From an uncultured Prevotellaceae bacterium (GTDB lineage: Bacteria > Bacteroidota > Bacteroidia > Bacteroidales > Muribaculaceae): 64,000 bases of DNA. The notes beneath the pieces are model-generated. The model made no database searches. It was given only the letters and a program-made list of their open reading frames with translations, and was not told the DNA's origin. Shown in pieces: positions 1 to 64,000 of the stretch. The position numbers and the translations under genes were made by a program. The first letter of the stretch is position 1. Every line of letters starts with the position of its first letter. The stretch lies in NCBI GenBank assembly GCA_900317835.1, contig ONIL01000013.1, forward strand, positions 1 to 64,000, written 5' to 3'.

Positions 1-858
1 GCCGGAATACCCCCTTGACTTGCTGTTGAAGTTGAGGAAGATGGCCCGTTCCGTGTTCTATTATCACCTGAAACGTCTGAAAGCCGGTGACAAATACGCA
101 GCGGAGAAAGAGTGTATAAGGTCTGTTTTCCATGAGCATAAAGGCCGTTATGGCTATCGCCGTGTCACCGCAGAAATGCGCAACAGAGGCTTTGTGATAA
201 ACCACAAGACCGTGCAGCGCCTGATGGGTGAGTTGTGTCTAAAAAGCAGAATACGCAAAGTGCGCTACCGCTCGTACAAAGGAGAGGTCGGCAGAATCGC
301 CCCTAATATAATCGCCAGGGACTTTTCAGCCGATGCTCCGAATCGCAAATGGGCTACTGACGTGACGCAGATAAACATAGGCTCTGTCAAGCTCTATCTT
401 TCCCCGATACTGGACATGTTCAACGGAGAGATCATATCCTATAACATCTCCAAAAGCCCAAATCTGGAACAAGTGTACGATATGCTGGACAAGGCTTTCG
501 CCAAGTTCGATAACCTTGACGGCCTGATATTGCACTCCGATCAAGGTTGGCAGTACCAGCACTTTGGCTACCGCCAACGGCTTGCGGTGCATCACATTAT
601 TCAAAGCATGTCAAGAAAGGGAAACTGCCTTGACAATGCGATGGCGGAGAACTTCTTTGGAATCATGAAATCGGAACTCCTGTATGTCGAAGAGTTTGAA
701 TCGCCCGAAGCCTTCATGAAGGCTTTAGATGAATATATAGACTATTATAACAATAAAAGAATCAAATCACGGTTAAGAGTAAAGAGCCCGGTGCAATACC
801 GAACTCTTTACTCTTAATCAATAATGTTTAACCCGTCCAACTTTTTGGGGTCACTTCA
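1..858 (+). mobile_element. IS3-family insertion sequence, right part only
   Basis: The element enters from the left window edge. It holds the transposase OrfB and a short 3' non-coding end. The likely terminal repeat lies at about 829-858, a stretch ending in TCACTTCA, which suits the ...CA end typical of IS3-family elements; the left end and OrfA lie outside the window, so neither the inverted repeats nor the target duplication can be checked. The end falls about 38 bases beyond the stop codon of the converging dockerin gene, so that gene is not broken. Confidence 0.75.
2..817 (+). CDS. IS3-family transposase OrfB (DDE), 5' partial
   Basis: This is the catalytic subunit that cuts and joins the ends of the insertion sequence. 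The frame is open to the window edge, and residues before the TTG at 20 (PEYPLD) fit the family, so that TTG is not the true start; in IS3 elements OrfB is normally made by frameshifting from OrfA. An N-terminal helix-turn-helix-like region (MARSVFYYHLKRL) is followed by the integrase core. The catalytic acids are seen in WATDVTQ, LHSDQGWQYQ and DNAMAENFF, at about residues 120, 180 and 216 of the visible protein, with 35 residues between the second Asp and the Glu as expected. The frame is intact, so the copy may be active. Confidence 0.93.
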   Translation, partial: PEYPLDLLLKLRKMARSVFYYHLKRLKAGDKYAAEKECIRSVFHEHKGRYGYRRVTAEMRNRGFVINHKTVQRLMGELCLKSRIRKVRYRSYKGEVGRIAPNIIARDFSADAPNRKWATDVTQINIGSVKLYLSPILDMFNGEIISYNISKSPNLEQVYDMLDKAFAKFDNLDGLILHSDQGWQYQHFGYRQRLAVHHIIQSMSRKGNCLDNAMAENFFGIMKSELLYVEEFESPEAFMKALDEYIDYYNNKRIKSRLRVKSPVQYRTLYS

Positions 859-896
859 AGGAGAGCATGAGGGATAAACTTTGGCATTGTCGGGGA

Positions 897-2255
897 TTAA
901 TCATTCCAGGTGCCGCCCAGCACATAGTCGATCAGGGCCGTCACGTCACCAATATTGATAGAGCCGTCGATCTGGCATTCGGCAGCATCCAAGTTGATGT
1001 CAGCGCCACCGCCCAGCACATAGTCAATCAGGACAGTAACATCGGTGATGTTCACAAGGCCGTCATTGTTCACGTCACCACGAATGAAAGTAGGAGTAGG
1101 CTCAACATAATCCTCGAAGCTAGCGATATTGAACGAGATTGCATCGCCAGTCTTGCAAAGGATACCATAGATATTCTTGCTGCCATTGGCGGGCCAACTG
1201 GTAGCCCACAAGGTGGAGGTTATTGAGATGCTGTTACCGTCAGGCAGGGGCAATGCGCGCATAGGCATGCCGGGGAAAGGACCTCCGCTGATGGTCACAT
1301 TCTCGACGTAAACATAGGCATTGAGCATGCTCTCGTCGGGGGTACCGGTGAGTTTCTGGGCAGCAGCCAGATCGGCATTGGTCTCATCGCTGGCACTGAG
1401 GCCTTCAGCATCGATGTACTTAACCCAACCGTCAACAATGCTGGTCTTGGTGGCATTCCAACCCTGTTTCAGCACTTGACCGTTCTCGAAGGTGCCCACA
1501 ACGCCGCTAATCTGAGCGTAGCCACTCTCGTCACGCAGGAACAGATAGTTATTCATAAAGAGGGTTACGACAGCGTCGCCGTCGAAGGTGAACTCAGCAT
1601 TGTCCTCCAATGCGTTAGCCTCGCTCAGGTTGGCAATTCCTTCCTCCTGACTACCGCCACCTTCATAGGTGAAAGTAACCTTAGGCAGAACAGTTTGGGC
1701 TCTCTTGGTGCCAGCGTAGCCATAAGAGGACATAACATAGTAAGCACCCATCTCTTTACCGTAGAACTCAGTATCTACCCAGGTACCTTCAGTAATGGAC
1801 TCAAAGTCAACCAACAAAGCTGCGCCAGTGTAGGTAAAGGGAGCATCGAAGGTGATGGCCCAAACGCCATTCTCATCGGCTACAGGAGCTACAGTAGCAA
1901 CAACGGTAGTTACATCAACATTGAGCAAGTCGCCACTAACACCACCCCAAGTATCGGTAGTCCAAGGAGTTACATTGTCAATGTTGGCCAAAGAAACCTT
2001 AAAAGTACCGCCCGTAGCGTTCACCGAGCTGGGAGTACTAGTATAGAACGTCATGGCTGTAATTTCACTGCCAGCAGCCATACCTGTCAACTCAGTAGCG
2101 GGATACTGCATCTGGTTGTGCTGAGGCACGTCATTGTTGTAACCATAGATGGGAGCATACTCACCAACATTGGTGCCGTCTGCTGCCGTCCATTCGGTGG
2201 CCTGAACGGCAAATGCCATAGCGGCCACAGCAATAAGTGTTAAAGACTTCTTCAT
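897..2255 (-). CDS. Secreted protein with C-terminal dockerin pair
   Basis: A 452-residue exported protein of unknown activity. Residues 1-19 are a signal peptide. About 20-195 form a beta-rich region; 205-385 (ANALEDNAEF, LFLRDESGYAQISG) look like an OB-fold-type domain common in secreted Bacteroidales proteins, and this is an inference. Residues 392-448 are two dockerin-type calcium loops: GDVNNDGLVNITDV, then a weaker second loop (CQIDGSINIGDV) lacking the first Asp. A promoter-like pair lies upstream at 2353-2382. It converges on the insertion sequence. The export and dockerin calls are firm; the function is unknown. Confidence 0.85.
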   Translation of the reverse strand: MKKSLTLIAVAAMAFAVQATEWTAADGTNVGEYAPIYGYNNDVPQHNQMQYPATELTGMAAGSEITAMTFYTSTPSSVNATGGTFKVSLANIDNVTPWTTDTWGGVSGDLLNVDVTTVVATVAPVADENGVWAITFDAPFTYTGAALLVDFESITEGTWVDTEFYGKEMGAYYVMSSYGYAGTKRAQTVLPKVTFTYEGGGSQEEGIANLSEANALEDNAEFTFDGDAVVTLFMNNYLFLRDESGYAQISGVVGTFENGQVLKQGWNATKTSIVDGWVKYIDAEGLSASDETNADLAAAQKLTGTPDESMLNAYVYVENVTISGGPFPGMPMRALPLPDGNSISITSTLWATSWPANGSKNIYGILCKTGDAISFNIASFEDYVEPTPTFIRGDVNNDGLVNITDVTVLIDYVLGGGADINLDAAECQIDGSINIGDVTALIDYVLGGTWND

Positions 2256-2601
2256 AAATGATAAAAGATAAAATGTTAATATAAAAAATTAATAATACAA
2301 AAATTCGTTTGCATCCTAACTTAAGTTAATACTCTTGCATGTATTACTGCCGCAAAGGTAAACTAAAATTCACTCACAGCAAAATATTTCCACCTAAATT
2401 TCAGCAGATTATATAATAATTAATCAAGAGGCCAACCCCTGAGAGAGCCAGCCTCATTGATTACTAATAAACACAGATTCTATTGGGCTTACTTATTCGC
2501 TGAAATATAGTGACAATTACTGATAAATGCAAATCAATCAGGAGAACAGCAATACCGTCTTTAATAAAATGAAAAAGAAATATGAGACTTACAAATGCAG
2601 C
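2256..2601. other. Intergenic region between two minus-strand secreted genes
   Basis: This AT-rich 346-base gap contains the promoter of the downstream dockerin gene near 2353-2382 and its roughly 100-base leader. A weak GC-rich inverted repeat near 2430-2454 might end transcription of the esterase, but the pairing is poor. Reading frames here overlap the 3' end of the esterase on the opposite strand and do not look coding. Confidence 0.5.
2353..2382 (-). promoter_or_regulatory. Bacteroidales-type promoter of the dockerin gene at 897-2255
   Basis: On the minus strand a -7 word TACCTTTG (2353-2360) is preceded by TTGC (2379-2382) with an 18-base spacer, matching the TTTG/TTGC...TAnnTTTG pattern of Bacteroides sigma-ABfr promoters. 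It would give a leader of about 90 bases. Confidence 0.55.
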
Positions 2602-4173
<1,572 letters not shown>

Positions 4174-4338
4174 ATGGCCAACAAAAAACAAGACAACCAA
4201 GTGCAACCACGCTTGAAGAATAAGGGTGTTATCGTAGACCTGTTCGTTCTATGGCTCGCTTTGACCGCACTTTCATGTGCAGCAATCAATCTTCATATTT
4301 CGCTGAATAAGCTGGAGCCAAAAGAAGAAGAAGAATAA
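4174..4338 (+). CDS. Small single-pass membrane protein, 54 residues
   Basis: A short intact frame begins MANKKQDNQVQ and ends with an acidic tail (KEEEE). A hydrophilic basic N-terminus (about residues 1-19) is followed by one hydrophobic helix (about 19-42, VIVDLFVLWLALTALSCAAI), then a polar end. The positive-inside rule puts the N-terminus in the cytoplasm. An exact -7 word stands 39 bases upstream, which supports expression. I do not recognise a family. It sits alone between the esterase and a decayed phage-like gene, and its stop is four bases from that remnant. Confidence 0.55.
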   Translation: MANKKQDNQVQPRLKNKGVIVDLFVLWLALTALSCAAINLHISLNKLEPKEEEE

Positions 4339-4342
4339 CCCA

Positions 4343-4486
4343 TCAATAGTGGTTTTGTCTATAATCTTTCGACAGGGCTGAACTCTCAAGGTAACAGAAT
4401 TCGGCTCCAATGCTCTTTTCGGGTAACCCCTTCAGTCCCATCAATGAGGCATAGTACTCGCGGGAGAAGACCGTCCTCTTTTCCTT
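4343..4486 (-). pseudogene. Remnant of phage-like gene, 3' end only (copy A of 8805-9236)
   Basis: Read on the minus strand, this stretch encodes about 46 residues that match the C-terminus of the protein at 8805-9236: FSREYYASLMGLKG here against FSRKYYASVMNLKE there, and ESSALSKDYRQNHY against LSSALSKNFRQNH. The frame stays open to a stop at 4343-4345, but no start or upstream two-thirds exists; similarity runs into the stop of the FISUMP gene. It is a decayed paralogue fragment, not an independent gene. Confidence 0.7.
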
Positions 4487-4489
4487 CTA

Positions 4490-5260
4490 TTACTGTGTTT
4501 GTGACACCCGCACAGCACGAATAACGTGACCATAGTAGCGGCTAAAGTCTTCTGAGTCCCAATACTGCGAATCTAAGTAGAGACAATAGGCACGGTCTGG
4601 GAGATATGAGTAAATCGAGCGCGACCAATAGTTGCCGTAAGTACCCGCGTACTCAAGTGAACTGCCGTCGACATATCCTGCTGCAGGCAAGAACATGGTG
4701 TTTCCGTTGGGTCCTGTAACCAAAAGGCCATTCACGCCGTTTCTTTGTGTCCACTGTAAGGTACAAGAATTGAGCAGTTCAACGACCTGCTCCAGCGACG
4801 GTATGCACCACGATGGGCCCATGTTCACACAGGCAGCATCGTCCTCGGGCTCTAATTCCGTTTGGTTGTCAACAGGGCCAAAGCTACTTTTTGTATTGTA
4901 CTTAGAAATGTACCGATATCCGTTCTCATCAAAGTACCACCACTTGTAGTTCTCATACGTGTATTCTTCCTTGGGAACGGTTTCACCATAGGCGAAGTAG
5001 TCGCCGTAGCCCTCGGGACTGGTGGCGCCCAAATTCGTCGTCGCCCACAGTGTGCCACTGGGCAAGCCCAGATCCACGTACTCGTAATTGCCAGTATCAA
5101 GCCAAGAGCCATTTAACACATAATGTATTAAGCAGGTCACATCCGAAACATTGACATGACCATCATGATTCACATCACCACGAAGATACTCTTGTGCATC
5201 GGAGATCAAAGAGGTCAACATCAACAATGATAAAACAAGAAATGAGATGATCTTCTTCAT
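4490..5260 (-). CDS. FISUMP-domain secreted protein with N-terminal half dockerin
   Basis: A 256-residue exported protein. Residues 1-22 are a signal peptide. Residues 26-52 (YLRGDVNHDGHVNVSDVTCLIHYVL) hold one dockerin-type calcium loop and helix, where a normal dockerin has two. Residues 59-254 match the Fibrobacter succinogenes major paralogous domain (YVDLGLPSGTLWATTNLGA; GDYFAYGET; YWSRSIY; IRAVR), a lectin-like surface domain of unknown ligand. The half dockerin directly behind the signal peptide differs from the C-terminal pairs elsewhere in the window. A -7 word lies at 5291-5298. The domain calls are strong; the role is unknown. Confidence 0.85.
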   Translation of the reverse strand: MKKIISFLVLSLLMLTSLISDAQEYLRGDVNHDGHVNVSDVTCLIHYVLNGSWLDTGNYEYVDLGLPSGTLWATTNLGATSPEGYGDYFAYGETVPKEEYTYENYKWWYFDENGYRYISKYNTKSSFGPVDNQTELEPEDDAACVNMGPSWCIPSLEQVVELLNSCTLQWTQRNGVNGLLVTGPNGNTMFLPAAGYVDGSSLEYAGTYGNYWSRSIYSYLPDRAYCLYLDSQYWDSEDFSRYYGHVIRAVRVSQTQ

Positions 5261-5413
5261 ATTTTTCCTAGATTAATAGATTATAGTCTACAAATATATA
5301 TCCGTTATTTATCAGCTTTTGTGATTGATCGGTTTTTTGTGCCAACAATTCAACAAACTCAAATCTTTATCCTATAAACATCAAGAACCAGAAGAAATAG
5401 CCGGAGGCTTTCT

Positions 5414-5550
5414 CTATTTCTCGAAAATAAGTAGCTCGAATAGTTTGAAGGTGTTGTAATCGTGGAAATGCTGGAGCTCGTTCAGTTGCATGACTGATGG
5501 TAACACCTGTGGGAGAACCAGCGGCGGCGCTAGCAATACCCTTGGCAATC
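5414..5550 (-). pseudogene. Remnant of phage-like gene, 3' end with frameshift (copy B)
   Basis: An exact 21-base match (5511-5531) to 8921-8941, coding RRRWFS in the intact gene, anchors this copy. Downstream on the minus strand the similar tail SVMQLNELQHFHDY continues in a different frame to a TAG at 5414-5416, so at least one frameshift has occurred. No upstream part of the gene remains. Confidence 0.6.
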
Positions 5551-5620
5551 TACAATTTGCATAATTCGCGTAATTAGCATTAGCCCCGCAGGGTGTGTGC
5601 CAACGGGTGTCACAAACGAA

Positions 5621-5646
5621 AAAGACGGCAAAAATTTGCCGTCTTT
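5621..5646 (-). terminator. Terminator of the GH9 gene
   Basis: AAAGACGGCAA and TTGCCGTCTTT form a perfect 11-base stem with a four-base loop, followed on the minus strand by a T-rich run. It begins 38 bases past the GH9 stop codon. Confidence 0.8.
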
Positions 5647-5683
5647 ATTTTTCATTCGCCCTCATGCCGCCCCGTGATGCGGG

Positions 5684-7408
5684 TTATTTCATCTCGGCAT
5701 CAATCCAGCCCAGAAGCGATACCAACGAGGCATTCCAGTTGATGGCAATTTCGTTGCTGGCATAGGAGCCTGTAACGTCTATGTAGGACTCATCGGGTTG
5801 CCTGGACGGGTAAGGCAGACTGCCGTCGACGTTGTCCTGTTGACCAGGATTGGGGCCGCCGGCGAGAAGGCCGGGCATGGGGGCATCAATACCGTCGGCC
5901 GACGAAATGCGGTGGTGGATGTTCTTGGGGGGCTTGTGGCCATAGCCGGTCACATAGCAGTATCCAGTGGCATTACGGCCTAAAACATAATCGGCATTCT
6001 GGAGGGCTGCTTCATGATATTTCTTGTCGCCCGTGGCACGGTAGCAGTACAGGTGGGCAAGACCACTGGTGCAGAAACACTCGGACAGGCAACCCCAACC
6101 GTAGTCATTGGCATGATTACCGGCGGGCGTATTGAACGACGAGGCCTTCAGAGTCGACAGCTGTTGGTCGCAGTAGCCCAACAACTTGTTGAGCATGAGG
6201 TCACGCATGCCGGTTTTGTCGTCGCCGCAGGTAATCCATGAATACATGGCAAGTCCGGTGACATTTCCCCAACCGGGTTGTGAGAATCCGCGCTCACGCA
6301 AAGGCTGGGCGGCTTTAAGGAAGAACTCGTCGCCCGTGAGCAGGAACAGCTCGGTTGCAGCCCACAAATGTTCGTCGCTGGCATCGTTGTCGCCGTAGGT
6401 ACCTGTGGTCACATCGGGGTCAAACTCCTTGTTCATCTTGTCTTGGTCATAGACGGCCTCAGGATTGAGCTCGGCCCAGTGATAGGCAGCCAAAGCGGCT
6501 TTTTGGGCCTGCTCGGCAAATGCGGGATAGTCTTTGTTGCCCTTGTAGATGCGTGCGGCAAGTGCCATTACAGCAGCAAAGTCATAGCTGGCGGTCACAC
6601 TCTTTTGCACCACATAGCGCTGTTGGTGACAATCGGTGGGCATAACAAAACCCTCGAAATTGGGAGTCGTCAATTTGTGGTAAACGCCTCCGTCATAGGG
6701 GTCCTGCATGGTGATCATCCACTTGAGATTAAACATGAGTTCGTCAAGCAGGTCTGCAGTGCTGTTGCCGCTCTCGGGAATGTCGGCGTTGAGACGATTG
6801 AAATACGCTTTGTTCTGCTCATAGGCCATGAGCATCAGTCCCACCGAATAGGACGAGTTGACGATATACTTGTTGTAGTCGCCGGCATCATACCAGCCTA
6901 GCGGCGAGGATATGATGGTGCCTGCAGGCCGGCCAGGCGAAGCTGCCGATGGATGAATCATGACCTGTGTGTCGGGATGTCCTAAGGGACGGGCATAAAC
7001 ACCAGCATATTTGCCGTCGATGGCAATGCCCGAGCGGTTAAGGTAGAAGGCCTTTAACGCAGCACGGGCTATGTTGTTCAATGCGTGAGGCTGCACGTCA
7101 AAGCGGGTCTTTTGGCCATTGACGCACAGCTCATAGGTGCCGGGGGCGGTAATACCCGTGATTTCGACGATGGTGCGTTTCTTGTTCGACCACGGCGAGG
7201 TGTTGATCCTCAAGGCCTTGGCTTTGCCCACGCGTTTGCCGTCGGCCGTGTTTTTGATGGTCATCTTTTTGGCTTTAGAGCCCTCGATGACAGCGATTTT
7301 GGACTGTTGCGGATAAAATGCAACTTGATTGATTCGGATGCTTTCGCTCTGGGCTGTCAACGTGATGGCAGTCAAGGCTGCAATGGCGAATGTTAACACT
7401 TGTTTCAT
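5684..7408 (-). CDS. GH9 endoglucanase, secreted
   Basis: A glycoside hydrolase family 9 enzyme that should cleave beta-1,4-glucans by inversion. Residues 1-19 are a signal peptide and about 23-105 an N-terminal Ig-like domain (SIRINQVAFYP; YELCVNGQKTRFDV), the CelD arrangement. The (alpha/alpha)6 catalytic domain follows. Asp174 and Asp177 lie in GWYDAGDYNKY, with Asp177 the likely base; Glu553 in SNEIAINWNA is the likely acid, and ANDYGWGCLSE and GYGHKPPKNIHHR are further family motifs. Length 574 is usual. It has neither dockerin nor T9SS-like tail, so it is probably periplasmic or simply exported. Confidence 0.93.
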   Translation of the reverse strand: MKQVLTFAIAALTAITLTAQSESIRINQVAFYPQQSKIAVIEGSKAKKMTIKNTADGKRVGKAKALRINTSPWSNKKRTIVEITGITAPGTYELCVNGQKTRFDVQPHALNNIARAALKAFYLNRSGIAIDGKYAGVYARPLGHPDTQVMIHPSAASPGRPAGTIISSPLGWYDAGDYNKYIVNSSYSVGLMLMAYEQNKAYFNRLNADIPESGNSTADLLDELMFNLKWMITMQDPYDGGVYHKLTTPNFEGFVMPTDCHQQRYVVQKSVTASYDFAAVMALAARIYKGNKDYPAFAEQAQKAALAAYHWAELNPEAVYDQDKMNKEFDPDVTTGTYGDNDASDEHLWAATELFLLTGDEFFLKAAQPLRERGFSQPGWGNVTGLAMYSWITCGDDKTGMRDLMLNKLLGYCDQQLSTLKASSFNTPAGNHANDYGWGCLSECFCTSGLAHLYCYRATGDKKYHEAALQNADYVLGRNATGYCYVTGYGHKPPKNIHHRISSADGIDAPMPGLLAGGPNPGQQDNVDGSLPYPSRQPDESYIDVTGSYASNEIAINWNASLVSLLGWIDAEMK

Positions 7409-7442
7409 GATTCAGTAGTATTTTGGCACAAATATATAATAA

Positions 7443-7727
7443 TTATGTCATTGGCCGCGAGTGAGATACAATTTTTTCCCGAATGAGCAGCAAAATGAAT
7501 AATTTTAGTGATTCTTTGCCAGTGATGGCCAGGTAAAACAAATAACAGCTGCCTTTTGTTTCCTTCCAGAAGCGGATGATATTGTACTCTGTCTCGCTGG
7601 TGGCGGTGGCCAGCAGGTCGGCGATGGCCTGGAGGATGGAGCCGACGGTCTCGGGCGAGATGCTTTCTTTCTCGGTCTCGACGCGGAATGCGGAGATCAA
7701 TGAGGTGAGTTGTTGGATGTCAATCAT
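7443..7727 (-). pseudogene. Truncated phage-structural-like protein (94 residues)
   Basis: Residues 1-50 (MIDIQQLTSLISAFRVETEKESISPETVGSILQAIADLLATA) resemble the N-terminus of tail-fibre-like proteins in Bacteroides prophages, as I recall the family. The remaining 44 residues change character (hydrophobic, then basic) and run to a chance stop, so this is most likely the 5' end of a longer gene cut off by deletion or frameshift. It may still be transcribed: a promoter-like pair lies at 7758-7789. The family assignment is from memory and moderate. Confidence 0.45.
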
Positions 7728-7737
7728 AAATCAAAAT

Positions 7738-7764
7738 AGTTTTGCGAAGTAAAATCGCAAAACT
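7738..7764 (-). terminator. Hairpin after the gene at 7855-8664, overlapping a promoter word
   Basis: A 10-base perfect inverted repeat (AGTTTTGCGA / TCGCAAAACT) around a seven-base loop is followed on the minus strand by ATTTTG. It could end the upstream gene. It also overlaps a -7 word TAGTTTTG (7758-7765) that, with TTGC/TTTG at 7785-7789, could start the truncated gene, so the two roles cannot be separated here. Confidence 0.45.
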
Positions 7765-7854
7765 ACTTTGATTGGGCTATGCCGCAAAAGACACGGTTTC
7801 GGGCATGAAGTAAATGTCCACCCGAAGGTGAGTTATTGAACGTTATTATCAAAA

Positions 7855-8664
7855 TTAACTCCAATATGCTATTCCTTTATAGTAATAATAATTGAAAGCA
7901 AATACCACTTTTCCACCTTCAACTTGCTGTGGATCGATTATTGCAAATTGGAATTCTTCTGGGTTGAATTCTTGAGATGGAATAAGATCACCAATATTAG
8001 TATATTTCCTTGTCCTATATTTGTTTAGATCGATATTAACAGTTGTTTCTTTATAAATCGTCTGATTGTTGTAGTATAACTGTTTGGGAGGTATAACATA
8101 TTTTCCACAATGGAAGGCATCATCTATTCTTGTGATTTTTGGTTTACCTATTAAATTTGTAATGTCAATGCTTTTATTTCTTCTAGAATCGACATAATAA
8201 ACTGATAGTATATTTTTCATGAACAGTTGGTTGTTCATTTCTCTATCTCCTTTTTGAATGACCTTTACACGATAAGGTATATAAGTTATCCTTAAAGTAT
8301 ATATAGTTGTTGGTATAAAAACTTTATCCTCTTTATTAATGTCTGATGTCAACTCAGATTGGGATGCGTTTTTATGTGATTTTGGATTTATTTCTTCATC
8401 TGAGTTTAATTCTATATTTTTTTTTCTTGGTTCTTTAGGAGACACTAAATCATTTATGATTGCCCGAATTAGCAAAAAAACAAATGCGATAACAGCGATG
8501 ACAATTAGACCAATGAAGAAATCTCCATTGCCATTGTGACTTTGATGGGCCACATCATCGTCATAATAATCATATTGAGTTTGAGCAAATGCTGTTATTG
8601 ATAAAAAAAAAGATATAGCAAAAAAAACAATTTTCATCATGATTGAAATTATGAATTGTTTCAT
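7855..8664 (-). CDS. AT-rich secreted or membrane protein of unknown function
   Basis: A 269-residue protein I do not recognise. Residues 1-27 look like a signal peptide; starts at Met9 or Met10 are possible. Asp/Tyr-rich residues 29-40 precede a second hydrophobic helix at about 48-68 (FFIGLIVIAVIAFVFLLIRAII), a Lys/Glu/Ser-rich linker to about 115 and a beta-rich C-terminal domain. The base composition is far more AT-rich than the GH9 and aminotransferase genes on either side, which suggests recent acquisition. It sits amid phage-like remnants. A -7 word lies at 8692-8699. Confidence 0.6.
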   Translation of the reverse strand: MKQFIISIMMKIVFFAISFFLSITAFAQTQYDYYDDDVAHQSHNGNGDFFIGLIVIAVIAFVFLLIRAIINDLVSPKEPRKKNIELNSDEEINPKSHKNASQSELTSDINKEDKVFIPTTIYTLRITYIPYRVKVIQKGDREMNNQLFMKNILSVYYVDSRRNKSIDITNLIGKPKITRIDDAFHCGKYVIPPKQLYYNNQTIYKETTVNIDLNKYRTRKYTNIGDLIPSQEFNPEEFQFAIIDPQQVEGGKVVFAFNYYYYKGIAYWS

Positions 8665-8738
8665 AATGTTGAATACGTATTATAGCATTTGCAAAGATAA
8701 TAGTATTTTATAAAAACACCCAATTTGATATTAAAAAA

Positions 8739-8764
8739 GCAGGCGACGCTCACACGTGGCCTGC
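8739..8764 (-). terminator. Terminator of the phage-like gene at 8805-9236
   Basis: GCAGGC and GCCTGC form a stem on the minus strand followed by a run of six T. It lies about 40 bases beyond the stop codon. Confidence 0.7.
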
Positions 8765-8804
8765 CCAGATACACATATTAATAAGAAGATATATATAACA
8801 CACT

Positions 8805-9236
8805 TCAGTGATTTTGTCTAAAATTCTTCGACAACGCTGAACTTAATATCCCACAGAACGTCCTGCCGATGTTCTCCTCATAGAACTCCTTCAAGTTCAT
8901 CACTGAGGCGTAGTATTTGCGGGAGAACCAGCGGCGGCGCTGGCGTTTCTTGGCTCTGCCAAGATCGCCACTGTTGCCACGGGGCGTTTCGCGGCCCGTG
9001 CCGTAGTCTTGCCACAGGCCGTATTCGAGGAAGGACTGGGACAATCCTACCTCGAAGAAACGACCGTCGGCCCGCAGCGGCAACGCCTTGGGCGATGTGA
9101 GCAGCGCCCCGGTATCGATAACACCGAGCAGGGTGATCTGCTCCTGCCAAATCTTGAGCATGGTGTCGTTGAAGGCGGTGATGAACTTCTGGCGCTCCTG
9201 CAGCGCCTGTTGTTCGGTAGGCTTATTCCCATTCAT
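8805..9236 (-). CDS. Phage-like structural protein, intact copy
   Basis: About 143 residues from MNGNKPTEQQ. I prefer this ATG over the one at 9269 because it overlaps the end of a relic of the preceding gene (FQIAVDVYTDLRYNADEWE, then stop), the usual phage gene overlap. The region LPLRADGRFFEVGLSQSFLEYGLWQDYGTG is followed by a very basic stretch (AKKRQRRRWFSRKYY). The whole resembles small head-tail or tail-completion proteins of Bacteroidetes prophages; this family call is from memory. Two decayed copies of its 3' end lie at 4343-4486 and 5414-5550. No terminase, portal or capsid gene is nearby, so it is a stranded prophage gene. Confidence 0.5.
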   Translation of the reverse strand: MNGNKPTEQQALQERQKFITAFNDTMLKIWQEQITLLGVIDTGALLTSPKALPLRADGRFFEVGLSQSFLEYGLWQDYGTGRETPRGNSGDLGRAKKRQRRRWFSRKYYASVMNLKEFYEENIGRTFCGILSSALSKNFRQNH

Positions 9237-9431
9237 CGGCATTGTAGCGAAGGTCGGTGTAAACGTCAACGGCTATCTGAAAATGCGAAGCATTAGAGAA
9301 ACCGAGCGCAGTAAGTCGCACAAAGTGCGGTGCTGCAAACAGCGAGCGTTTCTCAACTATGCGCATCTGTCCATTCATCTTCATTATACCTCAGGTCAGT
9401 ATAGACATCTACAGCTATCTGAAAGTATGCG
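9231..9431. repeat. Imperfect direct repeats (9231-9287 and 9373-9431) around an inverted-repeat spacer
   Basis: The two 57-59-base units share the pattern ATTCATC..CATT..AGGTC.GT..A.AC..C.A..GCTATCTGAAA. On the minus strand both encode the same protein end, FQIAVDVYTDLRYN-x-DEW. The 85-base spacer holds GAGAAAC (from 9296) and GTTTCTC (to about 9356) as an inverted pair. The arrangement suggests partial duplication or insertion at the end of the gene at 9353-9676. Confidence 0.55.
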
Positions 9432-9676
9432 TATGCGCATGCGCACCCGCTGAAGAAGTATCGGTCAATCTCGTTGAACGATATCCTCGGGTCGAGGTAG
9501 ATGCAGTGCTGCTCCAACTTGGTTTTCTCCAGGATCAGCAGCGACATGTACTGGCGGAAGAGCTCGCGCAGGGTTTCCATGCAGCGTGTCCGTGCCGCCA
9601 TGTCGTCAATCTTGTGGCGCTTTGCCAGGAATAAAAAGCCTGACGGGTGGTACAACGAAAAAGCCAAACGGCTCAT
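9353..9676 (-). CDS. Phage-like protein of unknown function
   Basis: A 107-residue frame; the start may be Met26 (MAARTRCMETLRELFRQYM). It contains a helix-rich first half and a Cys/Tyr-rich second half (IDRYFFSGCACAYAYFQIAVDVYTDL). A similar protein end, FQIAVDVYTDLRYNADEWE, is also encoded at about 9236-9285 where it overlaps the start of the phage-like gene at 8805-9236, so the two genes were once neighbours in a prophage module. In-frame AYAY and a changed C-terminus (TDAHS) hint at decay. No function can be assigned. Confidence 0.45.
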   Translation of the reverse strand: MSRLAFSLYHPSGFLFLAKRHKIDDMAARTRCMETLRELFRQYMSLLILEKTKLEQHCIYLDPRISFNEIDRYFFSGCACAYAYFQIAVDVYTDLRYNEDEWTDAHS

Positions 9677-9699
9677 TACAAGTCATTTGGCTTTCCTTT

Positions 9700-9756
9700 T
9701 GGTGACCCCGGTGGGACTCGAACCCACGACCCATTGATTAAGAGTCAATTGCTCTA
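9700..9756 (-). tRNA. Truncated tRNA-Lys(CTT), 3' three-quarters only
   Basis: On the minus strand the sequence runs from TAGAGCA (3' side of the D arm) through an anticodon stem TTGA/TCAA with loop CTCTTAA (anticodon CTT), a T arm GTGGG-TTCGAGT-CCCAC, and an acceptor strand ending ACCA. The expected 5' acceptor strand and the rest of the D arm are absent; unrelated sequence replaces them at 9757 and beyond. It therefore cannot fold as a tRNA. Such 3' fragments are the usual scar of integrase-mediated insertion into a tRNA gene. Confidence 0.75.
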
Positions 9757-9898
9757 GTACTGCTTTTTTTGGAACCACCAACAATTATGAGCGATTTTTT
9801 TTGAAAAAAGTGATTATTTTACACTATATCATTCTTTAAAATGATGATAATTTGCTGACTATCAGTCTACTGAATATATTTATACGTTTCTACTCCTT

Positions 9899-9929
9899 TT
9901 TGTGGTTCTAGATAAAAGTGTTAACTTTG
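9899..9929 (+). promoter_or_regulatory. Promoter of the PatB-like gene
   Basis: TTTG (9899-9902), a 19-base spacer and TAACTTTG (9922-9929) fit the Bacteroides consensus exactly. It gives a leader of about 25-30 bases. Confidence 0.75.
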
Positions 9930-9961
9930 TGAGGTGAATACATTATCTATTACAGTACATC

Positions 9962-11149
9962 ATGAGCAAGAAATATGACTTTGACCAGTTGATTGACCGC
10001 CGAGGCAGCGGCAGTGTAATGTATGACATGTGCCAGGAAATGTTCGGGCGCGACGACGTGCTGCCCCTGTGGGTTGCCGACATGGGATTCGCGGCCTGTC
10101 CTAAAATCACCCAGGCCCTAGCTGAACGCATCATTGAGCATCCCATCTATGGCTACAGCGTGCCACTCGAGGGCTACTGGCAGTCGATCATCGATTGGCA
10201 ACATGAGCGCAACGGGCTAGAGTTCACTACCGACGAGGTGTGTTTCATCGGTGGCATCGTCCATGGCTTTGCCCTCGCCATCAACCATTTCACGCGTCTA
10301 GGCGACAAGGTGGTCATCCAGGAGCCCGTTTATCACCCTTTCAGGAACGTTATTACGGGCAACAACCGACTGGTAGTCAACAACGGGCTGAAGCGCACAA
10401 GTGAGGGCTTCTACGAGATGGACCTTGATGGGCTGGAGCGCATCTTTAATAGCGAGCGGCCACGCATGATGGTGCTGTGCAACCCTCACAATCCCATCGG
10501 CATCGCCTGGGGTGCCGACGTTCAACGTCAGGTTGCCGCACTGGCGCGTCGATATGACGTGATTGTCTTCAGCGACGAAATCCACGGCGACCTCATTCTC
10601 AAGGGGCAACGCCACACATCGTTCCTCACCGTGAGTGATGACGCGCGTGCTGTCGGGGTCGTCATGGGGGCACCCAGCAAGACATTCAATATCGCGGGCA
10701 TCGTGAGTTCGTGGTGCGTCATCAAGAATCCCGACCTGCGGCGTCCGTTCTTCAACTGGCTGGCCACCAACGACGAGTGTTCACCCAATTTCCTGGCAAT
10801 GACCGCCACCCGCGCGGCCTATCGCCATGGCGGCGAGTGGCTGGCCCAGTGCCTGGACTACATCGAGGGCAACATTGACATGGTGGTGGACTATTGCCGT
10901 GACCACATCCCAGGCGTCAAAGCCATCAAGCCTCAAGCCTCGTTCCTCGTTTGGCTGGACTGCACAGGGCTGGGTCTGACACATGACGAGCTCATTGACC
11001 TGTTTGTCAACAAGGCACGCATCGGCCTGAACGACGGCGCTATGTTCGGCCACAGTGGAAGTGGCTTCATGCGGCTGAATGTCGCCGTGCCGCGCAGCAT
11101 CCTGCAACAGGGCATGCAACAGCTCGCCCAAGCAGTCGCCAGCCTGTAA
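9962..11149 (+). CDS. PatB/MalY-family PLP enzyme (cystathionine beta-lyase-like)
   Basis: A fold-type I pyridoxal-phosphate enzyme, most like the PatB/MalY group that cleaves C-S bonds of cystathionine or cysteine conjugates in the cytoplasm. Family marks are the N-terminal YDFDQLIDRRGSGSVMYDM and LPLWVADMGF. Asn174 and Asp205 (VFSDEIHGDL) should hold the cofactor and Lys240 in APSKTFNIAG should bind it. Length 395 is usual. A transaminase role cannot be excluded. It has its own promoter and is followed by a second aminotransferase gene with a separate promoter. Confidence 0.88.
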   Translation: MSKKYDFDQLIDRRGSGSVMYDMCQEMFGRDDVLPLWVADMGFAACPKITQALAERIIEHPIYGYSVPLEGYWQSIIDWQHERNGLEFTTDEVCFIGGIVHGFALAINHFTRLGDKVVIQEPVYHPFRNVITGNNRLVVNNGLKRTSEGFYEMDLDGLERIFNSERPRMMVLCNPHNPIGIAWGADVQRQVAALARRYDVIVFSDEIHGDLILKGQRHTSFLTVSDDARAVGVVMGAPSKTFNIAGIVSSWCVIKNPDLRRPFFNWLATNDECSPNFLAMTATRAAYRHGGEWLAQCLDYIEGNIDMVVDYCRDHIPGVKAIKPQASFLVWLDCTGLGLTHDELIDLFVNKARIGLNDGAMFGHSGSGFMRLNVAVPRSILQQGMQQLAQAVASL

Positions 11150-11210
11150 ATGCCGAGGATCGTCGCCTGAATCCGTATTTAAACAGGTTTTGACAAATCG
11201 GTGACGAATA

Positions 11211-11242
11211 TTTGGGAGTATTGTGGTTTTTATGTACCTTTG
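11211..11242 (+). promoter_or_regulatory. Promoter of the class I aminotransferase gene
   Basis: TTTG (11211-11214), a 20-base spacer and TACCTTTG (11235-11242) match the Bacteroides pattern, about 60 bases before the ATG. Confidence 0.7.
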
Positions 11243-11302
11243 CCCGCCGAGAGACAAACTTCATATCATTAACAAAATAAATCAAGCAACTAGAGTAAAA
11301 TT

Positions 11303-12496
11303 ATGCCTAAACTATCAGAACGCAGCATGAAGATGCCGGCATCTCCCATCAGGAAGCTGGCTCCGTTTGCAGCCGAAGCAAAGAAACGCGGTATCAAAGT
11401 GTATCACCTGAACATCGGTCAGCCCGACATCCACACCCCCGAGGAAGGTCTTGAAGCAATCAAGCACGTGGACCGCAAGGTGCTGGAATACTCGCCCTCG
11501 CAGGGCATCCCCAGCTATGTGGAGAAGCTGGTAGGTTACTACAAGCGCTATAACATCGACCTGAGCGTTGATGACATCATCGTGACCTGCGGTGGCAGTG
11601 AGGCCGTACAGATGGCCTTCATGGTATGCCTGAACCCTGGTGACGAAGTCATCATCCCCGAGCCCGCCTATGCCAACTACATGGGCTTTGCCTGCGAGAC
11701 CGGCGCCGTGGTACGCACCATCACCACCCACATCGAGGACGGCTTTGCCCTGCCTCCCGTCGAGGAGTTTGAGAAAGTGATCAACGAGCGCACCCGCGCC
11801 ATCATGATCTGCAACCCCAACAACCCGACCGGCACGCTCTATAGCCGCGAGGAGCTGATGCGCCTGCGTGACCTGGTAAAGAAATATGACCTGTTCCTGT
11901 TTGCCGACGAGGTTTACCGCGAGTTCATCTACAGTGACGCGCCCTACACCAGCGCCATGCACCTCGAGGGCATTGAGAACAACGTGATCATGATCGACAG
12001 CGTGTCGAAGCGCTACAGCGAGTGCGGTATCCGCATCGGTGCCTTTATCACCCGCAACAAGGAAGTGCGTGCTGCTGCCATGAAGTTGGCTCAGGCTCGT
12101 CTGAGTCCTCCCCTGCTCGGCCAGCTCGTTGCCGAGGCATCGCTCGACGCTCCCCAGGCCTACCACAAGGGCGTCTATGACGAGTATATCGCCCGCCGCA
12201 ACTGCCTGGTAGAGGGTCTGAACAAAATTCCCGGCGTCTTTTGCCCGATGCCCATGGGTGCCTTCTACACCGTTTCCCGCCTGCCGGTGAAGGACATCGA
12301 CGACTTCTGCCGCTGGTGCCTTGAAGAGTTCAACTACGAGGGCGAGACCGTGATGATGGCACCTGCCAGCGGTTTCTATGCAACCCCCGGCTTGGGCAAG
12401 AATGAGGTGCGCATGGCCTATGTATTGAAGATTGAAGACCTGAAGCGCGCGCTGGTAGTGCTTGAGAAAGCACTCGAGGCCTACAACGCCCGCTGA
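11303..12496 (+). CDS. Class I/II aminotransferase (aspartate/aromatic type)
   Basis: A 397-residue PLP-dependent aminotransferase of the AspC-like group. YHLNIGQPDIHTP at 34-46 shapes the substrate pocket, Asn171/Asn174 lie in CNPNNPTGT, Asp202 and Tyr205 in FADEVYREF contact the cofactor, and Lys236 in DSVSKRYSECGIRIG is the PLP lysine. The Arg that binds the alpha-carboxylate is probably the one in NEVRMAYV near the end. The substrate (aspartate, aromatic or branched acids) is not decided by these motifs. A GC-rich hairpin follows at 12519-12547. Confidence 0.9.
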   Translation: MPKLSERSMKMPASPIRKLAPFAAEAKKRGIKVYHLNIGQPDIHTPEEGLEAIKHVDRKVLEYSPSQGIPSYVEKLVGYYKRYNIDLSVDDIIVTCGGSEAVQMAFMVCLNPGDEVIIPEPAYANYMGFACETGAVVRTITTHIEDGFALPPVEEFEKVINERTRAIMICNPNNPTGTLYSREELMRLRDLVKKYDLFLFADEVYREFIYSDAPYTSAMHLEGIENNVIMIDSVSKRYSECGIRIGAFITRNKEVRAAAMKLAQARLSPPLLGQLVAEASLDAPQAYHKGVYDEYIARRNCLVEGLNKIPGVFCPMPMGAFYTVSRLPVKDIDDFCRWCLEEFNYEGETVMMAPASGFYATPGLGKNEVRMAYVLKIEDLKRALVVLEKALEAYNAR

Positions 12497-12518
12497 TCGT
12501 TTCCTACACAATTTACAT

Positions 12519-12547
12519 ACCGCCAGCCCCACAATGGGGCTGGCGGT
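12519..12547 (+). terminator. Terminator after the class I aminotransferase gene
   Basis: ACCGCCAGCCCC and GGGGCTGGCGGT form a 12-base perfect stem with a five-base loop, 23 bases past the stop. There is no long T run, so efficiency is uncertain. Confidence 0.65.
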
Positions 12548-12548
12548 G

Positions 12549-12579
12549 TTGCGTGAGTGGCGATAAAGTTGTAATTTTG
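12549..12579 (+). promoter_or_regulatory. Promoter of the solute-binding-like gene
   Basis: TTGC (about 12549-12552), a 19-20-base spacer and TAATTTTG (12572-12579) precede the ATG at 12599 by 19 bases. Confidence 0.6.
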
Positions 12580-12598
12580 CATTCCAATAAAACTCAAG

Positions 12599-13447
12599 AT
12601 GGCTATGATGAGAGAACAACAGCCCGCAAAACGGGGACAGATGATACTCTACCTGGCACTGCTTGCCGTGGTCGTGGCGTGCATGGTTGCACTGAGCATG
12701 TGCGACAAGCCCGTTGACTCGCCCGACACGCGTCACAGCGGCGGTGACACGCTGGACATCGCCATCGAGTACTCGCCAGTGACCTACTACACCTATGAGG
12801 ACACGCTGGGCGGTTACAACTACGACCTGTTGAGGCTGATGTCACGCATTGCCGGCTGTCCCATGAAATTCCATCCCGTAGTAACCTTGGAGAAATCTCT
12901 TGCGGGCCTGGACGATGGCCGCTATGATGTGGTGGTGGCCCAATTCCCGATGACGGCGGGCGACACGGCTCGTTATGCCTTCACGCAGCCCATCTACATC
13001 GACCAGCAGGTGCTCGTGCAGCGCCGCGACAGCCATGCAATCCATTCCCAGCTTGACCTGGCAGGCGACACCGTGTGGGTGGTCAAGGGATCCCCCATGA
13101 TACAGCGCATTGCCAGCTTGAGCCGCGAGATAGGTGACACCATCTATGCCCACGTCGATGAGCTGTATGGTCCCGAGCAACTGATGATGATGGTATCGGC
13201 GGGCGAAATCCGCTATGCCGTGGTCAACCGTTCCATTGCGCGGGCCATGGCTTCACGACTGCCCAACCTGGACCGTTCAGTCGCCATCAGCCTGTCACAG
13301 TTCCAGTCGTGGATTGTGGCCAAAGACCGTCAGAGTCTGTGTGACAGTCTCAACCGCTGGCACATGCAGGTGAAACGTGACACAACAGCCTATCTAGGGC
13401 TGCAGCGTCGTTACTTCGGCGGCACCTTCCCCACGTTGGCACGATAA
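12599..13447 (+). CDS. Membrane-anchored solute-binding family 3-like protein
   Basis: A 282-residue protein with an N-terminal membrane anchor (about residues 15-34, MILYLALLAVVVACMVALSM) and a periplasmic domain like family 3 amino-acid-binding proteins, as also found at the N-terminus of MltF transglycosylases. Family marks are LDIAIEYSPVTYYTYEDTLGGYNYDLLRLMSRIAG, VAQFPMTAGDTARYAFTQPIYIDQQVLV and VWVVKGSP. No lytic transglycosylase domain follows, and no ABC permease is nearby, so it may sense rather than transport. The start could also be Met3 or Met4. Confidence 0.75.
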   Translation: MAMMREQQPAKRGQMILYLALLAVVVACMVALSMCDKPVDSPDTRHSGGDTLDIAIEYSPVTYYTYEDTLGGYNYDLLRLMSRIAGCPMKFHPVVTLEKSLAGLDDGRYDVVVAQFPMTAGDTARYAFTQPIYIDQQVLVQRRDSHAIHSQLDLAGDTVWVVKGSPMIQRIASLSREIGDTIYAHVDELYGPEQLMMMVSAGEIRYAVVNRSIARAMASRLPNLDRSVAISLSQFQSWIVAKDRQSLCDSLNRWHMQVKRDTTAYLGLQRRYFGGTFPTLAR

Positions 13448-13493
13448 TTGCAGTGTTTTAATACATTTTTACCCATTAAACACATTTATCACT

Positions 13494-15143
13494 ATGCGCG
13501 TCAGGAAGAAAAAATACTCGATAACATCCGACTTTGAAAAGTTCCTCAGAGAATATCACTGCAAGCATGACATCGAAAAAGACGGCAGTGCCACCATCTA
13601 TAACTTTGAGTTTCAGGCCGCCCATTTTGTCGCCGCTATCCGCAAGCAGGATGATTGCGTCGAGGTGACCTACCCCTCTATGGCCACAGCCCCCATCAGC
13701 CAACTGGCACTGGTGCGCAGCAAGTGCAATGAGCACAACAATAACAATATCCTGTTCAAGTACAGCTACTCCATTAATCATGAGGACAATGTGGTGAGCA
13801 TTCACATGTCTTTCTATAACAACAAGGTGTCGTCTGAGGACATGGCCCACCAGCTGAGCGCAGCATTCCACTTCCAGCGCGAATGGTACCGCGACTACGA
13901 CGAGGCGGTATCTATTGCTAAGGACGGTGACTCCTTTGATCTGGAAAGCGAGCTTTACAAGCACCAGCGCGAGATGTTCATGCTGCGCCGGCTTGAAATC
14001 AAGCATCAACTCGACAGCAGCGCAGCCAACATTGCAACCGGCACTCAGCCGCTAACCCTGTGGCAGATGCTGGAGACTGTGGCTCCCTTGCCCGAGGCAA
14101 GGCTACTGTTCATGACGGAGAATACCGTGAGCGGCCAGCAGCGCATCGAGAATGAGAAAGAAATACGCGACTATGACCTGCGCCACGCCCTGGTCGAAGG
14201 AGAGGGCAAGCAGGCGCGGTTGATTCGCGACTACGCCCTGCTCGACCTGCATTACAAGCAAGGACTCGACGACAAGCCATTAATGACCACCATCGCATTG
14301 ACGGCCGAGGGGGAGGATGACCACAGCATCTACACACGCGTTACCGTGACACAGGTGCCACGCAATGCCAGCCGCAGGAACTCCCTGAGCAATGAGAACC
14401 GGCAGCAGAACAGCGTGTCGCTGCTTATCGCCCTTGACCGTAGCGAAGACAAGCAGCGCCAGCAGGAATTTGAATACATGTGGAGCGACGCTCAACTCAA
14501 GGCCCGCAACGGCGAGAAAGACAGCCTGACCGAAGACCAGCTGCTTTTGGGCGAAGTCAGAGTTGCCGACGTGGCCTACAACATGTACTGGGGATTGCAG
14601 ATGTTCAACAGCGAGCGCTACTATGAGGCGATACTGTACCTGGAGAACGTGTTCAACAGCTACCGCTGCGACTTCTTTGAGATGAGCCCCGACGGCAAGC
14701 GCCTCTTCATGGAAACGGCCTATAAGTTGGGCTTCTGCTACAACGAGCTTGGTCTGTACAAACAGGCTTTCCATTACCTCGATTTCATGGCGAATGACGG
14801 AAACATCCGCCATACAATGGAACTGGTAAACACTTTGGCCAACAGCAAGGACCTGCGTTTATTCAGTTACACCGAGGGGGTAATGGATGAAATCAAACGC
14901 AACTTCGGCCAGGAGGAGGAACTTCCTGAGAATATCAAGGACTTCATCAATTTCCTGCGCCGTCGTCGCGGATATGCTTTCATCGACTTCAATCAGCTCG
15001 ACAAGGCAGAGAAAATCTTTACACACATGCTCGACGAGGAGGAAAATGCCGACTATGCCATCAACGAGCTGGCTTACATCAAGAAACTGCGCGAGCAACG
15101 CGACAAGGGCATCTCACCCCAAGAGCCTGAAGCCGACAAGTAA
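13494..15143 (+). CDS. TPR-like protein of unknown function
   Basis: A 549-residue cytoplasmic protein with no signal peptide. Residues 1-170 form a mixed alpha/beta domain reminiscent of type III secretion chaperone-like folds (inference only). The C-terminal third carries helical repeats of TPR type: NSERYYEAILYLENVFNSY, METAYKLGFCYNELGLYKQAFHYLDFM, RRRGYAFIDFNQLDKAEKIFTHML. It follows the solute-binding-like gene by 46 bases and could share its transcript; it ends at a strong bidirectional terminator. I do not recognise a named family. Confidence 0.7.
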   Translation: MRVRKKKYSITSDFEKFLREYHCKHDIEKDGSATIYNFEFQAAHFVAAIRKQDDCVEVTYPSMATAPISQLALVRSKCNEHNNNNILFKYSYSINHEDNVVSIHMSFYNNKVSSEDMAHQLSAAFHFQREWYRDYDEAVSIAKDGDSFDLESELYKHQREMFMLRRLEIKHQLDSSAANIATGTQPLTLWQMLETVAPLPEARLLFMTENTVSGQQRIENEKEIRDYDLRHALVEGEGKQARLIRDYALLDLHYKQGLDDKPLMTTIALTAEGEDDHSIYTRVTVTQVPRNASRRNSLSNENRQQNSVSLLIALDRSEDKQRQQEFEYMWSDAQLKARNGEKDSLTEDQLLLGEVRVADVAYNMYWGLQMFNSERYYEAILYLENVFNSYRCDFFEMSPDGKRLFMETAYKLGFCYNELGLYKQAFHYLDFMANDGNIRHTMELVNTLANSKDLRLFSYTEGVMDEIKRNFGQEEELPENIKDFINFLRRRRGYAFIDFNQLDKAEKIFTHMLDEEENADYAINELAYIKKLREQRDKGISPQEPEADK

Positions 15144-15167
15144 AGTACAGTTGACCCAATAGGCCAT

Positions 15168-15216
15168 ACTAAAAGAGTGGCATCCACAGAAACTAGTTGG
15201 ATGCCACTCTTTTAGT
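15168..15216. terminator. Bidirectional terminator between converging genes
   Basis: A 19-base perfect stem (ACTAAAAGAGTGGCATCCA and its complement) with an 11-base loop lies between the stops of the TPR-like gene (plus) and the LRR-dockerin gene (minus). A- and T-rich arm ends serve both directions. Confidence 0.9.
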
Positions 15217-15233
15217 GTCTTAAGCGGAAAGGC

Positions 15234-17984
15234 TTATTTGATGCCCTTGAGTTGTTGTTCAACCAAATCGATTGACTTCATCAAGTCAGCATTGGACAAC
15301 TTGGCTCCCTTGGCATTGCCACTCAGGAGCATGTCGATAAGGGCGGTCACATCAGCGATGCTCACAATGCCATCGCCGTTCACGTCGGCAGCAGCGGGAG
15401 CAGTGCCGCCACTCAGCAGAATGTCAATCAAGGCGGTCACATCCGAGATGCTCACATTACCGTCGCCATCCACGTCACCCACAATGTGGGGACTATATTC
15501 TTCCCAACTGCTCCCATTGAAATAATAAGGCATCCAGTTCTTTGCGGTGGCGGTAGCTATATGGGTAGCGGTCATCGCATTGTTCTCGTTGGAATTATTT
15601 AAAGCCAACAAATAACCTTGACTGGTTGTTGAACGATTTCGCAAACTGTTCACCAAGGTGGTCATGCCACTACCGTTGATCTTGTTTTGATCGCACTTGA
15701 TGTAGTATAATGCGTTACAGCCTTGCACAAAGAGTGAAGCTAACTTGTTGTTGGCGCAATTCAGGTACCACATCGAATTTAAACCTTGCACATTAATCGA
15801 CGTCAGTTGATTACCATCGCAAGTAACAGTTTGTAAATCTGTGTTATTCGACAAGTTGAGTGAGGTTAACCTATTATTGGCACATCCCAGTATATTCAAC
15901 ATGTAATTATTTGACAAGTTAAGCGTAGTCAAATTGTTATCGCCACAGCTCAAGAAAACCAGGTCTTCAAGATTTGACACATTAAGTGAGGATAAACTGT
16001 TATTGAAGCAATACAGATACTGCAACGAGGCCAAGCTTGACGGGTTAAAGCTGCTGAAATTGCATCTACCGAAGTTGAGATTAGTTAGATTATAGCAGTC
16101 GCTCAAGCCATTGAAGGAGGACATACTTGTGTTGCCACTGCAGTCCAGCGTTTCCAGGGCGGTGTTGCCAGTCAAATTGAGCGATGACAACTTGTTACTA
16201 AAGCAGTCAAGGGTCTGCAATCTCGAGCAACCATATATTGAAAGGCTGGTTAAGGTGCTGTTGCCTGTGATTGTTGCAGTCGTCATTTGGGGGTTGTTAT
16301 AAGCATTAATCTCTGTCAGCTTGCTCTTGTTGGTCACCTTGAGCGAAGTCAGTTTGGTGTTAGAGCAATTTAGGTATTCCAGGTTACTCAAGTTATCTAA
16401 ACTGAGGCTGGTCATAGCTGTGTTTTGGCACAAGAATGTCTTCATTGCGGTACAACTGGCCAAATTGGTGATGCTGGTCAGGCTTGAGATGTTTCCACAA
16501 TCCAGATTGGTCAATGCGGTGGTACCTGTCAGGTCAAGCGTGGTTAAGGCGGTGGTACTGCCGTAACTGCCAAAGCACCGCAGATCTTTCAGCGTGGAGT
16601 TGCCCGTCACGTTAAGCGTGGACAACAGATTGTTGGCGTAGCAGTAGAGTGTCTCTAACGCAGTACAATCATTGATATAAAGTGTTGTCAAAGAGGGGTT
16701 GCTGGTAATGTAGGCCGCGTTCAACAAGGAGTTGCCCGATGCTCTGACATAGTTTAAATAACTTTTATTGGTGACCGTGAGCGAAGTGATTTGGTTGTTG
16801 CGACAGTACAACTTCTCGAGGTTATTCATCGAATTCACAGGGCTCAAGTTGGTGATGGCGCAGTCCTCACAGTCCAGATAGGTGATTGCTGTGCAGTCGT
16901 TTAGACCAGTAATTTCCGTCAGGTTATAATTGTAGTAGCACTGCAGATTCATAAGCGCCGTACATCCCGTCACATTGAGCGTGGTCAAATTGTTGCTATA
17001 GCAATAGAGGTTTTTCAGTGAGGGGCAATCGTAGCAATTCAACTTAGTCAAATTTGGCTTACCCCAAACTGATAAACTGGTTAGCCCTGTAGAATAGCAG
17101 ATCAGAGTCTGCAATTTAGAGCAATTCGACAGGTAAAGTGAAGTAAGGTTTGAGTTGGGGGCACAGTCCAAATAAGTCAGCTCAGTGTTGCTGCTCAAGT
17201 TAAGCGAGGTAAACGGGTTGCTCCAGCAACGCAGCTCCTTCAATGCGGTTAAAAACTCGATACCCTTCATGTTGGCGATGCCCTTACTATACACGCTGAG
17301 GGTTGTCAAATTGGCGATGTCCCCATTGGTCATGTATCCTTTTGGATAAAGTGAGGTCATATAGTCGCGGAAGTTGTGGTCAGGGAAAGTGGCCAAGTTC
17401 AGCACAACTCCATCAAATCCTTCTATATGATTGAATTCACCCCATAATGTAGAGTTATAAGCGCTTAGCGAAGAGCTAGGCACACGGACGACAGCATCAT
17501 CTAAATACATACCACCGCCGTAGTAGAGGTTGAATGTCATGTCATAAATCGTCGGAGGTGTTGATGCCAAGCAGTTAATCGTACTAATGCCATCGCAAAA
17601 GACAAAAGCATATTCATCAATTAGGCTCACTGAGCTACCGATAGTGACACTATTCAAATCAAAACATCCGTAGAAAGCATATTTTCCAATGCGGGTAACG
17701 GTAGATGGTATAACCACACTGGTAATACCAGACATCCCAAAAGCGTTATAATCAACACTCGTCACTGTATAAGTCGTTCCGCCGTACGTGACCGTACTGG
17801 GAATGACCACGCTACCGCTATAGGTATTGGGGTTCTCGGTGACCGCTACTGTTTTGCTGGATGAACTCGTGATGCTGTAATAGAGTCCGTTCGAGGAGAA
17901 GTCATAGGCGCTTGAATTTACTGCTGTTCCCACTAGCAAGAATAGCAAAAGCAATGATTTTAGATAAAGATAACGACGTTTCAT
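15234..17984 (-). CDS. Large secreted leucine-rich-repeat protein with dockerin pair
   Basis: A 916-residue surface or secreted protein. Residues 1-26 are a signal peptide. About 55-190 are LRR_5/BspA-like units (YGGTTYTVTSVDYNAFGMSGITSVVIPSTV; IGKYAFYGC). About 200-800 hold some two dozen irregular 20-24-residue leucine-rich units of the form L-x-x-L-x-C-x-x-N-x-L-T-x-L. Residues 833-893 are a full dockerin pair (GDVDGDGNVSISDV; ADVNGDGIVSIADV), followed by a 23-residue amphipathic tail found in no other dockerin protein here. LRR proteins of this kind usually bind proteins or glycans; the ligand is unknown. It has a canonical promoter at 18150-18180 and a long leader. Confidence 0.88.
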   Translation of the reverse strand: MKRRYLYLKSLLLLFLLVGTAVNSSAYDFSSNGLYYSITSSSSKTVAVTENPNTYSGSVVIPSTVTYGGTTYTVTSVDYNAFGMSGITSVVIPSTVTRIGKYAFYGCFDLNSVTIGSSVSLIDEYAFVFCDGISTINCLASTPPTIYDMTFNLYYGGGMYLDDAVVRVPSSSLSAYNSTLWGEFNHIEGFDGVVLNLATFPDHNFRDYMTSLYPKGYMTNGDIANLTTLSVYSKGIANMKGIEFLTALKELRCWSNPFTSLNLSSNTELTYLDCAPNSNLTSLYLSNCSKLQTLICYSTGLTSLSVWGKPNLTKLNCYDCPSLKNLYCYSNNLTTLNVTGCTALMNLQCYYNYNLTEITGLNDCTAITYLDCEDCAITNLSPVNSMNNLEKLYCRNNQITSLTVTNKSYLNYVRASGNSLLNAAYITSNPSLTTLYINDCTALETLYCYANNLLSTLNVTGNSTLKDLRCFGSYGSTTALTTLDLTGTTALTNLDCGNISSLTSITNLASCTAMKTFLCQNTAMTSLSLDNLSNLEYLNCSNTKLTSLKVTNKSKLTEINAYNNPQMTTATITGNSTLTSLSIYGCSRLQTLDCFSNKLSSLNLTGNTALETLDCSGNTSMSSFNGLSDCYNLTNLNFGRCNFSSFNPSSLASLQYLYCFNNSLSSLNVSNLEDLVFLSCGDNNLTTLNLSNNYMLNILGCANNRLTSLNLSNNTDLQTVTCDGNQLTSINVQGLNSMWYLNCANNKLASLFVQGCNALYYIKCDQNKINGSGMTTLVNSLRNRSTTSQGYLLALNNSNENNAMTATHIATATAKNWMPYYFNGSSWEEYSPHIVGDVDGDGNVSISDVTALIDILLSGGTAPAAADVNGDGIVSIADVTALIDMLLSGNAKGAKLSNADLMKSIDLVEQQLKGIK

Positions 17985-18149
17985 AAGGATAATAGTTTTA
18001 TTGCCTCCTGCGGCCCTCGAATTTGGCGTTAAAGTATCAGTAGTCCTAAAGTGCAGGGACTTAGATTGTCCTCAAAAAGACAATGCACTTTCGTTTGGTA
18101 ATAGTATAATTACTCGCTACAAGGGGAAAACCCGATGCAACGTACGCTA

Positions 18150-18180
18150 CAAAGATAGTATAAAAACGTAAAGAAACAAA
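18150..18180 (-). promoter_or_regulatory. Promoter of the LRR-dockerin gene
   Basis: On the minus strand TTTG (18177-18180), a 19-base spacer and TATCTTTG (18150-18157) fit the consensus. The leader would be about 160 bases, longer than for most genes here. Confidence 0.7.
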
Positions 18181-18217
18181 AAAATACTATCTATTTTTCA
18201 AAATAAATAGTATTTTT
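18178..18217 (-). terminator. Terminator of the RluA-family gene at 18231
   Basis: AT-rich inverted repeat AAAAATACTAT / ATAGTATTTTT with extra inner pairing, followed on the minus strand by a T run. It directly precedes and touches the promoter of the next gene. Confidence 0.6.
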
Positions 18218-18230
18218 AGTATTTTTATTC

Positions 18231-19151
18231 CTATGTGGGTTTCTTGTGCAGGGCGGTGCCGAAGTAGCGCGGGATGGGCGTTTCGAAGTAGAGTGGTTCA
18301 CCCGTCACGGGATGGTTAAACGCCAAGCGGAAGGCATGCAGGCACATGCGGTTGCCTGGGTCGTCCTGATGACCGTACTTGCCGTCACCCACCACAGGGT
18401 GCCCGAGGTCGGCCATGTGAACGCGTATCTGGTTCTTGCGTCCAGTGAGCAGGTGCAGGAACAGCAACGAGCGTTCAGGACCGGTCTCAATCAGTTCCCA
18501 CTCGGTAGCGGCAAACTTTCCGCCATCGTCCACGGGGCTACTCACGACCACCATGCGGTCGGTATCGTGCAACCAGCTCTCTACCCTACCCGCCGGATCC
18601 TCCATGATGCCATCAACCACAGCAACATAGCGGCGGTCGATGATGGTGTTGTGCCAGTCAGCGGTCATCTGCTGCTGCACATCCACACTCTTGGCATAAA
18701 CCATGAGGCCCGACGTGCGGCAGTCCAAGCGATGTACCACATGGGCGGTGCAACGCTGGTGCGTCTCGGCAAAATGGCGGTCAAGCAACGACTTCATGTT
18801 CAGGCTGCCTGCACCCACTGGCATCGAGAGCACACCTTGCTGCTTGTCCACAACAACGACCCACTTGTCCTCATAGACGATGCGGTAATGGGGATTGGTC
18901 ATCGACGAGGGACGGGCATGACGCCTGATCTTGACGATACTGCCCTCATCGAGCGGGAAATCGACATGGGTCTGCACGCGGTCATCAACAGTGACGCCGC
19001 CGTGAGATAGAATGGACTTGGCCTTATTGCGGCTGATGCCTTCAAGAGTCTGCATGACAAACTCCAGCAGTTTGCCGGGTTGCTTCACTTCGCGCACAAT
19101 GGCCTTGTCATCGTTGCGCGGAACGCGGTGGTCGTGTCGTCGGCTTGACAT
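18231..19151 (-). CDS. RluA-family pseudouridine synthase
   Basis: Converts specific uridines in rRNA or tRNA to pseudouridine. An S4-like RNA-binding region is seen at about 25-80 (GKLLEFVMQTLEGISRNKAKSILSHGGVTVDD). The catalytic domain follows, with Asp143 in HRLDCRTSGL and the RNA-contact motif LLTGRKNQIRVHM near 235-247. The 306-residue length is usual for RluC/RluD-like enzymes. The target base cannot be told. A second, longer RluA paralogue lies at 39390-41015. Confidence 0.9.
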   Translation of the reverse strand: MSSRRHDHRVPRNDDKAIVREVKQPGKLLEFVMQTLEGISRNKAKSILSHGGVTVDDRVQTHVDFPLDEGSIVKIRRHARPSSMTNPHYRIVYEDKWVVVVDKQQGVLSMPVGAGSLNMKSLLDRHFAETHQRCTAHVVHRLDCRTSGLMVYAKSVDVQQQMTADWHNTIIDRRYVAVVDGIMEDPAGRVESWLHDTDRMVVVSSPVDDGGKFAATEWELIETGPERSLLFLHLLTGRKNQIRVHMADLGHPVVGDGKYGHQDDPGNRMCLHAFRLAFNHPVTGEPLYFETPIPRYFGTALHKKPT

Positions 19152-19180
19152 TATTCGGTTTAAAGTTTAAAAAGGAACAA

Positions 19181-20356
19181 TTAATCAAAGATGTGGCGCA
19201 GGCGCGAGAATATGCGGCTCTTATCGCTATCGCTAGGCTTGACATGCTCGCCAGCATTCTGGAGCATGGTGATTGCTTCCTTCTCCTTTTCGTTCAGTTT
19301 CTCGGGCATATAGACCATGACATTGATGAGTAGGTCGCCAGTGCCATAACGCTCAGGAGAGGGCAAGCCCTTCCCACGCAGGCGCAGGATGCTGCCTGGC
19401 TGTGTTCCGGGTTTGATGGTGACACGAGCCTTGCCATCGACTGTGGGCACATCTACCTTGCCACCGAGCACTGCCGTGGGAATATCGAGCATCAGGTTAT
19501 AGATAAGATCGTTGCCGTCGCGGGTGAGCTGTGCGTCACGCACTTCCTCAATCACCACGAGCAGGTCACCGGGCACTCCACCACCAGGGGCATCGTTACC
19601 CTGTCGGCCCATGCGCAGTGTCATGCCGTCGGCTACGCCCGCGGGGATGCTGATGCTGACAACTTCCTCCTTGCGCACCAAGCCCTTTCCGCTGCAGTGC
19701 GGGCAGATCTCCTTGATGCGCTTACCGCTGCCACCACAGGTGTGGCAGACACTCTGGGACTGCATTGTGCCAAACATCGTTCGCTGCATGCGAATCTCCA
19801 CGCCGCTGCCTTTGCAGGTGGGGCAGGTTTCAAGGGCCGTGCCGTCCTTGGCGCCAGTGCCATGGCAATGGTCGCAAGACTTCATGCGCGGGATGCGCAG
19901 CTTCTTCTCGGTTCCCTTGGCGATCTCGTTTAGCGTCATCTTGACGCGAACACGCAGGTCGGTACCACGATTCACTCGCTGTGACTGGCCCCCACCGCCG
20001 CCGAAGAAATCACCGAAACCGCCAAAGCCGCCAAAGCCTCCGCCGAACAAGTCACCGAACTGCCGCAGGATGTCTTCCATCGACATGCCGCCGCCGTAGC
20101 CACCGCCACCCATCTGCTCGCCAGCGAAGCCAAACTGGTCATAGCGGGCGCGCTTGTCGGGGTCGCTGAGGACGTTATAAGCCTCGGCTGCCTCCTTAAA
20201 CTTTTCCTCGGCAGCTTTTTTCTCGGCATCACTCTTGCCCTGCTGCTTGTCGGGATGGTACTGGATAGCCAGTTTGCGATAGGCCTTCTTCAGGTCATCG
20301 GCAGTGGCGTTTTTATCAACACCCAATACCTCATAGTAATCTCTCTTTTGAGCCAT
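19181..20356 (-). CDS. Chaperone protein DnaJ
   Basis: Co-chaperone that delivers unfolded protein to DnaK and stimulates its ATPase. The J domain (1-70) has HPD at 34-36. A Gly/Phe-rich linker follows (about 79-125). The zinc region shows four CxxCxGxG-type repeats at Cys161/164, 178/181, 204/207 and 218/221, and then the C-terminal substrate domain. Length 391 is normal. It follows grpE by 36 bases and is surely in the same transcript. No CIRCE-type repeat is seen upstream of the pair. Confidence 0.97.
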
Positions 20357-20392
20357 ATCTATTCTAGTTTCTATTCCTAAGTGGAGTTTTCA

Positions 20393-20977
20393 TTAACTGC
20401 CAACGACAACCTTGGCGTGGCGCAAGACTTTGTCGTTGATCATGTAACCCTTGATGGTCGTGTCGATGACCTTTCCCTTCATCGAGGGGTCAGGTGCCTG
20501 GAACATGGTGATAGCCTCGTGGACATCGGTGTCAAAGTCCTTTCCTGTCGAATCGATGGCTGTGACATGTTGACTCTCAAGGTATTTGATGAATTTATTG
20601 TAAATCAATTCAACGCCCTGCTTCAGACTCTCGAGATCGCCACCCTTGTTGATGGCATCAAGGGCACGTTCCAAGTCATCCACTACTGGAAGCAGGTCGC
20701 GCATCGCGCTCTCGGTACCGTTCTTGATGAGTTCGGCTTTCTCCTTATTCGTACGGCGACGGAAGTTCTCGAAATCAGACATCAGGAAGAGGTATTCTTT
20801 TTTCTCATGCTCAATCGCAGCCTCAAGGTCGGCAATCTTCTGGGCGGGGTCTTCAGTTTCCTTTTCTTCCTCGTTTACTTGTTCCTGGGTCTGTTGTTCA
20901 ACAGTTTCCTCGTTGAGGACTTCGTCCTTTACGGACTTGGCCTCTTCATTTTGATTCTTTTTGTTCTTTTTAGACAT
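20393..20977 (-). CDS. Nucleotide exchange factor GrpE
   Basis: Releases ADP from DnaK in the DnaK-DnaJ-GrpE cycle. I choose the ATG at 20977 (MSKKNKKNQNEE) because the 18 residues encoded upstream of it are unlike GrpE and cover the probable leader. An acidic, Glu/Gln-rich N-terminus (10-45) leads to a long coiled coil (about 45-100, with FENFRRRTNKEKAEL) and a beta-rich head ending DKVLRHAKVVVGS, close to the family signature. The 194 residues are usual. It is the first gene of the grpE-dnaJ pair. Confidence 0.95.
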   Translation of the reverse strand: MSKKNKKNQNEEAKSVKDEVLNEETVEQQTQEQVNEEEKETEDPAQKIADLEAAIEHEKKEYLFLMSDFENFRRRTNKEKAELIKNGTESAMRDLLPVVDDLERALDAINKGGDLESLKQGVELIYNKFIKYLESQHVTAIDSTGKDFDTDVHEAITMFQAPDPSMKGKVIDTTIKGYMINDKVLRHAKVVVGS

Positions 20978-21031
20978 ATCGTAGTAGTTGTTTAATATCA
21001 GTATTACCTGTTGAAATGCTGCAAAAACCAC

Positions 21032-21050
21032 TCCAAGGCTTTGCCTTGGA
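21032..21050 (-). terminator. Terminator of the cls-ispE pair
   Basis: TCCAAGGC and GCCTTGGA pair around a three-base loop, followed on the minus strand by GTGG and five T. It lies 53 bases past the ispE stop. Confidence 0.7.
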
Positions 21051-21102
21051 CCCCAAAAACGGCCAATCAGTGCAAATCACAGTATCTGCCATCATCTCGG
21101 TG

Positions 21103-21924
21103 CTACAGTCGAAGCACAAAGGTGGCACAATCGGCAAAAGTGTCAGCCGCAGCTTCTGCCAGTTTGTCACCATCAAAAATGCCGAAAACCGTGGAGCCAG
21201 AGCCAGACATGGCGGCATATAGCGCCCCCGCATCCATCAATTGAGCCTTAATGACCCACAATTGAGGCAATGCGGCAAACACGCTAGGCTCAAAGTCGTT
21301 GACCAGCAAGCCATCCCATGCCATGACTGGCAATGAGACGATATCGGTCAGCGGCGTCGTGGACTGATGTGGTGTCACACGGCTGTAGGCCGTGCGGGTA
21401 TCCACCCCCACAGGCGGCTTGGCCAGCAGCAGTGTCTTTCCCTTGAGGTCCACCTCAATTGGCGACAACACATCGCCAATTCCCGTTGCCATCATAGGAC
21501 GATTGTAAACAAAGAAAGCGCAATCGGCCCCCAACGTAGCAGCCAATCGAGCCAACTCGGCATCGGCAATGCCCAGATTAAACATCTGATTGAGCATGAT
21601 CATCGCATGTGCCGCATCGCTCGAGCCTCCACCCAACCCCGCTCCATCGGGGATGTGCTTGTAGAGGTGCATTTCAACGGGCGGCAAATCATAGCTTTCT
21701 TTTAAGAGCCTGTATGCCTTCATCACAAGGTTCTTTTCAGGAGGGCAGTCCACAGGGTTACCATGGCAGGTCAATGTTGTCTCACTTGCTTGAGCCGGAA
21801 CAATCTCAAGCACATCGGTGAGTGGTACCGGATAAAAAACGGTCTCGATATTGTGGTATCCATCGGGACGACGTTCCACAATATTCAAGCCCAGGTTGAT
21901 TTTAGCGTTAGGGAAAGTGATCAT
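21103..21924 (-). CDS. 4-diphosphocytidyl-2-C-methyl-D-erythritol kinase (IspE)
   Basis: Phosphorylates CDP-methylerythritol in the MEP pathway of isoprenoid synthesis. The N-terminal NAKINLGLNI holds the catalytic Lys8, and DGAGLGGGSSDAAHAM (93-108) is the GHMP-kinase ATP loop. LGADCAFFV carries the conserved Asp, and MSGSGSTVFGIF near the end is the third GHMP motif. Length 273 is usual. It starts five bases after the cls stop, so the two are co-transcribed although their pathways differ. Confidence 0.96.
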   Translation of the reverse strand: MITFPNAKINLGLNIVERRPDGYHNIETVFYPVPLTDVLEIVPAQASETTLTCHGNPVDCPPEKNLVMKAYRLLKESYDLPPVEMHLYKHIPDGAGLGGGSSDAAHAMIMLNQMFNLGIADAELARLAATLGADCAFFVYNRPMMATGIGDVLSPIEVDLKGKTLLLAKPPVGVDTRTAYSRVTPHQSTTPLTDIVSLPVMAWDGLLVNDFEPSVFAALPQLWVIKAQLMDAGALYAAMSGSGSTVFGIFDGDKLAEAAADTFADCATFVLRL

Positions 21925-21928
21925 GTTG

Positions 21929-23377
21929 TTACAAAATGGGACTCATAAGGCGAATAACCGACTCCAGAGCCTTTTGGGTCAGCGGACGCTGTTTCCACTT
22001 GCCCAGGCTGACCTTAGAACACTGCTCGAGGTCGTCTTCAAATACCGCCTTCATCTGCTGGTTGAACTGTTTACTGTAGACCAGCGCATTAAACTCAAAG
22101 TTGTGTTCAAAACTGCGGAAGTCAAAATTGGTGGAGCCCGTGGTGACAAACTCATCATCAACGATGATCACCTTGGCATGCATCATCGCCGGCTCGTAGA
22201 AGTAAATCTTGATTCCCGCTTGCAGGCACTCTTTGATATAGGAACCCGTGGCCAAACGCAACATGACAGAGTCGGGCTTCCTGGGAATCATCAGGCGCAC
22301 GTCGATACCCGATAGGGCTGCGGTCTGCATCGCCTTGAGCAGGGAGTCGCTGGGCAGGAAATAAGGTGTCTGGATAAATACGCTATGCTTGGCAAGGGTT
22401 ATCGCCCTGAGGAACACAAGCGAGATATTGTTCCAGCGGCTGGTGGGTCCACTGCTCACCATCTGCACCAGGTAATCGCGTGTGGCAGGATGCTTGTCAA
22501 AATGCATGGTGGGATTGGTGAGCAATTCATGCGTGGTGAAGTCCCAATCAACGGCAAACGAGTACTGCAGGGCAGCAACAGCTTCGCCTTTTAAGCGCAG
22601 GTGGGTGTCGCGCCAGGGCAACTGCTTCTTGTCGCCGATAACATAGCGGTCGGCTATGTTCATTCCACCCACATAGCCTACCATGCCATCAATGACCACC
22701 ACCTTGCGGTGGTTGCGCCAATTGATGCGGAAGGCAAACTTGGTTAACGTCAATTCGAGGAACGGATGCACCTCAATACCTGCCTCGCGCATGCGTTTCA
22801 AGACCTGTGGGCGCATATAAAACGACCCGACGTAGTCATAGAGCACCTTCACCTTGACACCCTGACGTGCCTTGAGCATGAGCAGTTCAATCAACTGTTG
22901 CCCCACGGTATCGTTCTCGATAATGAAGTACTGGAGGTAGATGAAGTCGTGGGCATTCTCGATGTCGCGCATCATGGCATCAAACTTGGCCCGACCCGTG
23001 GTGAACATCTCAATATCGTTGCCCATGAACAAGTGCCGCCCGCTCAACTTGTTGACCAGCGAAATGATCTGGCGGGATTCATCGCTCAAAGGGTACTCGG
23101 TATCAACCACCTCAGGCAAATCACTCAAGCGGCGCAATTCTCTCAAGTGGGAACGCGACATGAGTCCCATGCCCTTGAGGCTGCGCCCGAAGATCAAGTA
23201 GATGAGTAGGCCCAAAAATGGCAACAGCACAAGCACAAGCACCCATGCCATCGACTTCACGGGATTACGGTTCTCGCTGAGCACCACGACAACCACAGCT
23301 AGGATAGTCATGACATACAACACCGTCAAGATGTTATAGACCACATTAGCGTATGGGAATAACTCAGCAAGTATCAT
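21929..23377 (-). CDS. Cardiolipin synthase
   Basis: Membrane enzyme of the phospholipase D superfamily that joins two phosphatidylglycerols to make cardiolipin. Two N-terminal helices (about 10-33 and 42-63) precede the two HKD motifs: His223-Lys225-Asp230 in HRKVVVIDGMVGYVGGMN and His400-Lys402-Asp407 in HAKVIIVDDEFVTTGSTN. Length 482 is typical of the Cls/ClsA group. It is upstream of and nearly touching ispE. Confidence 0.94.
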   Translation of the reverse strand: MILAELFPYANVVYNILTVLYVMTILAVVVVVLSENRNPVKSMAWVLVLVLLPFLGLLIYLIFGRSLKGMGLMSRSHLRELRRLSDLPEVVDTEYPLSDESRQIISLVNKLSGRHLFMGNDIEMFTTGRAKFDAMMRDIENAHDFIYLQYFIIENDTVGQQLIELLMLKARQGVKVKVLYDYVGSFYMRPQVLKRMREAGIEVHPFLELTLTKFAFRINWRNHRKVVVIDGMVGYVGGMNIADRYVIGDKKQLPWRDTHLRLKGEAVAALQYSFAVDWDFTTHELLTNPTMHFDKHPATRDYLVQMVSSGPTSRWNNISLVFLRAITLAKHSVFIQTPYFLPSDSLLKAMQTAALSGIDVRLMIPRKPDSVMLRLATGSYIKECLQAGIKIYFYEPAMMHAKVIIVDDEFVTTGSTNFDFRSFEHNFEFNALVYSKQFNQQMKAVFEDDLEQCSKVSLGKWKQRPLTQKALESVIRLMSPIL

Positions 23378-23468
23378 GATAACAGCAATCGGTCAACAGT
23401 TTCATTAAAAACAATAACGGACGTGACACAATCACGCCCATTCAAGCAAGATGCCACACGCAGTGCCA

Positions 23469-23780
23469 TCAACGCACCACCACCTTGCGTGACCACTGGT
23501 TGCTGCACTTGACGATATAGAACCCCTTGGGGAAGTCCACCGTCGTGCGTTGATCGGCGCTCACTCGCACCACTTTAACCAATTGACCAGTGATTGAATA
23601 GACATTGAACGTGGCATCAGAATTACCTGCGATAAAGACGATGCGGCCCTCAGCACCTTGCGCAACAGGCCCTGTCACAACGGTCTCGACACGCTGTGGC
23701 AAGAAATTGTCGGGCACAGGCACGGCGCTCATTCCGGCCATAGCCATCAAGCAGATGAATATATGTGCTGCTCGCTTCAT
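23469..23780 (-). CDS. Tiny secreted protein made almost only of a T9SS-like tail
   Basis: 103 residues: a signal peptide (1-19), a short linker and then about 75 residues with the shape of a type A T9SS C-terminal sorting domain (FNVYSITGQLVKVVRV; FPKGFYIVKCSNQWSRKVVVR). There is no room for a cargo domain. It may be an intact miniature protein or the 3' remnant of a larger exported protein re-joined to a signal peptide. A -7 word TATCTTTG stands upstream at 23807-23814. It is followed by cls in the same direction. Confidence 0.6.
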   Translation of the reverse strand: MKRAAHIFICLMAMAGMSAVPVPDNFLPQRVETVVTGPVAQGAEGRIVFIAGNSDATFNVYSITGQLVKVVRVSADQRTTVDFPKGFYIVKCSNQWSRKVVVR

Positions 23781-23989
23781 TTTCGTCTTTACTTTATTTC
23801 AATCTGCAAAGATAATGTAATTATCACAAATATTCAAGCATTTTGCTCATTTTTTTCTTAGACTGCCTCAACATGGTAAAAGTAACATCCTCATCCACGC
23901 TTTTAACAAGATTTAATGGGATTTCCCGCGTAAGTGACTCCTGCGCAACGCGTGGTGCCCCAATCGCTGCATGGACACACTTGAAAACA

Positions 23990-24019
23990 GGGCCAGTCCG
24001 CGAAGTCACGGACTGGCCC
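23990..24019 (-). terminator. Terminator of the first C10 protease gene
   Basis: GGGCCAGTCCG and CGGACTGGCCC form an 11-base perfect stem with an eight-base loop, followed on the minus strand by TGTTTTC. Confidence 0.85.
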
Positions 24020-24053
24020 ATATCCTTAGAATTGTACAATTATCGATTGACTA

Positions 24054-26474
24054 TTACCTTGTGCCGGTCAGCATGTAGTCAACAATTATGGTAACATCAT
24101 CAATGGTAATGCTGCCATCGTAGTTAACATCGGCAGCCACAACATCGATGTTGCCATTGCCCGACAGCATGTAGTCAACAAGAACTACAACGTCATCGAT
24201 GCTTACCACGCCGTCGCCATTAACATCACCCAACATGCTCTCGCCTTGCTTGAGGATCACCTCCCTGGTATTACTCCAAGAACTCTCGGTGTTGTTAACA
24301 TAGAGCGATTTTACACGATACAGATAGGGTGAGTTAGCAAGGAGACCAGTAACCGTGTAGAACTTGTTGGGGGTAATACCCTCAATCAGACGATACTCGG
24401 CATCACCTGTCTCGTTGACACCCCTAAGGACAAAGGGCTCAGGATCGGTAATCTCGCCACCATAAATCTTGATCTTTTGAATCTCGGGATAATAACCAGT
24501 GTTGATCTTGACAGTGGGGTGCTCACCCACCTCGAGAACCACCAGGCAGGTATCGAGCTGCTTGTGCAGAGTGATGGTCTTGGTCTCGAGATCAGTAGAA
24601 ACATTGATAGTGCTGATCGTTCCCTTATGATAGGCTTTACCCACAATAATCACACTCACCTTGTTGTAACCGACGAGGTCACAATGGGGATCAAAGATAC
24701 CATCACGATTGGATGAAACGAAGCCACCATCCAGGTAGAAATGGCTACCCGAGAAGGTCCATCCTTCGGGCAAGTAGTTTGCTGCATCACTGGCATGATT
24801 CTGCGACTCGCTGGGAACATTACTCCAGTCGGCCTCGGTAAGCAGACAAACGTCGGGTTTCAGTCTCACCTCAAGGGTGTAGCTGAGCACGTTCTCGGCG
24901 GGCGTGTTGTCGCTCCAGTCGGCACGGAACGATGTGGCATGCACATAATCCTCAGCAGGATCCAGCATCACGGGGCGATAAAGCTCATAGTCTGAAGTAC
25001 CCTTCAGCGTGATCACGACATCATCAACACCGGCGGTACGGCAAGTTACGGTAGCGGTATAGTTGCCCTCGGTCTTGGGAGCATAGGTAACGGTGATCGT
25101 CTTGTTCACCTTGTTGTCCGCATCCATCTCGATAGCAGTCTCATCGATACTGAAGACTTCGTTCTCATCATTAAGCGTCAACGTCACATTATCTTCCAAG
25201 TTGCGACCCGTCAAGGTGAACTTGGCAGTAGCGGTCTTGTTCTTGTAGCAGCTCATCGACAGTTCGCGGGCATCGGCCTTGAGACGCGGTGAATTGATGG
25301 GAGGCTGGATACCGATAACCATCTGCTGGTACTGATTGAATACCGAACCGCCGCCATTGAAGGCGTTCAAGGCATAGTAGTTGTTGTAATCGCCACTCCA
25401 ACCGAAGTTAATGTGGTACTTGTTAGTAGTAGCATCATAACCGTCAACGTTGAAAGCATGACCACCACCGAACAAACCACCTGCGATAGCGCAGAAAAGG
25501 ATGGGACGGGCCTCGGACAACTCTTCCTGAATAATTGCTGCCCACTCGGCATCAGTGTAGAGCGTGGTTCCACCACTGTAGGAGCTGGTCTTCTTGACCA
25601 CTCGAACAGACTCCTCATCATATCCGAAGAACTTGAAAGCATTAGCCATCAAGATCACACTGTCAGCATTGACACCGCTACCACCGGCAGCACTCGTGCC
25701 ATACTCCATGTGCTCGGCTTGTCCGATGTAGCGCATCAGCGTGGCCACAGCATTGGCTTGAGTTGTGTTGTAGCCACTGGTATATCTGTCAAGCATATTA
25801 TCCCAATCAAACGTAACAGGAGGCAGGGGGCCAACATTAACATAGCTGCCGCCATAGTAGCTCGTGCTCAGGTAGCAACGATAGCCAGGAACCTCGGGAG
25901 TTTGGAAATCGGGATATTTCCAGTAATGGAAAATCAGCGCTGCCGACGTGGCAGGGCATCCCGTCAAGCACTGGGAACCGTTAATATTACACATGTTCCA
26001 GTAGGGAGCTTCCTGATCCCACAGTGCGGTCAGCAGGGGCTCAACACTGGGAATGCGCAACGACGGAGCCATCATCGACGGAGTCTCGACCACCATGCCC
26101 TCATTAGCTTGCAAATACTCGATCTGAACCTTGTAAGTTGCCAGCCAAGCCTTCATGTTGCAAGGAATTTTGTTGATGTCGATTTGTGCATCGCCATAAC
26201 CCAGGATTTCCTCAGCACGGTCATCACCCGAAACGATGACATAGCCATTACTAGTGTTAAAGATGTAATAAACCGCGCGGTCAAGCATCTTGGAATTCAT
26301 TTCCACATGAGCCAACTGGAGGTTTCCTGCCAGGGGAGCCATCAAGCGACCCGAATAGGCTTTCTCATTCACAAACCGCTGCGCCTTGGCAATTGCGGTG
26401 TTCACATCGACAGGTGCTGCCGACAACTGAATTGCCGCAAACAATAATGCGGCCAATAAAAAGATTCTTCTCAT
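24054..26474 (-). CDS. C10-family cysteine protease with dockerin pair (1 of 6)
   Basis: A streptopain-like secreted protease of 806 residues. A signal peptide (1-19) precedes an inhibitory I69/Spi-type propeptide (about 20-130; YIFNTSNGYVIVSGDDRAEEILGYG). The catalytic domain has Cys173 (CLTGCPATSAAL) and His339 (GGHAFNVDGYD); the usual Asn-Trp of HINWGW reads Asn356-Phe357. About 395-485 are an Ig-like domain. A split Fn3-like unit (SFRADWSDNTPAENVLSYTLEV) encloses a beta-rich insert, and a second Fn3 edge follows (YRVKSLYVNNTESSWSN). Residues 747-806 are the dockerin pair (GDVNGDGVVSIDDV; ADVNYDGSITIDDV). It is divergent from the only plus-strand family member. Confidence 0.9.
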   Translation of the reverse strand: MRRIFLLAALLFAAIQLSAAPVDVNTAIAKAQRFVNEKAYSGRLMAPLAGNLQLAHVEMNSKMLDRAVYYIFNTSNGYVIVSGDDRAEEILGYGDAQIDINKIPCNMKAWLATYKVQIEYLQANEGMVVETPSMMAPSLRIPSVEPLLTALWDQEAPYWNMCNINGSQCLTGCPATSAALIFHYWKYPDFQTPEVPGYRCYLSTSYYGGSYVNVGPLPPVTFDWDNMLDRYTSGYNTTQANAVATLMRYIGQAEHMEYGTSAAGGSGVNADSVILMANAFKFFGYDEESVRVVKKTSSYSGGTTLYTDAEWAAIIQEELSEARPILFCAIAGGLFGGGHAFNVDGYDATTNKYHINFGWSGDYNNYYALNAFNGGGSVFNQYQQMVIGIQPPINSPRLKADARELSMSCYKNKTATAKFTLTGRNLEDNVTLTLNDENEVFSIDETAIEMDADNKVNKTITVTYAPKTEGNYTATVTCRTAGVDDVVITLKGTSDYELYRPVMLDPAEDYVHATSFRADWSDNTPAENVLSYTLEVRLKPDVCLLTEADWSNVPSESQNHASDAANYLPEGWTFSGSHFYLDGGFVSSNRDGIFDPHCDLVGYNKVSVIIVGKAYHKGTISTINVSTDLETKTITLHKQLDTCLVVLEVGEHPTVKINTGYYPEIQKIKIYGGEITDPEPFVLRGVNETGDAEYRLIEGITPNKFYTVTGLLANSPYLYRVKSLYVNNTESSWSNTREVILKQGESMLGDVNGDGVVSIDDVVVLVDYMLSGNGNIDVVAADVNYDGSITIDDVTIIVDYMLTGTR

Positions 26475-26569
26475 AAATAACTGGTTATTAAATTAATGAT
26501 TCTTTGCTTCAGTCTGTTAATGCTGATATAAAAACGTATAAAAAGGGCTTACTGCCCCGAATACATTTG

Positions 26570-26600
26570 CAAATTTACACCAAATTCAGTAAAACAGCAA
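26570..26600 (-). promoter_or_regulatory. Promoter of C10 protease gene 1
   Basis: On the minus strand TTGC (26597-26600), a 19-base spacer and TAAATTTG (26570-26577); the leader is about 90 bases. Confidence 0.65.
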
Positions 26601-26769
26601 CAACTTGCTAAAAAAGTGAACAAAAAACTTTCATTCAGCCAAAAAAATTTTGAAAACTGATATCCAAAAACAACTGATAACAAACGGTGTACCAAAACTA
26701 TCTTTTTCAGTCAATTCAATTTTGGTATCTATAATTTTGCGACTCTTTTTTAATAAATTGTGCTGTGTT

Positions 26770-26803
26770 TTTGACAATTCCTGCAAAAAAGTACTTACCT
26801 TTG
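26770..26803 (+). promoter_or_regulatory. Promoter of C10 protease gene 2
   Basis: TTTG (26770-26773), a 22-base spacer and TACCTTTG (26796-26803). The transcript would start near 26810, leaving about 205 bases of leader. Confidence 0.6.
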
Positions 26804-27015
26804 CAGCGCGAAAGGAATGAGAATCAAGGATACTACTTTACATATTGTGGGTTCTTACGGCAAGTGATACTACTCTCGTTTAATGTTTTTCCCACATGAT
26901 GTCAGAGTCAATGTTTATCAGGTGATTCCTGAGCATTCATCGTGTCTTTTCGCATATAAATTAGATATTATTAGTATTATTAATGTTATATTTTCTTTTC
27001 TTATAAACTTTTACT

Positions 27016-28752
27016 ATGAGGAAGTTTTTATTAGTAATGTCAGTGCTTGCGCTTTTCACGCAGGGCATTGAATCAAAGAGTGTCACCATGGATCAGGCCA
27101 AGGCTATTGCACAGCAGTACACCTCATCCCACCAGACGCTGAAGAGCAGTAACGCTGACCTCAAGTTGTCCCATGTGGGCAGGAACTTGAAGGGCATGAA
27201 CGATTACTATGTATTCAACCGCGAAGGCAATCAGGGTTTCGTCATCGTTGCCGGTGATGATGCTTCAACTCCCATTCTGGGTTACAGCACCTCGGGCTCA
27301 TTTGACATGAAGAATGCCCCCGAGACCTTGAAGCTTATCCTTGACGAGTACCAGGATTATCTGGAATGGTTGCGTCACAACCCCCAGAAGGCCCAGGCTC
27401 CCCGTCTCACTTACGACCTGCAGCCCTATGGCGTGTATCCTATCTGTGGTGAGGTTCACTGGCATCAGTTCCCTCCCTACAACAACAACTGCCCTCGTTC
27501 ATCTCATGCATTGACCAGCAACGGCCGTTGCTATGCTGGTTGTGTACCTGTTGCCTTCTCAACAATCATGAAGGGCCTGAGGTACCCGTCACGCGGCTTT
27601 GGCGAGTTTGGTTATAACTACGAGTTGGATGGCAATCAGATGACCGCTTTTGCGAAGTTTGGCGACTATCCTTACAATTACTCTCAGATGAAGAATGGTT
27701 ATGGTGAAAACGCTTCCAATGCTCAGGCCGTTTCTGAGCTGGTCTATGAGGTAGGTGTAGCTTTCCACACTATCTATTCAGGCGAGAGCAGCGACGCTCT
27801 GCTCAGGAATGTGTTCCGCGGCATCATCGCTTTCTTTGACTTCAACGCCAACATCCAGTACGTTCAGAAGTCCAGCTACGCTTACAACGAGCAGGCTTGG
27901 TATGACATGATGTACAACGAGATCGACAATGGCCGTCCCATTTATTACACGGGCTACAGGACCATCGACAACGAAGGCAACAACTGCAACATCGGTCACG
28001 CCTTTGTGCTGGACGGTTATGACAGCAACGGAAAGGTACACATCAACTGGGGTTTCCAGCCCGAGGAGTACAATACCTATTTTGATTGGGAACTGTTGTC
28101 ACCGAGGAGCAACTACGAGTACGACCCCTATAAGTCAGGTTTCAATGCCAACCAGGCTGCCATCATCGGCCTGTGCCCAGATACTACCGGCATTGGTGGC
28201 GTTGTCGTTAAGAACGTGAATCTGGTGGCTGACACCATGCCCGCCGACGACCTGCGCGCTACCATCGACGTGCAGTCACTGAGCGGAACCTGGAGCGGCT
28301 CCTTGAGGTACGGTATCGTTTCGAAGAGTGTATCGGGTACTACCGTTACTTACAGCCCTGTATATTCCAATGTAACTACTGTCAATATTGATGAGGATGG
28401 CGGCATCGCCAACATCGACCTGTCGGGCGCTTATCCCAGCCTGCGCAATGGTCAGACCTATTACATCGTTGTCTGGACTCCTTACTTCAACTACAGCTAT
28501 GACTGGATGTGGTTCCTGGATGATCCCGTGCCCTTCACTGTAGGTGACTGGGTAACTCCTCCCGATCCCCAGTTCCTCCTGGGTGATGTAAATGGCGACG
28601 ACACTGTCAACATTTCTGATGTTTCTGCCCTTATTGACCTGGTCCTGAACAATGGTGACTACAACCCTGCTGGTGACATGGACAGTGACGGACAGATAAG
28701 CATCCAGGACGTGACTCTGCTCATCGATTATGTTTTAGCAGGTGGCAACTAA
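27016..28752 (+). CDS. C10-family cysteine protease with dockerin pair (2 of 6), short form
   Basis: The most divergent and shortest family member (578 residues) and the only one on the plus strand. Signal peptide 1-20; propeptide about 22-125 (YYVFNREGNQGFVIVAGDDASTPILGYS). The catalytic domain has Cys176 (CYAGCVPVAFSTIM) and His328 (IGHAFVLDGYD), then HINWGFQPEEY in place of HINWGWSG. Only one beta-sandwich region (about 395-510) separates it from the dockerin pair at 519-578 (GDVNGDDTVNISDV; GDMDSDGQISIQDV). It lacks the Ig/Fn3 insert array of the other five. It has a long leader and a strong terminator. Confidence 0.88.
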   Translation: MRKFLLVMSVLALFTQGIESKSVTMDQAKAIAQQYTSSHQTLKSSNADLKLSHVGRNLKGMNDYYVFNREGNQGFVIVAGDDASTPILGYSTSGSFDMKNAPETLKLILDEYQDYLEWLRHNPQKAQAPRLTYDLQPYGVYPICGEVHWHQFPPYNNNCPRSSHALTSNGRCYAGCVPVAFSTIMKGLRYPSRGFGEFGYNYELDGNQMTAFAKFGDYPYNYSQMKNGYGENASNAQAVSELVYEVGVAFHTIYSGESSDALLRNVFRGIIAFFDFNANIQYVQKSSYAYNEQAWYDMMYNEIDNGRPIYYTGYRTIDNEGNNCNIGHAFVLDGYDSNGKVHINWGFQPEEYNTYFDWELLSPRSNYEYDPYKSGFNANQAAIIGLCPDTTGIGGVVVKNVNLVADTMPADDLRATIDVQSLSGTWSGSLRYGIVSKSVSGTTVTYSPVYSNVTTVNIDEDGGIANIDLSGAYPSLRNGQTYYIVVWTPYFNYSYDWMWFLDDPVPFTVGDWVTPPDPQFLLGDVNGDDTVNISDVSALIDLVLNNGDYNPAGDMDSDGQISIQDVTLLIDYVLAGGN

Positions 28753-28788
28753 TCAAACGATCCTAAGAATTATATTCTAACTTAAATA

Positions 28789-28822
28789 ACTGTGCTGGAA
28801 GCATCGATGCTCCCAGCACAGT
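28789..28822. terminator. Terminator between converging C10 genes 2 and 3
   Basis: ACTGTGCTGG and CCAGCACAGT enclose a second, self-complementary stretch AGCATCGATGCT; T-rich sequence follows on the plus strand. It lies between the stops of both genes and may serve both. Confidence 0.8.
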
Positions 28823-28858
28823 TTCATTTAAGCCAGTAAAGACAACGATCGAGCCTCA

Positions 28859-31216
28859 TCAGTTGCCCGAGAGCAACAAGTCGATGAGCGCCGTCACATC
28901 AGCGATGTTAACCGCATTGTCGCCATCCACGTCGGCGCAGATGATGCATGAGGCTGTGCCAGTGCTCAGCAGCATGTCGATAAGTTCCGTTACATCAGCG
29001 ATATTGACTGAATGATCATGGTTCACATCTCCTGTGCTGAAGCCATGCCCATTATCCACGAGCGTCACCAGCTGGCTATCGCTCCAGTCGCTCTCAGTAC
29101 CATCGATGTAGTGAGCCTTGACCTGATAGAAGAACGAGCCACCCGCAGCGAGGTTATTGACAGTGTAGGACTTGCCTGTAATGCCTGTAATCAAGCGGTA
29201 GTTCTCGTCGCCACTCTCACTGGACTTGAACGATGCGCCTGTTGCATCGCCAGCATAGATCTGTATCTTCTGGATCATGGGATAGTATCCGGCCTTGAAG
29301 GAGATCTGATCACCCTCGGCACAATCCAGCACAACCGATGTCGTGGCATAACTGAAGGGGAACTCAATCGTCTGGCTAGCCAGGCTCGTCGAGATGGTGA
29401 GTTCCGACGGATCACCCCAGTAACCGTAGCTGCGCGCAGTCACTACAACAGTCACTTTGTCATAACCCATGAGGTGGAGGGCATCGGTGGTGATGACACT
29501 GTTGCGACGGGGCACAATGCAGCCACCTTCAAGGTTCAGTTCTGTTCCTGTGAAGCCCCACCCGTCGGGCAGATAATCGGTAGCGTGTGAGGCCTGATTG
29601 CTTGGTGACATGGCAGGCAGCGAGCTGAAATCGGCTTCCTCGAGCAACAGGTAGTCGGGCTTGGCGCTTACCTCGAGAGTGTAACTAACCACATTGGCGG
29701 CTGGCGTTTCGTCACTCCAGTCGGCACGGAAGGATGTCAAGCTGATGTTGGACCCGTTGGCCGGTAACATAACGGGCTGATAAGTCTCGAGCGGTGCACT
29801 CCCGTTCAAGAAAATAGTCAAGGGGTCGGCATCCTGCGAGCGACAAACGATTGTAGCGGCATGAGTCCCCATTGCATTAGGAGTATAGGTAACAGTAATG
29901 TCCTGGCCTCCTTCGGCAGCAGCACTGGCCACTACAGTCGCATCTAGGCCGAATACACCGTCGGCATCATTGAGCGTCAAGGTCACGTCGCCAGTCAGGT
30001 TGGTTCCCTTGAGGCGGAAAGTAGCTGTAGCGGGCTTACCCACGTAGGCATTCATGTCAATGACACTGGGATAGGCCTGCAAGCGAGGATTCTCATAACC
30101 CTCAGGTGGCTGGATACCGATAACCATCTGCTGGCCAGTACCGAAAGTGTAGTCATTATAGGTGAACGCATTCAAGGCGAAGTATCCGTTACCACGGCCT
30201 TCCCAACCCCAGTTAATGTGGTAGGTGTCGGCGGCAGCGTCATAGCCATCAACGTTGAACGCATGACCCGAGCCCGTGTAATTATCATAAGCGCAATAGA
30301 CAATGGGACGTCCCGCCTCAAGTTCAGCCTGGATCAGGTTACCCCACTGGGCGTCACTGTAGTTGGCAGAGCCCAAGTCATCGGTTTTGAACAGGAGTTG
30401 TGCATCCTGATCATACTCGAAGTACTGGACTGCCCTGAGGACATCCTTGCCGTAGGCACCACTGCCACTGATGGTGTAGTCCATTTCCTCGACCTGGCCG
30501 ATGTAACGCATCAGGTGAGCAACAGCGGCAGCCTGGACCTCGTTATAACCATGAGTGTAATCATCGAGCATATTGGCCCAGTCAAAGATCGTGGGAGGCA
30601 ACTCAGGCAACACCGTAGCATAGGTCGGCAACATGTAGGACGGAGCGGCAGGCGTCTGCTGTCGCGGATATTTCCAGTAATGGAACACCATCGACAACGA
30701 GGTGGCTGGGCAACCCGTATAACAGGTGTCGGTGCCAAAGACGGGACATTCATTCCAGTAGGGTGCGCCTTGACTCCAGTTGGCTGTAATCAAGGGATCA
30801 ACCGACTGTCCAGCACGTTGGGGAAGGCTTACTTTCACGCCTGGATTAGCCTGCAAATATTCAAGCTGACGCTTGTAGTAGGCGAGCCAGAATTCCATAT
30901 TCTCTGGCAGGTTGGTCATATCGATGTCACAGTCGCCATAAGCCAGAATTTCCCTGGCACGGTTCTCACCGGCCACGATGACAAAACCATTGCCCAGATT
31001 ATAAACGTAATATACAGGCATGGCACCGTTCATTGAGTTCATCTCGACGTGGGTGAGTTTGAGGTTCCCTGGCACAGGGGCCATCTTGTGACCCGCAGCA
31101 GCCCGACTGGACACGAAACGTTGCGCTATAGCTGTGGCTGAAGCTTCATCGACATTGGCCGACTGGACTTGGGCTATAGTGAGCAGGAATGCTGCAATAA
31201 CAAGCAATCTTCTCAT
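28859..31216 (-). CDS. C10-family cysteine protease with dockerin pair (3 of 6)
   Basis: A 785-residue streptopain-like protease. Signal peptide 1-19; propeptide about 20-130 (YVYNLGNGFVIVAGENRAREILAYG). Catalytic Cys169 (CYTGCPATSLSM), His318 (GSGHAFNVDGYD) and an intact HINWGWEG. An Ig-like domain (about 375-465), a split Fn3-like unit around a beta-rich insert and an Fn3 edge follow. Dockerin pair at about 726-785 (GDVNHDHSVNIADV; ADVDGDNAVNIADV), with a CIIC motif between the two loops. Its start lies 41 bases after the stop of gene 4 with no terminator between, so the two are likely one transcript. Confidence 0.9.
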   Translation of the reverse strand: MRRLLVIAAFLLTIAQVQSANVDEASATAIAQRFVSSRAAAGHKMAPVPGNLKLTHVEMNSMNGAMPVYYVYNLGNGFVIVAGENRAREILAYGDCDIDMTNLPENMEFWLAYYKRQLEYLQANPGVKVSLPQRAGQSVDPLITANWSQGAPYWNECPVFGTDTCYTGCPATSLSMVFHYWKYPRQQTPAAPSYMLPTYATVLPELPPTIFDWANMLDDYTHGYNEVQAAAVAHLMRYIGQVEEMDYTISGSGAYGKDVLRAVQYFEYDQDAQLLFKTDDLGSANYSDAQWGNLIQAELEAGRPIVYCAYDNYTGSGHAFNVDGYDAAADTYHINWGWEGRGNGYFALNAFTYNDYTFGTGQQMVIGIQPPEGYENPRLQAYPSVIDMNAYVGKPATATFRLKGTNLTGDVTLTLNDADGVFGLDATVVASAAAEGGQDITVTYTPNAMGTHAATIVCRSQDADPLTIFLNGSAPLETYQPVMLPANGSNISLTSFRADWSDETPAANVVSYTLEVSAKPDYLLLEEADFSSLPAMSPSNQASHATDYLPDGWGFTGTELNLEGGCIVPRRNSVITTDALHLMGYDKVTVVVTARSYGYWGDPSELTISTSLASQTIEFPFSYATTSVVLDCAEGDQISFKAGYYPMIQKIQIYAGDATGASFKSSESGDENYRLITGITGKSYTVNNLAAGGSFFYQVKAHYIDGTESDWSDSQLVTLVDNGHGFSTGDVNHDHSVNIADVTELIDMLLSTGTASCIICADVDGDNAVNIADVTALIDLLLSGN

Positions 31217-31257
31217 GTGGTATTTATTTGGTTTTCAGTTGATTTATGGTTTGTGGA

Positions 31258-33381
31258 TCAATTGCCGCCCAGCACCATGTCGATGAGGGCAGTCACGTCA
31301 GCAATATTGACAAGGCCGTCCACCTTGACATCAGCGCAGATGTCACAAACGCTGCCTCCACCCAGCACGAAGTCAATCAAGTCGGTCACGTCCTTGATGT
31401 TGATGCTGTAGTCGTGGTTTACGTCACCCAGGTCAAAGCCGTGGGGAGCGGGACCGTTGTCATACAGGGTTACCGTCCCGATGTTGCTCCAGGCGCTTTG
31501 GGTGCCGTTTGCATAGTATGCCTTTACCCTATAGGTGAATGATCCGCCCTCAGCCAGACCTGTCACGGTGTAGAATTTGTTGGTGATGTCGGTAATGATG
31601 CGGGAATTGTCGTCGGTCTTAACGGGAACCGAGAGTACTTTCTTGGCGACATCAGGGGTGGCACTATAGATATCCACCTGGGTGATGATGACGCGCTTTC
31701 CTCCATCTACGGTAGCGAATGTGACCTTCTGGTTCTCATCGGCCTCACAATCCAGGATAATGGTCTGAGTGGACTCAGCAGTCACCGTAATCGTGGTGAT
31801 GCTGGTGCCGCAAGAAATCGTGACAGGTACATTGGTGTCGTTGCTGTAGGGCTTAATGTTAGCGACAATGGTCATCTTGCCACCGCTCTGGGTCATATTC
31901 AAGGCCGGTGTAGTGATTGAGCCATTCCTGTCGGCATTGCCAAGGCGCAAGCCACCTTTAGCCTCATAGGCGCGGGTACCCGTCCAACCCTGATTTTCAC
32001 AATAGTTGTTGAAATTGCTGATAGCGGTGTTGCTGGAACTCGTGCAATAGGGGAAAGACTCGCTGAAGACCTTCTCATACACACCCGGTTCACTGCCGTC
32101 ATCGGTTTTCACCTCCAGGGTATAACTGGTCACATTCTCGGCAGGGGTCTCGTCTGTCCACTCGGCACGGAACGAGGTTAATGTGATGTAGTCTTCATTG
32201 GCAGGCTGCATCACCGGGTCATAGGACTCGATGGGGGCAGGAGGTTCGATACCCATCACCATCAGCTGTCCCAATCTGTAGTCATTACCCTGGTTAGAGA
32301 ATGCATTGAGGACAAAATAACCGTTACCGGTGCCACTCCAGCCCCAGTTAATGTGGTAGGTTCCGTCCACGGCGTTATAACCATCCACATTGAAGGCGTG
32401 GCCATAATAGCCGTCATAGGCCGAACTGTAGGAAATTGCACAGTAAACCACAGGACGCCCAGCGACAAGTTCAGTCTGGATCATTTCACTCCACTCATCA
32501 TCCTCGATGAGAACACTATCCAAGCCGCTGGCATACAGTATTGACTTGTAGGTAACTTGAGCCCCAACGTAACCGAAGGTATGGCAAGCCCTGAGAATAT
32601 CTTCCTCATGAGCCTCAGCCCACTGATTGGTGTAGTCCATTTGCTCAGCCTGACCAATGTAGCGCATGAGCTGGGCCACAGCATTCTTATTGATGTCAGT
32701 ATAATGGCCAAAGGTATAGACGGGAAGAATATTCTCCCAGTCAAAGGTCACTGAGGGCAGCGCGTCAAGGACAAGTCCCCAAGTGTCGGTGGTGTAACCG
32801 GGAATCACAGGAGTTGGAGTGGTGGGATATTTCCATTTATAGAACACCTGAGCCAGCGAGGTGGCGGCACAACCGGTCTGAGCACGCACGTCGCCTGTCA
32901 TGGGACACTGGGCATAGTATGGCGAGCCCTGGTCCCACAGGGCTTCAATCATGGGTTCTACCGTCACGCCAAGGTTAGCCTTGAGAGCGGGTTTTTCAAT
33001 CTTCATGCCTGGATGGGCTTGAAGGTATTCCATCTGCGACTTGTAATAACCCAGCCACGCTTTCATGTTCTCGGGGATTGCGTTCATGTCAAGGTTTTCC
33101 TCGCCATAGGCCAGGATTTCCTGAGCACGGTCGTCACCGGCTACAATGACAAAGCCCTGGTCGGTATTGACGACGTAATAGGCAGTTTGGTTGGCACGTG
33201 ATGAGTTCATTTCCTGATACACCCACTTGACAGCAGGCCTGGAAGCGTTCAAGTGACCACTTGCAGCGCGATTTAGCAAAAAGTCACATGCCTTGCCACG
33301 GGCAGTCGTTAAATCAACAGGGGCAGCCATCATGTGAAACGCCACCATCACCAAGGTGGCAAGAGTAAGCATTTTTTTCAT
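31258..33381 (-). CDS. C10-family cysteine protease with dockerin pair (4 of 6)
   Basis: 707 residues. Signal peptide 1-19; propeptide about 20-130 (YYVVNTDQGFVIVAGDDRAQEILAYG). Catalytic Cys171 (AQTGCAATSLAQVF), His328 (YGHAFNVDGYN) and a full HINWGWSGTGNGYF motif, the closest here to the classical streptopain pattern. The Ig-like domain present in members 1, 3, 5 and 6 is missing: the Fn3-like unit (SFRAEWTDETPAENVTSYTLEV) follows the protease directly. Its beta-rich insert also differs. Dockerin pair at about 648-707 with CDIC between loops. The last 200 coding bases are almost identical to those of gene 5. Confidence 0.9.
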   Translation of the reverse strand: MKKMLTLATLVMVAFHMMAAPVDLTTARGKACDFLLNRAASGHLNASRPAVKWVYQEMNSSRANQTAYYVVNTDQGFVIVAGDDRAQEILAYGEENLDMNAIPENMKAWLGYYKSQMEYLQAHPGMKIEKPALKANLGVTVEPMIEALWDQGSPYYAQCPMTGDVRAQTGCAATSLAQVFYKWKYPTTPTPVIPGYTTDTWGLVLDALPSVTFDWENILPVYTFGHYTDINKNAVAQLMRYIGQAEQMDYTNQWAEAHEEDILRACHTFGYVGAQVTYKSILYASGLDSVLIEDDEWSEMIQTELVAGRPVVYCAISYSSAYDGYYGHAFNVDGYNAVDGTYHINWGWSGTGNGYFVLNAFSNQGNDYRLGQLMVMGIEPPAPIESYDPVMQPANEDYITLTSFRAEWTDETPAENVTSYTLEVKTDDGSEPGVYEKVFSESFPYCTSSSNTAISNFNNYCENQGWTGTRAYEAKGGLRLGNADRNGSITTPALNMTQSGGKMTIVANIKPYSNDTNVPVTISCGTSITTITVTAESTQTIILDCEADENQKVTFATVDGGKRVIITQVDIYSATPDVAKKVLSVPVKTDDNSRIITDITNKFYTVTGLAEGGSFTYRVKAYYANGTQSAWSNIGTVTLYDNGPAPHGFDLGDVNHDYSINIKDVTDLIDFVLGGGSVCDICADVKVDGLVNIADVTALIDMVLGGN

Positions 33382-33457
33382 GTTGTTTGGTTTTAAAGTG
33401 TTTATTAGGTTACAGTTAAGTATTGTTAAGCAATCACAAGGGTAATATGTTTTTAAA

Positions 33458-33496
33458 AAAGCGTGACAAAGTTGAATGTGCCCTTTGTCACGCTTT
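33458..33496 (-). terminator. Terminator of C10 protease gene 5
   Basis: AAAGCGTGACAAAG and CTTTGTCACGCTTT form a 14-base perfect stem, followed on the minus strand by a T run. It separates gene 5 from genes 4-3. Confidence 0.88.
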
Positions 33497-33521
33497 ACTT
33501 TAGATGATATCAGCTCGTGGA

Positions 33522-35936
33522 TTAGTTGCCGCCCAGCACCATGTCGATAAGGGCAGTCACGTCAGCAATATTGACAAGGCCGTCCACCTTGACATCTGCG
33601 CAGATGTCACAGACGCTGCCACCACCCAGCACGAAGTCAATCAAGTCGGTCACGTCCTTGATGTTGACGCTTTGGTCGTGGTTCACGTCACCCAGGTCAT
33701 AGCCATGGGGCGCGGGACCGTTGTCAAACAGGGTTACCATCTCGACGTTGCTCCAAGCGCTCTCGGTGCCGTCGTTGTAAAGGGCCTTTACCTTGTAAAG
33801 GAAGGTACCGCCGGCCTCAAGGTTCTCGACAGTGTAATGCTTGTCGGTGATACCGGTAATGGTGCGCTGGGTGGTGTTACCTTCCTCAACAACTGCGCGC
33901 AGCTGCGGAGCGGTCACCTCACCCAAATAGATCTTGATCGTCTGAATCGTAGGATTGTTCTCTACCGAGTAGAAAGTGATCTGATCCTGATCGGCGCAAT
34001 CCAGGACAACGGTATATTCATCATAGTCGCTGGTCAGCGTAAAGGTCTCGGAATCAAGGCTAGACATCACAGTGAGTTTTGCCTGCTGCCACGACCAGTA
34101 ATAGTAATTCTTGGCCGTGAATACAACGGTCACCTTGTTAACGCCAGTGAGGTCATAGGTGTTGGTGCGGATATAGCTTTCACCGGTGATGGCGATACCG
34201 CCCTCGTCAAAGAAGATGGAATAGTCGCCAACGGTCCAGCCCTCAGGCAGGTAGGCCTGGGCATTGCCCGAACCCGTGCTCCAGTCCACCTCGGCGAGCA
34301 TACCGCCGGATGCGGGCTTCTGGTTCACCTCGAGGGTGTAGCTGGCCACATTCTCGTTGGCAGTCTGGTCGGTCCAGTCGGCACGGAACGAGGTCAAGTT
34401 GATGTAAGCGCTGTCGGCGGGCAGCATGACGGGATTGTACACCTCGAGCGGAGCATTGGTGGCAGTGCCCTTGAGGTTGATGACCACGTCGGTGGCACCC
34501 TCGCTGCTCAAGGTAATGGTAGCGTTGTGGACGCCAACAGCCTGGGGAGCATAGGAAACGGTAACAGTCTTGCCCAGTTCATCAAGAGCTACTGTTGTAG
34601 CATCGACAGTGAACACGCCATTTGTATCGCTGAGGGTTACAGTGATGTTACCCGTCAGGTAATTACCCGACACGTCGAAGGACGCAGTAGCGGTCTCACC
34701 AACATAGGCCTCGACGCTCAAGTCACGGGTCGAAGTGAGGATGCGGGGATCGGTAGAGATGCCGGGAGGCTGTACACCGGCAAACAGGATGGGCCAGAAG
34801 TCGTAAACCGTGAAATCGTCGATCTGGAAAGCATTGAGCGCATAGTAAGCATTCAACTCAGCGCGCATACCGAAGTTCACATGATACATGTCACTATTGG
34901 CATCATAGCCGTCGATGTTGAAGGCGTGGCCACCAATTGAAGCCGAGTCTGTCGACATGTCATTGGCACAATAAACCAGAGGACGACCAGCACGCAGCTC
35001 CGACTGGATCAGCTCGCCCCATTCCTGGTCGTTGTAAAACTCGTGGCCATCGTGAGCGGTGTCGCCGGTGAAATCGGGAGAATCATACTTCTTGGCGATG
35101 TATGCGCCCTCATCGTACTCAAAAAAGCGAATGGCATTCAGGATCTTGAAGTTATCGGTACCACTCCTGAGCACGTTATAGTCAATGGTCTCGGCCTGGC
35201 CCACATAGCGCATCAGCCATGCGATAGCATCCTTATTCACGTCAGGCAACTGGTCGGTGTTATTGCTGTATGCGGCATAGGAGTCCCACATGTTCTCCCA
35301 GTCAAAGGTGTACTCGGGCAGGGCGGTAACTTGGATTCCAGACTCAGGGCATGTATAGGCAGGCATGGCAGCCGACTTCTCGGGATATTCCCAATACTTC
35401 ATCACCTGGGCCAGCGCGTTGGCGGTACAACCCACCATGCAATAATCGCGGCCCACGCGGGGACATCTCATGTTGTAGGGCTTACCCTGTCCCCACTCGG
35501 TTGTCAGCATCGGCTCAACCGATACGCCACCACGGTTTGTACGCTTCTCGACCAAGAGGCCCGGATGAGCCTGTAGGTACTCCATCTCAGCCTTATACAG
35601 ATTCAGGAAGAACTGCATGTTGTCGGGGATGTCGTTAAGATCGGTAAGGGGTCGATCACCATAGGCGAGGATTTCCCTTGCACGGTCATCACCAGCGACA
35701 ATGACATAGCCACGGTCGGTGTTGACGATGTAGTAAGCAGCCATAGCGACATTGCTTGAGTTCTTCACCTCATGGGTCCACTTCACGGTGGGAGCCGAGG
35801 TCATCATACGGCCTTGAGGGGCCTGTTTAAGCAAGAAATCAGCAGCCTTGGTCTGGGCTGTCGTCAAATCGACATTACCAGCTAAAGCCTGCATCGCCGC
35901 AAACAAGAGAGCGGCAAGAAACAGCATTTTTTTCAT
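33522..35936 (-). CDS. C10-family cysteine protease with dockerin pair (5 of 6), altered active-site region
   Basis: 804 residues. Signal peptide 1-19; propeptide about 20-130 (YYIVNTDRGYVIVAGDDRAREILAYG). Catalytic Cys170 (CMVGCTANALAQVM) and His337 (GGHAFNIDGYD) are present, but HINWGWSG reads HVNFGMRA, so both tryptophans of the motif are lost. An Ig-like domain (about 400-490), a split Fn3-like unit and a beta-rich insert follow. Dockerin pair at about 745-804 (GDVNHDQSVNIKDV; ADVKVDGLVNIADV) with CDIC between the loops. It may have altered specificity or reduced activity. Own terminators lie upstream and downstream, so it is likely monocistronic. Confidence 0.88.
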   Translation of the reverse strand: MKKMLFLAALLFAAMQALAGNVDLTTAQTKAADFLLKQAPQGRMMTSAPTVKWTHEVKNSSNVAMAAYYIVNTDRGYVIVAGDDRAREILAYGDRPLTDLNDIPDNMQFFLNLYKAEMEYLQAHPGLLVEKRTNRGGVSVEPMLTTEWGQGKPYNMRCPRVGRDYCMVGCTANALAQVMKYWEYPEKSAAMPAYTCPESGIQVTALPEYTFDWENMWDSYAAYSNNTDQLPDVNKDAIAWLMRYVGQAETIDYNVLRSGTDNFKILNAIRFFEYDEGAYIAKKYDSPDFTGDTAHDGHEFYNDQEWGELIQSELRAGRPLVYCANDMSTDSASIGGHAFNIDGYDANSDMYHVNFGMRAELNAYYALNAFQIDDFTVYDFWPILFAGVQPPGISTDPRILTSTRDLSVEAYVGETATASFDVSGNYLTGNITVTLSDTNGVFTVDATTVALDELGKTVTVSYAPQAVGVHNATITLSSEGATDVVINLKGTATNAPLEVYNPVMLPADSAYINLTSFRADWTDQTANENVASYTLEVNQKPASGGMLAEVDWSTGSGNAQAYLPEGWTVGDYSIFFDEGGIAITGESYIRTNTYDLTGVNKVTVVFTAKNYYYWSWQQAKLTVMSSLDSETFTLTSDYDEYTVVLDCADQDQITFYSVENNPTIQTIKIYLGEVTAPQLRAVVEEGNTTQRTITGITDKHYTVENLEAGGTFLYKVKALYNDGTESAWSNVEMVTLFDNGPAPHGYDLGDVNHDQSVNIKDVTDLIDFVLGGGSVCDICADVKVDGLVNIADVTALIDMVLGGN

Positions 35937-36097
35937 AAATAGCTTGTTAATGGTTAATAGTGATTATTTAAACAAGTGTTGTAGTATCCTTCTGCTTTAG
36001 AAGCCGCTAAATTAGTAATAAAAAACGATAGTATCATCTTTTTTTTCAACAAATTGCATAGGAAAACGCGCTTTTAGCGGCATTTTCATAAAAAAAC

Positions 36098-36128
36098 GGT
36101 CCAGGCTCGCCGTAACCAAGCCTGGACC
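36098..36128 (-). terminator. Terminator of C10 protease gene 6
   Basis: GGTCCAGGCT and AGCCTGGACC form a 10-base perfect stem followed on the minus strand by GTTTTTTATG. Confidence 0.88.
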
Positions 36129-36150
36129 CTAAACATCTATTGGCTAATTA

Positions 36151-38544
36151 TCAATAGCTCAATAACAACAAATCAATGAGGTAACTGACATCAGCGATAT
36201 TTACCAGTCCATCAGGCTTGACATCAGCGCAGATGGGGCAAACCTCTTCGCCTGAAAGCACGGCATCAATCAATGCTGAGACATCCTTGATATTGAAACT
36301 GCCGTCATGATTGACATCGCCCAAATCGAAACCATGGCCGTTCTCATAGAGCGTAATGTTCTGGATATTGCTCCAAGCGCTCTCGGTTCCGTCGATATAC
36401 TGAGCCTTTACCCTGTAATAGAATGTTCCTCCAGCCTCAAGATTCTTCACGGTGTAGAACTTGTCGGTAATGCCGGTAATGAGACGCTGAGTGGTATCAC
36501 CCTCCTCGGCAACCTCTCTCATTTTCGCGGGATCAAGTTCGCCGGCATAAATCAGGATCTTCTGAATCATGGGGTAGTAACCGGCAGTGAAGACGATATT
36601 CTCGGTATCACCGCATTCGAGCACGGCAGTATAGTCAGTAAACTCGGTCGTTCCAGTGAACGTCTCGCTCCCCTTGCTGGTGGCCACCGAGAGGGTGGCT
36701 GCAGTATAGGAACTCCAACTCTTGAAGGTCACAACCACCGTCACCTTGTCATAACCGCTCAGGTCAAACGTCGGTGTGGTGAGCGTGCAACCGCTGGAGG
36801 GCTCGATGCTGGCGCCATCCAGCCACAAGCCTGAGCCTTCAAAGGTCCATCCCTCAGGTATCAGCTCACTGGCCCTGGAAGCCTGATTGCCGCTTTCGGC
36901 AGGATAGTCGCTGAAGTCGGACTCCGAGATGAGCTGGGTGCCAGGCTTGGTGCCGACCATCAAAGTATAACTTGATACATACTTGGCATCCGTCAAGTCA
37001 GTCCAGTCAGCACGGAACTCGGTAAGGTTGATATAGGCGCTGTCGGCGGGTAACATCACGGGCTTGGTGGCATCAATAGTGGCATTGCCGTTGATGGTGA
37101 CAACCTTGTCGTCAGCATCAGGATTGCTCAAGGTTATGGTTGCGCTGTGATTGCCGCTGGTCAACGGGGCATAAGTCACGGTGATAACCTTGCCGTCCTC
37201 AAGATCGCTGACAGCAACACTGTTGGCGTCCATCGAGAAGTAGCCGCTCTCGTCGTTGAGCATCAACGTCACGTCGCTGGTGAGTTCTTTACCCTTGACG
37301 GTAAAGGTGGCAGTGGTGGACTGGTCAACATAGGTTTCCATTTCCAACCTGGAGGGTGACACCTTGATTGAGGGACCATTGACAGGAGGCTGAATACCCA
37401 TAACCATCTGCTGCTCAATATTAAAGGTATAGCCGCTTGAGGAGAATGCGTTAAGGGCAAAATCACCATTGCCGTCACCGCTCCAACCCCAGTTCACATG
37501 ATAAGTGTTGGTGTTGGCCGTATAGCCGTCAACATTGAAAGCGTGTCCACTCCAGCCATACCACATTGAGTAGTCATAGGCACAGTAAACCACAGGGCGT
37601 CCCTCGGCTAACTCATTCTGGAGCAGGGCTGTCCATTCGTCATCGGTGTAATACACTGCAGTGTCGTTACCAGCGTCATCAGTCTTGGTCTTAAAGACCA
37701 GTTCGGCCGTCTCCTCGTCATAGCCGAAGAATTTGACAGCACGCAGGATGTCCTCGCCCATGGCACCGCTCGCACTCGGAGCGTAGTCCATTTGCTCTGC
37801 CTGGCCGATATAGCGCATCAACCATGCCACTGCATCGGATTGGGTAGTATTGTAGTTGCCATAGGTGTAGATATCGAGCATGTTATCCCAATCAAAGGTA
37901 ATTGAAGGCAATGCAGGCACCACAATGCTGTTGGTCTCGGTAGTATAACCCTCGACCTCGGGTGTGGGATCAGTGGGATACTTCCAGTAGTAGAACACCA
38001 TCGACAGCGAGGTGGCGGGACAACCCGTCAGGCAACGTGAGCCGTTATAGGTGGGACACTGGTTATAATAGGGAGTACTCTGGTCCCACATAGCCGTCAA
38101 CATGGGGGCCACGGTGGTCGCCTTGAGGGATTTATTCATTCGAGACGTGTTGCTCTCGACTTCCATTCCAGGATGAGCCTGGAGATACTCGATCTGTTTC
38201 TTATAGGTGCTCAGCCAGAACTTCATGTTGTCTGGCATACGCTTCAAGTCCAGCGGTTTGTCACCATAGGCAAGGATTTCCTGGGCTCGGTCGTCTCCAG
38301 CGACAATCACAAACCCCCTATCGGAATTAAAGATGTAATAGACCGCTTGATCGGCGTGTGTGGAGTTGACTTCGGTGCTGATTAACTTCAGATTGGTCAT
38401 TGGAAGGCCATTGAAACGTTGGGTAGCACTGTTACCCATCATGAACCGTTGTGCCGAGGCCTGGGCCTGAGCCAAATTGACATTGGCAGCCGAGACCTGT
38501 ATCACAGCGAGCAGCATGATAGCAAAGAAGAATAATTTTCTCAT
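36151..38544 (-). CDS. C10-family cysteine protease with dockerin pair (6 of 6)
   Basis: 797 residues. Signal peptide 1-19; propeptide about 20-135 (YYIFNSDRGFVIVAGDDRAQEILAYG). Catalytic Cys175 (CLTGCPATSLSM), His334 (SGHAFNVDGYT) and HVNWGWSGDGNG intact. An Ig-like domain (about 395-485), a split Fn3-like unit (EFRADWTDLTDAKYVSSYTLMV) around a beta-rich insert and an Fn3 edge follow. Dockerin pair at about 738-797 (GDVNHDGSFNIKDV; ADVKPDGLVNIADV), with CPIC between the loops. Most similar in layout to members 1 and 3. It lies downstream of the TonB-like gene but separated by that gene's terminator. Confidence 0.9.
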   Translation of the reverse strand: MRKLFFFAIMLLAVIQVSAANVNLAQAQASAQRFMMGNSATQRFNGLPMTNLKLISTEVNSTHADQAVYYIFNSDRGFVIVAGDDRAQEILAYGDKPLDLKRMPDNMKFWLSTYKKQIEYLQAHPGMEVESNTSRMNKSLKATTVAPMLTAMWDQSTPYYNQCPTYNGSRCLTGCPATSLSMVFYYWKYPTDPTPEVEGYTTETNSIVVPALPSITFDWDNMLDIYTYGNYNTTQSDAVAWLMRYIGQAEQMDYAPSASGAMGEDILRAVKFFGYDEETAELVFKTKTDDAGNDTAVYYTDDEWTALLQNELAEGRPVVYCAYDYSMWYGWSGHAFNVDGYTANTNTYHVNWGWSGDGNGDFALNAFSSSGYTFNIEQQMVMGIQPPVNGPSIKVSPSRLEMETYVDQSTTATFTVKGKELTSDVTLMLNDESGYFSMDANSVAVSDLEDGKVITVTYAPLTSGNHSATITLSNPDADDKVVTINGNATIDATKPVMLPADSAYINLTEFRADWTDLTDAKYVSSYTLMVGTKPGTQLISESDFSDYPAESGNQASRASELIPEGWTFEGSGLWLDGASIEPSSGCTLTTPTFDLSGYDKVTVVVTFKSWSSYTAATLSVATSKGSETFTGTTEFTDYTAVLECGDTENIVFTAGYYPMIQKILIYAGELDPAKMREVAEEGDTTQRLITGITDKFYTVKNLEAGGTFYYRVKAQYIDGTESAWSNIQNITLYENGHGFDLGDVNHDGSFNIKDVSALIDAVLSGEEVCPICADVKPDGLVNIADVSYLIDLLLLSY

Positions 38545-38684
38545 CGTTTATTGATTTAAAAGTTGATATATGATTATAATCTGCCCTAATGATTATGCAA
38601 AATAAAACAATTTTCACGAAACAAGCAATTATTTTTTTACAATTCGTTACTATTTAACTTCAGGAAAAAGCAAAGCACAAAAAA

Positions 38685-38705
38685 AACCGCCATAATCGGG
38701 CGGTT
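38685..38705 (-). terminator. Terminator of the TonB-domain gene
   Basis: AACCGCC and GGCGGTT pair around a seven-base loop; on the minus strand a run of eight T follows. Confidence 0.85.
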
Positions 38706-38757
38706 CACATAGCATTATTGTCGCTAGATGGTTTGTTTCGATATTACAGGGATAAAC

Positions 38758-39198
38758 TTATAGCCTGAAATTGACCGGCAATACCACCCTGACGGGCACA
38801 GCATGTTTGCCGACCTTACCCACACTCCACTTGGGCATTCTCTCGATCACGCGGATCGCTTCACGATTCAAACTCTCATCGCCCGCACCCCGCAGGACGC
38901 GGACATCATTCACCTTGCCGTCGATACCGACAATGAAACTGCACAGCACACGGCCCTGAATGCGGTTCTTGTAGGCATGATAAGGATACTCGCGCGTCTT
39001 GTTGATGAAGTTAATCAGTCCTCGCTCACCTCCAGGGAACTGTGGCTGAATATCCACATAGTCAAACTCATAGACCTCCATGTAGGACTGCTTGGATTGC
39101 GGATTGACCGTAGTGACGTGACGCACCTGTGCAGCCACAGGCAACACGGCACCCAAAGTCATCAATGTCAATAATCCTAAGCGTAATAGTTTGAGCAT
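38758..39198 (-). CDS. Secreted TonB C-terminal-domain protein
   Basis: 146 residues: a signal peptide (1-23) and then a TonB C-terminal domain (about 50-146; FPGGERGLINFINKTREYP, GRVLCSFIVGIDGKVNDVRVLRGAGDESLNREAIRVIERMPKW, PVRVVLPVNFRL). True TonB has a membrane anchor and a Pro-rich spanner; this protein has neither, so it is probably one of the periplasmic stand-alone TonB-like proteins common in Bacteroidales. No TonB-dependent receptor is nearby. A canonical promoter lies upstream. Confidence 0.85.
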   Translation of the reverse strand: MLKLLRLGLLTLMTLGAVLPVAAQVRHVTTVNPQSKQSYMEVYEFDYVDIQPQFPGGERGLINFINKTREYPYHAYKNRIQGRVLCSFIVGIDGKVNDVRVLRGAGDESLNREAIRVIERMPKWSVGKVGKHAVPVRVVLPVNFRL

Positions 39199-39257
39199 AG
39201 GCCTTCTTGTTTTGTTGTTATTCCATAAAAGACTGTAGTTTCCTATCTTTTACGGCG

Positions 39258-39288
39258 CAAATATAGAGTTACAATTGCAAACCACAAA
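39258..39288 (-). promoter_or_regulatory. Promoter of the TonB-domain gene
   Basis: On the minus strand TTTG (39285-39288), a 19-base spacer and TATATTTG (39258-39265), about 60 bases before the ATG. Confidence 0.72.
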
Positions 39289-39389
39289 ATGTTTTAATTT
39301 ATTTTTGTAAACTATTAGCATTGTTTCATTCTTTTTGACTAAAACAGGCAAGTTTCAAAAAAAATGTAAATTATTTGATTTTTATTTTC

Positions 39390-41015
39390 CTAGAATTGGG
39401 GGGGACATTCGACCGTTACGGGTTGTCCTGTGGCCGGATGGATGAAGGTGATGGACTGGGCATGAAGCATCAAGCGGGAGGAGGCTGTACCGTACAGGCG
39501 GTCGCCGACAATGGGGCAGTTCAGGCCCAGCGGGTGGGAACAATGCACGCGCAACTGGTGGGTTCGACCAGTGAGGGGTTCCAGGGCAACGCGTGTCACC
39601 CCTGCACGGTGCTCCAGCACGCGGCATCGGGTAACGGCAGGTTTGCCATGCTCATAGTCCACCCGCTGACGTGGGCGGTCATCCACATCGGGCATGAGGG
39701 GCAAGTCGATGACGCCTTCGTCCTGAGAGATGTTGCCGTCGAGCAAAGCGATGTAGCGTTTTCTGATGGTATGGTTCTCAAATTGCTGCTGCAGGGCCTT
39801 GTGGGTAGCTTTATCTTTAGCAAATATGACCAGACCTGAAGTTTCTTGGTCAAGACGATGCACCACAATGGGTCCTGTGGCCTCGGGGCAGGAAGCACGG
39901 AATTGGGTAAACAGGCTATCTTCAAGCTGCTTTCCTGGCACTGCCAGCATGCCCGATGGCTTATTGATCACCGTGAGCCACTGGTCATCATACACCACAT
40001 CCAACTCATCGCTCTGAATGGGGTGTTCCAGCACATTTTCCTCGACATCCAGCCCCTGCAGCATGTATTCCAGAATGGGTTTGCACTTGCTTCGGCAAGC
40101 GGGATAAAAGTGCCCATGGTGTCGCACCTCGCCCACAGGCGATGCTCCCCACCAGAACTCGGCCATGCAAAGCGGGCGCAAACCGTTGCCATAGGCATAA
40201 TTAAGCAACCGTGGAGCACAACACTCCCCTGCTCCGGCAGGCGGCAGTGTTCCCAACGGCTTGAATACCTCCACCAGGTCGCAGTGCTCACCACGGGCAT
40301 TGGCCACCACAAAGAGGCGGAAAATCCTCTCTTGAAGTGCCTCGCTCATCGCCTTGCGTTTCGCCTTTAAATGCTCGATTTGACGATCGAAAACGCCGAT
40401 TTCATCGTGTGTTTCCTGGATTTTTGCATCATGGCGATGACGGATGCGTTTCAGTTCGGCTTTCTCATAGCGGCTCTGGTTCAACAGTGCTTCACGCTGC
40501 TCATCGGTCAAGTTTCCAGCCTGGCGACATTCGTCACGTTCCAGTTTGTGACGAGCCATCAAAGCCTTGAAAGCGTCGATTTCATCGGACATTATCTGTC
40601 TTTGTTCCTTTTCGAGTCTCTTCAACTGAATCAATTCGGGCGACTGCTGCAACCGCTCCACCTCATGGTTGATAGCGGTAATTTCGGCCTCACCCTGCTT
40701 GAACTCGCCCTGGGGGTCGAGCAGGTCATAGACGGGCGGGACGAAATAGTCGTGCACCACGCTGCCCGCAAGATTGCCTGAGAAAGATGCCAGGAAGCCC
40801 AAGCGGCCTTCACCGTCCTGTGCTACCAACACGCCCAGCATCTTGCCAGCCGCAAGTTCTGCTGCCCAATTGTCCCGCGAGGCGACATAGTGCTGAAGCC
40901 GCTCTACCGCCTTCAATGCCAACGGGTGCGGCTCGTAGCAGAAGGGACATGTGAACTGCTGTGGCAACTCCACGGCAGCCGGGTCAACTTCAAGAAAATG
41001 GAACTTTTCAATCAT
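39390..41015 (-). CDS. RluA-family pseudouridine synthase with long N-terminal extension
   Basis: About 541 residues. I choose the ATG at 41015 (MIEKFHFLEVD) because the 19 residues upstream of it cover a -7 promoter word at 41021-41028. Residues 1-325 are an extension typical of Bacteroidetes, with a CPFCYEPHP motif near 25 and a charged coiled coil (about 110-240). The catalytic domain has the Asp in VVHRLDQETSGL and the motif EPLTGRTHQLRVHC. It modifies uridines in structured RNA; which RNA is unknown. The probable leader is only a few bases long. Confidence 0.88.
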   Translation of the reverse strand: MIEKFHFLEVDPAAVELPQQFTCPFCYEPHPLALKAVERLQHYVASRDNWAAELAAGKMLGVLVAQDGEGRLGFLASFSGNLAGSVVHDYFVPPVYDLLDPQGEFKQGEAEITAINHEVERLQQSPELIQLKRLEKEQRQIMSDEIDAFKALMARHKLERDECRQAGNLTDEQREALLNQSRYEKAELKRIRHRHDAKIQETHDEIGVFDRQIEHLKAKRKAMSEALQERIFRLFVVANARGEHCDLVEVFKPLGTLPPAGAGECCAPRLLNYAYGNGLRPLCMAEFWWGASPVGEVRHHGHFYPACRSKCKPILEYMLQGLDVEENVLEHPIQSDELDVVYDDQWLTVINKPSGMLAVPGKQLEDSLFTQFRASCPEATGPIVVHRLDQETSGLVIFAKDKATHKALQQQFENHTIRKRYIALLDGNISQDEGVIDLPLMPDVDDRPRQRVDYEHGKPAVTRCRVLEHRAGVTRVALEPLTGRTHQLRVHCSHPLGLNCPIVGDRLYGTASSRLMLHAQSITFIHPATGQPVTVECPPQF

Positions 41016-41148
41016 CACCGCAAAATTACATTTTTTATCATCGATTATGATGTTTTGCCGCAAGAATTGCATTATATTTGCAACGGAATAAACTATTATT
41101 TAATTCCCGTTGAAAACGATTCAGTTTTAAAAACACCTTTAAACAGCA

Positions 41149-41904
41149 ATGAAATTCATCTCATGGAACGTGAATGGCCTGAGGGCCGTAGTGGGAAAAG
41201 GCTTCGGTGACATTTTCAAGGAGCTGGATGCTGATTTCTTTTGCCTGCAAGAGACCAAGATGCAGGCAGGACAACTTGACCTGGAATTTGAAGGCTACCG
41301 TTCCTATTGGAACTATGCTGAGAAGAAAGGCTACTCGGGAACCGCGATTTTCAGCCGTCATGAGCCCTTAAACGTGACCTACGGCTTGGGCATCGAGGTG
41401 CACGACCACGAGGGCCGCGTCATCACACTGGAGATGCCTGACTTTTATCTCGTCACCTGCTACACACCCAACAGCCAAGACGGATTGCTACGCCTGGATT
41501 ACCGCATGACGTGGGAGGACGCCTTCCGCAACTACCTGATAGAGTTGGATAAGAAGAAACCCGTCATCGTGTGTGGCGACCTCAATGTGGCCCATCAGGA
41601 AATCGACCTGAAAAATCCTAAGACCAACCGCCGCAATGCCGGTTTCACCGATGAGGAGCGCGAGAAAATGACAACCCTGCTCAACGCGGGTTTTACCGAC
41701 ACTTGGCGCTTCTACAATCCCGAGGTGGCCGACGTTTACTCGTGGTGGAGTTACCGCTTCAAGGCCCGTGAGAAAAACGCAGGCTGGCGCATCGACTATT
41801 TCCTGGTGAGCAACCGCCTGCAAGATCGTCTTACCGACGCCAAAATCCACACCGAAATCTACGGTAGTGACCATTGTCCTGTCGAGGTTGACATCAACTT
41901 GTAA
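41149..41904 (+). CDS. Exodeoxyribonuclease III
   Basis: Repair nuclease that cuts at abasic sites and trims 3' ends. The 251-residue EEP-fold enzyme has Asn7 (SWNVNGLR), Glu35 (LQETKMQ), the Asp-x-Asn of CGDLNVAH near 145, WWSYRFKAREKNAGWRIDYFLVS and the Asp241-His242 pair of GSDHCPVE. It is divergent from the RluA gene; a -7 word TATATTTG stands at 41073-41080. It is followed closely by the AI-2E-family transporter gene and miaA. Confidence 0.95.
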   Translation: MKFISWNVNGLRAVVGKGFGDIFKELDADFFCLQETKMQAGQLDLEFEGYRSYWNYAEKKGYSGTAIFSRHEPLNVTYGLGIEVHDHEGRVITLEMPDFYLVTCYTPNSQDGLLRLDYRMTWEDAFRNYLIELDKKKPVIVCGDLNVAHQEIDLKNPKTNRRNAGFTDEEREKMTTLLNAGFTDTWRFYNPEVADVYSWWSYRFKAREKNAGWRIDYFLVSNRLQDRLTDAKIHTEIYGSDHCPVEVDINL

Positions 41905-41934
41905 CACCCAATCCAGAATATCCAGATCTTCCAA

Positions 41935-43122
41935 ATGTCACAAACAGAACAAAAGAAATATGACTTTGACCGCGTGGTGAGGATGGTGTTGACCCTCATC
42001 AGCGTGGGCGTTGGCGTGTGGCTTGTCAACTACCTGAGCCCTGTGCTCATGCCCTTTGTCGTGGGCTTTATCCTGGCATACCTCATTGAGCCACTTGTCG
42101 AGTGGCTGCAGCGCAAGGCTCATATCAAATCCCGCGGCATCGCTGTGGTGATTGCCCTTCTCATCGTCGTCGCCTTGATTACAGGCCTGTGTTGGCTCAT
42201 TATCCCCTATTTGGTTGAAGAATTCGGTGCCATGTCCAAGCAGTTGACTGCCTATGCCAAGTCATCATTGAAGGTGCCCTACATCCCCGCTGAAATCAAT
42301 GAGTTCATACAGCGCTACATCGACCTGGAAAAAATCAACGAGCTATTCAGCAAGCAGCAGTGGATGGATCTTATCAACAAGGCCGTTCATGGCGCATGGT
42401 CGGTGGTTGGAGGCACAATGAGTGTGATCTTCAGCATCCTGTCATGGTTCATCGTTCTGTTATACATGTTCTTTATTCTGCTCGATTACCACAAACTGTC
42501 ACGCGCGTTCAAGGCAGCTATTCCTGCCAAGTACCGCCGCATGTCGTTGCGCATCATTGACGACGTTGCCGACACGATGAGCCGCTACTTCCGTGGCCAG
42601 GCTGCTGTTTCGTTCTTTGTGGGTGTCATCTTCGCTATCGAGTTCTATATCATTGGTTTGCCCATGGCAATCGCCTTTGGTATGTTTGTGGGACTGCTCA
42701 ACATGGTACCTTACCTGCAGCTCATTTCCATCCCCATCGCCGCCTTCCTGTGTCTTGTGGCGACTGCAGCAACAGGCGGCAGTTTCTGGGTCATGTTCGC
42801 ATGGGTCATCGTGGCCTACATCATCTGCCAGGTCATTCAAGACATGGTACTCATCCCCACCATCATGAAGTCCCAAATGGGCCTCAATCCCGCCATCATC
42901 TTCTTATCGTTGTCGCTGTGGGTGTATGTGTTGGGGTTCATCGGACTGATTATCGGCCTGCCATTGACAACACTCATCATTTCCTACTATTGTGAATATG
43001 TGTTGCACCAACCTAACCCGCTGCACAAGAGCAAGAATAAGGAGATAAAAGACAGCAAAACACCCCTGCAGATTACCTCGTCTTTCATCTCCAATTACAG
43101 CAATAGCGAGAAGAAAAGTTAG
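41935..43122 (+). CDS. AI-2E/PerM-family membrane transporter
   Basis: A 395-residue inner-membrane protein of the AI-2E family (PF01594), whose members export autoinducer-2 or act as ion exchangers; which applies is unknown. Hydrophobic segments lie at about 17-35, 37-55, 62-84, then a soluble region (90-150), 155-185, 220-245, 250-275, 280-305 and 320-350, giving roughly eight helices. The motif GLPMAIAFGMFVGLLNMVPYL is characteristic. It starts 30 bases after xth and is probably co-transcribed. Confidence 0.88.
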   Translation: MSQTEQKKYDFDRVVRMVLTLISVGVGVWLVNYLSPVLMPFVVGFILAYLIEPLVEWLQRKAHIKSRGIAVVIALLIVVALITGLCWLIIPYLVEEFGAMSKQLTAYAKSSLKVPYIPAEINEFIQRYIDLEKINELFSKQQWMDLINKAVHGAWSVVGGTMSVIFSILSWFIVLLYMFFILLDYHKLSRAFKAAIPAKYRRMSLRIIDDVADTMSRYFRGQAAVSFFVGVIFAIEFYIIGLPMAIAFGMFVGLLNMVPYLQLISIPIAAFLCLVATAATGGSFWVMFAWVIVAYIICQVIQDMVLIPTIMKSQMGLNPAIIFLSLSLWVYVLGFIGLIIGLPLTTLIISYYCEYVLHQPNPLHKSKNKEIKDSKTPLQITSSFISNYSNSEKKS

Positions 43123-43142
43123 GTGAATGCGGGTGCTTCCAG

Positions 43143-44063
43143 TTGATAAAAATCAAGGACTTGACCAAAACACTGATTGTCATAACGGGACCCACCGGTG
43201 TGGGCAAGACAGCGGCGGCCATCGATTTGGCTCAGCGGTTGCAGTGTGACATTGTCAATGCCGACTCACGCCAGATTTATCGCGGCATTCCCATTTGTAC
43301 CGCAGCCCCAACACCAGACGAGTTGGCAGCAGTCCGCCACCACTTCGTCGCTTTCAAGAACCTGGAGGATAACTATAGTGCGGCCCAATATGAGAATGAC
43401 GTGTTGGCATTATTACCCGCACTGTGGAAACAGGGAGACTATGCCGTCATGTGCGGCGGCTCGATGCTGTATGTGGACGCCGTGTGCCGTGGTATCGACC
43501 AGTTGCCGGATATTACTCCCGAAGTCCGTTCAGCAGTCAAGGAAAAATTGGCCCTCTCGGGCCTGGAAAGCCTCGTCAAGGAACTGGAAGAGCTCGACCC
43601 CGAGTATGCCATGACCATAGATAGGCACAACACCAGCCGTGTGTGCCATGCAGTGGAAATCTGCCGCCAGGCAGGCGTTCCCTACTCCACCTTGCGCACT
43701 GGAAACGTCAAGCAACGTGACTTCAACATCATCAAGCTCGCCCTCAATATCGAGCGCGAGCAACTGTTTGACCGCATCAACAGGCGTGTGGACCACATGA
43801 TTGAAATTGGCTTGGAACAAGAGGCCCGCGCGGTCTATCACCTGCGCCACCTCAACTCACTGAACACTGTGGGAATGAAGGAGATGTTTGCCCTGTTTGA
43901 CGGCACGATGGACTGTCACACCACCATAGAGCGCATCAAGAAGAATACCCGTGTGTACGCCAAGAAACAGCTCACCTGGTACCGTCGAGACCCAGCCATC
44001 ACCTGGGTTACCCCCGATGATGCCGTTGCCACGGCCTTGTCCCTTGTGGAAACCTGTCGATAA
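43143..44063 (+). CDS. tRNA dimethylallyltransferase (MiaA)
   Basis: Transfers a dimethylallyl group to N6 of A37 in tRNAs reading U-initial codons. The P-loop GPTGVGKT is at 16-23; NADSRQIYRGIPICTAAP (39-56) and CGGSMLYVDAV are further family motifs, and RNTRVYAKKQLTWYRRD-like sequence occurs near the end. No in-frame ATG precedes the P-loop, so the start is probably TTG at 43143 (or a second TTG shortly after). It is the last gene of the xth-AI2E-miaA run and converges on cutC with only 26 bases between. Confidence 0.92.
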   Translation: MIKIKDLTKTLIVITGPTGVGKTAAAIDLAQRLQCDIVNADSRQIYRGIPICTAAPTPDELAAVRHHFVAFKNLEDNYSAAQYENDVLALLPALWKQGDYAVMCGGSMLYVDAVCRGIDQLPDITPEVRSAVKEKLALSGLESLVKELEELDPEYAMTIDRHNTSRVCHAVEICRQAGVPYSTLRTGNVKQRDFNIIKLALNIEREQLFDRINRRVDHMIEIGLEQEARAVYHLRHLNSLNTVGMKEMFALFDGTMDCHTTIERIKKNTRVYAKKQLTWYRRDPAITWVTPDDAVATALSLVETCR

Positions 44064-44089
44064 AAACTTAATTATTGAAAACTTCCCAT

Positions 44090-44854
44090 TCAATTGATGA
44101 GTTGGGAGATGGTAGCGGCGACACGGCGGGCGGTAGTATAATCAAGCGAGGCTTCGTTGGCTCCAGGACGTCCCATGAAAAGGTTAGCATTCACATACTG
44201 CATTCCGCTCTCAAAGGAATCACGAGCCGAGAAGTGGAATTCCCTCAAGCCAGTTGTCTCATGAATTTCCCGGATGTTTTGTTCGGTGACACCGCTGCCA
44301 GCCATGAGGATGATGCGCCCGGCAGCCTGGCGGTGGAGACGTGCGAGCAATTCCATGCCCTGAACAGCCTTGGGCTGCTGGCCCGAAGTGAGGATGCGGT
44401 CAAACCCCAAGGAAATCGCGTCCTCCAATGCCTGCTCAGGATTGGCGGCGCGGTCAAATGCACGGTGCATCGTCACGCTCATTCCGCATGCCTGCTCCAT
44501 CAGGAAACGGTTCTTCTCGATATCGATAGTTCCATCGGCCTTGAGACAGCCGAACACCACACCGTCCGCACCCAGTTCACGGCACACGGCGATGTCGGCC
44601 GCCATGCGCTCTATCTCAAGGTCGGAATAGAGGAAGTCACCCCCACGTGGACGGATAATCACATGCAGGCGAGTAGTGGTCAGCACACGGCGCGCTACTT
44701 TGATTTCGCCATAACTGGGCGTTGTGCCTCCCTCGGGGATAGCGGCACACAGTTCCACTCGATCGGCCCCACCTTCTTGCGCCGCAATGCAGGATTCCAC
44801 ACCATTGGCACACACTTCAAACATGAGTTCCTCACGTTTCATCATCTGTATCAA
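44090..44854 (-). CDS. CutC-family protein
   Basis: A TIM-barrel protein of the CutC family, long linked to copper homeostasis although the biochemical role is unsettled. Motifs: FEVCANGVESCIAAQEGGADRVELCAAIPEGGTTPSYG, VIIRPRGGDFLYSD, GVVFGCLKADGTID, VTMHRAFDRA and LTSGQQPKAVQG. A start at Met5 or Met11 is also possible. It is 14 bases after ansA and ends the seven-gene minus-strand run. Confidence 0.9.
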   Translation of the reverse strand: MIQMMKREELMFEVCANGVESCIAAQEGGADRVELCAAIPEGGTTPSYGEIKVARRVLTTTRLHVIIRPRGGDFLYSDLEIERMAADIAVCRELGADGVVFGCLKADGTIDIEKNRFLMEQACGMSVTMHRAFDRAANPEQALEDAISLGFDRILTSGQQPKAVQGMELLARLHRQAAGRIILMAGSGVTEQNIREIHETTGLREFHFSARDSFESGMQYVNANLFMGRPGANEASLDYTTARRVAATISQLIN

Positions 44855-44868
44855 CTCAGTAGTAAGGA

Positions 44869-45903
44869 TTAGGGACGGGTCAGTTCACCACAGAGGTCAC
44901 TAACCATATACTTCTTGACCATACCAGGGGTGTAGCCCATGCCGAAGAGGAACATCAACTTGGTAATGGCTGCTTCACTGGTCATATCATAACCGCTGAT
45001 GACACCGGCACTCAGGATGGTACTACCCGTCTCATAGAGAGAGCAGTTCACTCCACCATTCACACACTGGGTAACATTGACAATCACCACACCGCGGTTC
45101 ACAGCCTCACGAATCCGCTCAATGAACCAGGGATGGCTGGGAGTGTTGCCGGCACCGTAGGTTTTCAGGACGATACCCTTGATGCCAGGGGTGTGCAAGA
45201 GGTAATCTAGCGTTTGTTCGGTCATGCCGGGGTTGAGTTCAAGGAACATGACATTGGAGTCCATGTCGGTGCACACCTTCAAAGGGCGAGGCGGCATCTT
45301 TCTCAGGCTATTGGTGTTATACTCAATATCAAGACCTATCTCGGCCAACTCGGGGTAATTGAAACTCTTGAAGGCATTGAAGTTGTCGGCACTCATCTTT
45401 GTGCTGCGGTTGCCCCGCCACAAGTAGTTCTCAAACAGAATGGCCACTTCCTGAACCCGCGGGCGTCCTCTCTCATCGGTGGCAGCAGCGACCTGGAGAG
45501 CCGTGATAAGGTTTTCCTCACCATCGGTACGCACTTCACCGATGGGCAGTTGCGACCCCGTGATGATAACAGGCTTGCTCAGGTTCTCGAGCATGAAACT
45601 CAGTGCCGAAGCGGTGAACGCCATCGTGTCGGTGCCATGCAGCACGACAAAGCCATCATAGAAGTCATAATGCTCCTCAATGGCTAGAGCGATGTCGCGC
45701 CAGTGCGACGGATCCATGTTGGAACTATCGATGGGGGGATTGAACTGGATATTGTCTATATCATACTGCAACTTCTTGACCTTGGGAACATTGTCCATCA
45801 AGTGGGAGAAGTCAAACGGCTGCAAGGCTTTAGTCTCGGGATTCTCGATCATGCCTATAGTGCCACCAGTATAGATAATCAATATTTTAGGTCGGGTTTT
45901 CAT
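44869..45903 (-). CDS. Type I L-asparaginase
   Basis: Hydrolyses asparagine to aspartate and ammonia. There is no signal peptide, fitting the cytoplasmic type I enzyme. The first catalytic Thr is in YTGGTIGM (Thr12 or Thr15), the second triad is HGTDTM at 89-94, and the Lys partner is probably within TGSQLPIGEVRTDGEEN. Length 344 is normal. The gene is 30 bases downstream of the esterase and 14 upstream of cutC. Confidence 0.94.
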   Translation of the reverse strand: MKTRPKILIIYTGGTIGMIENPETKALQPFDFSHLMDNVPKVKKLQYDIDNIQFNPPIDSSNMDPSHWRDIALAIEEHYDFYDGFVVLHGTDTMAFTASALSFMLENLSKPVIITGSQLPIGEVRTDGEENLITALQVAAATDERGRPRVQEVAILFENYLWRGNRSTKMSADNFNAFKSFNYPELAEIGLDIEYNTNSLRKMPPRPLKVCTDMDSNVMFLELNPGMTEQTLDYLLHTPGIKGIVLKTYGAGNTPSHPWFIERIREAVNRGVVIVNVTQCVNGGVNCSLYETGSTILSAGVISGYDMTSEAAITKLMFLFGMGYTPGMVKKYMVSDLCGELTRP

Positions 45904-45933
45904 AGCCGTAGCGGTAATGTCAAGTTTATCAGT

Positions 45934-46845
45934 TTATTGTTTCAAAAGTTCAGCCCCACGGTCAAATGCCCTGGAGAAGAACAGCATGTGGTATTCAAGT
46001 GAATTCACCCAGTAGTCCCAACTGTGCCTGCCAGGACGGACCGCAAAGTCATGGTCAATCTCTTTCTCGACCAGTTGGTCATGCAGGGCTATATTGTTCT
46101 TGATGAAAATGTCGTTCAAGCCGTCATCGATGATGATGTTTTGAGCTGGTTGCAGGGGACAGGCCTTCAGCTGGTCAACAAGGTTGCAAACAGCATGATC
46201 TTGCCACAGTTGCTCATTGTCCTCGTAGGGGCCCAACCGGTCCTTGATGTGCCAATTGCCGGGATATTGGGTAATATCCATGCATCCGCTCATGCTACCG
46301 CATGACCAGAACACATCGGGATGTCTCCATGCCAGGAACAGCGCACCATGACCACCCATGCTCAGGCCCGTGATGGCACGCATGTAGCGGTGGGCTACGG
46401 TGCGGTAATAGTTATCGATATACTGCACCAGTTCCTTGCTCACGTAGGTCTCGAACTGCATCGTGGGATCTATCGGTGAGTCAAAGTACCAACTGTCCTG
46501 CCCATCGGGGCACACAATGATGACGCCATATTCGTTGGCCAGCTCCTCCAAATCGGCTTTGCGAGACCAGTCGCTGTAACAGCCCGAAGCGCCATGCAGC
46601 AGATATACCACAGGATAACGCATCAACAAGTAGCGCACATTACCATACGTCTCGGGCATGACCACCACATTCTTAATGGTGCGGCCCATGGCCATGCTCA
46701 TCACTTGGACAGTATCTACCTGACTGAACGCCTTAACTTTCGGCGGGAATTGCTTGGCCTGGGGGGCTGGATGGGCGCATGCACCAAATGCCATCGATAT
46801 CACAGTGATGGCCAACAACAGTGGTTTCAAGAAGGTTCTATTCAT
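45934..46845 (-). CDS. Secreted esterase D-family hydrolase
   Basis: A 303-residue alpha/beta hydrolase of the esterase D family. A signal peptide is clear; Cys22 (AFGAC) could be a lipidation site, though the lipobox is poor. Nucleophile Ser162 in GLSMGGHGA, acid Asp241 or Asp245 (IIIDDGLNDIF), His274 in PGRHSWDYW, with HGASGCYSDWSR forming the oxyanion side. Relatives include acetyl- and tributyrin esterases. The substrate is unknown; the absence of an E-set domain separates it from the CE1-like enzyme at 2602-3843. It overlaps tadA by four bases. Confidence 0.85.
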   Translation of the reverse strand: MNRTFLKPLLLAITVISMAFGACAHPAPQAKQFPPKVKAFSQVDTVQVMSMAMGRTIKNVVVMPETYGNVRYLLMRYPVVYLLHGASGCYSDWSRKADLEELANEYGVIIVCPDGQDSWYFDSPIDPTMQFETYVSKELVQYIDNYYRTVAHRYMRAITGLSMGGHGALFLAWRHPDVFWSCGSMSGCMDITQYPGNWHIKDRLGPYEDNEQLWQDHAVCNLVDQLKACPLQPAQNIIIDDGLNDIFIKNNIALHDQLVEKEIDHDFAVRPGRHSWDYWVNSLEYHMLFFSRAFDRGAELLKQ

Positions 46846-47309
46846 TTTTCCTTGGTTTTAAGAGGTCGTTTTTTCTTGAAAAAGTCAATCATTAACTGGC
46901 TGCATTCCTCAGCGAGAACGCCACCTGTAACTACGGTCTTTGGATGGAACGGGGCCGCACACCAGGTATGGTAGCCACGCTTATCATCGCTCGCGCCATA
47001 CACGATGCGTGGAATCTGGCTCCAAGCCAATGCGCCAGCACACATCAGGCAAGGCTCGACTGTGACATACAGCGTGCAGTCGGTCAGGTACTTGCCCCCA
47101 AGTGTGGCTGCAGCGGCAGTGATGGCTTGCATCTCGGCATGGGCGGTCACATCAGTCAGTGCCTCGGTCAAGTTGTGGCCGCGCCCGATGACACGCCCCT
47201 TGCACACAATGACAGCGCCGATGGGCACCTCATCGCGCTCCAGCGCCTTGTGGGCCTCGTCCAGCGCCATGCGCATGTACCTGATGTCTAAATCCTCGTT
47301 CTTCAGCAT
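46842..47309 (-). CDS. tRNA-specific adenosine deaminase (TadA)
   Basis: Deaminates A34 to inosine in tRNA-Arg. The zinc site is His57 and Glu59 (HAEM) with Cys87 and Cys90 (PCLMCAGAL). Length 155 is usual. It overlaps the esterase by four bases and the LRR gene by one, so all three are translated from one message. Confidence 0.92.
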   Translation of the reverse strand: MLKNEDLDIRYMRMALDEAHKALERDEVPIGAVIVCKGRVIGRGHNLTEALTDVTAHAEMQAITAAAATLGGKYLTDCTLYVTVEPCLMCAGALAWSQIPRIVYGASDDKRGYHTWCAAPFHPKTVVTGGVLAEECSQLMIDFFKKKRPLKTKEK

Positions 47310-48481
47310 CAGTTCAGGAATAATTTACGGACCGTGTTGCCCACTTTAACGATATATACCCGTTGCCCGGGCAAACTGATCCAATTGTTCACTGCGGGTC
47401 GTTCATACCACAGGTTGCCGTACACGTCATAGATGAAAGTCCACAGTCCATGGGTGTCGCCTGCAATATATATCGTACCATCAAGCCCGGAAATGGTCAA
47501 GTGAGGCTCATTATTCTCCTCCTCAATTTCTTCGATGGCCGTTGATTCGACGGTAGCCACCAGTTGCAGGTCCTCCTCGTCATACATCAACGTGGTGGGA
47601 ACCACCAGATAATCGGTACTCAATGCTCCAATGGGCAGGAAATAACGGTCAGCAGCAGTGATAGCCACCAGATAACCGTCAGGACCATAAATCTTGTAAG
47701 CCAGGCTGTTGCCCAGTGTCAATGCAGTCCAGTTGCCACCCATGTTCTCTTGTTGCATCTCGGGCAACACGGCAAGTCCCTCGTCAATCCACAAGGAAAA
47801 CACCTCCTCATCACCCCACAACGGGTCATCTTGATAACGGTTGCTCACGCTGTTGCTTGGCACCATCACACTGATGCCTGAAACTCCCTCAAAGGCATTG
47901 TCACCCATCAACAGGGGCGGGTTAGACGCATCGCTATAAATCTCCTTAAGGTTCACGCAGTAGCCAAAGGCCCTGTCGCCAATGCGACGCAACGATACCG
48001 GCAGGAAAACCGTCTGCAGCCGGGTACAGTCCTCAAAGGCCCCGTAGCCGATATCGGTCACCCCTTCAGGCAACACGACATTAGTCACGGCCGTACCGGC
48101 AAGCATGTATCGTGTCACGGCCGTCAGACCTAACGGCAGCGTGATGCTGGACAGTTGATCGGCATCGGCAAAGGCTGCCTCACCAATCATGGTGACACTG
48201 TTAGGAATTTGCACCTCGGTCACCGCTGACCGCCAAAACGCACGGGGAGCGATTGCAGTCACCTCATAATTCACGCCGTCGCAATACACCCTTTCGGGCA
48301 AGATGATGCAACCCTCATAATGGTTCACGCCGTCATAATAGGCCGACGAGACCTCTACCTGGCTGTCATCGATGATATTATAGTATATGCCGTTTGCCAC
48401 GATATCCTGGGCACGGGCACTCAAGGCAACCGACAGCATGATGGTGGCTATAGATAATCTGTGATATACTCGTCTTCTCAT
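47309..48481 (-). CDS. BspA-like LRR_5 secreted protein with T9SS-like tail
   Basis: 390 residues. Signal peptide 1-24; LRR_5 units at about 60-190 (APRAFWRSAVTEVQIPNSVTMIGEAAFADADQLSSITLP; GYGAFEDCTRLQTVFLPVSLRRIGDRAFGYC). Residues about 320-390 have the form of a T9SS-type sorting domain (IYDVYGNLWYERP; LPGQRVYIVKVGNTVRKLFLN). It has no dockerin. Its position between murF-alr and tadA, with six bases and a one-base overlap, is odd for a surface protein. Confidence 0.82.
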   Translation of the reverse strand: MRRRVYHRLSIATIMLSVALSARAQDIVANGIYYNIIDDSQVEVSSAYYDGVNHYEGCIILPERVYCDGVNYEVTAIAPRAFWRSAVTEVQIPNSVTMIGEAAFADADQLSSITLPLGLTAVTRYMLAGTAVTNVVLPEGVTDIGYGAFEDCTRLQTVFLPVSLRRIGDRAFGYCVNLKEIYSDASNPPLLMGDNAFEGVSGISVMVPSNSVSNRYQDDPLWGDEEVFSLWIDEGLAVLPEMQQENMGGNWTALTLGNSLAYKIYGPDGYLVAITAADRYFLPIGALSTDYLVVPTTLMYDEEDLQLVATVESTAIEEIEEENNEPHLTISGLDGTIYIAGDTHGLWTFIYDVYGNLWYERPAVNNWISLPGQRVYIVKVGNTVRKLFLN

Positions 48482-48487
48482 TGAATC

Positions 48488-50977
48488 TTATTCACGATAA
48501 TAAACTCGCTTGACACGCGGCGCCACGCTGGTAAGGATTTCGTAGGGGATAGTGCCGCGGGCTTCGCTCAACTGCTCCACAGGCACATGCTCGCCGAAGA
48601 TTTCGACAGTGTCGCCCACCTTGCAGGGCACATCGGTGACGTCAATCATCACGGCGTCCATGCACACGGTACCGACAGTGGGACACAACTTGCCACTCAC
48701 CCACAAGCTGACACGCCCATTGCCGAAGTGGCGGTCAAAGCCATCGGCATAGCCGATATTAACTGTTGCGATGCGGCTATCACGTTCCAACACACCCCGA
48801 CGACCATAGCCGATAGTGGTTCCGGCAGGCCATTCCTTAATGCTAATGATGATGGAACGTAATGCCGATACTGGCTTGAGGGCATCTTCACTGCCGTCGA
48901 ACAGCGTGCGGACACCGTACAGGCCAATGCCGATACGCACCATGTCATACTGCCGCTCGGGAAACCGCACAATGCCGCTCGTATTGAGCACATGGCGCAT
49001 TATCTTATGGTCAAACGCTTGCTGCAGCAACTCGCTGCAAGCGTCAAAATAGTCAAACTGTGCTTGGGTATAGGCGTCCTGGTCGGGCTCATCGGCTACA
49101 CTCAGGTGGGAGAACACCGAGGCGGGCTTGATGACATCCTGCTCCTTGAACAACTCGATGAGCCGGGGCAATTGTTCGCGGGTGAATCCCAAGCGATGCA
49201 TGCCGCTGTCAATCTTGACGTGTACGGGAAATTCCTTGACACCATACCGTTTTCCCTCTTTTATGAGGTCATTGGCCATTTCCAGGCTATACAGTTCTGG
49301 CTCCAGACGATACTGGAACATGGCCTTATAATTCACACCATTGGGGTTGAGGACGATAATGGGCATGGTGATGCTGGCCTTGCGCAGGTCCACTCCCTCA
49401 TCGTGCACAGCCACAGCGAGATAATCGCAACCACAGTCCTGCAACGTCTTGGCAATCTCATAACTGCCGGCACCGTAACCGCTGGCCTTGACCATACCCA
49501 CAGTCTTGGTGCTTGGCTTGATCAATGACTTGAAAAACTTGAAATTATGAGCCAGCGCATTGAGGTCAACCTCCATGACCGTAATGTGTTGCTTGGCCTC
49601 CAGCAAATCAATAATCTGGCTGAATCCGAAACTTGGGTCGCCCTTGATGAGCACCGTCTCATCGTCAAAGTCGCCCTTGGCGACATCACTGATGAAATCC
49701 TGAGTGTCATCATAGAATCGGGCATGCGGCAGATCGTCGAAGTAATGACGGTAACGGCACATGTCCTTGCCGATGCCGATAAGCCGGTCCACACGCTTGG
49801 TCTTGAGCAGCTCGCTCACGCGGATGTAGAGTTCATCACCGCTATAACTTTCGGTAGCCAGGTCGCTCAAGATGACCGTACAGGGCCTGTTACCCGCACG
49901 TCGTGTCATGAAATTGAGTGCAGGTGTGAGCGAATTATAGTCACTGGTGTAACTGTCAACAATGACGGTGCAGTCGTTCACTCCCTCTATCACATTGAGG
50001 CGTGTTCCCACGGGGGTGAGCGCAGCCATGCGCTCGGCGATGATATCACGTTCCACACTCAAATGCAACAATACAGCCAGACAGGTGATAGCATTGTCAA
50101 GATCACGGTCGGCTGTAAAGGGAATCGTAATGGTTGACGATATGTCTTCAAATGTGTAGTGCAAGGTCGTCAAACTCTCGGTGCGGTCAGCTCCATCCAC
50201 TTGCAAGGGAGCCTCGCAGTGGTTGCGTGACCACGACATGCCCAATGCCACATCGCTCTCGACCAGCGGGGCAATGGTATGAGTTACCAGCGGATCGTCG
50301 GCACAATAGACGACACACTCGCAGTTGAAGAGGATTTTGGCCTTCTCCTGAGCCTTCTCCTGCATCGAGGCGAAACCATCGTTATGCTCACTACCCAGAT
50401 TGGTGATGATGCCAATCGTGGGGCGTATCATCGCCTGCAAGTTGTCCATCTCGCCTGTGGTCGAGATACCCGCCTCGATAATAGCCAGGTCGGTATTATT
50501 GTCGATGTCCCACAACGATAGGGGCACACCGATTTGGGAATTGTAACTGCGAGGAGAGCGCACAATGCGGTAATCGTCCTTGAGCAACTGGTACAGCCAC
50601 TCCTTGACGGTGGTCTTGCCACGGCTGCCGGTAATGCCGATGACGGGCAACTCGCGGAAACGGCGGCGATGGAATGTGGCCAATGTCTGCAAGGCATCAA
50701 GTGGAGACTCAACGGCGATATAATTGGCACCCGAGCACTCGGGCAACGGATAATAATCACTGGCGACGACAAAGTTGCGCACGCCCTTATCATACAGGTC
50801 GGGGATATAGTTGTGTCCATCGCCACCCTCGGTGCGGAGAGCAAAAAATATGGTCTCGTTGGGCACCGTGAGCGAGCGAGAGTCGGTCAACAGCTGGCTC
50901 ACAATAGCATCCTCATCGACGATTTTGCCACCGGTGACTTCCAGCACATTGGATATTTCAGTTATCGAGTATTTCAT
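48488..50977 (-). CDS. MurF-alanine racemase fusion
   Basis: Two cell-wall steps in one 829-residue protein, as is common in Bacteroidetes. Residues 1-455 are MurF, which adds D-Ala-D-Ala to UDP-MurNAc-tripeptide, with the ATP loop GITGSRGKTTVKEW near 113-126. Residues about 460-829 are alanine racemase, with the PLP lysine in VGMVKASGYGAGS and IGYGRRG and NIGYADGF motifs towards the end. The fusion supplies D-Ala next to the ligase. It overlaps the GSCFA gene by four bases. Confidence 0.96.
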   Translation of the reverse strand: MKYSITEISNVLEVTGGKIVDEDAIVSQLLTDSRSLTVPNETIFFALRTEGGDGHNYIPDLYDKGVRNFVVASDYYPLPECSGANYIAVESPLDALQTLATFHRRRFRELPVIGITGSRGKTTVKEWLYQLLKDDYRIVRSPRSYNSQIGVPLSLWDIDNNTDLAIIEAGISTTGEMDNLQAMIRPTIGIITNLGSEHNDGFASMQEKAQEKAKILFNCECVVYCADDPLVTHTIAPLVESDVALGMSWSRNHCEAPLQVDGADRTESLTTLHYTFEDISSTITIPFTADRDLDNAITCLAVLLHLSVERDIIAERMAALTPVGTRLNVIEGVNDCTVIVDSYTSDYNSLTPALNFMTRRAGNRPCTVILSDLATESYSGDELYIRVSELLKTKRVDRLIGIGKDMCRYRHYFDDLPHARFYDDTQDFISDVAKGDFDDETVLIKGDPSFGFSQIIDLLEAKQHITVMEVDLNALAHNFKFFKSLIKPSTKTVGMVKASGYGAGSYEIAKTLQDCGCDYLAVAVHDEGVDLRKASITMPIIVLNPNGVNYKAMFQYRLEPELYSLEMANDLIKEGKRYGVKEFPVHVKIDSGMHRLGFTREQLPRLIELFKEQDVIKPASVFSHLSVADEPDQDAYTQAQFDYFDACSELLQQAFDHKIMRHVLNTSGIVRFPERQYDMVRIGIGLYGVRTLFDGSEDALKPVSALRSIIISIKEWPAGTTIGYGRRGVLERDSRIATVNIGYADGFDRHFGNGRVSLWVSGKLCPTVGTVCMDAVMIDVTDVPCKVGDTVEIFGEHVPVEQLSEARGTIPYEILTSVAPRVKRVYYRE

Positions 50978-51957
50978 TGTTTTTCAAGCAATTTTTGAAG
51001 TTCATGGTTATCGGACAGATAGGGATATTCCTTGACAAGGTTGCGCACCACGCTGACAGTGTCGGCATGGAAGCGGTCAACAGTCTCACTGTTAGTGCTC
51101 ATTGGGCGATGTTGCAAACGCTTGTGGACGCGCTCGCAACGGGCCACCGCAAGGGCGCTGCGGTCATCAAGATAGGTCGCCTGGAATGCCTGCCAGATGT
51201 ATTCTACCGCCACATCGCTGGGGTGAACCATATCGCTGGCGTAGAAGCGGTAGTCACGCAGGTCGTCAAGCATAATCTCAAATGCAGGGAAATAGTCACA
51301 ATAGTCGTTGTGACGTGATATCACCTCTTGAATGACGACACGCAACAAGGATTTGCTCAATGAGTTGGTATCCAGTCCATCAGCGATGTGACGGATGGGG
51401 CTGACCGTGAGGATAATGCGCAATGCCGGGTTAAACTCATGCAAACGGATGAGCATGGCATCAAGTTCCTGAACCATTTCGCCCACCGTCGCCATGCGGC
51501 GTTCAAACTCATGCTGAGGCACCTTGTGGCAATTGGCCACAACCTCGCCCGTTGCCTTCAAGCGATAAACGATAGCAGAACCCAGTGTGACTGTGAGCAA
51601 CTGTGCCTCCTTGAGAGCATTGTGGCCCTGCTCGATGCGCTGGTTCATACGGTCGATGGTCGCCTGCTTGTCGGGTAACGAGTAACGGGAGTGGAAATCA
51701 TAGCTGTTCCACACGCCGCCCTGCATGAACAGGTCACGACCGGCGACCGGTTGGTTGCCAATGAGCCGCTCCACTCCACGGGCAATGCTCATCGGGTTGT
51801 AGAGCGTCCCCATGGGGTTGACCAGTGCACTGATGAAGGCTCCCTGCATCTTGACGCCGATGTTGTCGCTGAAGCACGACCCCAGCAGCAACACCTTGTC
51901 GCTGTGGTGCAGCCAGCCGCGGTTCTCGCACGTCTTCACTGTCGTCCTGAACTCCAT
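50974..51957 (-). CDS. GSCFA-domain protein
   Basis: A 327-residue protein of the GSCFA family (SGNH-hydrolase-like), named for the motif seen as GSCFS at 26-30. Further marks are TLGSAIVYR near 125 and LTVSPIRH near 180. No signal peptide is evident. The family is often next to murF-alr in Bacteroidetes, which hints at a role in envelope biology, but no activity is established. A -7 word TATCTTTG lies at 51987-51994 without a clear -33 word. Confidence 0.88.
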   Translation of the reverse strand: MEFRTTVKTCENRGWLHHSDKVLLLGSCFSDNIGVKMQGAFISALVNPMGTLYNPMSIARGVERLIGNQPVAGRDLFMQGGVWNSYDFHSRYSLPDKQATIDRMNQRIEQGHNALKEAQLLTVTLGSAIVYRLKATGEVVANCHKVPQHEFERRMATVGEMVQELDAMLIRLHEFNPALRIILTVSPIRHIADGLDTNSLSKSLLRVVIQEVISRHNDYCDYFPAFEIMLDDLRDYRFYASDMVHPSDVAVEYIWQAFQATYLDDRSALAVARCERVHKRLQHRPMSTNSETVDRFHADTVSVVRNLVKEYPYLSDNHELQKLLEKQ

Positions 51958-52092
51958 TGTTTACCTAAAATGGTTGTTTTAACTAGCAAAGATAATCGTT
52001 TTTTCGTTAATCCCTCCCTTTTCACGCACATTATTTATAAAATCGCGCGATTTTAGTCCTTCATCCATCGAGTATCACTGGGGGGAAGCGGC

Positions 52093-53613
52093 TCAACGAA
52101 TATACCTTTTTACCATCGAAAACAATTTCTTGCGTTGTGACGCGGTCAACAATATCATGGAAATGAGGTAGGTTGAAAGGAGAGAAGCAGCGCCACCGAC
52201 AACAATGAGTTTCAGCCAAGTATCGGTAACAAAGAAATAATTAACTATAAAGCAAATGATCACACACAAAGCCAAGCATCCATAGGACTTGAACATTTCG
52301 GGCCACAGGGCTGTATATCCCTTGTGAGCGCAATAAGCCCCAAGGGGCCCGTTAAAGAAGATGTTGCGTATCAATCCCATCACAGCACTGACTCCCACAA
52401 TCGCAAACATGCCAAGGTTCGTCCACTTCAAGAGCAGAAAAACGATGGTGACATTCAGCAGTCCCGAGACAATCAATATCATGGCCTGCCATTTCACCTT
52501 ATCGGCAACGGTATACAGATAGTTGGTTGAACTGATTGTTCCACCCGAGACCAATGGCAGGATGATCAGCAACGACAAGTAATAGACGTTAACGACATCG
52601 GTAGTGGGTGTCCACAATTTATAAAACGACAAACCAAAGGCAACAAAGAAGCCGACGGGAATGCTTGTTATCACCGTCAGGAACTTTATACTGTTCTTGA
52701 GTTCACTGAACAACTCGTCAAATTTATTGAGAGAATACAGACTCAGGAAACGTGGCGTGAACACATTGGCCAATGTGAAAATACTTGTAGAGATAACGCC
52801 AGGAATCATACCAGAGACCGAAATCAAGCCCATGGCGGCAGCGCTGACAAACAGATTGGCGATCAACAAGTCTAATCCATGCAACAGGACAACACTGAGC
52901 TGGTTGAGGGAATTCCACACGCCTGACGAGACTATCGTCTTGACGTCTTTAAATGATGAGTATTGATAGCGGAACGTTAACTCGGGGGTTATTCTCTTGG
53001 CAATCAAGACACAAGAGACTACATAAAAAATAGAGGTAATCAGCGAGGCTGTGCCCAGGTAAACGATTGAAGGTTTAAATCTCCAGTACAGCAGGATGAG
53101 CAAAGCCGCCTTCATGACATTGGAGATGATGCTTAAAAGGGACGATAAATCCAAGCGGTTCTTGATGATGAAAGCACAACCGAAAACAGCAAACACCACA
53201 TTGCAGCACATGTTGGCAAACACAATGTAGAACAATGTCTTGACCTCGGTGACTATCTCAGGGGGAACCGAGACAAGCCTGTCGATATAAAAGATCGCGA
53301 TACAACTGGGTATGAGGATAATCAGTGCGAACAGCAGGTCGGCGACAAAAACCGATGAATAGTAACCGCTGGCATTCCTCATATTTCCCCGATGGTAGTC
53401 GATGCCAATATACCGCGCAGCCATTGAGTTCAGTGCTGTGGTGACGATGAGGGCATAATTGACGATGCTGTTGGCCAGTCCCCAGAAGCCAAAAGTCGTC
53501 GATCCCACCGTCCTGACAAGATAAGAGGTAAGAAAGAAATTAATGCCGAACTGAATCACCAGATTCAATACGGTAGCGATTGAATTGATTGCAAATTGTT
53601 GTTTGTATTGCAT
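52093..53613 (-). CDS. Polysaccharide flippase-like membrane protein (Wzx/MATE group)
   Basis: A 506-residue polytopic protein of the polysaccharide-biosynthesis flippase family, expected to move lipid-linked saccharides across the inner membrane. About 12-14 hydrophobic segments run through the length, starting with INSIATVLNLVIQFGINFFLTSYLVRTVG. No glycosyltransferase cluster is next to it in this window, so its substrate is unknown. It has its own promoter. Confidence 0.85.
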   Translation of the reverse strand: MQYKQQFAINSIATVLNLVIQFGINFFLTSYLVRTVGSTTFGFWGLANSIVNYALIVTTALNSMAARYIGIDYHRGNMRNASGYYSSVFVADLLFALIILIPSCIAIFYIDRLVSVPPEIVTEVKTLFYIVFANMCCNVVFAVFGCAFIIKNRLDLSSLLSIISNVMKAALLILLYWRFKPSIVYLGTASLITSIFYVVSCVLIAKRITPELTFRYQYSSFKDVKTIVSSGVWNSLNQLSVVLLHGLDLLIANLFVSAAAMGLISVSGMIPGVISTSIFTLANVFTPRFLSLYSLNKFDELFSELKNSIKFLTVITSIPVGFFVAFGLSFYKLWTPTTDVVNVYYLSLLIILPLVSGGTISSTNYLYTVADKVKWQAMILIVSGLLNVTIVFLLLKWTNLGMFAIVGVSAVMGLIRNIFFNGPLGAYCAHKGYTALWPEMFKSYGCLALCVIICFIVNYFFVTDTWLKLIVVGGAASLLSTYLISMILLTASQRKKLFSMVKRYIR

Positions 53614-53703
53614 CGTCGCTATTCTTTATAACAGGCTCTTCCTCAGAAGAAAAAGCCGGACCTCAATCATGCCGCAGTGACACTGATTCAAATTCAAAGT
53701 CGG

Positions 53704-53734
53704 CAAAATTAATGATTTGTTTTTGGTTCTGCAA
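53704..53734 (-). promoter_or_regulatory. Promoter of the flippase gene
   Basis: On the minus strand TTGC (53731-53734), a 19-base spacer and TAATTTTG (53704-53711), about 90 bases before the ATG. Confidence 0.65.
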
Positions 53735-53782
53735 GAACTTTAAAATGAAATTCACAGTCACTTGTTAGTAAGGCATAAAATG

Positions 53783-53817
53783 GAGAGCATGCCATATTTC
53801 ACTGATGACATGCCCTC
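53783..53817 (-). terminator. Terminator of tRNA-Ser
   Basis: GAGGGCATG and CATGCTCTC pair with one mismatch on the minus strand; ATTTTATG follows. Confidence 0.5.
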
Positions 53818-53826
53818 AACTGCTAT

Positions 53827-53917
53827 TGGCGGAGTGACCGAGATTCGAACTCGGGATACGCTTTTGACGTATACACGCTTTCCAGGCGTGCCTCTTCAGC
53901 CACTCGAGCATCACTCC
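53827..53917 (-). tRNA. tRNA-Ser(GGA)
   Basis: A complete 91-base tRNA including the encoded CCA. Acceptor GGAGTGA pairs with TCACTCC; the anticodon loop CTGGAAA gives GGA; a long variable arm (about 53850-53865) is typical of serine tRNAs; the T arm contains GTTCGAATC. Confidence 0.95.
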
Positions 53918-53934
53918 TGTCGCTAAATGCGGGG

Positions 53935-53966
53935 CAAAGGTAATACAATTTGCAAGATATTTGCAA
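53935..53966 (-). promoter_or_regulatory. Promoter of tRNA-Ser
   Basis: On the minus strand TTGC (53963-53966), a 20-base spacer and TACCTTTG (53935-53942), 18 bases before the tRNA. It overlaps the upstream region of the helicase gene on the other strand. Confidence 0.6.
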
Positions 53967-53998
53967 GTTTTTCTCATTTTTTTGTTAAATTTGTCCCC

Positions 53999-55471
53999 AT
54001 GAAAACCGATGAGCGACTGCAAAACTTCAATCACACAGGAGGCGCCAACCGCGAGGATCCTCGCGTAAAACAATTGGCCGTGGACGTGCTGCGGTGGCTG
54101 CCCTATGACCCTAACGATGATCAGATGCTGGTCATTGTGGCGTTGGCCCATTTCTTATTGTATGCGCCCGAACGTTCGGTGTTCATTCTGGGTGGTTATG
54201 CCGGAACGGGTAAGACTTCGCTCACGGGAGCCATTGTCAAGGCGCTGCACCAGCAAGGAAGGAAATCGGTGCTGATGGCTCCGACAGGCCGTGCAGCCCA
54301 CATCTTTGCCGACTATTCAGGCCATACGGCCTACACCATCCACCGCAAGATCTATCGCCAGCAGGGCTACGGCATCGATAGCTTTGGACTCGCTGAGAAC
54401 AAACACACCGACACGGTGTTTATCGTCGATGAGGCATCAATGATCAGCAATGCAAGTGATGGTTCCATCTTCGGTAGCGGCCGGTTGCTTGAGGACCTCA
54501 TCGCATACGTCTATAATGGTCTGGGGTGCAAGTTGGTACTCATGGGTGATAATGCGCAGTTGCCACCTGTCGGACAATTAGTTAGCCCTGCCTTGGATGA
54601 TGAGATACTGCGTTCGATGGGATTGACAACCTACGGAGTGTTCCTGCGTCAGATTGCCCGCCAAGCCGAGGAAAGCGGTATCCTTCACAATGCCACACTG
54701 CTGCGTCAGGCCATGGAAGACGGCACGCTTGGACGGCCCCGTTTTGACCTTGACGGCATGGAAGATATCGCCGCCGTGTCAAGCGAGTTCCTTCTCGAGA
54801 CAATCGGCGACTGTTATGACCGCGACGGCATGGGAGAGACCATCATCGTGACCCGCAGTAACAAACGCGCCACATTATTTAATATGGGCGTGCGCAACAG
54901 TATCCTCTACCGCGAGGACCTGCTTGTGAATGACGACATGCTGCTAGTGGCCAAGAACAACTATTACTGGGCGCGCGAATATGAGCAAATGGACTTCATT
55001 GCCAATGGCGACGTGTGCCGTATCAAGCGCGTATGGGGCGAAATCGAGCACCGCTACGGGCTGCGCTTTGCCGACGTCACCATCGAGTTTCCCGACCATG
55101 ACGGTATCGAAATGGATTGCAAGATTGTGATTGATTGTCTGTTGAGCGACACACCCGCACTTGACCGCGAGCAGAGTGACAGACTGTTCAACGAGGTATT
55201 TAACGAACTCACGGGCGACAAGCGGGAACGCTATAAGGCCATGAAGGAGCATCCTTACTTCAACGCGCTGCAAGTGAAGTTTGCCTATGCCGTGACGTGT
55301 CACAAGGCACAGGGCGGCCAGTGGCGCAACGTGTTTATCGACATGGGGGGCATCATGCCCGACGCGATGCAATCGATGGACTTCTACCGATGGCTCTACA
55401 CTGCCATGACACGTGCCCGAAACCGCGTCTATCTTATCAACTGGGTCAATGACCCCGAAAACCGTGATTGA
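53999..55471 (+). CDS. RecD-like ATP-dependent helicase
   Basis: About 490 residues from the ATG at 53999 (MKTDERLQNF). I reject the upstream ATG at 53927 because that stretch overlaps the tRNA-Ser promoter and reads unlike the family. Superfamily 1B helicase: Walker A GYAGTGKT at 66-73, PTGRAAH, Walker B FIVDEASMIS, GDNAQLPPV and a UvrD_C_2-like end (TCHKAQGGQWRNVFID; YTAMTRARNRVYLI). RecB and RecC are absent nearby, so it acts alone. A -7 word TAAATTTG (53986-53993) ends only five bases before the ATG, suggesting little or no leader. Confidence 0.9.
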   Translation: MKTDERLQNFNHTGGANREDPRVKQLAVDVLRWLPYDPNDDQMLVIVALAHFLLYAPERSVFILGGYAGTGKTSLTGAIVKALHQQGRKSVLMAPTGRAAHIFADYSGHTAYTIHRKIYRQQGYGIDSFGLAENKHTDTVFIVDEASMISNASDGSIFGSGRLLEDLIAYVYNGLGCKLVLMGDNAQLPPVGQLVSPALDDEILRSMGLTTYGVFLRQIARQAEESGILHNATLLRQAMEDGTLGRPRFDLDGMEDIAAVSSEFLLETIGDCYDRDGMGETIIVTRSNKRATLFNMGVRNSILYREDLLVNDDMLLVAKNNYYWAREYEQMDFIANGDVCRIKRVWGEIEHRYGLRFADVTIEFPDHDGIEMDCKIVIDCLLSDTPALDREQSDRLFNEVFNELTGDKRERYKAMKEHPYFNALQVKFAYAVTCHKAQGGQWRNVFIDMGGIMPDAMQSMDFYRWLYTAMTRARNRVYLINWVNDPENRD

Positions 55472-55516
55472 CAAACAAAAACTGATATCGTCATAGGGTA
55501 AATAAAAAACTTTTAC

Positions 55517-55524
55517 TACTTTTG
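55517..55524 (+). promoter_or_regulatory. -7 promoter word before endonuclease I
   Basis: TACTTTTG matches TAnnTTTG, 32 bases before the ATG. The -33 word is weak. Confidence 0.45.
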
Positions 55525-55556
55525 TTCGCCATTATTCATCTTTATATTTTCAGCCA

Positions 55557-57263
55557 ATGAAGTCAAACAGATTATATCGACTTGTCATCGCCCTCATGAC
55601 TGTGGGCGCTTGCCTGGGCGCCAGTGCCACCATACCACCTGGTTATTACAGTTCGCTCGACGGCAAGAGTGGTCAAGCATTGAAGAATGCCATTCATGAC
55701 TTGACGCTGCGCCACACCGTGCTGAGTTATTACAGTCTGTGGAACTATTTTCCCGAAACTGATTGTTATCCCGAAAACAAGAACAAGGTGTGGGACATGT
55801 ATAGCGACTACAATTACTACTTCGGCAACACAAGGGGCATGAATAGGGAGCACTCACTGCCCAAGAGTTGGTGGGCTCCCAGCGGAGAGAACGAGAATAC
55901 AGTACTCTATCCCAGCTACACCGACCTCATGCACCTCTACCCTGCCGACGCTGAGGCAAACACCGCCAAGTATTACTGGCCGTTGGGCGAGGTGTCATCG
56001 ATCACCTTCAACAACGGGGTGACCAAGGTGGGCACTCCCAAGACCGGCCAAGGTGGTGGTTGCAGCCAAGTGTTTGAGCCCGATAATCGTTACAAAGGTG
56101 ACTTCGCACGCACCTATTTCTATATGGCATGCACCTATCAGCACTACAACTGGCGGCATACCTACATGCTCACCAACAACAACTGGAAGACGCTCAACGA
56201 CTGGTCGGTCGACTTATTGTGCCGCTGGGCGCGCAACGACGCCGTCAGCGACAAGGAAGTGGCCCGCAATGACGCTGTGCAGAAGTGCCAGAACAACCGC
56301 AACCCTTTCATCGACATTCCTGAACTGTTTGAGTACATCTGGGGTAACCGCCAGGGTCAAGTATTCAACTTGAGCGAGGTGGGCATGACCAACGACACAA
56401 CAACCTATACCGGCGATCCCGAGCTCATCGCTCCCATCCAGGACACAGTGCTCGACTTTGGCGAGGTTGCTCTGGGCAAGTCGCTGGATTACATCCTTTT
56501 CGTTAAGGGCTATGCACTGAACAATCCATTGTCAGTACAGATCTATCGCTATGATTACGAGATGTTCAGTATTCCTGTTTCTTCGATAAGCCGCACCATG
56601 GCCAACAGCCCTGAGGGTTATCCCTTGAAGATTACCTACACTCCCACATCAATCGGTGAACACACGGCACGCCTGCTCATCTCGGACGGTGGCTTGGTCG
56701 GCAGCGTCGGAGTGGAATTGCGAGCCCGTTGCATGCCGGTGCCCACACTGACGCAACTGGTTGCCCTTCCCGCTACAGGCATCACAAGTACTGGCTATAC
56801 CGCCAATTGGAATGCCAGCAATGAGGAGGTGGACTACTATGTCATCACCCGCACTGTGTATAATCGGGAGACTGGCGACATCCGTACCGAAACCGCCAAC
56901 ACCGATAACGCCAGCACGACAAGTTATACCTTTAACGACCGCCAGCCTGGTGAAACGCACACCTACTATGTGCAGTCCTTCTGTCTGGGGTATATGAGCC
57001 CCCCGTCTAATGTCATTACCATCGATGCCAGTGGTGTTACAGGCGTCATGGCCAGCAAGCCGTTGCAGGTGCTGACGATGGACGGAGGCATCGTTATCAA
57101 GTGCAGTGAGAGCATGGGCAGTGCCAATATCTATAATATGGCCGGACAAGTCGTGCGACACATCGACAACTTGCAGAACGACATGATGATAGACTTGCCC
57201 CGTGGCATCTATCTGCTGACCACATCCTCCAGCCGCGAGGCTTGGAAGGTTATCGTGAATTAA
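55557..57263 (+). CDS. Secreted endonuclease I with Fn3 and T9SS-like tail
   Basis: 568 residues. Signal peptide 1-24; endonuclease I domain (about 27-290) with the metal-binding core NREHSLPKSWW (His99) and DLMHLYPAD (123-131), and NPFIDIPELFEYIWG at its end. A beta-sandwich (about 295-400), an Fn3 domain (about 405-485; GITSTGYTANWNASNEEVDYYVITR) and a T9SS-type sorting domain (IYNMAGQVVRHID; LPRGIYLLTTSSSREAWKVIVN) follow. It probably degrades extracellular DNA for nutrition or biofilm escape. No dockerin is present. Confidence 0.92.
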   Translation: MKSNRLYRLVIALMTVGACLGASATIPPGYYSSLDGKSGQALKNAIHDLTLRHTVLSYYSLWNYFPETDCYPENKNKVWDMYSDYNYYFGNTRGMNREHSLPKSWWAPSGENENTVLYPSYTDLMHLYPADAEANTAKYYWPLGEVSSITFNNGVTKVGTPKTGQGGGCSQVFEPDNRYKGDFARTYFYMACTYQHYNWRHTYMLTNNNWKTLNDWSVDLLCRWARNDAVSDKEVARNDAVQKCQNNRNPFIDIPELFEYIWGNRQGQVFNLSEVGMTNDTTTYTGDPELIAPIQDTVLDFGEVALGKSLDYILFVKGYALNNPLSVQIYRYDYEMFSIPVSSISRTMANSPEGYPLKITYTPTSIGEHTARLLISDGGLVGSVGVELRARCMPVPTLTQLVALPATGITSTGYTANWNASNEEVDYYVITRTVYNRETGDIRTETANTDNASTTSYTFNDRQPGETHTYYVQSFCLGYMSPPSNVITIDASGVTGVMASKPLQVLTMDGGIVIKCSESMGSANIYNMAGQVVRHIDNLQNDMMIDLPRGIYLLTTSSSREAWKVIVN

Positions 57264-57287
57264 ACCCAACAAGCACTATAACTAAAC

Positions 57288-57321
57288 CACAAGCGGTTGG
57301 CCAGATGGCCAACCGCTTGTG
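57288..57321. terminator. Bidirectional terminator between endonuclease I and the vor operon
   Basis: CACAAGCGGTTGGCC and its complement form a 15-base perfect stem with a four-base loop between converging genes. Confidence 0.9.
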
Positions 57322-57339
57322 ATATATAAGGGAATGAGA

Positions 57340-57879
57340 TTACTCCTTGATGAGACTGCCGCCTTCCTTCAGAGCCTCCTCGTTGAGGGGGATGAGGTGC
57401 CAGTGGCGCTCGGGAAGGGTCTTCTTCAAGGCCTTGAGCACGCTCTCGATGGTCACCATGGGGCGAACCTTGAGCATTGAACCCAAAACAATCATGTTGA
57501 AGGTCTTGGAGTTCTTCATCTCGATCGACTTCTCGGTAGCATCGATAGGATAAATCTTGATATCGGTGCGGGTGGGTTTCTTGTGGATGCCATAGGTGTC
57601 ATACATCAGGATGCCACCAGGCTTTACCTTGCTCTCGAACTTGTCGAGCGACTGCTGGTTGAGAACAACCACCACGTCATAGGTGTTGAGGACGGGAGAG
57701 CTGATGCGCTCATCGCTCACGATAACAGTCACGTTGGCGGTACCGCCACGCTGTTCAGGACCGTAAGAGGGGAGCCAGCAAACCTCCTTGTCTTCCATCA
57801 GACCAGAGTAGGCAAGGATCTTACCCATTGACAATACACCCTGTCCGCCGAATCCGGCAATAACTATTTCGTTAATCAT
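57340..57879 (-). CDS. 2-oxoacid:ferredoxin oxidoreductase, gamma subunit
   Basis: 179 residues of the POR gamma family; GFGGQGVLSMGKILAYSGL at 9-27 and SYGPEQRGGTANVTVIVSD are diagnostic. It forms part of the complex that oxidatively decarboxylates a 2-oxoacid to its CoA ester with ferredoxin reduction. It is the last of four genes, 15 bases after the beta gene. Confidence 0.92.
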   Translation of the reverse strand: MINEIVIAGFGGQGVLSMGKILAYSGLMEDKEVCWLPSYGPEQRGGTANVTVIVSDERISSPVLNTYDVVVVLNQQSLDKFESKVKPGGILMYDTYGIHKKPTRTDIKIYPIDATEKSIEMKNSKTFNMIVLGSMLKVRPMVTIESVLKALKKTLPERHWHLIPLNEEALKEGGSLIKE

Positions 57880-57894
57880 AGTGTCTTCTATATT

Positions 57895-58674
57895 TTAGCG
57901 TTGAATACCATCTTTCAAGTCCTTCAAGTCTCCCAGAGGATACTTGGCGAACATATTCTCTTCCATCCACTTGTTGGCCTTCTCAGGAGTGAGCTTCCAA
58001 CCGGTGTTGCAGGCGCTGACGATCTCGACTACCGAGGTGCCCTTGCAGTTGATGCTGTTCTCAAAGGCTTTCTTCAAAGCGGCTTTGGTCTTGCGGACGT
58101 TGGCAGCGGTGTGAACACTCTGACGGGTCACATAGCAGGTGCCGTCGAGTTGTGCCAGCAGCGGAGTGATGGCCAGGGGATAACCGTTGAGGTCCGGACG
58201 GCGGCCGTAGGGGCAGGTAGCGGTCTTCTGACCCAGCAGGGTCGTGGGAGCCATCTGGCCACCGGTCATACCGTAGATAGCGTTGTTGATGAAGATGATG
58301 ACGATGTTCTCACCACGGTTGCAAGCGTGAATCGACTCGCAGGTACCGATAGCCGAGAAGTCACCATCGCCCTGATAGGTAAACACGAGGTTCTCGGGCC
58401 ACAGGCGCTTTACAGCGGTAGCCAGTGCGGTAGCACGGCCGTGGGGAGCCTCTTCCCAGTCAACGTCGATGTAGTTGTAGGCAAATACTGCGCAACCAAC
58501 GGGCGAAACGCCGACGGTTTTCTCAGCAACACCCATTTCCTCGATGACCTGTGCAACGAGTTTGTGTACAACGCCATGGCTGCAACCAGGGCAGTAGTGC
58601 ATGTGAACCCTATTCAATAATTTAGGTTCTGAATAGACCTTATTCTCAGGTTTAATGATATCGTTAAGTTCCAT
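57895..58674 (-). CDS. 2-oxoacid:ferredoxin oxidoreductase, TPP-binding beta subunit
   Basis: 259 residues. The thiamine-diphosphate site is GDGDFSAIGTCESIHACNRGENIVIIFINNAIYGMTGGQMAPTT; the N-terminal HYCPGCSHG supplies conserved cysteines. In the VorABCD complex this subunit carries the catalytic cofactor. It starts seven bases after the alpha gene. Confidence 0.93.
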   Translation of the reverse strand: MELNDIIKPENKVYSEPKLLNRVHMHYCPGCSHGVVHKLVAQVIEEMGVAEKTVGVSPVGCAVFAYNYIDVDWEEAPHGRATALATAVKRLWPENLVFTYQGDGDFSAIGTCESIHACNRGENIVIIFINNAIYGMTGGQMAPTTLLGQKTATCPYGRRPDLNGYPLAITPLLAQLDGTCYVTRQSVHTAANVRKTKAALKKAFENSINCKGTSVVEIVSACNTGWKLTPEKANKWMEENMFAKYPLGDLKDLKDGIQR

Positions 58675-58681
58675 TGCGATC

Positions 58682-59767
58682 TTACTTGTTAATGAGTTTC
58701 TCTTTCAGTACGTTCAACAGCTCATCGGGAGTGGGCACGTTGCCACCGAAGCGGCCATAGTGCTCAACCGGCATCTTGCACTCAACGGCAAGTTTCACAT
58801 CCTCGACCATCTGGCCGGCGTTGAGCTCAACGCACAGGATGCCCTTAACGTTCTTAGCGGCCTCGCGCAGTTGCTTCTCGGGGAAGGGCCACAGAGTGAT
58901 GGGACGGAACATACCCACCTTGATACCCTCGGCGCGGGCCAGTTCCATCGTCTTCATGGCGACGCGGGCGGTGGTGCCGAAAGCGGTGATCAGGTAGTCG
59001 CAGTCCTCGACGTCAATGAGTTCGCAGCGGGTCTCGTTCTTCTCGATCTCGCGATAGCAAGCCTGGAAGCGCCAGTTGTTCTCCTCCATCTTGTCGTCAT
59101 CAAGCTCAAGGCTGGTAACGACATTGCTGGGACGCATGCCCTTGCGGCCATTCACGGCCCACGGGCACTGTTGGCGGATCTCATCGTCGGTGCGGCGCGG
59201 ACGCTGCTCGGGCAGGACAACCTTCTCCATGAGCTGACCGATGGTACCGTCAGCCAGGATCATCGATACGCAGCGATACTTGAAGGCCAGGTCAAAGCCC
59301 AGGGCGACCATGTCGGCCATCTCCTGAACACTGCTGGGAGCCAGCACGATCATGTGGTAGTCACCGTGGCCACCACCCTTACAAGCCTGGAAATAGTCGG
59401 CCTGTGAGGCGTGGATGGTACCCAGACCGGGGCCACCGCGCTGTACGTTAATCAGCAGGGCGGGAACCTCGCTGGCTGCGAGATAGGATACACCCTCCTG
59501 CATGAGGCTGAAACCTGGGCTGGAGGTTGAAGTGCAGACAGCCTTACCGGTCATGGCACCGCCATAAACCATGTTGATGGCAGCGACCTCGCTCTCGGCC
59601 TGCAACACAACCATACCTGTAGTTTCCCAAGGCATTTCTTCCTCGAGTTTCTCAAGCACCTCACTCTGCGGAGTGATCGGGTATCCGAAATATCCGTCGG
59701 CGCCGTAGCGGATCATCGCCATGGCGAGGGCTTCGTTACCCTTCATCAATGTTACTTTATCGTTCAT
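58682..59767 (-). CDS. 2-oxoacid:ferredoxin oxidoreductase, alpha subunit (VorB type)
   Basis: 361 residues; KGNEALAMAMIRYGADGYFGYPITPQSEVLE and TSTSSPGFSLMQEGVSYLAASEVP are typical of the alpha chain annotated as VorB in Bacteroidetes (3-methyl-2-oxobutanoate substrate), though 2-oxoglutarate enzymes are close relatives. It lies between the ferredoxin subunit and the TPP subunit. In fermenting Bacteroidales this complex usually serves branched-chain amino-acid metabolism and can run in reverse for synthesis. Confidence 0.9.
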   Translation of the reverse strand: MNDKVTLMKGNEALAMAMIRYGADGYFGYPITPQSEVLEKLEEEMPWETTGMVVLQAESEVAAINMVYGGAMTGKAVCTSTSSPGFSLMQEGVSYLAASEVPALLINVQRGGPGLGTIHASQADYFQACKGGGHGDYHMIVLAPSSVQEMADMVALGFDLAFKYRCVSMILADGTIGQLMEKVVLPEQRPRRTDDEIRQQCPWAVNGRKGMRPSNVVTSLELDDDKMEENNWRFQACYREIEKNETRCELIDVEDCDYLITAFGTTARVAMKTMELARAEGIKVGMFRPITLWPFPEKQLREAAKNVKGILCVELNAGQMVEDVKLAVECKMPVEHYGRFGGNVPTPDELLNVLKEKLINK

Positions 59768-59804
59768 ATCGTTCGACAGTAATTTAAATGGTTAGTCACT
59801 ATTG

Positions 59805-60032
59805 TTATTCCGACGCACGATAAACCTCGATGCAGGCATCGGGGCATACCATTGCACAACTCTGGCAACCGATACAAGCCTCAGGTTGCTCCATGTAAGC
59901 GAAATGATATCCGCGGTCATTGACCTCTTTCTCTTTGAGGTTCAGTACATTGCAGGGGCATGCCACTACACACAGCCGGCATCCCTTGCATCGTTCCGTA
60001 TTCACTACTACGGCTCCATGAAATTTTGCCAT
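59805..60032 (-). CDS. 4Fe-4S ferredoxin subunit of the oxidoreductase
   Basis: 75 residues with two full CxxCxxCxxxCP clusters: CKGCRLCVVACP and CIGCQSCAMVCP. It is the delta, electron-carrying subunit and the first gene of the operon, 37 bases before the alpha gene, behind a canonical promoter. Confidence 0.92.
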   Translation of the reverse strand: MAKFHGAVVVNTERCKGCRLCVVACPCNVLNLKEKEVNDRGYHFAYMEQPEACIGCQSCAMVCPDACIEVYRASE

Positions 60033-60337
60033 AAAAAAGAAATAGTTTAAAGGTTATAAAGTTTAAATTATCTTGTCCTGCAAAAATACTTCTTTTTGGG
60101 GATATAGCAAACAAAAAAGATTGAATATTTACCCAAATGTTGGGATTTTTCTCATCAGGCGGCTGCAACTCAATTGGATGGCATCAAAAGCGCCATAGAA
60201 ACAATCCTTGAATGAGAAGTAAAAATGGTGCCGAGACACTAATAGCAATTAATGGTTCTCAGGGACACCTAGCCAGATTAAAAACAGCAATCGGGTGAAC
60301 AGCGGCATGAGAAACCACGTCAATTGAGGATCATATT
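60033..60337. other. Intergenic region with the vor promoter
   Basis: 305 bases. The vor promoter lies at 60081-60111. The rest, after the stop of the internal-dockerin gene at 60338, shows no strong hairpin or gene. Confidence 0.5.
60081..60111 (-). promoter_or_regulatory. Promoter of the vor operon
   Basis: On the minus strand TTTG (60108-60111), a 19-base spacer and TATTTTTG (60081-60088), about 50 bases before the ferredoxin ATG. Confidence 0.75.
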
Positions 60338-62083
60338 TTAATAATTATCAGTCCAAATGCCTTGGGCGGCAGAACCGTAATAAGCCCCATCCCAATCTAT
60401 CATTACTCCCAACGTATAGTGATAGCCAGCCTGGACGCAGAAGTTATACTGCGACCCCTCAATCAAGGGGTTATCCATTGCGCTGAGCAGGGATGCTTGC
60501 TGCATGTCACTCGAGGCTCCATAACCGACTCCATTAATCACAAAATGATAGGGCACCATCAAGTCACCCGTTGAAGTTTCGACCCCATAGACCACACTGT
60601 ACAGACTCATTGTTGCCGAATAATTCCCGTCTTCGCCAAGTGACAGTTCATACCACACCTCGTTACCGTCCTTGTCAAGCACAACAGCCCAGAAGCCTTC
60701 ATCTCGTGGGTCAGGTTCATCTCCATTTTTGGCAAGAACCAAATAATCCATAGTACTATACATGATTTCTAATCCCTCTACCTTGTTTGAAGCGTCGATG
60801 TGTACCCAATAGTCCTCGTCAAGGCGCTCAAGACAGTAGGGATTCTCAACTTCTTGACCATCGATGTAAAGTCTAACCTCCCCTTGCCCTGTAGCTTCGA
60901 CGATAACATAATCGTCCTCTTCAGTGATGGAGATCTCGGGGCAATAATCGGGGGGAAGTCCAGGGCCTTCCCAATATACGGTAAACGCGGCATAAAGGTT
61001 TTTGTAGCCACGTGCTCGGGCAATCACTTCAATAGTGTGCTCTCCATAATCGCCTAGCCATAGACACCTATCTTCCAGCTCGGTTTCCTCACCATCAAGA
61101 TAGACGGTGAGAGTCACTTGCTCATCTCCGTCGTAGAAGATTTCAGCCCAGCCAGTATCGTAAAAATAAAGCACAATCTCACCCATCAGATCCTTGGGTG
61201 GGCCCATCAAGATAATGTCAATCACACTTGATATATCGGCCACATTGATTTCTCTATCTCTATTGACATCAAAGCGGGAGGAATGATTATCCTGGAAAAT
61301 GGCATCAATGATGGCGCTGACGTCTGTAATATTCACCTCGCCGTCACCGTTCACATCACCATCGATTGCCAATTTTGGCACCACACTGCATGAAATGTTC
61401 GCATCTTCGTCGGCTTTCGGGTCAAATGTTATGGTAACGTCATACCAGCCGTCTTCAGGCACCTGGGCAACGTAGTCGCAGTTAGGCCATGACTGCCCCC
61501 AGTCGTGATTGGCAACCACCTTAAACACGATAGGCTCGGCCTCCAGATACACACTCTTTTTAGTCAACACATAGAGTCCACCGGCATCCTCAATCATTTC
61601 GTTATCAGGGTTGTTGATATCCCAGTCGGTGCCGAAGAGGACAGTGGGCACCCCAGCAACCGTATAGACCATTGGGGGATCGATGAAGGCATCGCCATCG
61701 ATTTTAAAGCGGCCGTTGGCCAAGTCAAATGTGAATTCATATTCTTCTCCAGTTCCCGAGAATCGATAAGCACCGTGATCACCAGACTTTTGGGTAGTGG
61801 TCCAGGCTCCTAAATTCACTTCCTCGTCGCCGTCGGTGGGGCCATAACGGAAATCGTTATTAAAAGTCGCCCAATCGTTGCTCAGGCCATCGGCAAACAC
61901 AAACCATATCGTACCGTTGATCTCGCCCAAGATACTGTAAGTGCCATCACCGTTGTCGGTCATTTCGACTCCTTGTGCGGGATCCCAGTCTCCAAAAGGC
62001 GCATCGCCGACGATGTAGATTGCGGCATGGCAATAACAGACCATCATAACGGCCATTGCTGCAAAAGTAAAAATCCTTTTCAT
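60338..62083 (-). CDS. Secreted multi-domain protein with internal dockerin pair
   Basis: 581 residues from the ATG at 62083 (MKRIFTFAAM); the longer frame upstream covers the leader and is not protein-like. Signal peptide 1-20. Residues 21-130 (IYIVGDAPFGDWDPAQGVEMTDNGDGTYSI) and 135-235 resemble SusE/SusF-type starch-binding folds (inference). A dockerin pair sits at 240-296 (GDVNGDGEVNITDV; FDVNRDREINVADI), in the middle rather than at an end. Acidic beta-rich repeats with EDDYVIVEATGQGEVRLYIDG-like sequence fill 300-581. The function is unknown; carbohydrate binding is a guess from the N-terminus. Confidence 0.82.
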   Translation of the reverse strand: MKRIFTFAAMAVMMVCYCHAAIYIVGDAPFGDWDPAQGVEMTDNGDGTYSILGEINGTIWFVFADGLSNDWATFNNDFRYGPTDGDEEVNLGAWTTTQKSGDHGAYRFSGTGEEYEFTFDLANGRFKIDGDAFIDPPMVYTVAGVPTVLFGTDWDINNPDNEMIEDAGGLYVLTKKSVYLEAEPIVFKVVANHDWGQSWPNCDYVAQVPEDGWYDVTITFDPKADEDANISCSVVPKLAIDGDVNGDGEVNITDVSAIIDAIFQDNHSSRFDVNRDREINVADISSVIDIILMGPPKDLMGEIVLYFYDTGWAEIFYDGDEQVTLTVYLDGEETELEDRCLWLGDYGEHTIEVIARARGYKNLYAAFTVYWEGPGLPPDYCPEISITEEDDYVIVEATGQGEVRLYIDGQEVENPYCLERLDEDYWVHIDASNKVEGLEIMYSTMDYLVLAKNGDEPDPRDEGFWAVVLDKDGNEVWYELSLGEDGNYSATMSLYSVVYGVETSTGDLMVPYHFVINGVGYGASSDMQQASLLSAMDNPLIEGSQYNFCVQAGYHYTLGVMIDWDGAYYGSAAQGIWTDNY

Positions 62084-62121
62084 CCTGTAATCATTTAAGA
62101 TTAGTGTTATGCTTTTAAAAG

Positions 62122-62156
62122 TCAGGCGGCGAGGCCATTGTGGCCTCACCGCCTGA
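62122..62156 (-). terminator. Terminator of the membrane pyrophosphatase gene
   Basis: TCAGGCGG and CCGCCTGA enclose an inner GAGGCC/GGCCTC stem; on the minus strand CTTTTAAAA follows. Confidence 0.85.
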
Positions 62157-62212
62157 GGATTATTGACGGGGGCTCGCAAAAAGCCCTTAATGGGAGCAGT
62201 TCATTGGTGGAA

Positions 62213-64000
62213 TCACTTCTTGTAGGCGTCGATGATGTTTTCGATGTTGTCATCGATGCGCATGCGGTAGAACGAGCGCCAAACGAAGAAGATGGCCACG
62301 ATGACGAAGATGATGCCGATCCAAGGTGCGTACTCACGGAAGTTCTCGCTGATGGCCATTTCCATGGCAAGCAGACCGAACAGGGTGGTGAACTTGATGA
62401 TGGGGTTCAGGGAAACTGAAGAAGTGTCCTTGAAGGGGTCGCCCACGGTGTCACCGACAACCGATGCGTCGTGCAGGTCGGTACCCTTGAGGTCAAGGTC
62501 AACCTCAACCACCTTCTTACTGTTGTCCCAGCTACCACCGGCATTGGCCATGAACACTGCCTGGAACAGACCGAACAGGGCAATCGAGATGAGGTAGGAA
62601 ACGAACAGCGAAACGGCATTGTTGCCACCCACGCTACCCGGCGATGCCAAGCAGGCGAAACCGAGGGCGAAGAAGAAGATGGCCAGGAAGATGTTGAACA
62701 TACCCTTCTGGGCATACTGGGTGCAGATCTTAACCACTTCAACCGACGACTTGGTGTCGGCCTTCTTGGGAGCGTTAGGATCGAGCTTGATGTGGTCCTT
62801 GATGAAGGCCACCGCACGATTGGCACCCACGGTAACGGCCTGGGTCGAAGCACCGGTGAACCAGTAGATGACGCAGCCACCCAGCAGGAAGCCGATGATG
62901 GTGTAGGGATTGAGCAGGTTCAACAGAGCGGCGGGATCGACGCCGAGGGTCTTTTGGATCACGAGGATGATTGAGAAGATCATCGTGGTTGCACCAACGA
63001 CGGCGGTACCGATGAGCACGGGCTTGGCAGTTGCCTTGAAGGTGTTGCCGGCACCATCGTTCTCCTCGAGGTAGTGCTTTGACTTCTCCCAGTCGGGCTT
63101 GAAGCCGAAGTCGCGCTCGATTTCCTCGTCCTTGTTGGGAACTTCCTCGATGAGGGAGAGCTCATAGACGCTCTGAGCGTTGTCGGTTACGGGGCCATAG
63201 CTGTCGACAGCGATGGTCACGGGACCCATGCCCAGCATACCGAAGGCCACCAGACCAAAGGCGAAGATGGCGGGATAGGACATGAGCGTCTCAGGAATAT
63301 CAATGGAGAAGGCATAGCCGACGAACATCAGCAGCACGAATGCCAAACCGGTCCAGAAACCCGAGAAGTTACCAGCGACAAAACCGCTGAGGATGTTCAG
63401 CGAGGCACCACCATGATGCGAAGCCTTGACAACCTCCTGCACGTGGCCACTCTTGGGCGACGTGAAAATCTTGGTAATCTCGGGAATGAGGGCAGCGCCC
63501 AGCGTACCCATCGAGATGATGCTTGCCAATTGCCACCACAAGTTGGGCTGTCCAACGATGTTGCCCAGCTGCATGTAGGAAACAATATAGGTCACGGCAA
63601 TACTCAACACGCTGGCAAACCAGACGAGTGAAGTCAGCGGCTTCTCGAAATCAAGGCTGTCCTTACCGGCATATTTAGCCTTGCAAAAGGCCTTGTTGAC
63701 CCAGTAAGCGACAACACTGGTGATGACCATGAGGATACGCATCGAGAAGATCCACACGAGCAGGTTCTTCTGCATCTCGGGATCCTTAACGGCCAGCAGG
63801 ATGAACGATACCAGGGCGACACCCGTCACACCATAGGTCTCGAAACCGTCGGCGGTGGGACCAACGCTGTCACCAGCATTGTCACCAGTACAGTCGGCAA
63901 TCACACCAGGGTTGCGGGGGTCATCCTCACCAATCTTGAAGACCACCTTCATCAGGTCACTGCCGATATCGGCAATCTTGGTAAAGATACCACCAGCGAT
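62213..64000 (-). CDS. Membrane-bound proton-pumping pyrophosphatase, 5' partial
   Basis: Couples pyrophosphate hydrolysis to cation pumping across the inner membrane. The frame is open to the window edge, so about 595 of the usual 700-plus residues are visible and the Met at 63952 is internal. Motifs: GGIFTKIADIGSDL, DDPRNPGVIADCTGDNAGDSVGPTADGFETYG, many hydrophobic helices and the C-terminal DLHDASVVGDTVGDPFKDTSS. In GNTFKATAKP the position that is Ala in potassium-dependent and Lys in potassium-independent enzymes appears to be Lys, which suggests a potassium-independent H+ pump. Confidence 0.93.
   Translation of the reverse strand: MAGGIFTKIADIGSDLMKVVFKIGEDDPRNPGVIADCTGDNAGDSVGPTADGFETYGVTGVALVSFILLAVKDPEMQKNLLVWIFSMRILMVITSVVAYWVNKAFCKAKYAGKDSLDFEKPLTSLVWFASVLSIAVTYIVSYMQLGNIVGQPNLWWQLASIISMGTLGAALIPEITKIFTSPKSGHVQEVVKASHHGGASLNILSGFVAGNFSGFWTGLAFVLLMFVGYAFSIDIPETLMSYPAIFAFGLVAFGMLGMGPVTIAVDSYGPVTDNAQSVYELSLIEEVPNKDEEIERDFGFKPDWEKSKHYLEENDGAGNTFKATAKPVLIGTAVVGATTMIFSIILVIQKTLGVDPAALLNLLNPYTIIGFLLGGCVIYWFTGASTQAVTVGANRAVAFIKDHIKLDPNAPKKADTKSSVEVVKICTQYAQKGMFNIFLAIFFFALGFACLASPGSVGGNNAVSLFVSYLISIALFGLFQAVFMANAGGSWDNSKKVVEVDLDLKGTDLHDASVVGDTVGDPFKDTSSVSLNPIIKFTTLFGLLAMEMAISENFREYAPWIGIIFVIVAIFFVWRSFYRMRIDDNIENIIDAYKK

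Follow-up and report, generated by a model that had tools for sequence, protein, structure and literature searches.

Why should six secreted cysteine proteases, lying side by side in a bacterium that its relatives mark as a member of the Bacteroidales, each end in a dockerin? In the stretch of DNA analysed here (64,000 nucleotides, hereafter the window) positions 24054–38544 are filled by six C10 (streptopain-like) proteases, five on the minus and one on the plus strand according to the ORF list, with intergenic gaps of 541, 106, 41, 140, and 214 bp (Table 1). All six match Peptidase_C10 (140–170 bits, Pfam cut-off 26) as well as the Inhibitor_I69 propeptide (64–83 bits, Pfam cut-off 25), and the predicted catalytic Cys and His can be located in every one; signal peptides were called by eye. 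Dockerin_1 exceeds the Pfam cut-off of 22.9 bits in four members (31.3, 28.6, 32.3, and 23.0 bits) and stays below it in those starting at 31258 (15.5 bits) and 33522 (16.6 bits), and two loops are visible by eye in all six proteins, including the two sub-threshold ones. This agrees with the sequence-only reading of the locus, which had given each of the six a signal peptide, an inhibitory propeptide, the catalytic Cys and His and a two-loop dockerin. Individual members deviate in detail: the proteins starting at 31258, 33522, and 36151 have a Lys at the presumed third calcium-ligand position of loop 2, and a motif that reads H[IV]N[WF]G[WF] in the other five proteases is HVNFGM in 33522.

Table 1. 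Protease array and neighbouring dockerin or sorting-domain genes in the window.
Position	Strand	Protein	Dockerin	Relatives	Basis
897..2255	-	Secreted protein, 452 aa	C-terminal (32.7 bits)		
4490..5260	-	256-aa protein	Half a dockerin right behind signal peptide (22.7 bits, cut-off 22.9)		
15234..17984	-	Leucine-rich-repeat protein, 916 aa	Near C-terminus (40.1 bits)		
23469..23780	-	103-aa protein adjoining array; signal-peptide-like start, T9SS type A sorting domain (TIGR04183 31.1 bits, cut-off 23)			
24054..26474	-	C10 protease, 806 aa: signal peptide, Inhibitor_I69, Peptidase_C10 (predicted Cys173, His339), further modules	24057-24230	L064, L062, L074 (74-76% identity)	Pfam, reading by eye
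27016..28752	+	C10 protease of divergent sequence, 578 aa; stretch from catalytic domain to dockerin shorter	28582-28749	L147, best own-genome match (37% identity)	Pfam, reading by eye
28859..31216	-	C10 protease, 785 aa	28862-29032, CIIC between loops	Orthologue in L061 (82% identity)	Pfam, reading by eye
31258..33381	-	C10 protease, 707 aa	31261-31428, CDIC between loops	C-terminal 256 nt 92% identical with next gene (33522-35936)	Pfam, reading by eye
33522..35936	-	C10 protease, 804 aa	33525-33692, CDIC between loops	L111 (86% identity)	Pfam, reading by eye
36151..38544	-	C10 protease, 797 aa	36154-36321, CPIC between loops	Orthologue in L061 (79% identity)	Pfam, reading by eye
60338..62179	-	613-aa ORF	Internal (32.6 bits), then ~290 aa		

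The array is more than a chance collection, since five of its members are paralogues with 40–52% mutual identity and four have orthologues in one locus of a relative (L061), in the same gene order and at 69–82% identity. The remaining member, 27016–28752, is 25–31% identical to four of the others and has no match to 31258 at 1e-20. Four further dockerin genes, on which the sequence-only reading was silent, lie in the window outside the array, and the GH9 cellulase of the window (5684–7408) has no dockerin match.

The dockerin is not a protease-specific feature. At the sequence level tagging is genome-wide: at least 149 matches to PF00404 (E ≤ 1), of which 143 exceed the cut-off, were obtained from the 150 of 226 candidates scored, where matches were counted singly so that one protein may hold several; among 14 control genomes nine gave matches at E ≤ 1 and two gave matches above the cut-off. 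Every C10 protease of the genome with a visible C-terminus has a dockerin at its end (20/20; three others are cut by contig ends and one is a fragment). Of 43 ORFs sampled whose 3′ end is closed, 34 have the start of the second loop at most 40 aa before the stop; a number of dockerins lie inside the protein or at its N-terminus. The other dockerin proteins were sampled too, and the 32 examined, which are a part of the whole set and include many ORFs cut off where the locus ends and a few members related to one another (up to 56% to the first), are mixed: they comprise LRR proteins, nucleases, CotH, FGE-sulfatase, amylase, and others besides M6 peptidases (3/32), so that together with the 20 C10 proteases the hosts are not mainly carbohydrate enzymes. 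The presence of the tag on so many kinds of secreted protein makes the array a cargo cluster within a general system. The proposal that such proteases form a dedicated assembly, a "proteolysome," can draw on the tag being found on all 20 C10 proteases and on the three M6 peptidases, but the many other tagged proteins and the small number of cohesins (see below) make it most improbable. What survives of that proposal is the broader idea of an assembly: proteases are tagged, the genome encodes domains resembling cohesins, and the dockerin pattern looks like selection by a shared partner. In our preferred reading, to which we give a probability of about 0.55, the dockerin would be a general docking tag of the secretome of this lineage, read by a few cohesins, with the six C10 proteases as part of its cargo.

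No cohesin was visible to the sequence-only reading in the window, and none was found there at the thresholds used, either with Pfam Cohesin (PF00963) or with home-made profiles. That reading had proposed a genome-wide HMM and structure search and had counted the lack of any cohesin-like or other dockerin-binding protein in the genome among the things that would speak against assembly. With PF00963 the genome gives two sub-threshold matches only, the best at 17.3 bits versus a cut-off of 24.1, and a conclusion from Pfam alone that it lacks cohesins was overturned by the more sensitive home-made profiles. The second sub-threshold match (C22, L002) was not found by these profiles and was dropped as a candidate. 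Profile A1 identifies six strong cohesin-like domains in the genome, four of which were used to build it. They are found in two LRR–dockerin–cohesin–tail proteins, in one signal peptide–cohesin–tail protein, in a 580-aa protein (C40) with the order cohesin–dockerin–cohesin–dockerin–dockerin, and alone in a 179-aa ORF. The two domains of C40 are the maximum per protein, as opposed to the many cohesins of a scaffoldin, and the ratio of six strong cohesin-like domains to 149 dockerin matches gives no hint of a large scaffold.

A cohesin-related family is also present in relatives, where PF00963 exceeds its cut-off at eight places in four of nine genomes tested, all eight being matches of a second profile, A5, as well; in controls PF00963 had matches in 2 of 14 genomes, above the cut-off in one. 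The A5 search covered 24 genomes and the PF00963 search nine, both sets chosen by hand from 59, as was another set of 12. Five of 25 members of the A5 family match Pfam Cohesin (best 8.6e-5). Against PDB sequences A5 matched 23 entries, 12 of them scaffoldins or cohesins by title and four NagJ, with a best E of 0.0058 and all others at 0.17 or weaker. The two domain types do not always coincide in these searches: one genome (G001, 85% complete) has 31 dockerins yet no match to A2, A5, or PF00963, and a congener (G040) has six A5 matches but none to PF00963. Dockerin-poor relatives do have cohesins, and six of ten of their dockerins, among the matches listed, share a frame with a cohesin, so that the older form of pairing may have been intramolecular.

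The dockerins themselves differ between genomes in a systematic way. Positions 17–18 are YN or YS in all 28 sampled loops of G059 versus none of 30 loops of G060, although the samples from other genomes are the best-scoring matches listed, a non-random choice that may inflate per-genome uniformity. At positions 10, 11, 17, 18, and 22 within-genome minus between-genome identity averages 0.46, a value reached by 45 of the 6188 five-position subsets of the 17 non-ligand dockerin positions. The residues differing most among genomes include, with others, those named in the literature for cohesin recognition, and the between-genome difference at positions 9, 14, and 20 is as strong as at several of the named positions. 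Two C10 orthologues of G059 and G060 that are 95% identical each carry the dockerin type of their own genome (676/715 residues identical before the dockerin, 25/55 within it), and read from such sequences whole C-terminal modules have been swapped between nearly identical proteases. In the congener G040, 10 of the 20 dockerins fetched share one and the same 55-aa sequence; the DNA differences between them are synonymous only, and 569 of 1167 fourfold-site comparisons differ. The hosts of this identical dockerin include a C10 protease, an LRR protein, and a CBM26 protein, and when their upstream parts are compared in 45 pairs, only one pair gives a match at E < 0.1. The genome of the window has the least uniform sampled dockerins of six genomes compared (mean loop identity 0.55, 0/1770 pairs identical).

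A genome-specific signature together with an identical 55-aa tag on unrelated proteins calls for a shared reader, and it is likely from these sequence patterns that the dockerins have a shared partner. The same two observations bear on another explanation, in which dockerin–cohesin pairs are only intramolecular and act as a calcium-triggered stability clamp, the tags elsewhere being partnerless stability or folding caps. The shared frame of six of ten dockerins in the dockerin-poor genomes and the recurrence of the order dockerin–cohesin–tail would fit such a clamp, but a folding cap has no need of a genome-specific signature, and an identical tag on unrelated proteins asks for a common reader; we find this explanation quite unlikely. 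Calcium-dependent folding or anchoring without a partner, also raised by the sequence-only reading, is possible.

It is also conceivable that the dockerin, instead of docking to a cohesin, works as a secretion or sorting signal for an export machine, perhaps the T9SS, in place of a different C-terminal tail of these proteases. T9SS components are detected in the genome (SprA, 2631 bits; PorU, 961 bits), and a streptopain homologue is reported among the TIGR04183 proteins of S24-7 (Muribaculaceae) genomes (PMC4936053). Two C10 proteases, in L099 and L103, are identical at 725 of 727 residues before a junction, after which one ends in a dockerin and the other in a tail named A6; their DNA is 99.45% identical over 4181 bp, a match that breaks off at L099:12183, some 10 nt inside the dockerin. 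Relatives have 125 C10-like ORFs whose 3′ end is closed; a first dockerin pattern flagged 85 of them, and the remaining 40, read by eye, consist of 27 with dockerins, 11 with A6-like tails, and two with neither. The A6 tail, which also sits on two cohesin proteins of the genome, was for a time taken for a T9SS sorting domain; this was withdrawn as searches do not recognise it as a T9SS tail, and that counts against the sorting signal. So do the enrichment of between-genome divergence at the named recognition positions, the occurrence of cohesin-family domains in the same genus and the dockerins that are internal or N-terminal, and we therefore regard a sorting signal as unlikely. The array proteins have no Por_Secre_tail at E ≤ 0.1 in Pfam (6/6) and no TIGR04183 domain in the two scanned with NCBIfam, and the 10 Por_Secre_tail matches of the whole genome are all sub-threshold.

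If the dockerin is a general docking tag, as we prefer, the following binding, location and order of events can be inferred. First, the proteases would be exported as zymogens, by way of their signal peptide and I69 propeptide. Second, the calcium-folded dockerin of the protease would be captured by one of the few cohesin-domain proteins. Third, these cohesins may be located on the cell surface and retain proteases and other cargo there, as a T9SS type A sorting domain forms the C-terminus of some cohesin proteins in relatives: TIGR04183 is above its cut-off on cohesin proteins of G040 and G010, these being the two matches above the cut-off among nine cohesin-protein tails, of which five are below it and two, including the L141 tail of the genome itself, have no match. 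Weighing against this reading are the dockerin-rich G001 with no cohesin match, the sub-threshold PF00963 scores here and the lack of any in G040, the small number of cohesins relative to dockerins, the shared frames in dockerin-poor relatives, the A6 tail that T9SS searches do not recognise, the equally strong divergence at positions 9, 14, and 20, and the low uniformity of this genome's own dockerins. It is tempting to extend this to a Gram-negative cohesin–dockerin surface assembly in a rumen Bacteroidales genus, with the dockerin as general address tag of the secretome, a recognition code that changes between species, a few cryptic cohesins acting as receptors on the surface, part of them delivered by the T9SS, and tandem cysteine proteases as prominent cargo, where exchange of whole C-terminal modules would let a protease adopt the code of its resident genome. 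The chance that this fuller picture holds we put somewhat below even.

The genome shares with the clostridial cellulosome, a system of type I dockerins and cohesins with scaffoldins, two-loop dockerins, cohesin-family domains and species-typical residues at positions 10, 11, 17, 18, and 22, as far as the consulted part of one account goes (PMC3413522), and differs from it in belonging to the Bacteroidales, in its few cohesins, in a mixed cargo with many proteases and in the dockerin-free GH9 cellulase of the window. In passages of a 2026 account single cohesins on enzymes of Clostridium perfringens (NagJ and more) bind the dockerins of others (PMC12997984), and NagJ chains are among the weak PDB matches of A5. 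Unlike here, that system has five cohesin proteins and few dockerins, and its organism and cargo are other ones. Ruminococcus albus is a Firmicute. Its strains are described, in the passages seen, with 58–90 dockerin proteins, 0–1 cohesin and uniform predicted recognition residues, which resembles the many dockerins and very few cohesins found here, whereas CBM37 modules are proposed there for cell anchoring (PMC4081043). The Limousia mucinolysome is likewise a cohesin–dockerin system with several dockerin-bearing peptidases, but it is Gram-positive and its scaffoldins hold several cohesins; the same passages state that the cellulosome is undescribed outside Firmicutes and call for further investigation of 78 Bacteroidetes MAGs with dockerin and cohesin (PMC12997984). 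For the rumen Muribaculaceae C941, to which this genome may belong, dockerins were reported "but without cohesion" in the part consulted (PMC9863278), whereas here a more sensitive profile finds cohesin-family domains and the cargo was inspected. In Prevotella the C10 family is abundant among peptidases, according to an account whose consulted passages do not mention dockerins (PMC9045265), and another source calls the role of rumen Bacteroidetes dockerins undefined (PMC7480376). The open-licence literature searched, as far as its passages go, yielded no account of a C10 array tagged with dockerins and none of a Bacteroidales cohesin–dockerin system that had been tested. With candidate cohesins, a code specific to each genome and pairs of natural swaps at hand, a simple binding test can address the question. 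If the preferred reading is true, a cohesin–dockerin assembly is at work on an outer membrane and helps to break down protein, with a possible bearing on nitrogen use in ruminants.

All six open reading frames of the C10 (streptopain-like) protease array (24054-38544) combine a signal-peptide-like start with Inhibitor_I69 and Peptidase_C10 domains, and each ends in a two-loop dockerin. Five are encoded on the minus strand; the sixth (27016-28752, plus strand) is shorter and shares 25-31% identity with four other members. Dockerin_1 (PF00404) scores above the Pfam cut-off in four of the six and below it in the members starting at 31258 and 33522, which share a 256-nt stretch spanning the dockerin that is 92% identical, as after local conversion. 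In four members CxxC stands right before the second dockerin loop (see table), and in relatives it was found between the loops of 75/120 C10 dockerins as opposed to 15/39 other dockerins, a class that may include some C10 fragments; the two cysteines could possibly form a disulfide clasp. The five main paralogues are only 40-52% identical to each other, yet their order is unchanged for four of them at locus L061 (69-82% identity) and nearly unchanged for five at L074, which argues that the array is likely to be old and maintained. Going by their titles, the relatives are MAGs assigned to Muribaculaceae, Prevotellaceae, Porphyromonadaceae, Bacteroidaceae or Bacteroidales, and many come from ruminants.

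In the present genome, which spans 3.07 Mb in 65 contigs and is 96% complete, Dockerin_1 gives at least 149 matches at E<=1, at least 143 of them above the cut-off, with 150 of 226 candidates scored and a single protein able to hold several matches; among 14 named control genomes nine also match at E<=1, two of them above the cut-off, and one at 1e-4. A terminal dockerin is found in 20/20 C10 proteases whose C-terminus is visible (24 C10 matches in all, three being cut by contig ends and one a fragment). The 3' end is closed in 43 of 44 dockerin ORFs sampled from the examined loci, and 34 of the 43 have a second loop that begins at most 40 aa from the stop. When 32 dockerin proteins were aligned, known C10s being left out and many sequences being truncated at the locus edge, every invariant column fell inside the dockerin. 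Domains on these proteins, tallied for the best 25 of 26 families, were LRR (6), M6 peptidase (3), FGE-sulfatase (2), endonuclease I (2) and CotH (2), with single matches to GHL10, NAGPA, amylase and flavodoxin. The GH9 cellulase at window 5684-7408 has no dockerin match, although the C10 proteases of the genome are tagged. Some dockerins, one of them half a dockerin, lie near the N-terminus with other domains after them. A survey of the family covered 59 genomes: with scoring up to 89 candidates, dockerins number at least 88, at least 88 and at least 71 in the three members of the same genus, against 31 in G001 of another genus and 0-7 in the remaining 55.

Pfam Cohesin (PF00963) matched the present genome in only two places, both sub-threshold, the better one within an LRR-dockerin protein downstream of the dockerin; in the control it matched 2/14 genomes, one of them above the cut-off. 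A home-made profile (A1) built from four such domains of this genome matched it strongly at six places, including two new ones, and profile A2 returned the same six. The assignment rests on three results. PF00963 is above cut-off in four of nine relatives, and 8/8 such places are also matches of profile A5; 5/25 single-member searches match Pfam Cohesin (best 8.6e-5); and A5 matches 23 PDB sequences (best E 0.0058, the sole match below 0.01), 12 being scaffoldins or cohesins by title and four NagJ, in a stretch which we take to be the NagJ cohesin module. No member from the present genome reaches the Pfam Cohesin cut-off, and G040, of the same genus, has no PF00963 match. Given these three results, the A1/A5 family of this genome and its relatives may be regarded as candidate cohesins.

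Locations of features
Feature	Location	Remark
103-aa protein	window 23469-23780	adjoins array; signal-peptide-like start, T9SS type A sorting domain
Dockerins with CxxC	window 28862-29032, 31261-31428, 33525-33692, 36154-36321
Dockerins near N-terminus	L003:757-1782, L028:1414-3153	followed by FGE-sulfatase-like domains (by eye)
Half dockerin near N-terminus	window 4490-5260
Cohesin-like	C28	two proteins, LRR-dockerin-cohesin-tail
Cohesin-like	C40	580-aa protein, cohesin-dockerin-cohesin-dockerin-dockerin
Cohesin-like	C5	signal peptide-cohesin-tail protein
Cohesin-like	C16	179-aa ORF, cohesin alone, adjoining CotH-like dockerin protein
A6 tail, cohesin proteins	C28:91980-92144, C5:1-153
A6 tail, example	L103:10379-10546
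Three PorU-like proteins	L137:67-3618, 5169-8630, 8775-12242 (C16)	single 12-kb stretch

Distinct dockerins were compared among six genomes (60 from the present genome, 19 from G017, 15 from G060, 14 from G059, 11 from G001 and 8 from G040). Within- minus between-genome identity peaks at positions 17 (0.68) and 18 (0.60), and the mean excess at positions 10, 11, 17, 18 and 22 is 0.46. Of the 6188 possible choices of five among the 17 non-ligand positions, 45 attain this value; positions 9, 14 and 20 are likewise strongly genome-divergent (0.57, 0.51 and 0.46). In excerpts of earlier reports, positions 10, 11, 17, 18 and 22 (PMC3413522) or 10, 11, 17 and 18 (PMC4081043) are putative recognition residues in other species. 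In loops sampled from 15 loci per genome, positions 17-18 read YN or YS in 28/28 from G059, including C10 protease L099, and in 0/30 from G060. L099 and the G060 C10 protease L093 are identical at 676/715 positions before the dockerin and at 25/55 within it; because of this and the YN/YS split, each bears the dockerin type of its own genome. L103 (8210-10549) and L099 (9980-12340) are identical at 725/727 positions up to a junction, after which L103 has a different tail (A6) and L099 a dockerin. Their DNA is 99.45% identical over 4181 bp, a match that breaks off at L099:12183, roughly 10 nt inside the dockerin. As identity stops near the module boundary, the C-terminal module appears to have been exchanged as one unit.

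In G040, 10/20 retrieved dockerins (L308-L317) are identical over 55 residues. Their DNA differs by synonymous changes only, fourfold sites differing in 569/1167 comparisons, and so uniform a protein sequence encoded by silently differing DNA points to selection acting on the tag at the protein level. Of their pre-dockerin parts, 1/45 pairs match at E<0.1 (34% over 167 aa). One host is a C10 protease with I69 and others carry LRR_5, CBM26, CHB_HEX_C_1 or DUF4886, while five have no family match except the dockerin; all ten dockerins end at the stop or two residues short of it. In A. cellulolyticus, by contrast, no two dockerins are identical, as stated in an excerpt of PMC3413522. Among 60 dockerins sampled from the present genome, every pair differs in its loops.

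The A6 tail is enriched in this genus, whose three genomes carry 24, 29 and 37 matches compared with 0-7 in each of nine other genomes, and it is found on two cohesin proteins of the present genome. Nine members matched no Pfam family and, except for one weak match (1/9; NF047423, E 0.04), no NCBIfam family, and alignment with T9SS tails was not convincing (probability 1.5%); A6 as a T9SS signal, unsupported by these comparisons, was dropped. A T9SS is nonetheless encoded in the genome, with SprA (2631 bits) and three PorU-like proteins (961, 697 and 684 bits, all above the NF033707 cut-off of 420). Of nine cohesin-protein tails compared with TIGR04183 (T9SS type A sorting domain), two are above cut-off (G040 and G010), five below and two unmatched.

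Excerpts of earlier reports mention dockerins without cohesin in Muribaculaceae C941 (PMC9863278), state that the dockerin role in rumen Bacteroidetes PULs is not yet defined (PMC7480376), give neither dockerin nor cohesin for one genome, as consistent with other Bacteroidetes (PMC5831590), and leave open 78 Bacteroidetes MAGs with both (PMC12997984). Dockerin-bearing peptidases are already known from R. flavefaciens (excerpts of PMC2930009 and PMC3573020). Two observations count against a docking role: G001 has 31 dockerins and no cohesin match with A2, A5 or PF00963, and cohesins are few relative to dockerins. R. albus likewise has few cohesins and many dockerins (excerpt of PMC4081043). In dockerin-poor relatives, 6/10 dockerins among the matches listed share, in our reading, a frame with a cohesin, so intramolecular dockerin-cohesin pairing may be ancestral. 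The simplest account is that the dockerin is a docking tag for a cohesin-type partner and the C10 array its cargo. The cargo, the family of the partner, the genome-specific code and the exchange of modules are all read from sequence. The tagged proteases would then be bound by a cohesin-type partner, probably at the cell surface, and the T9SS may have a role there.
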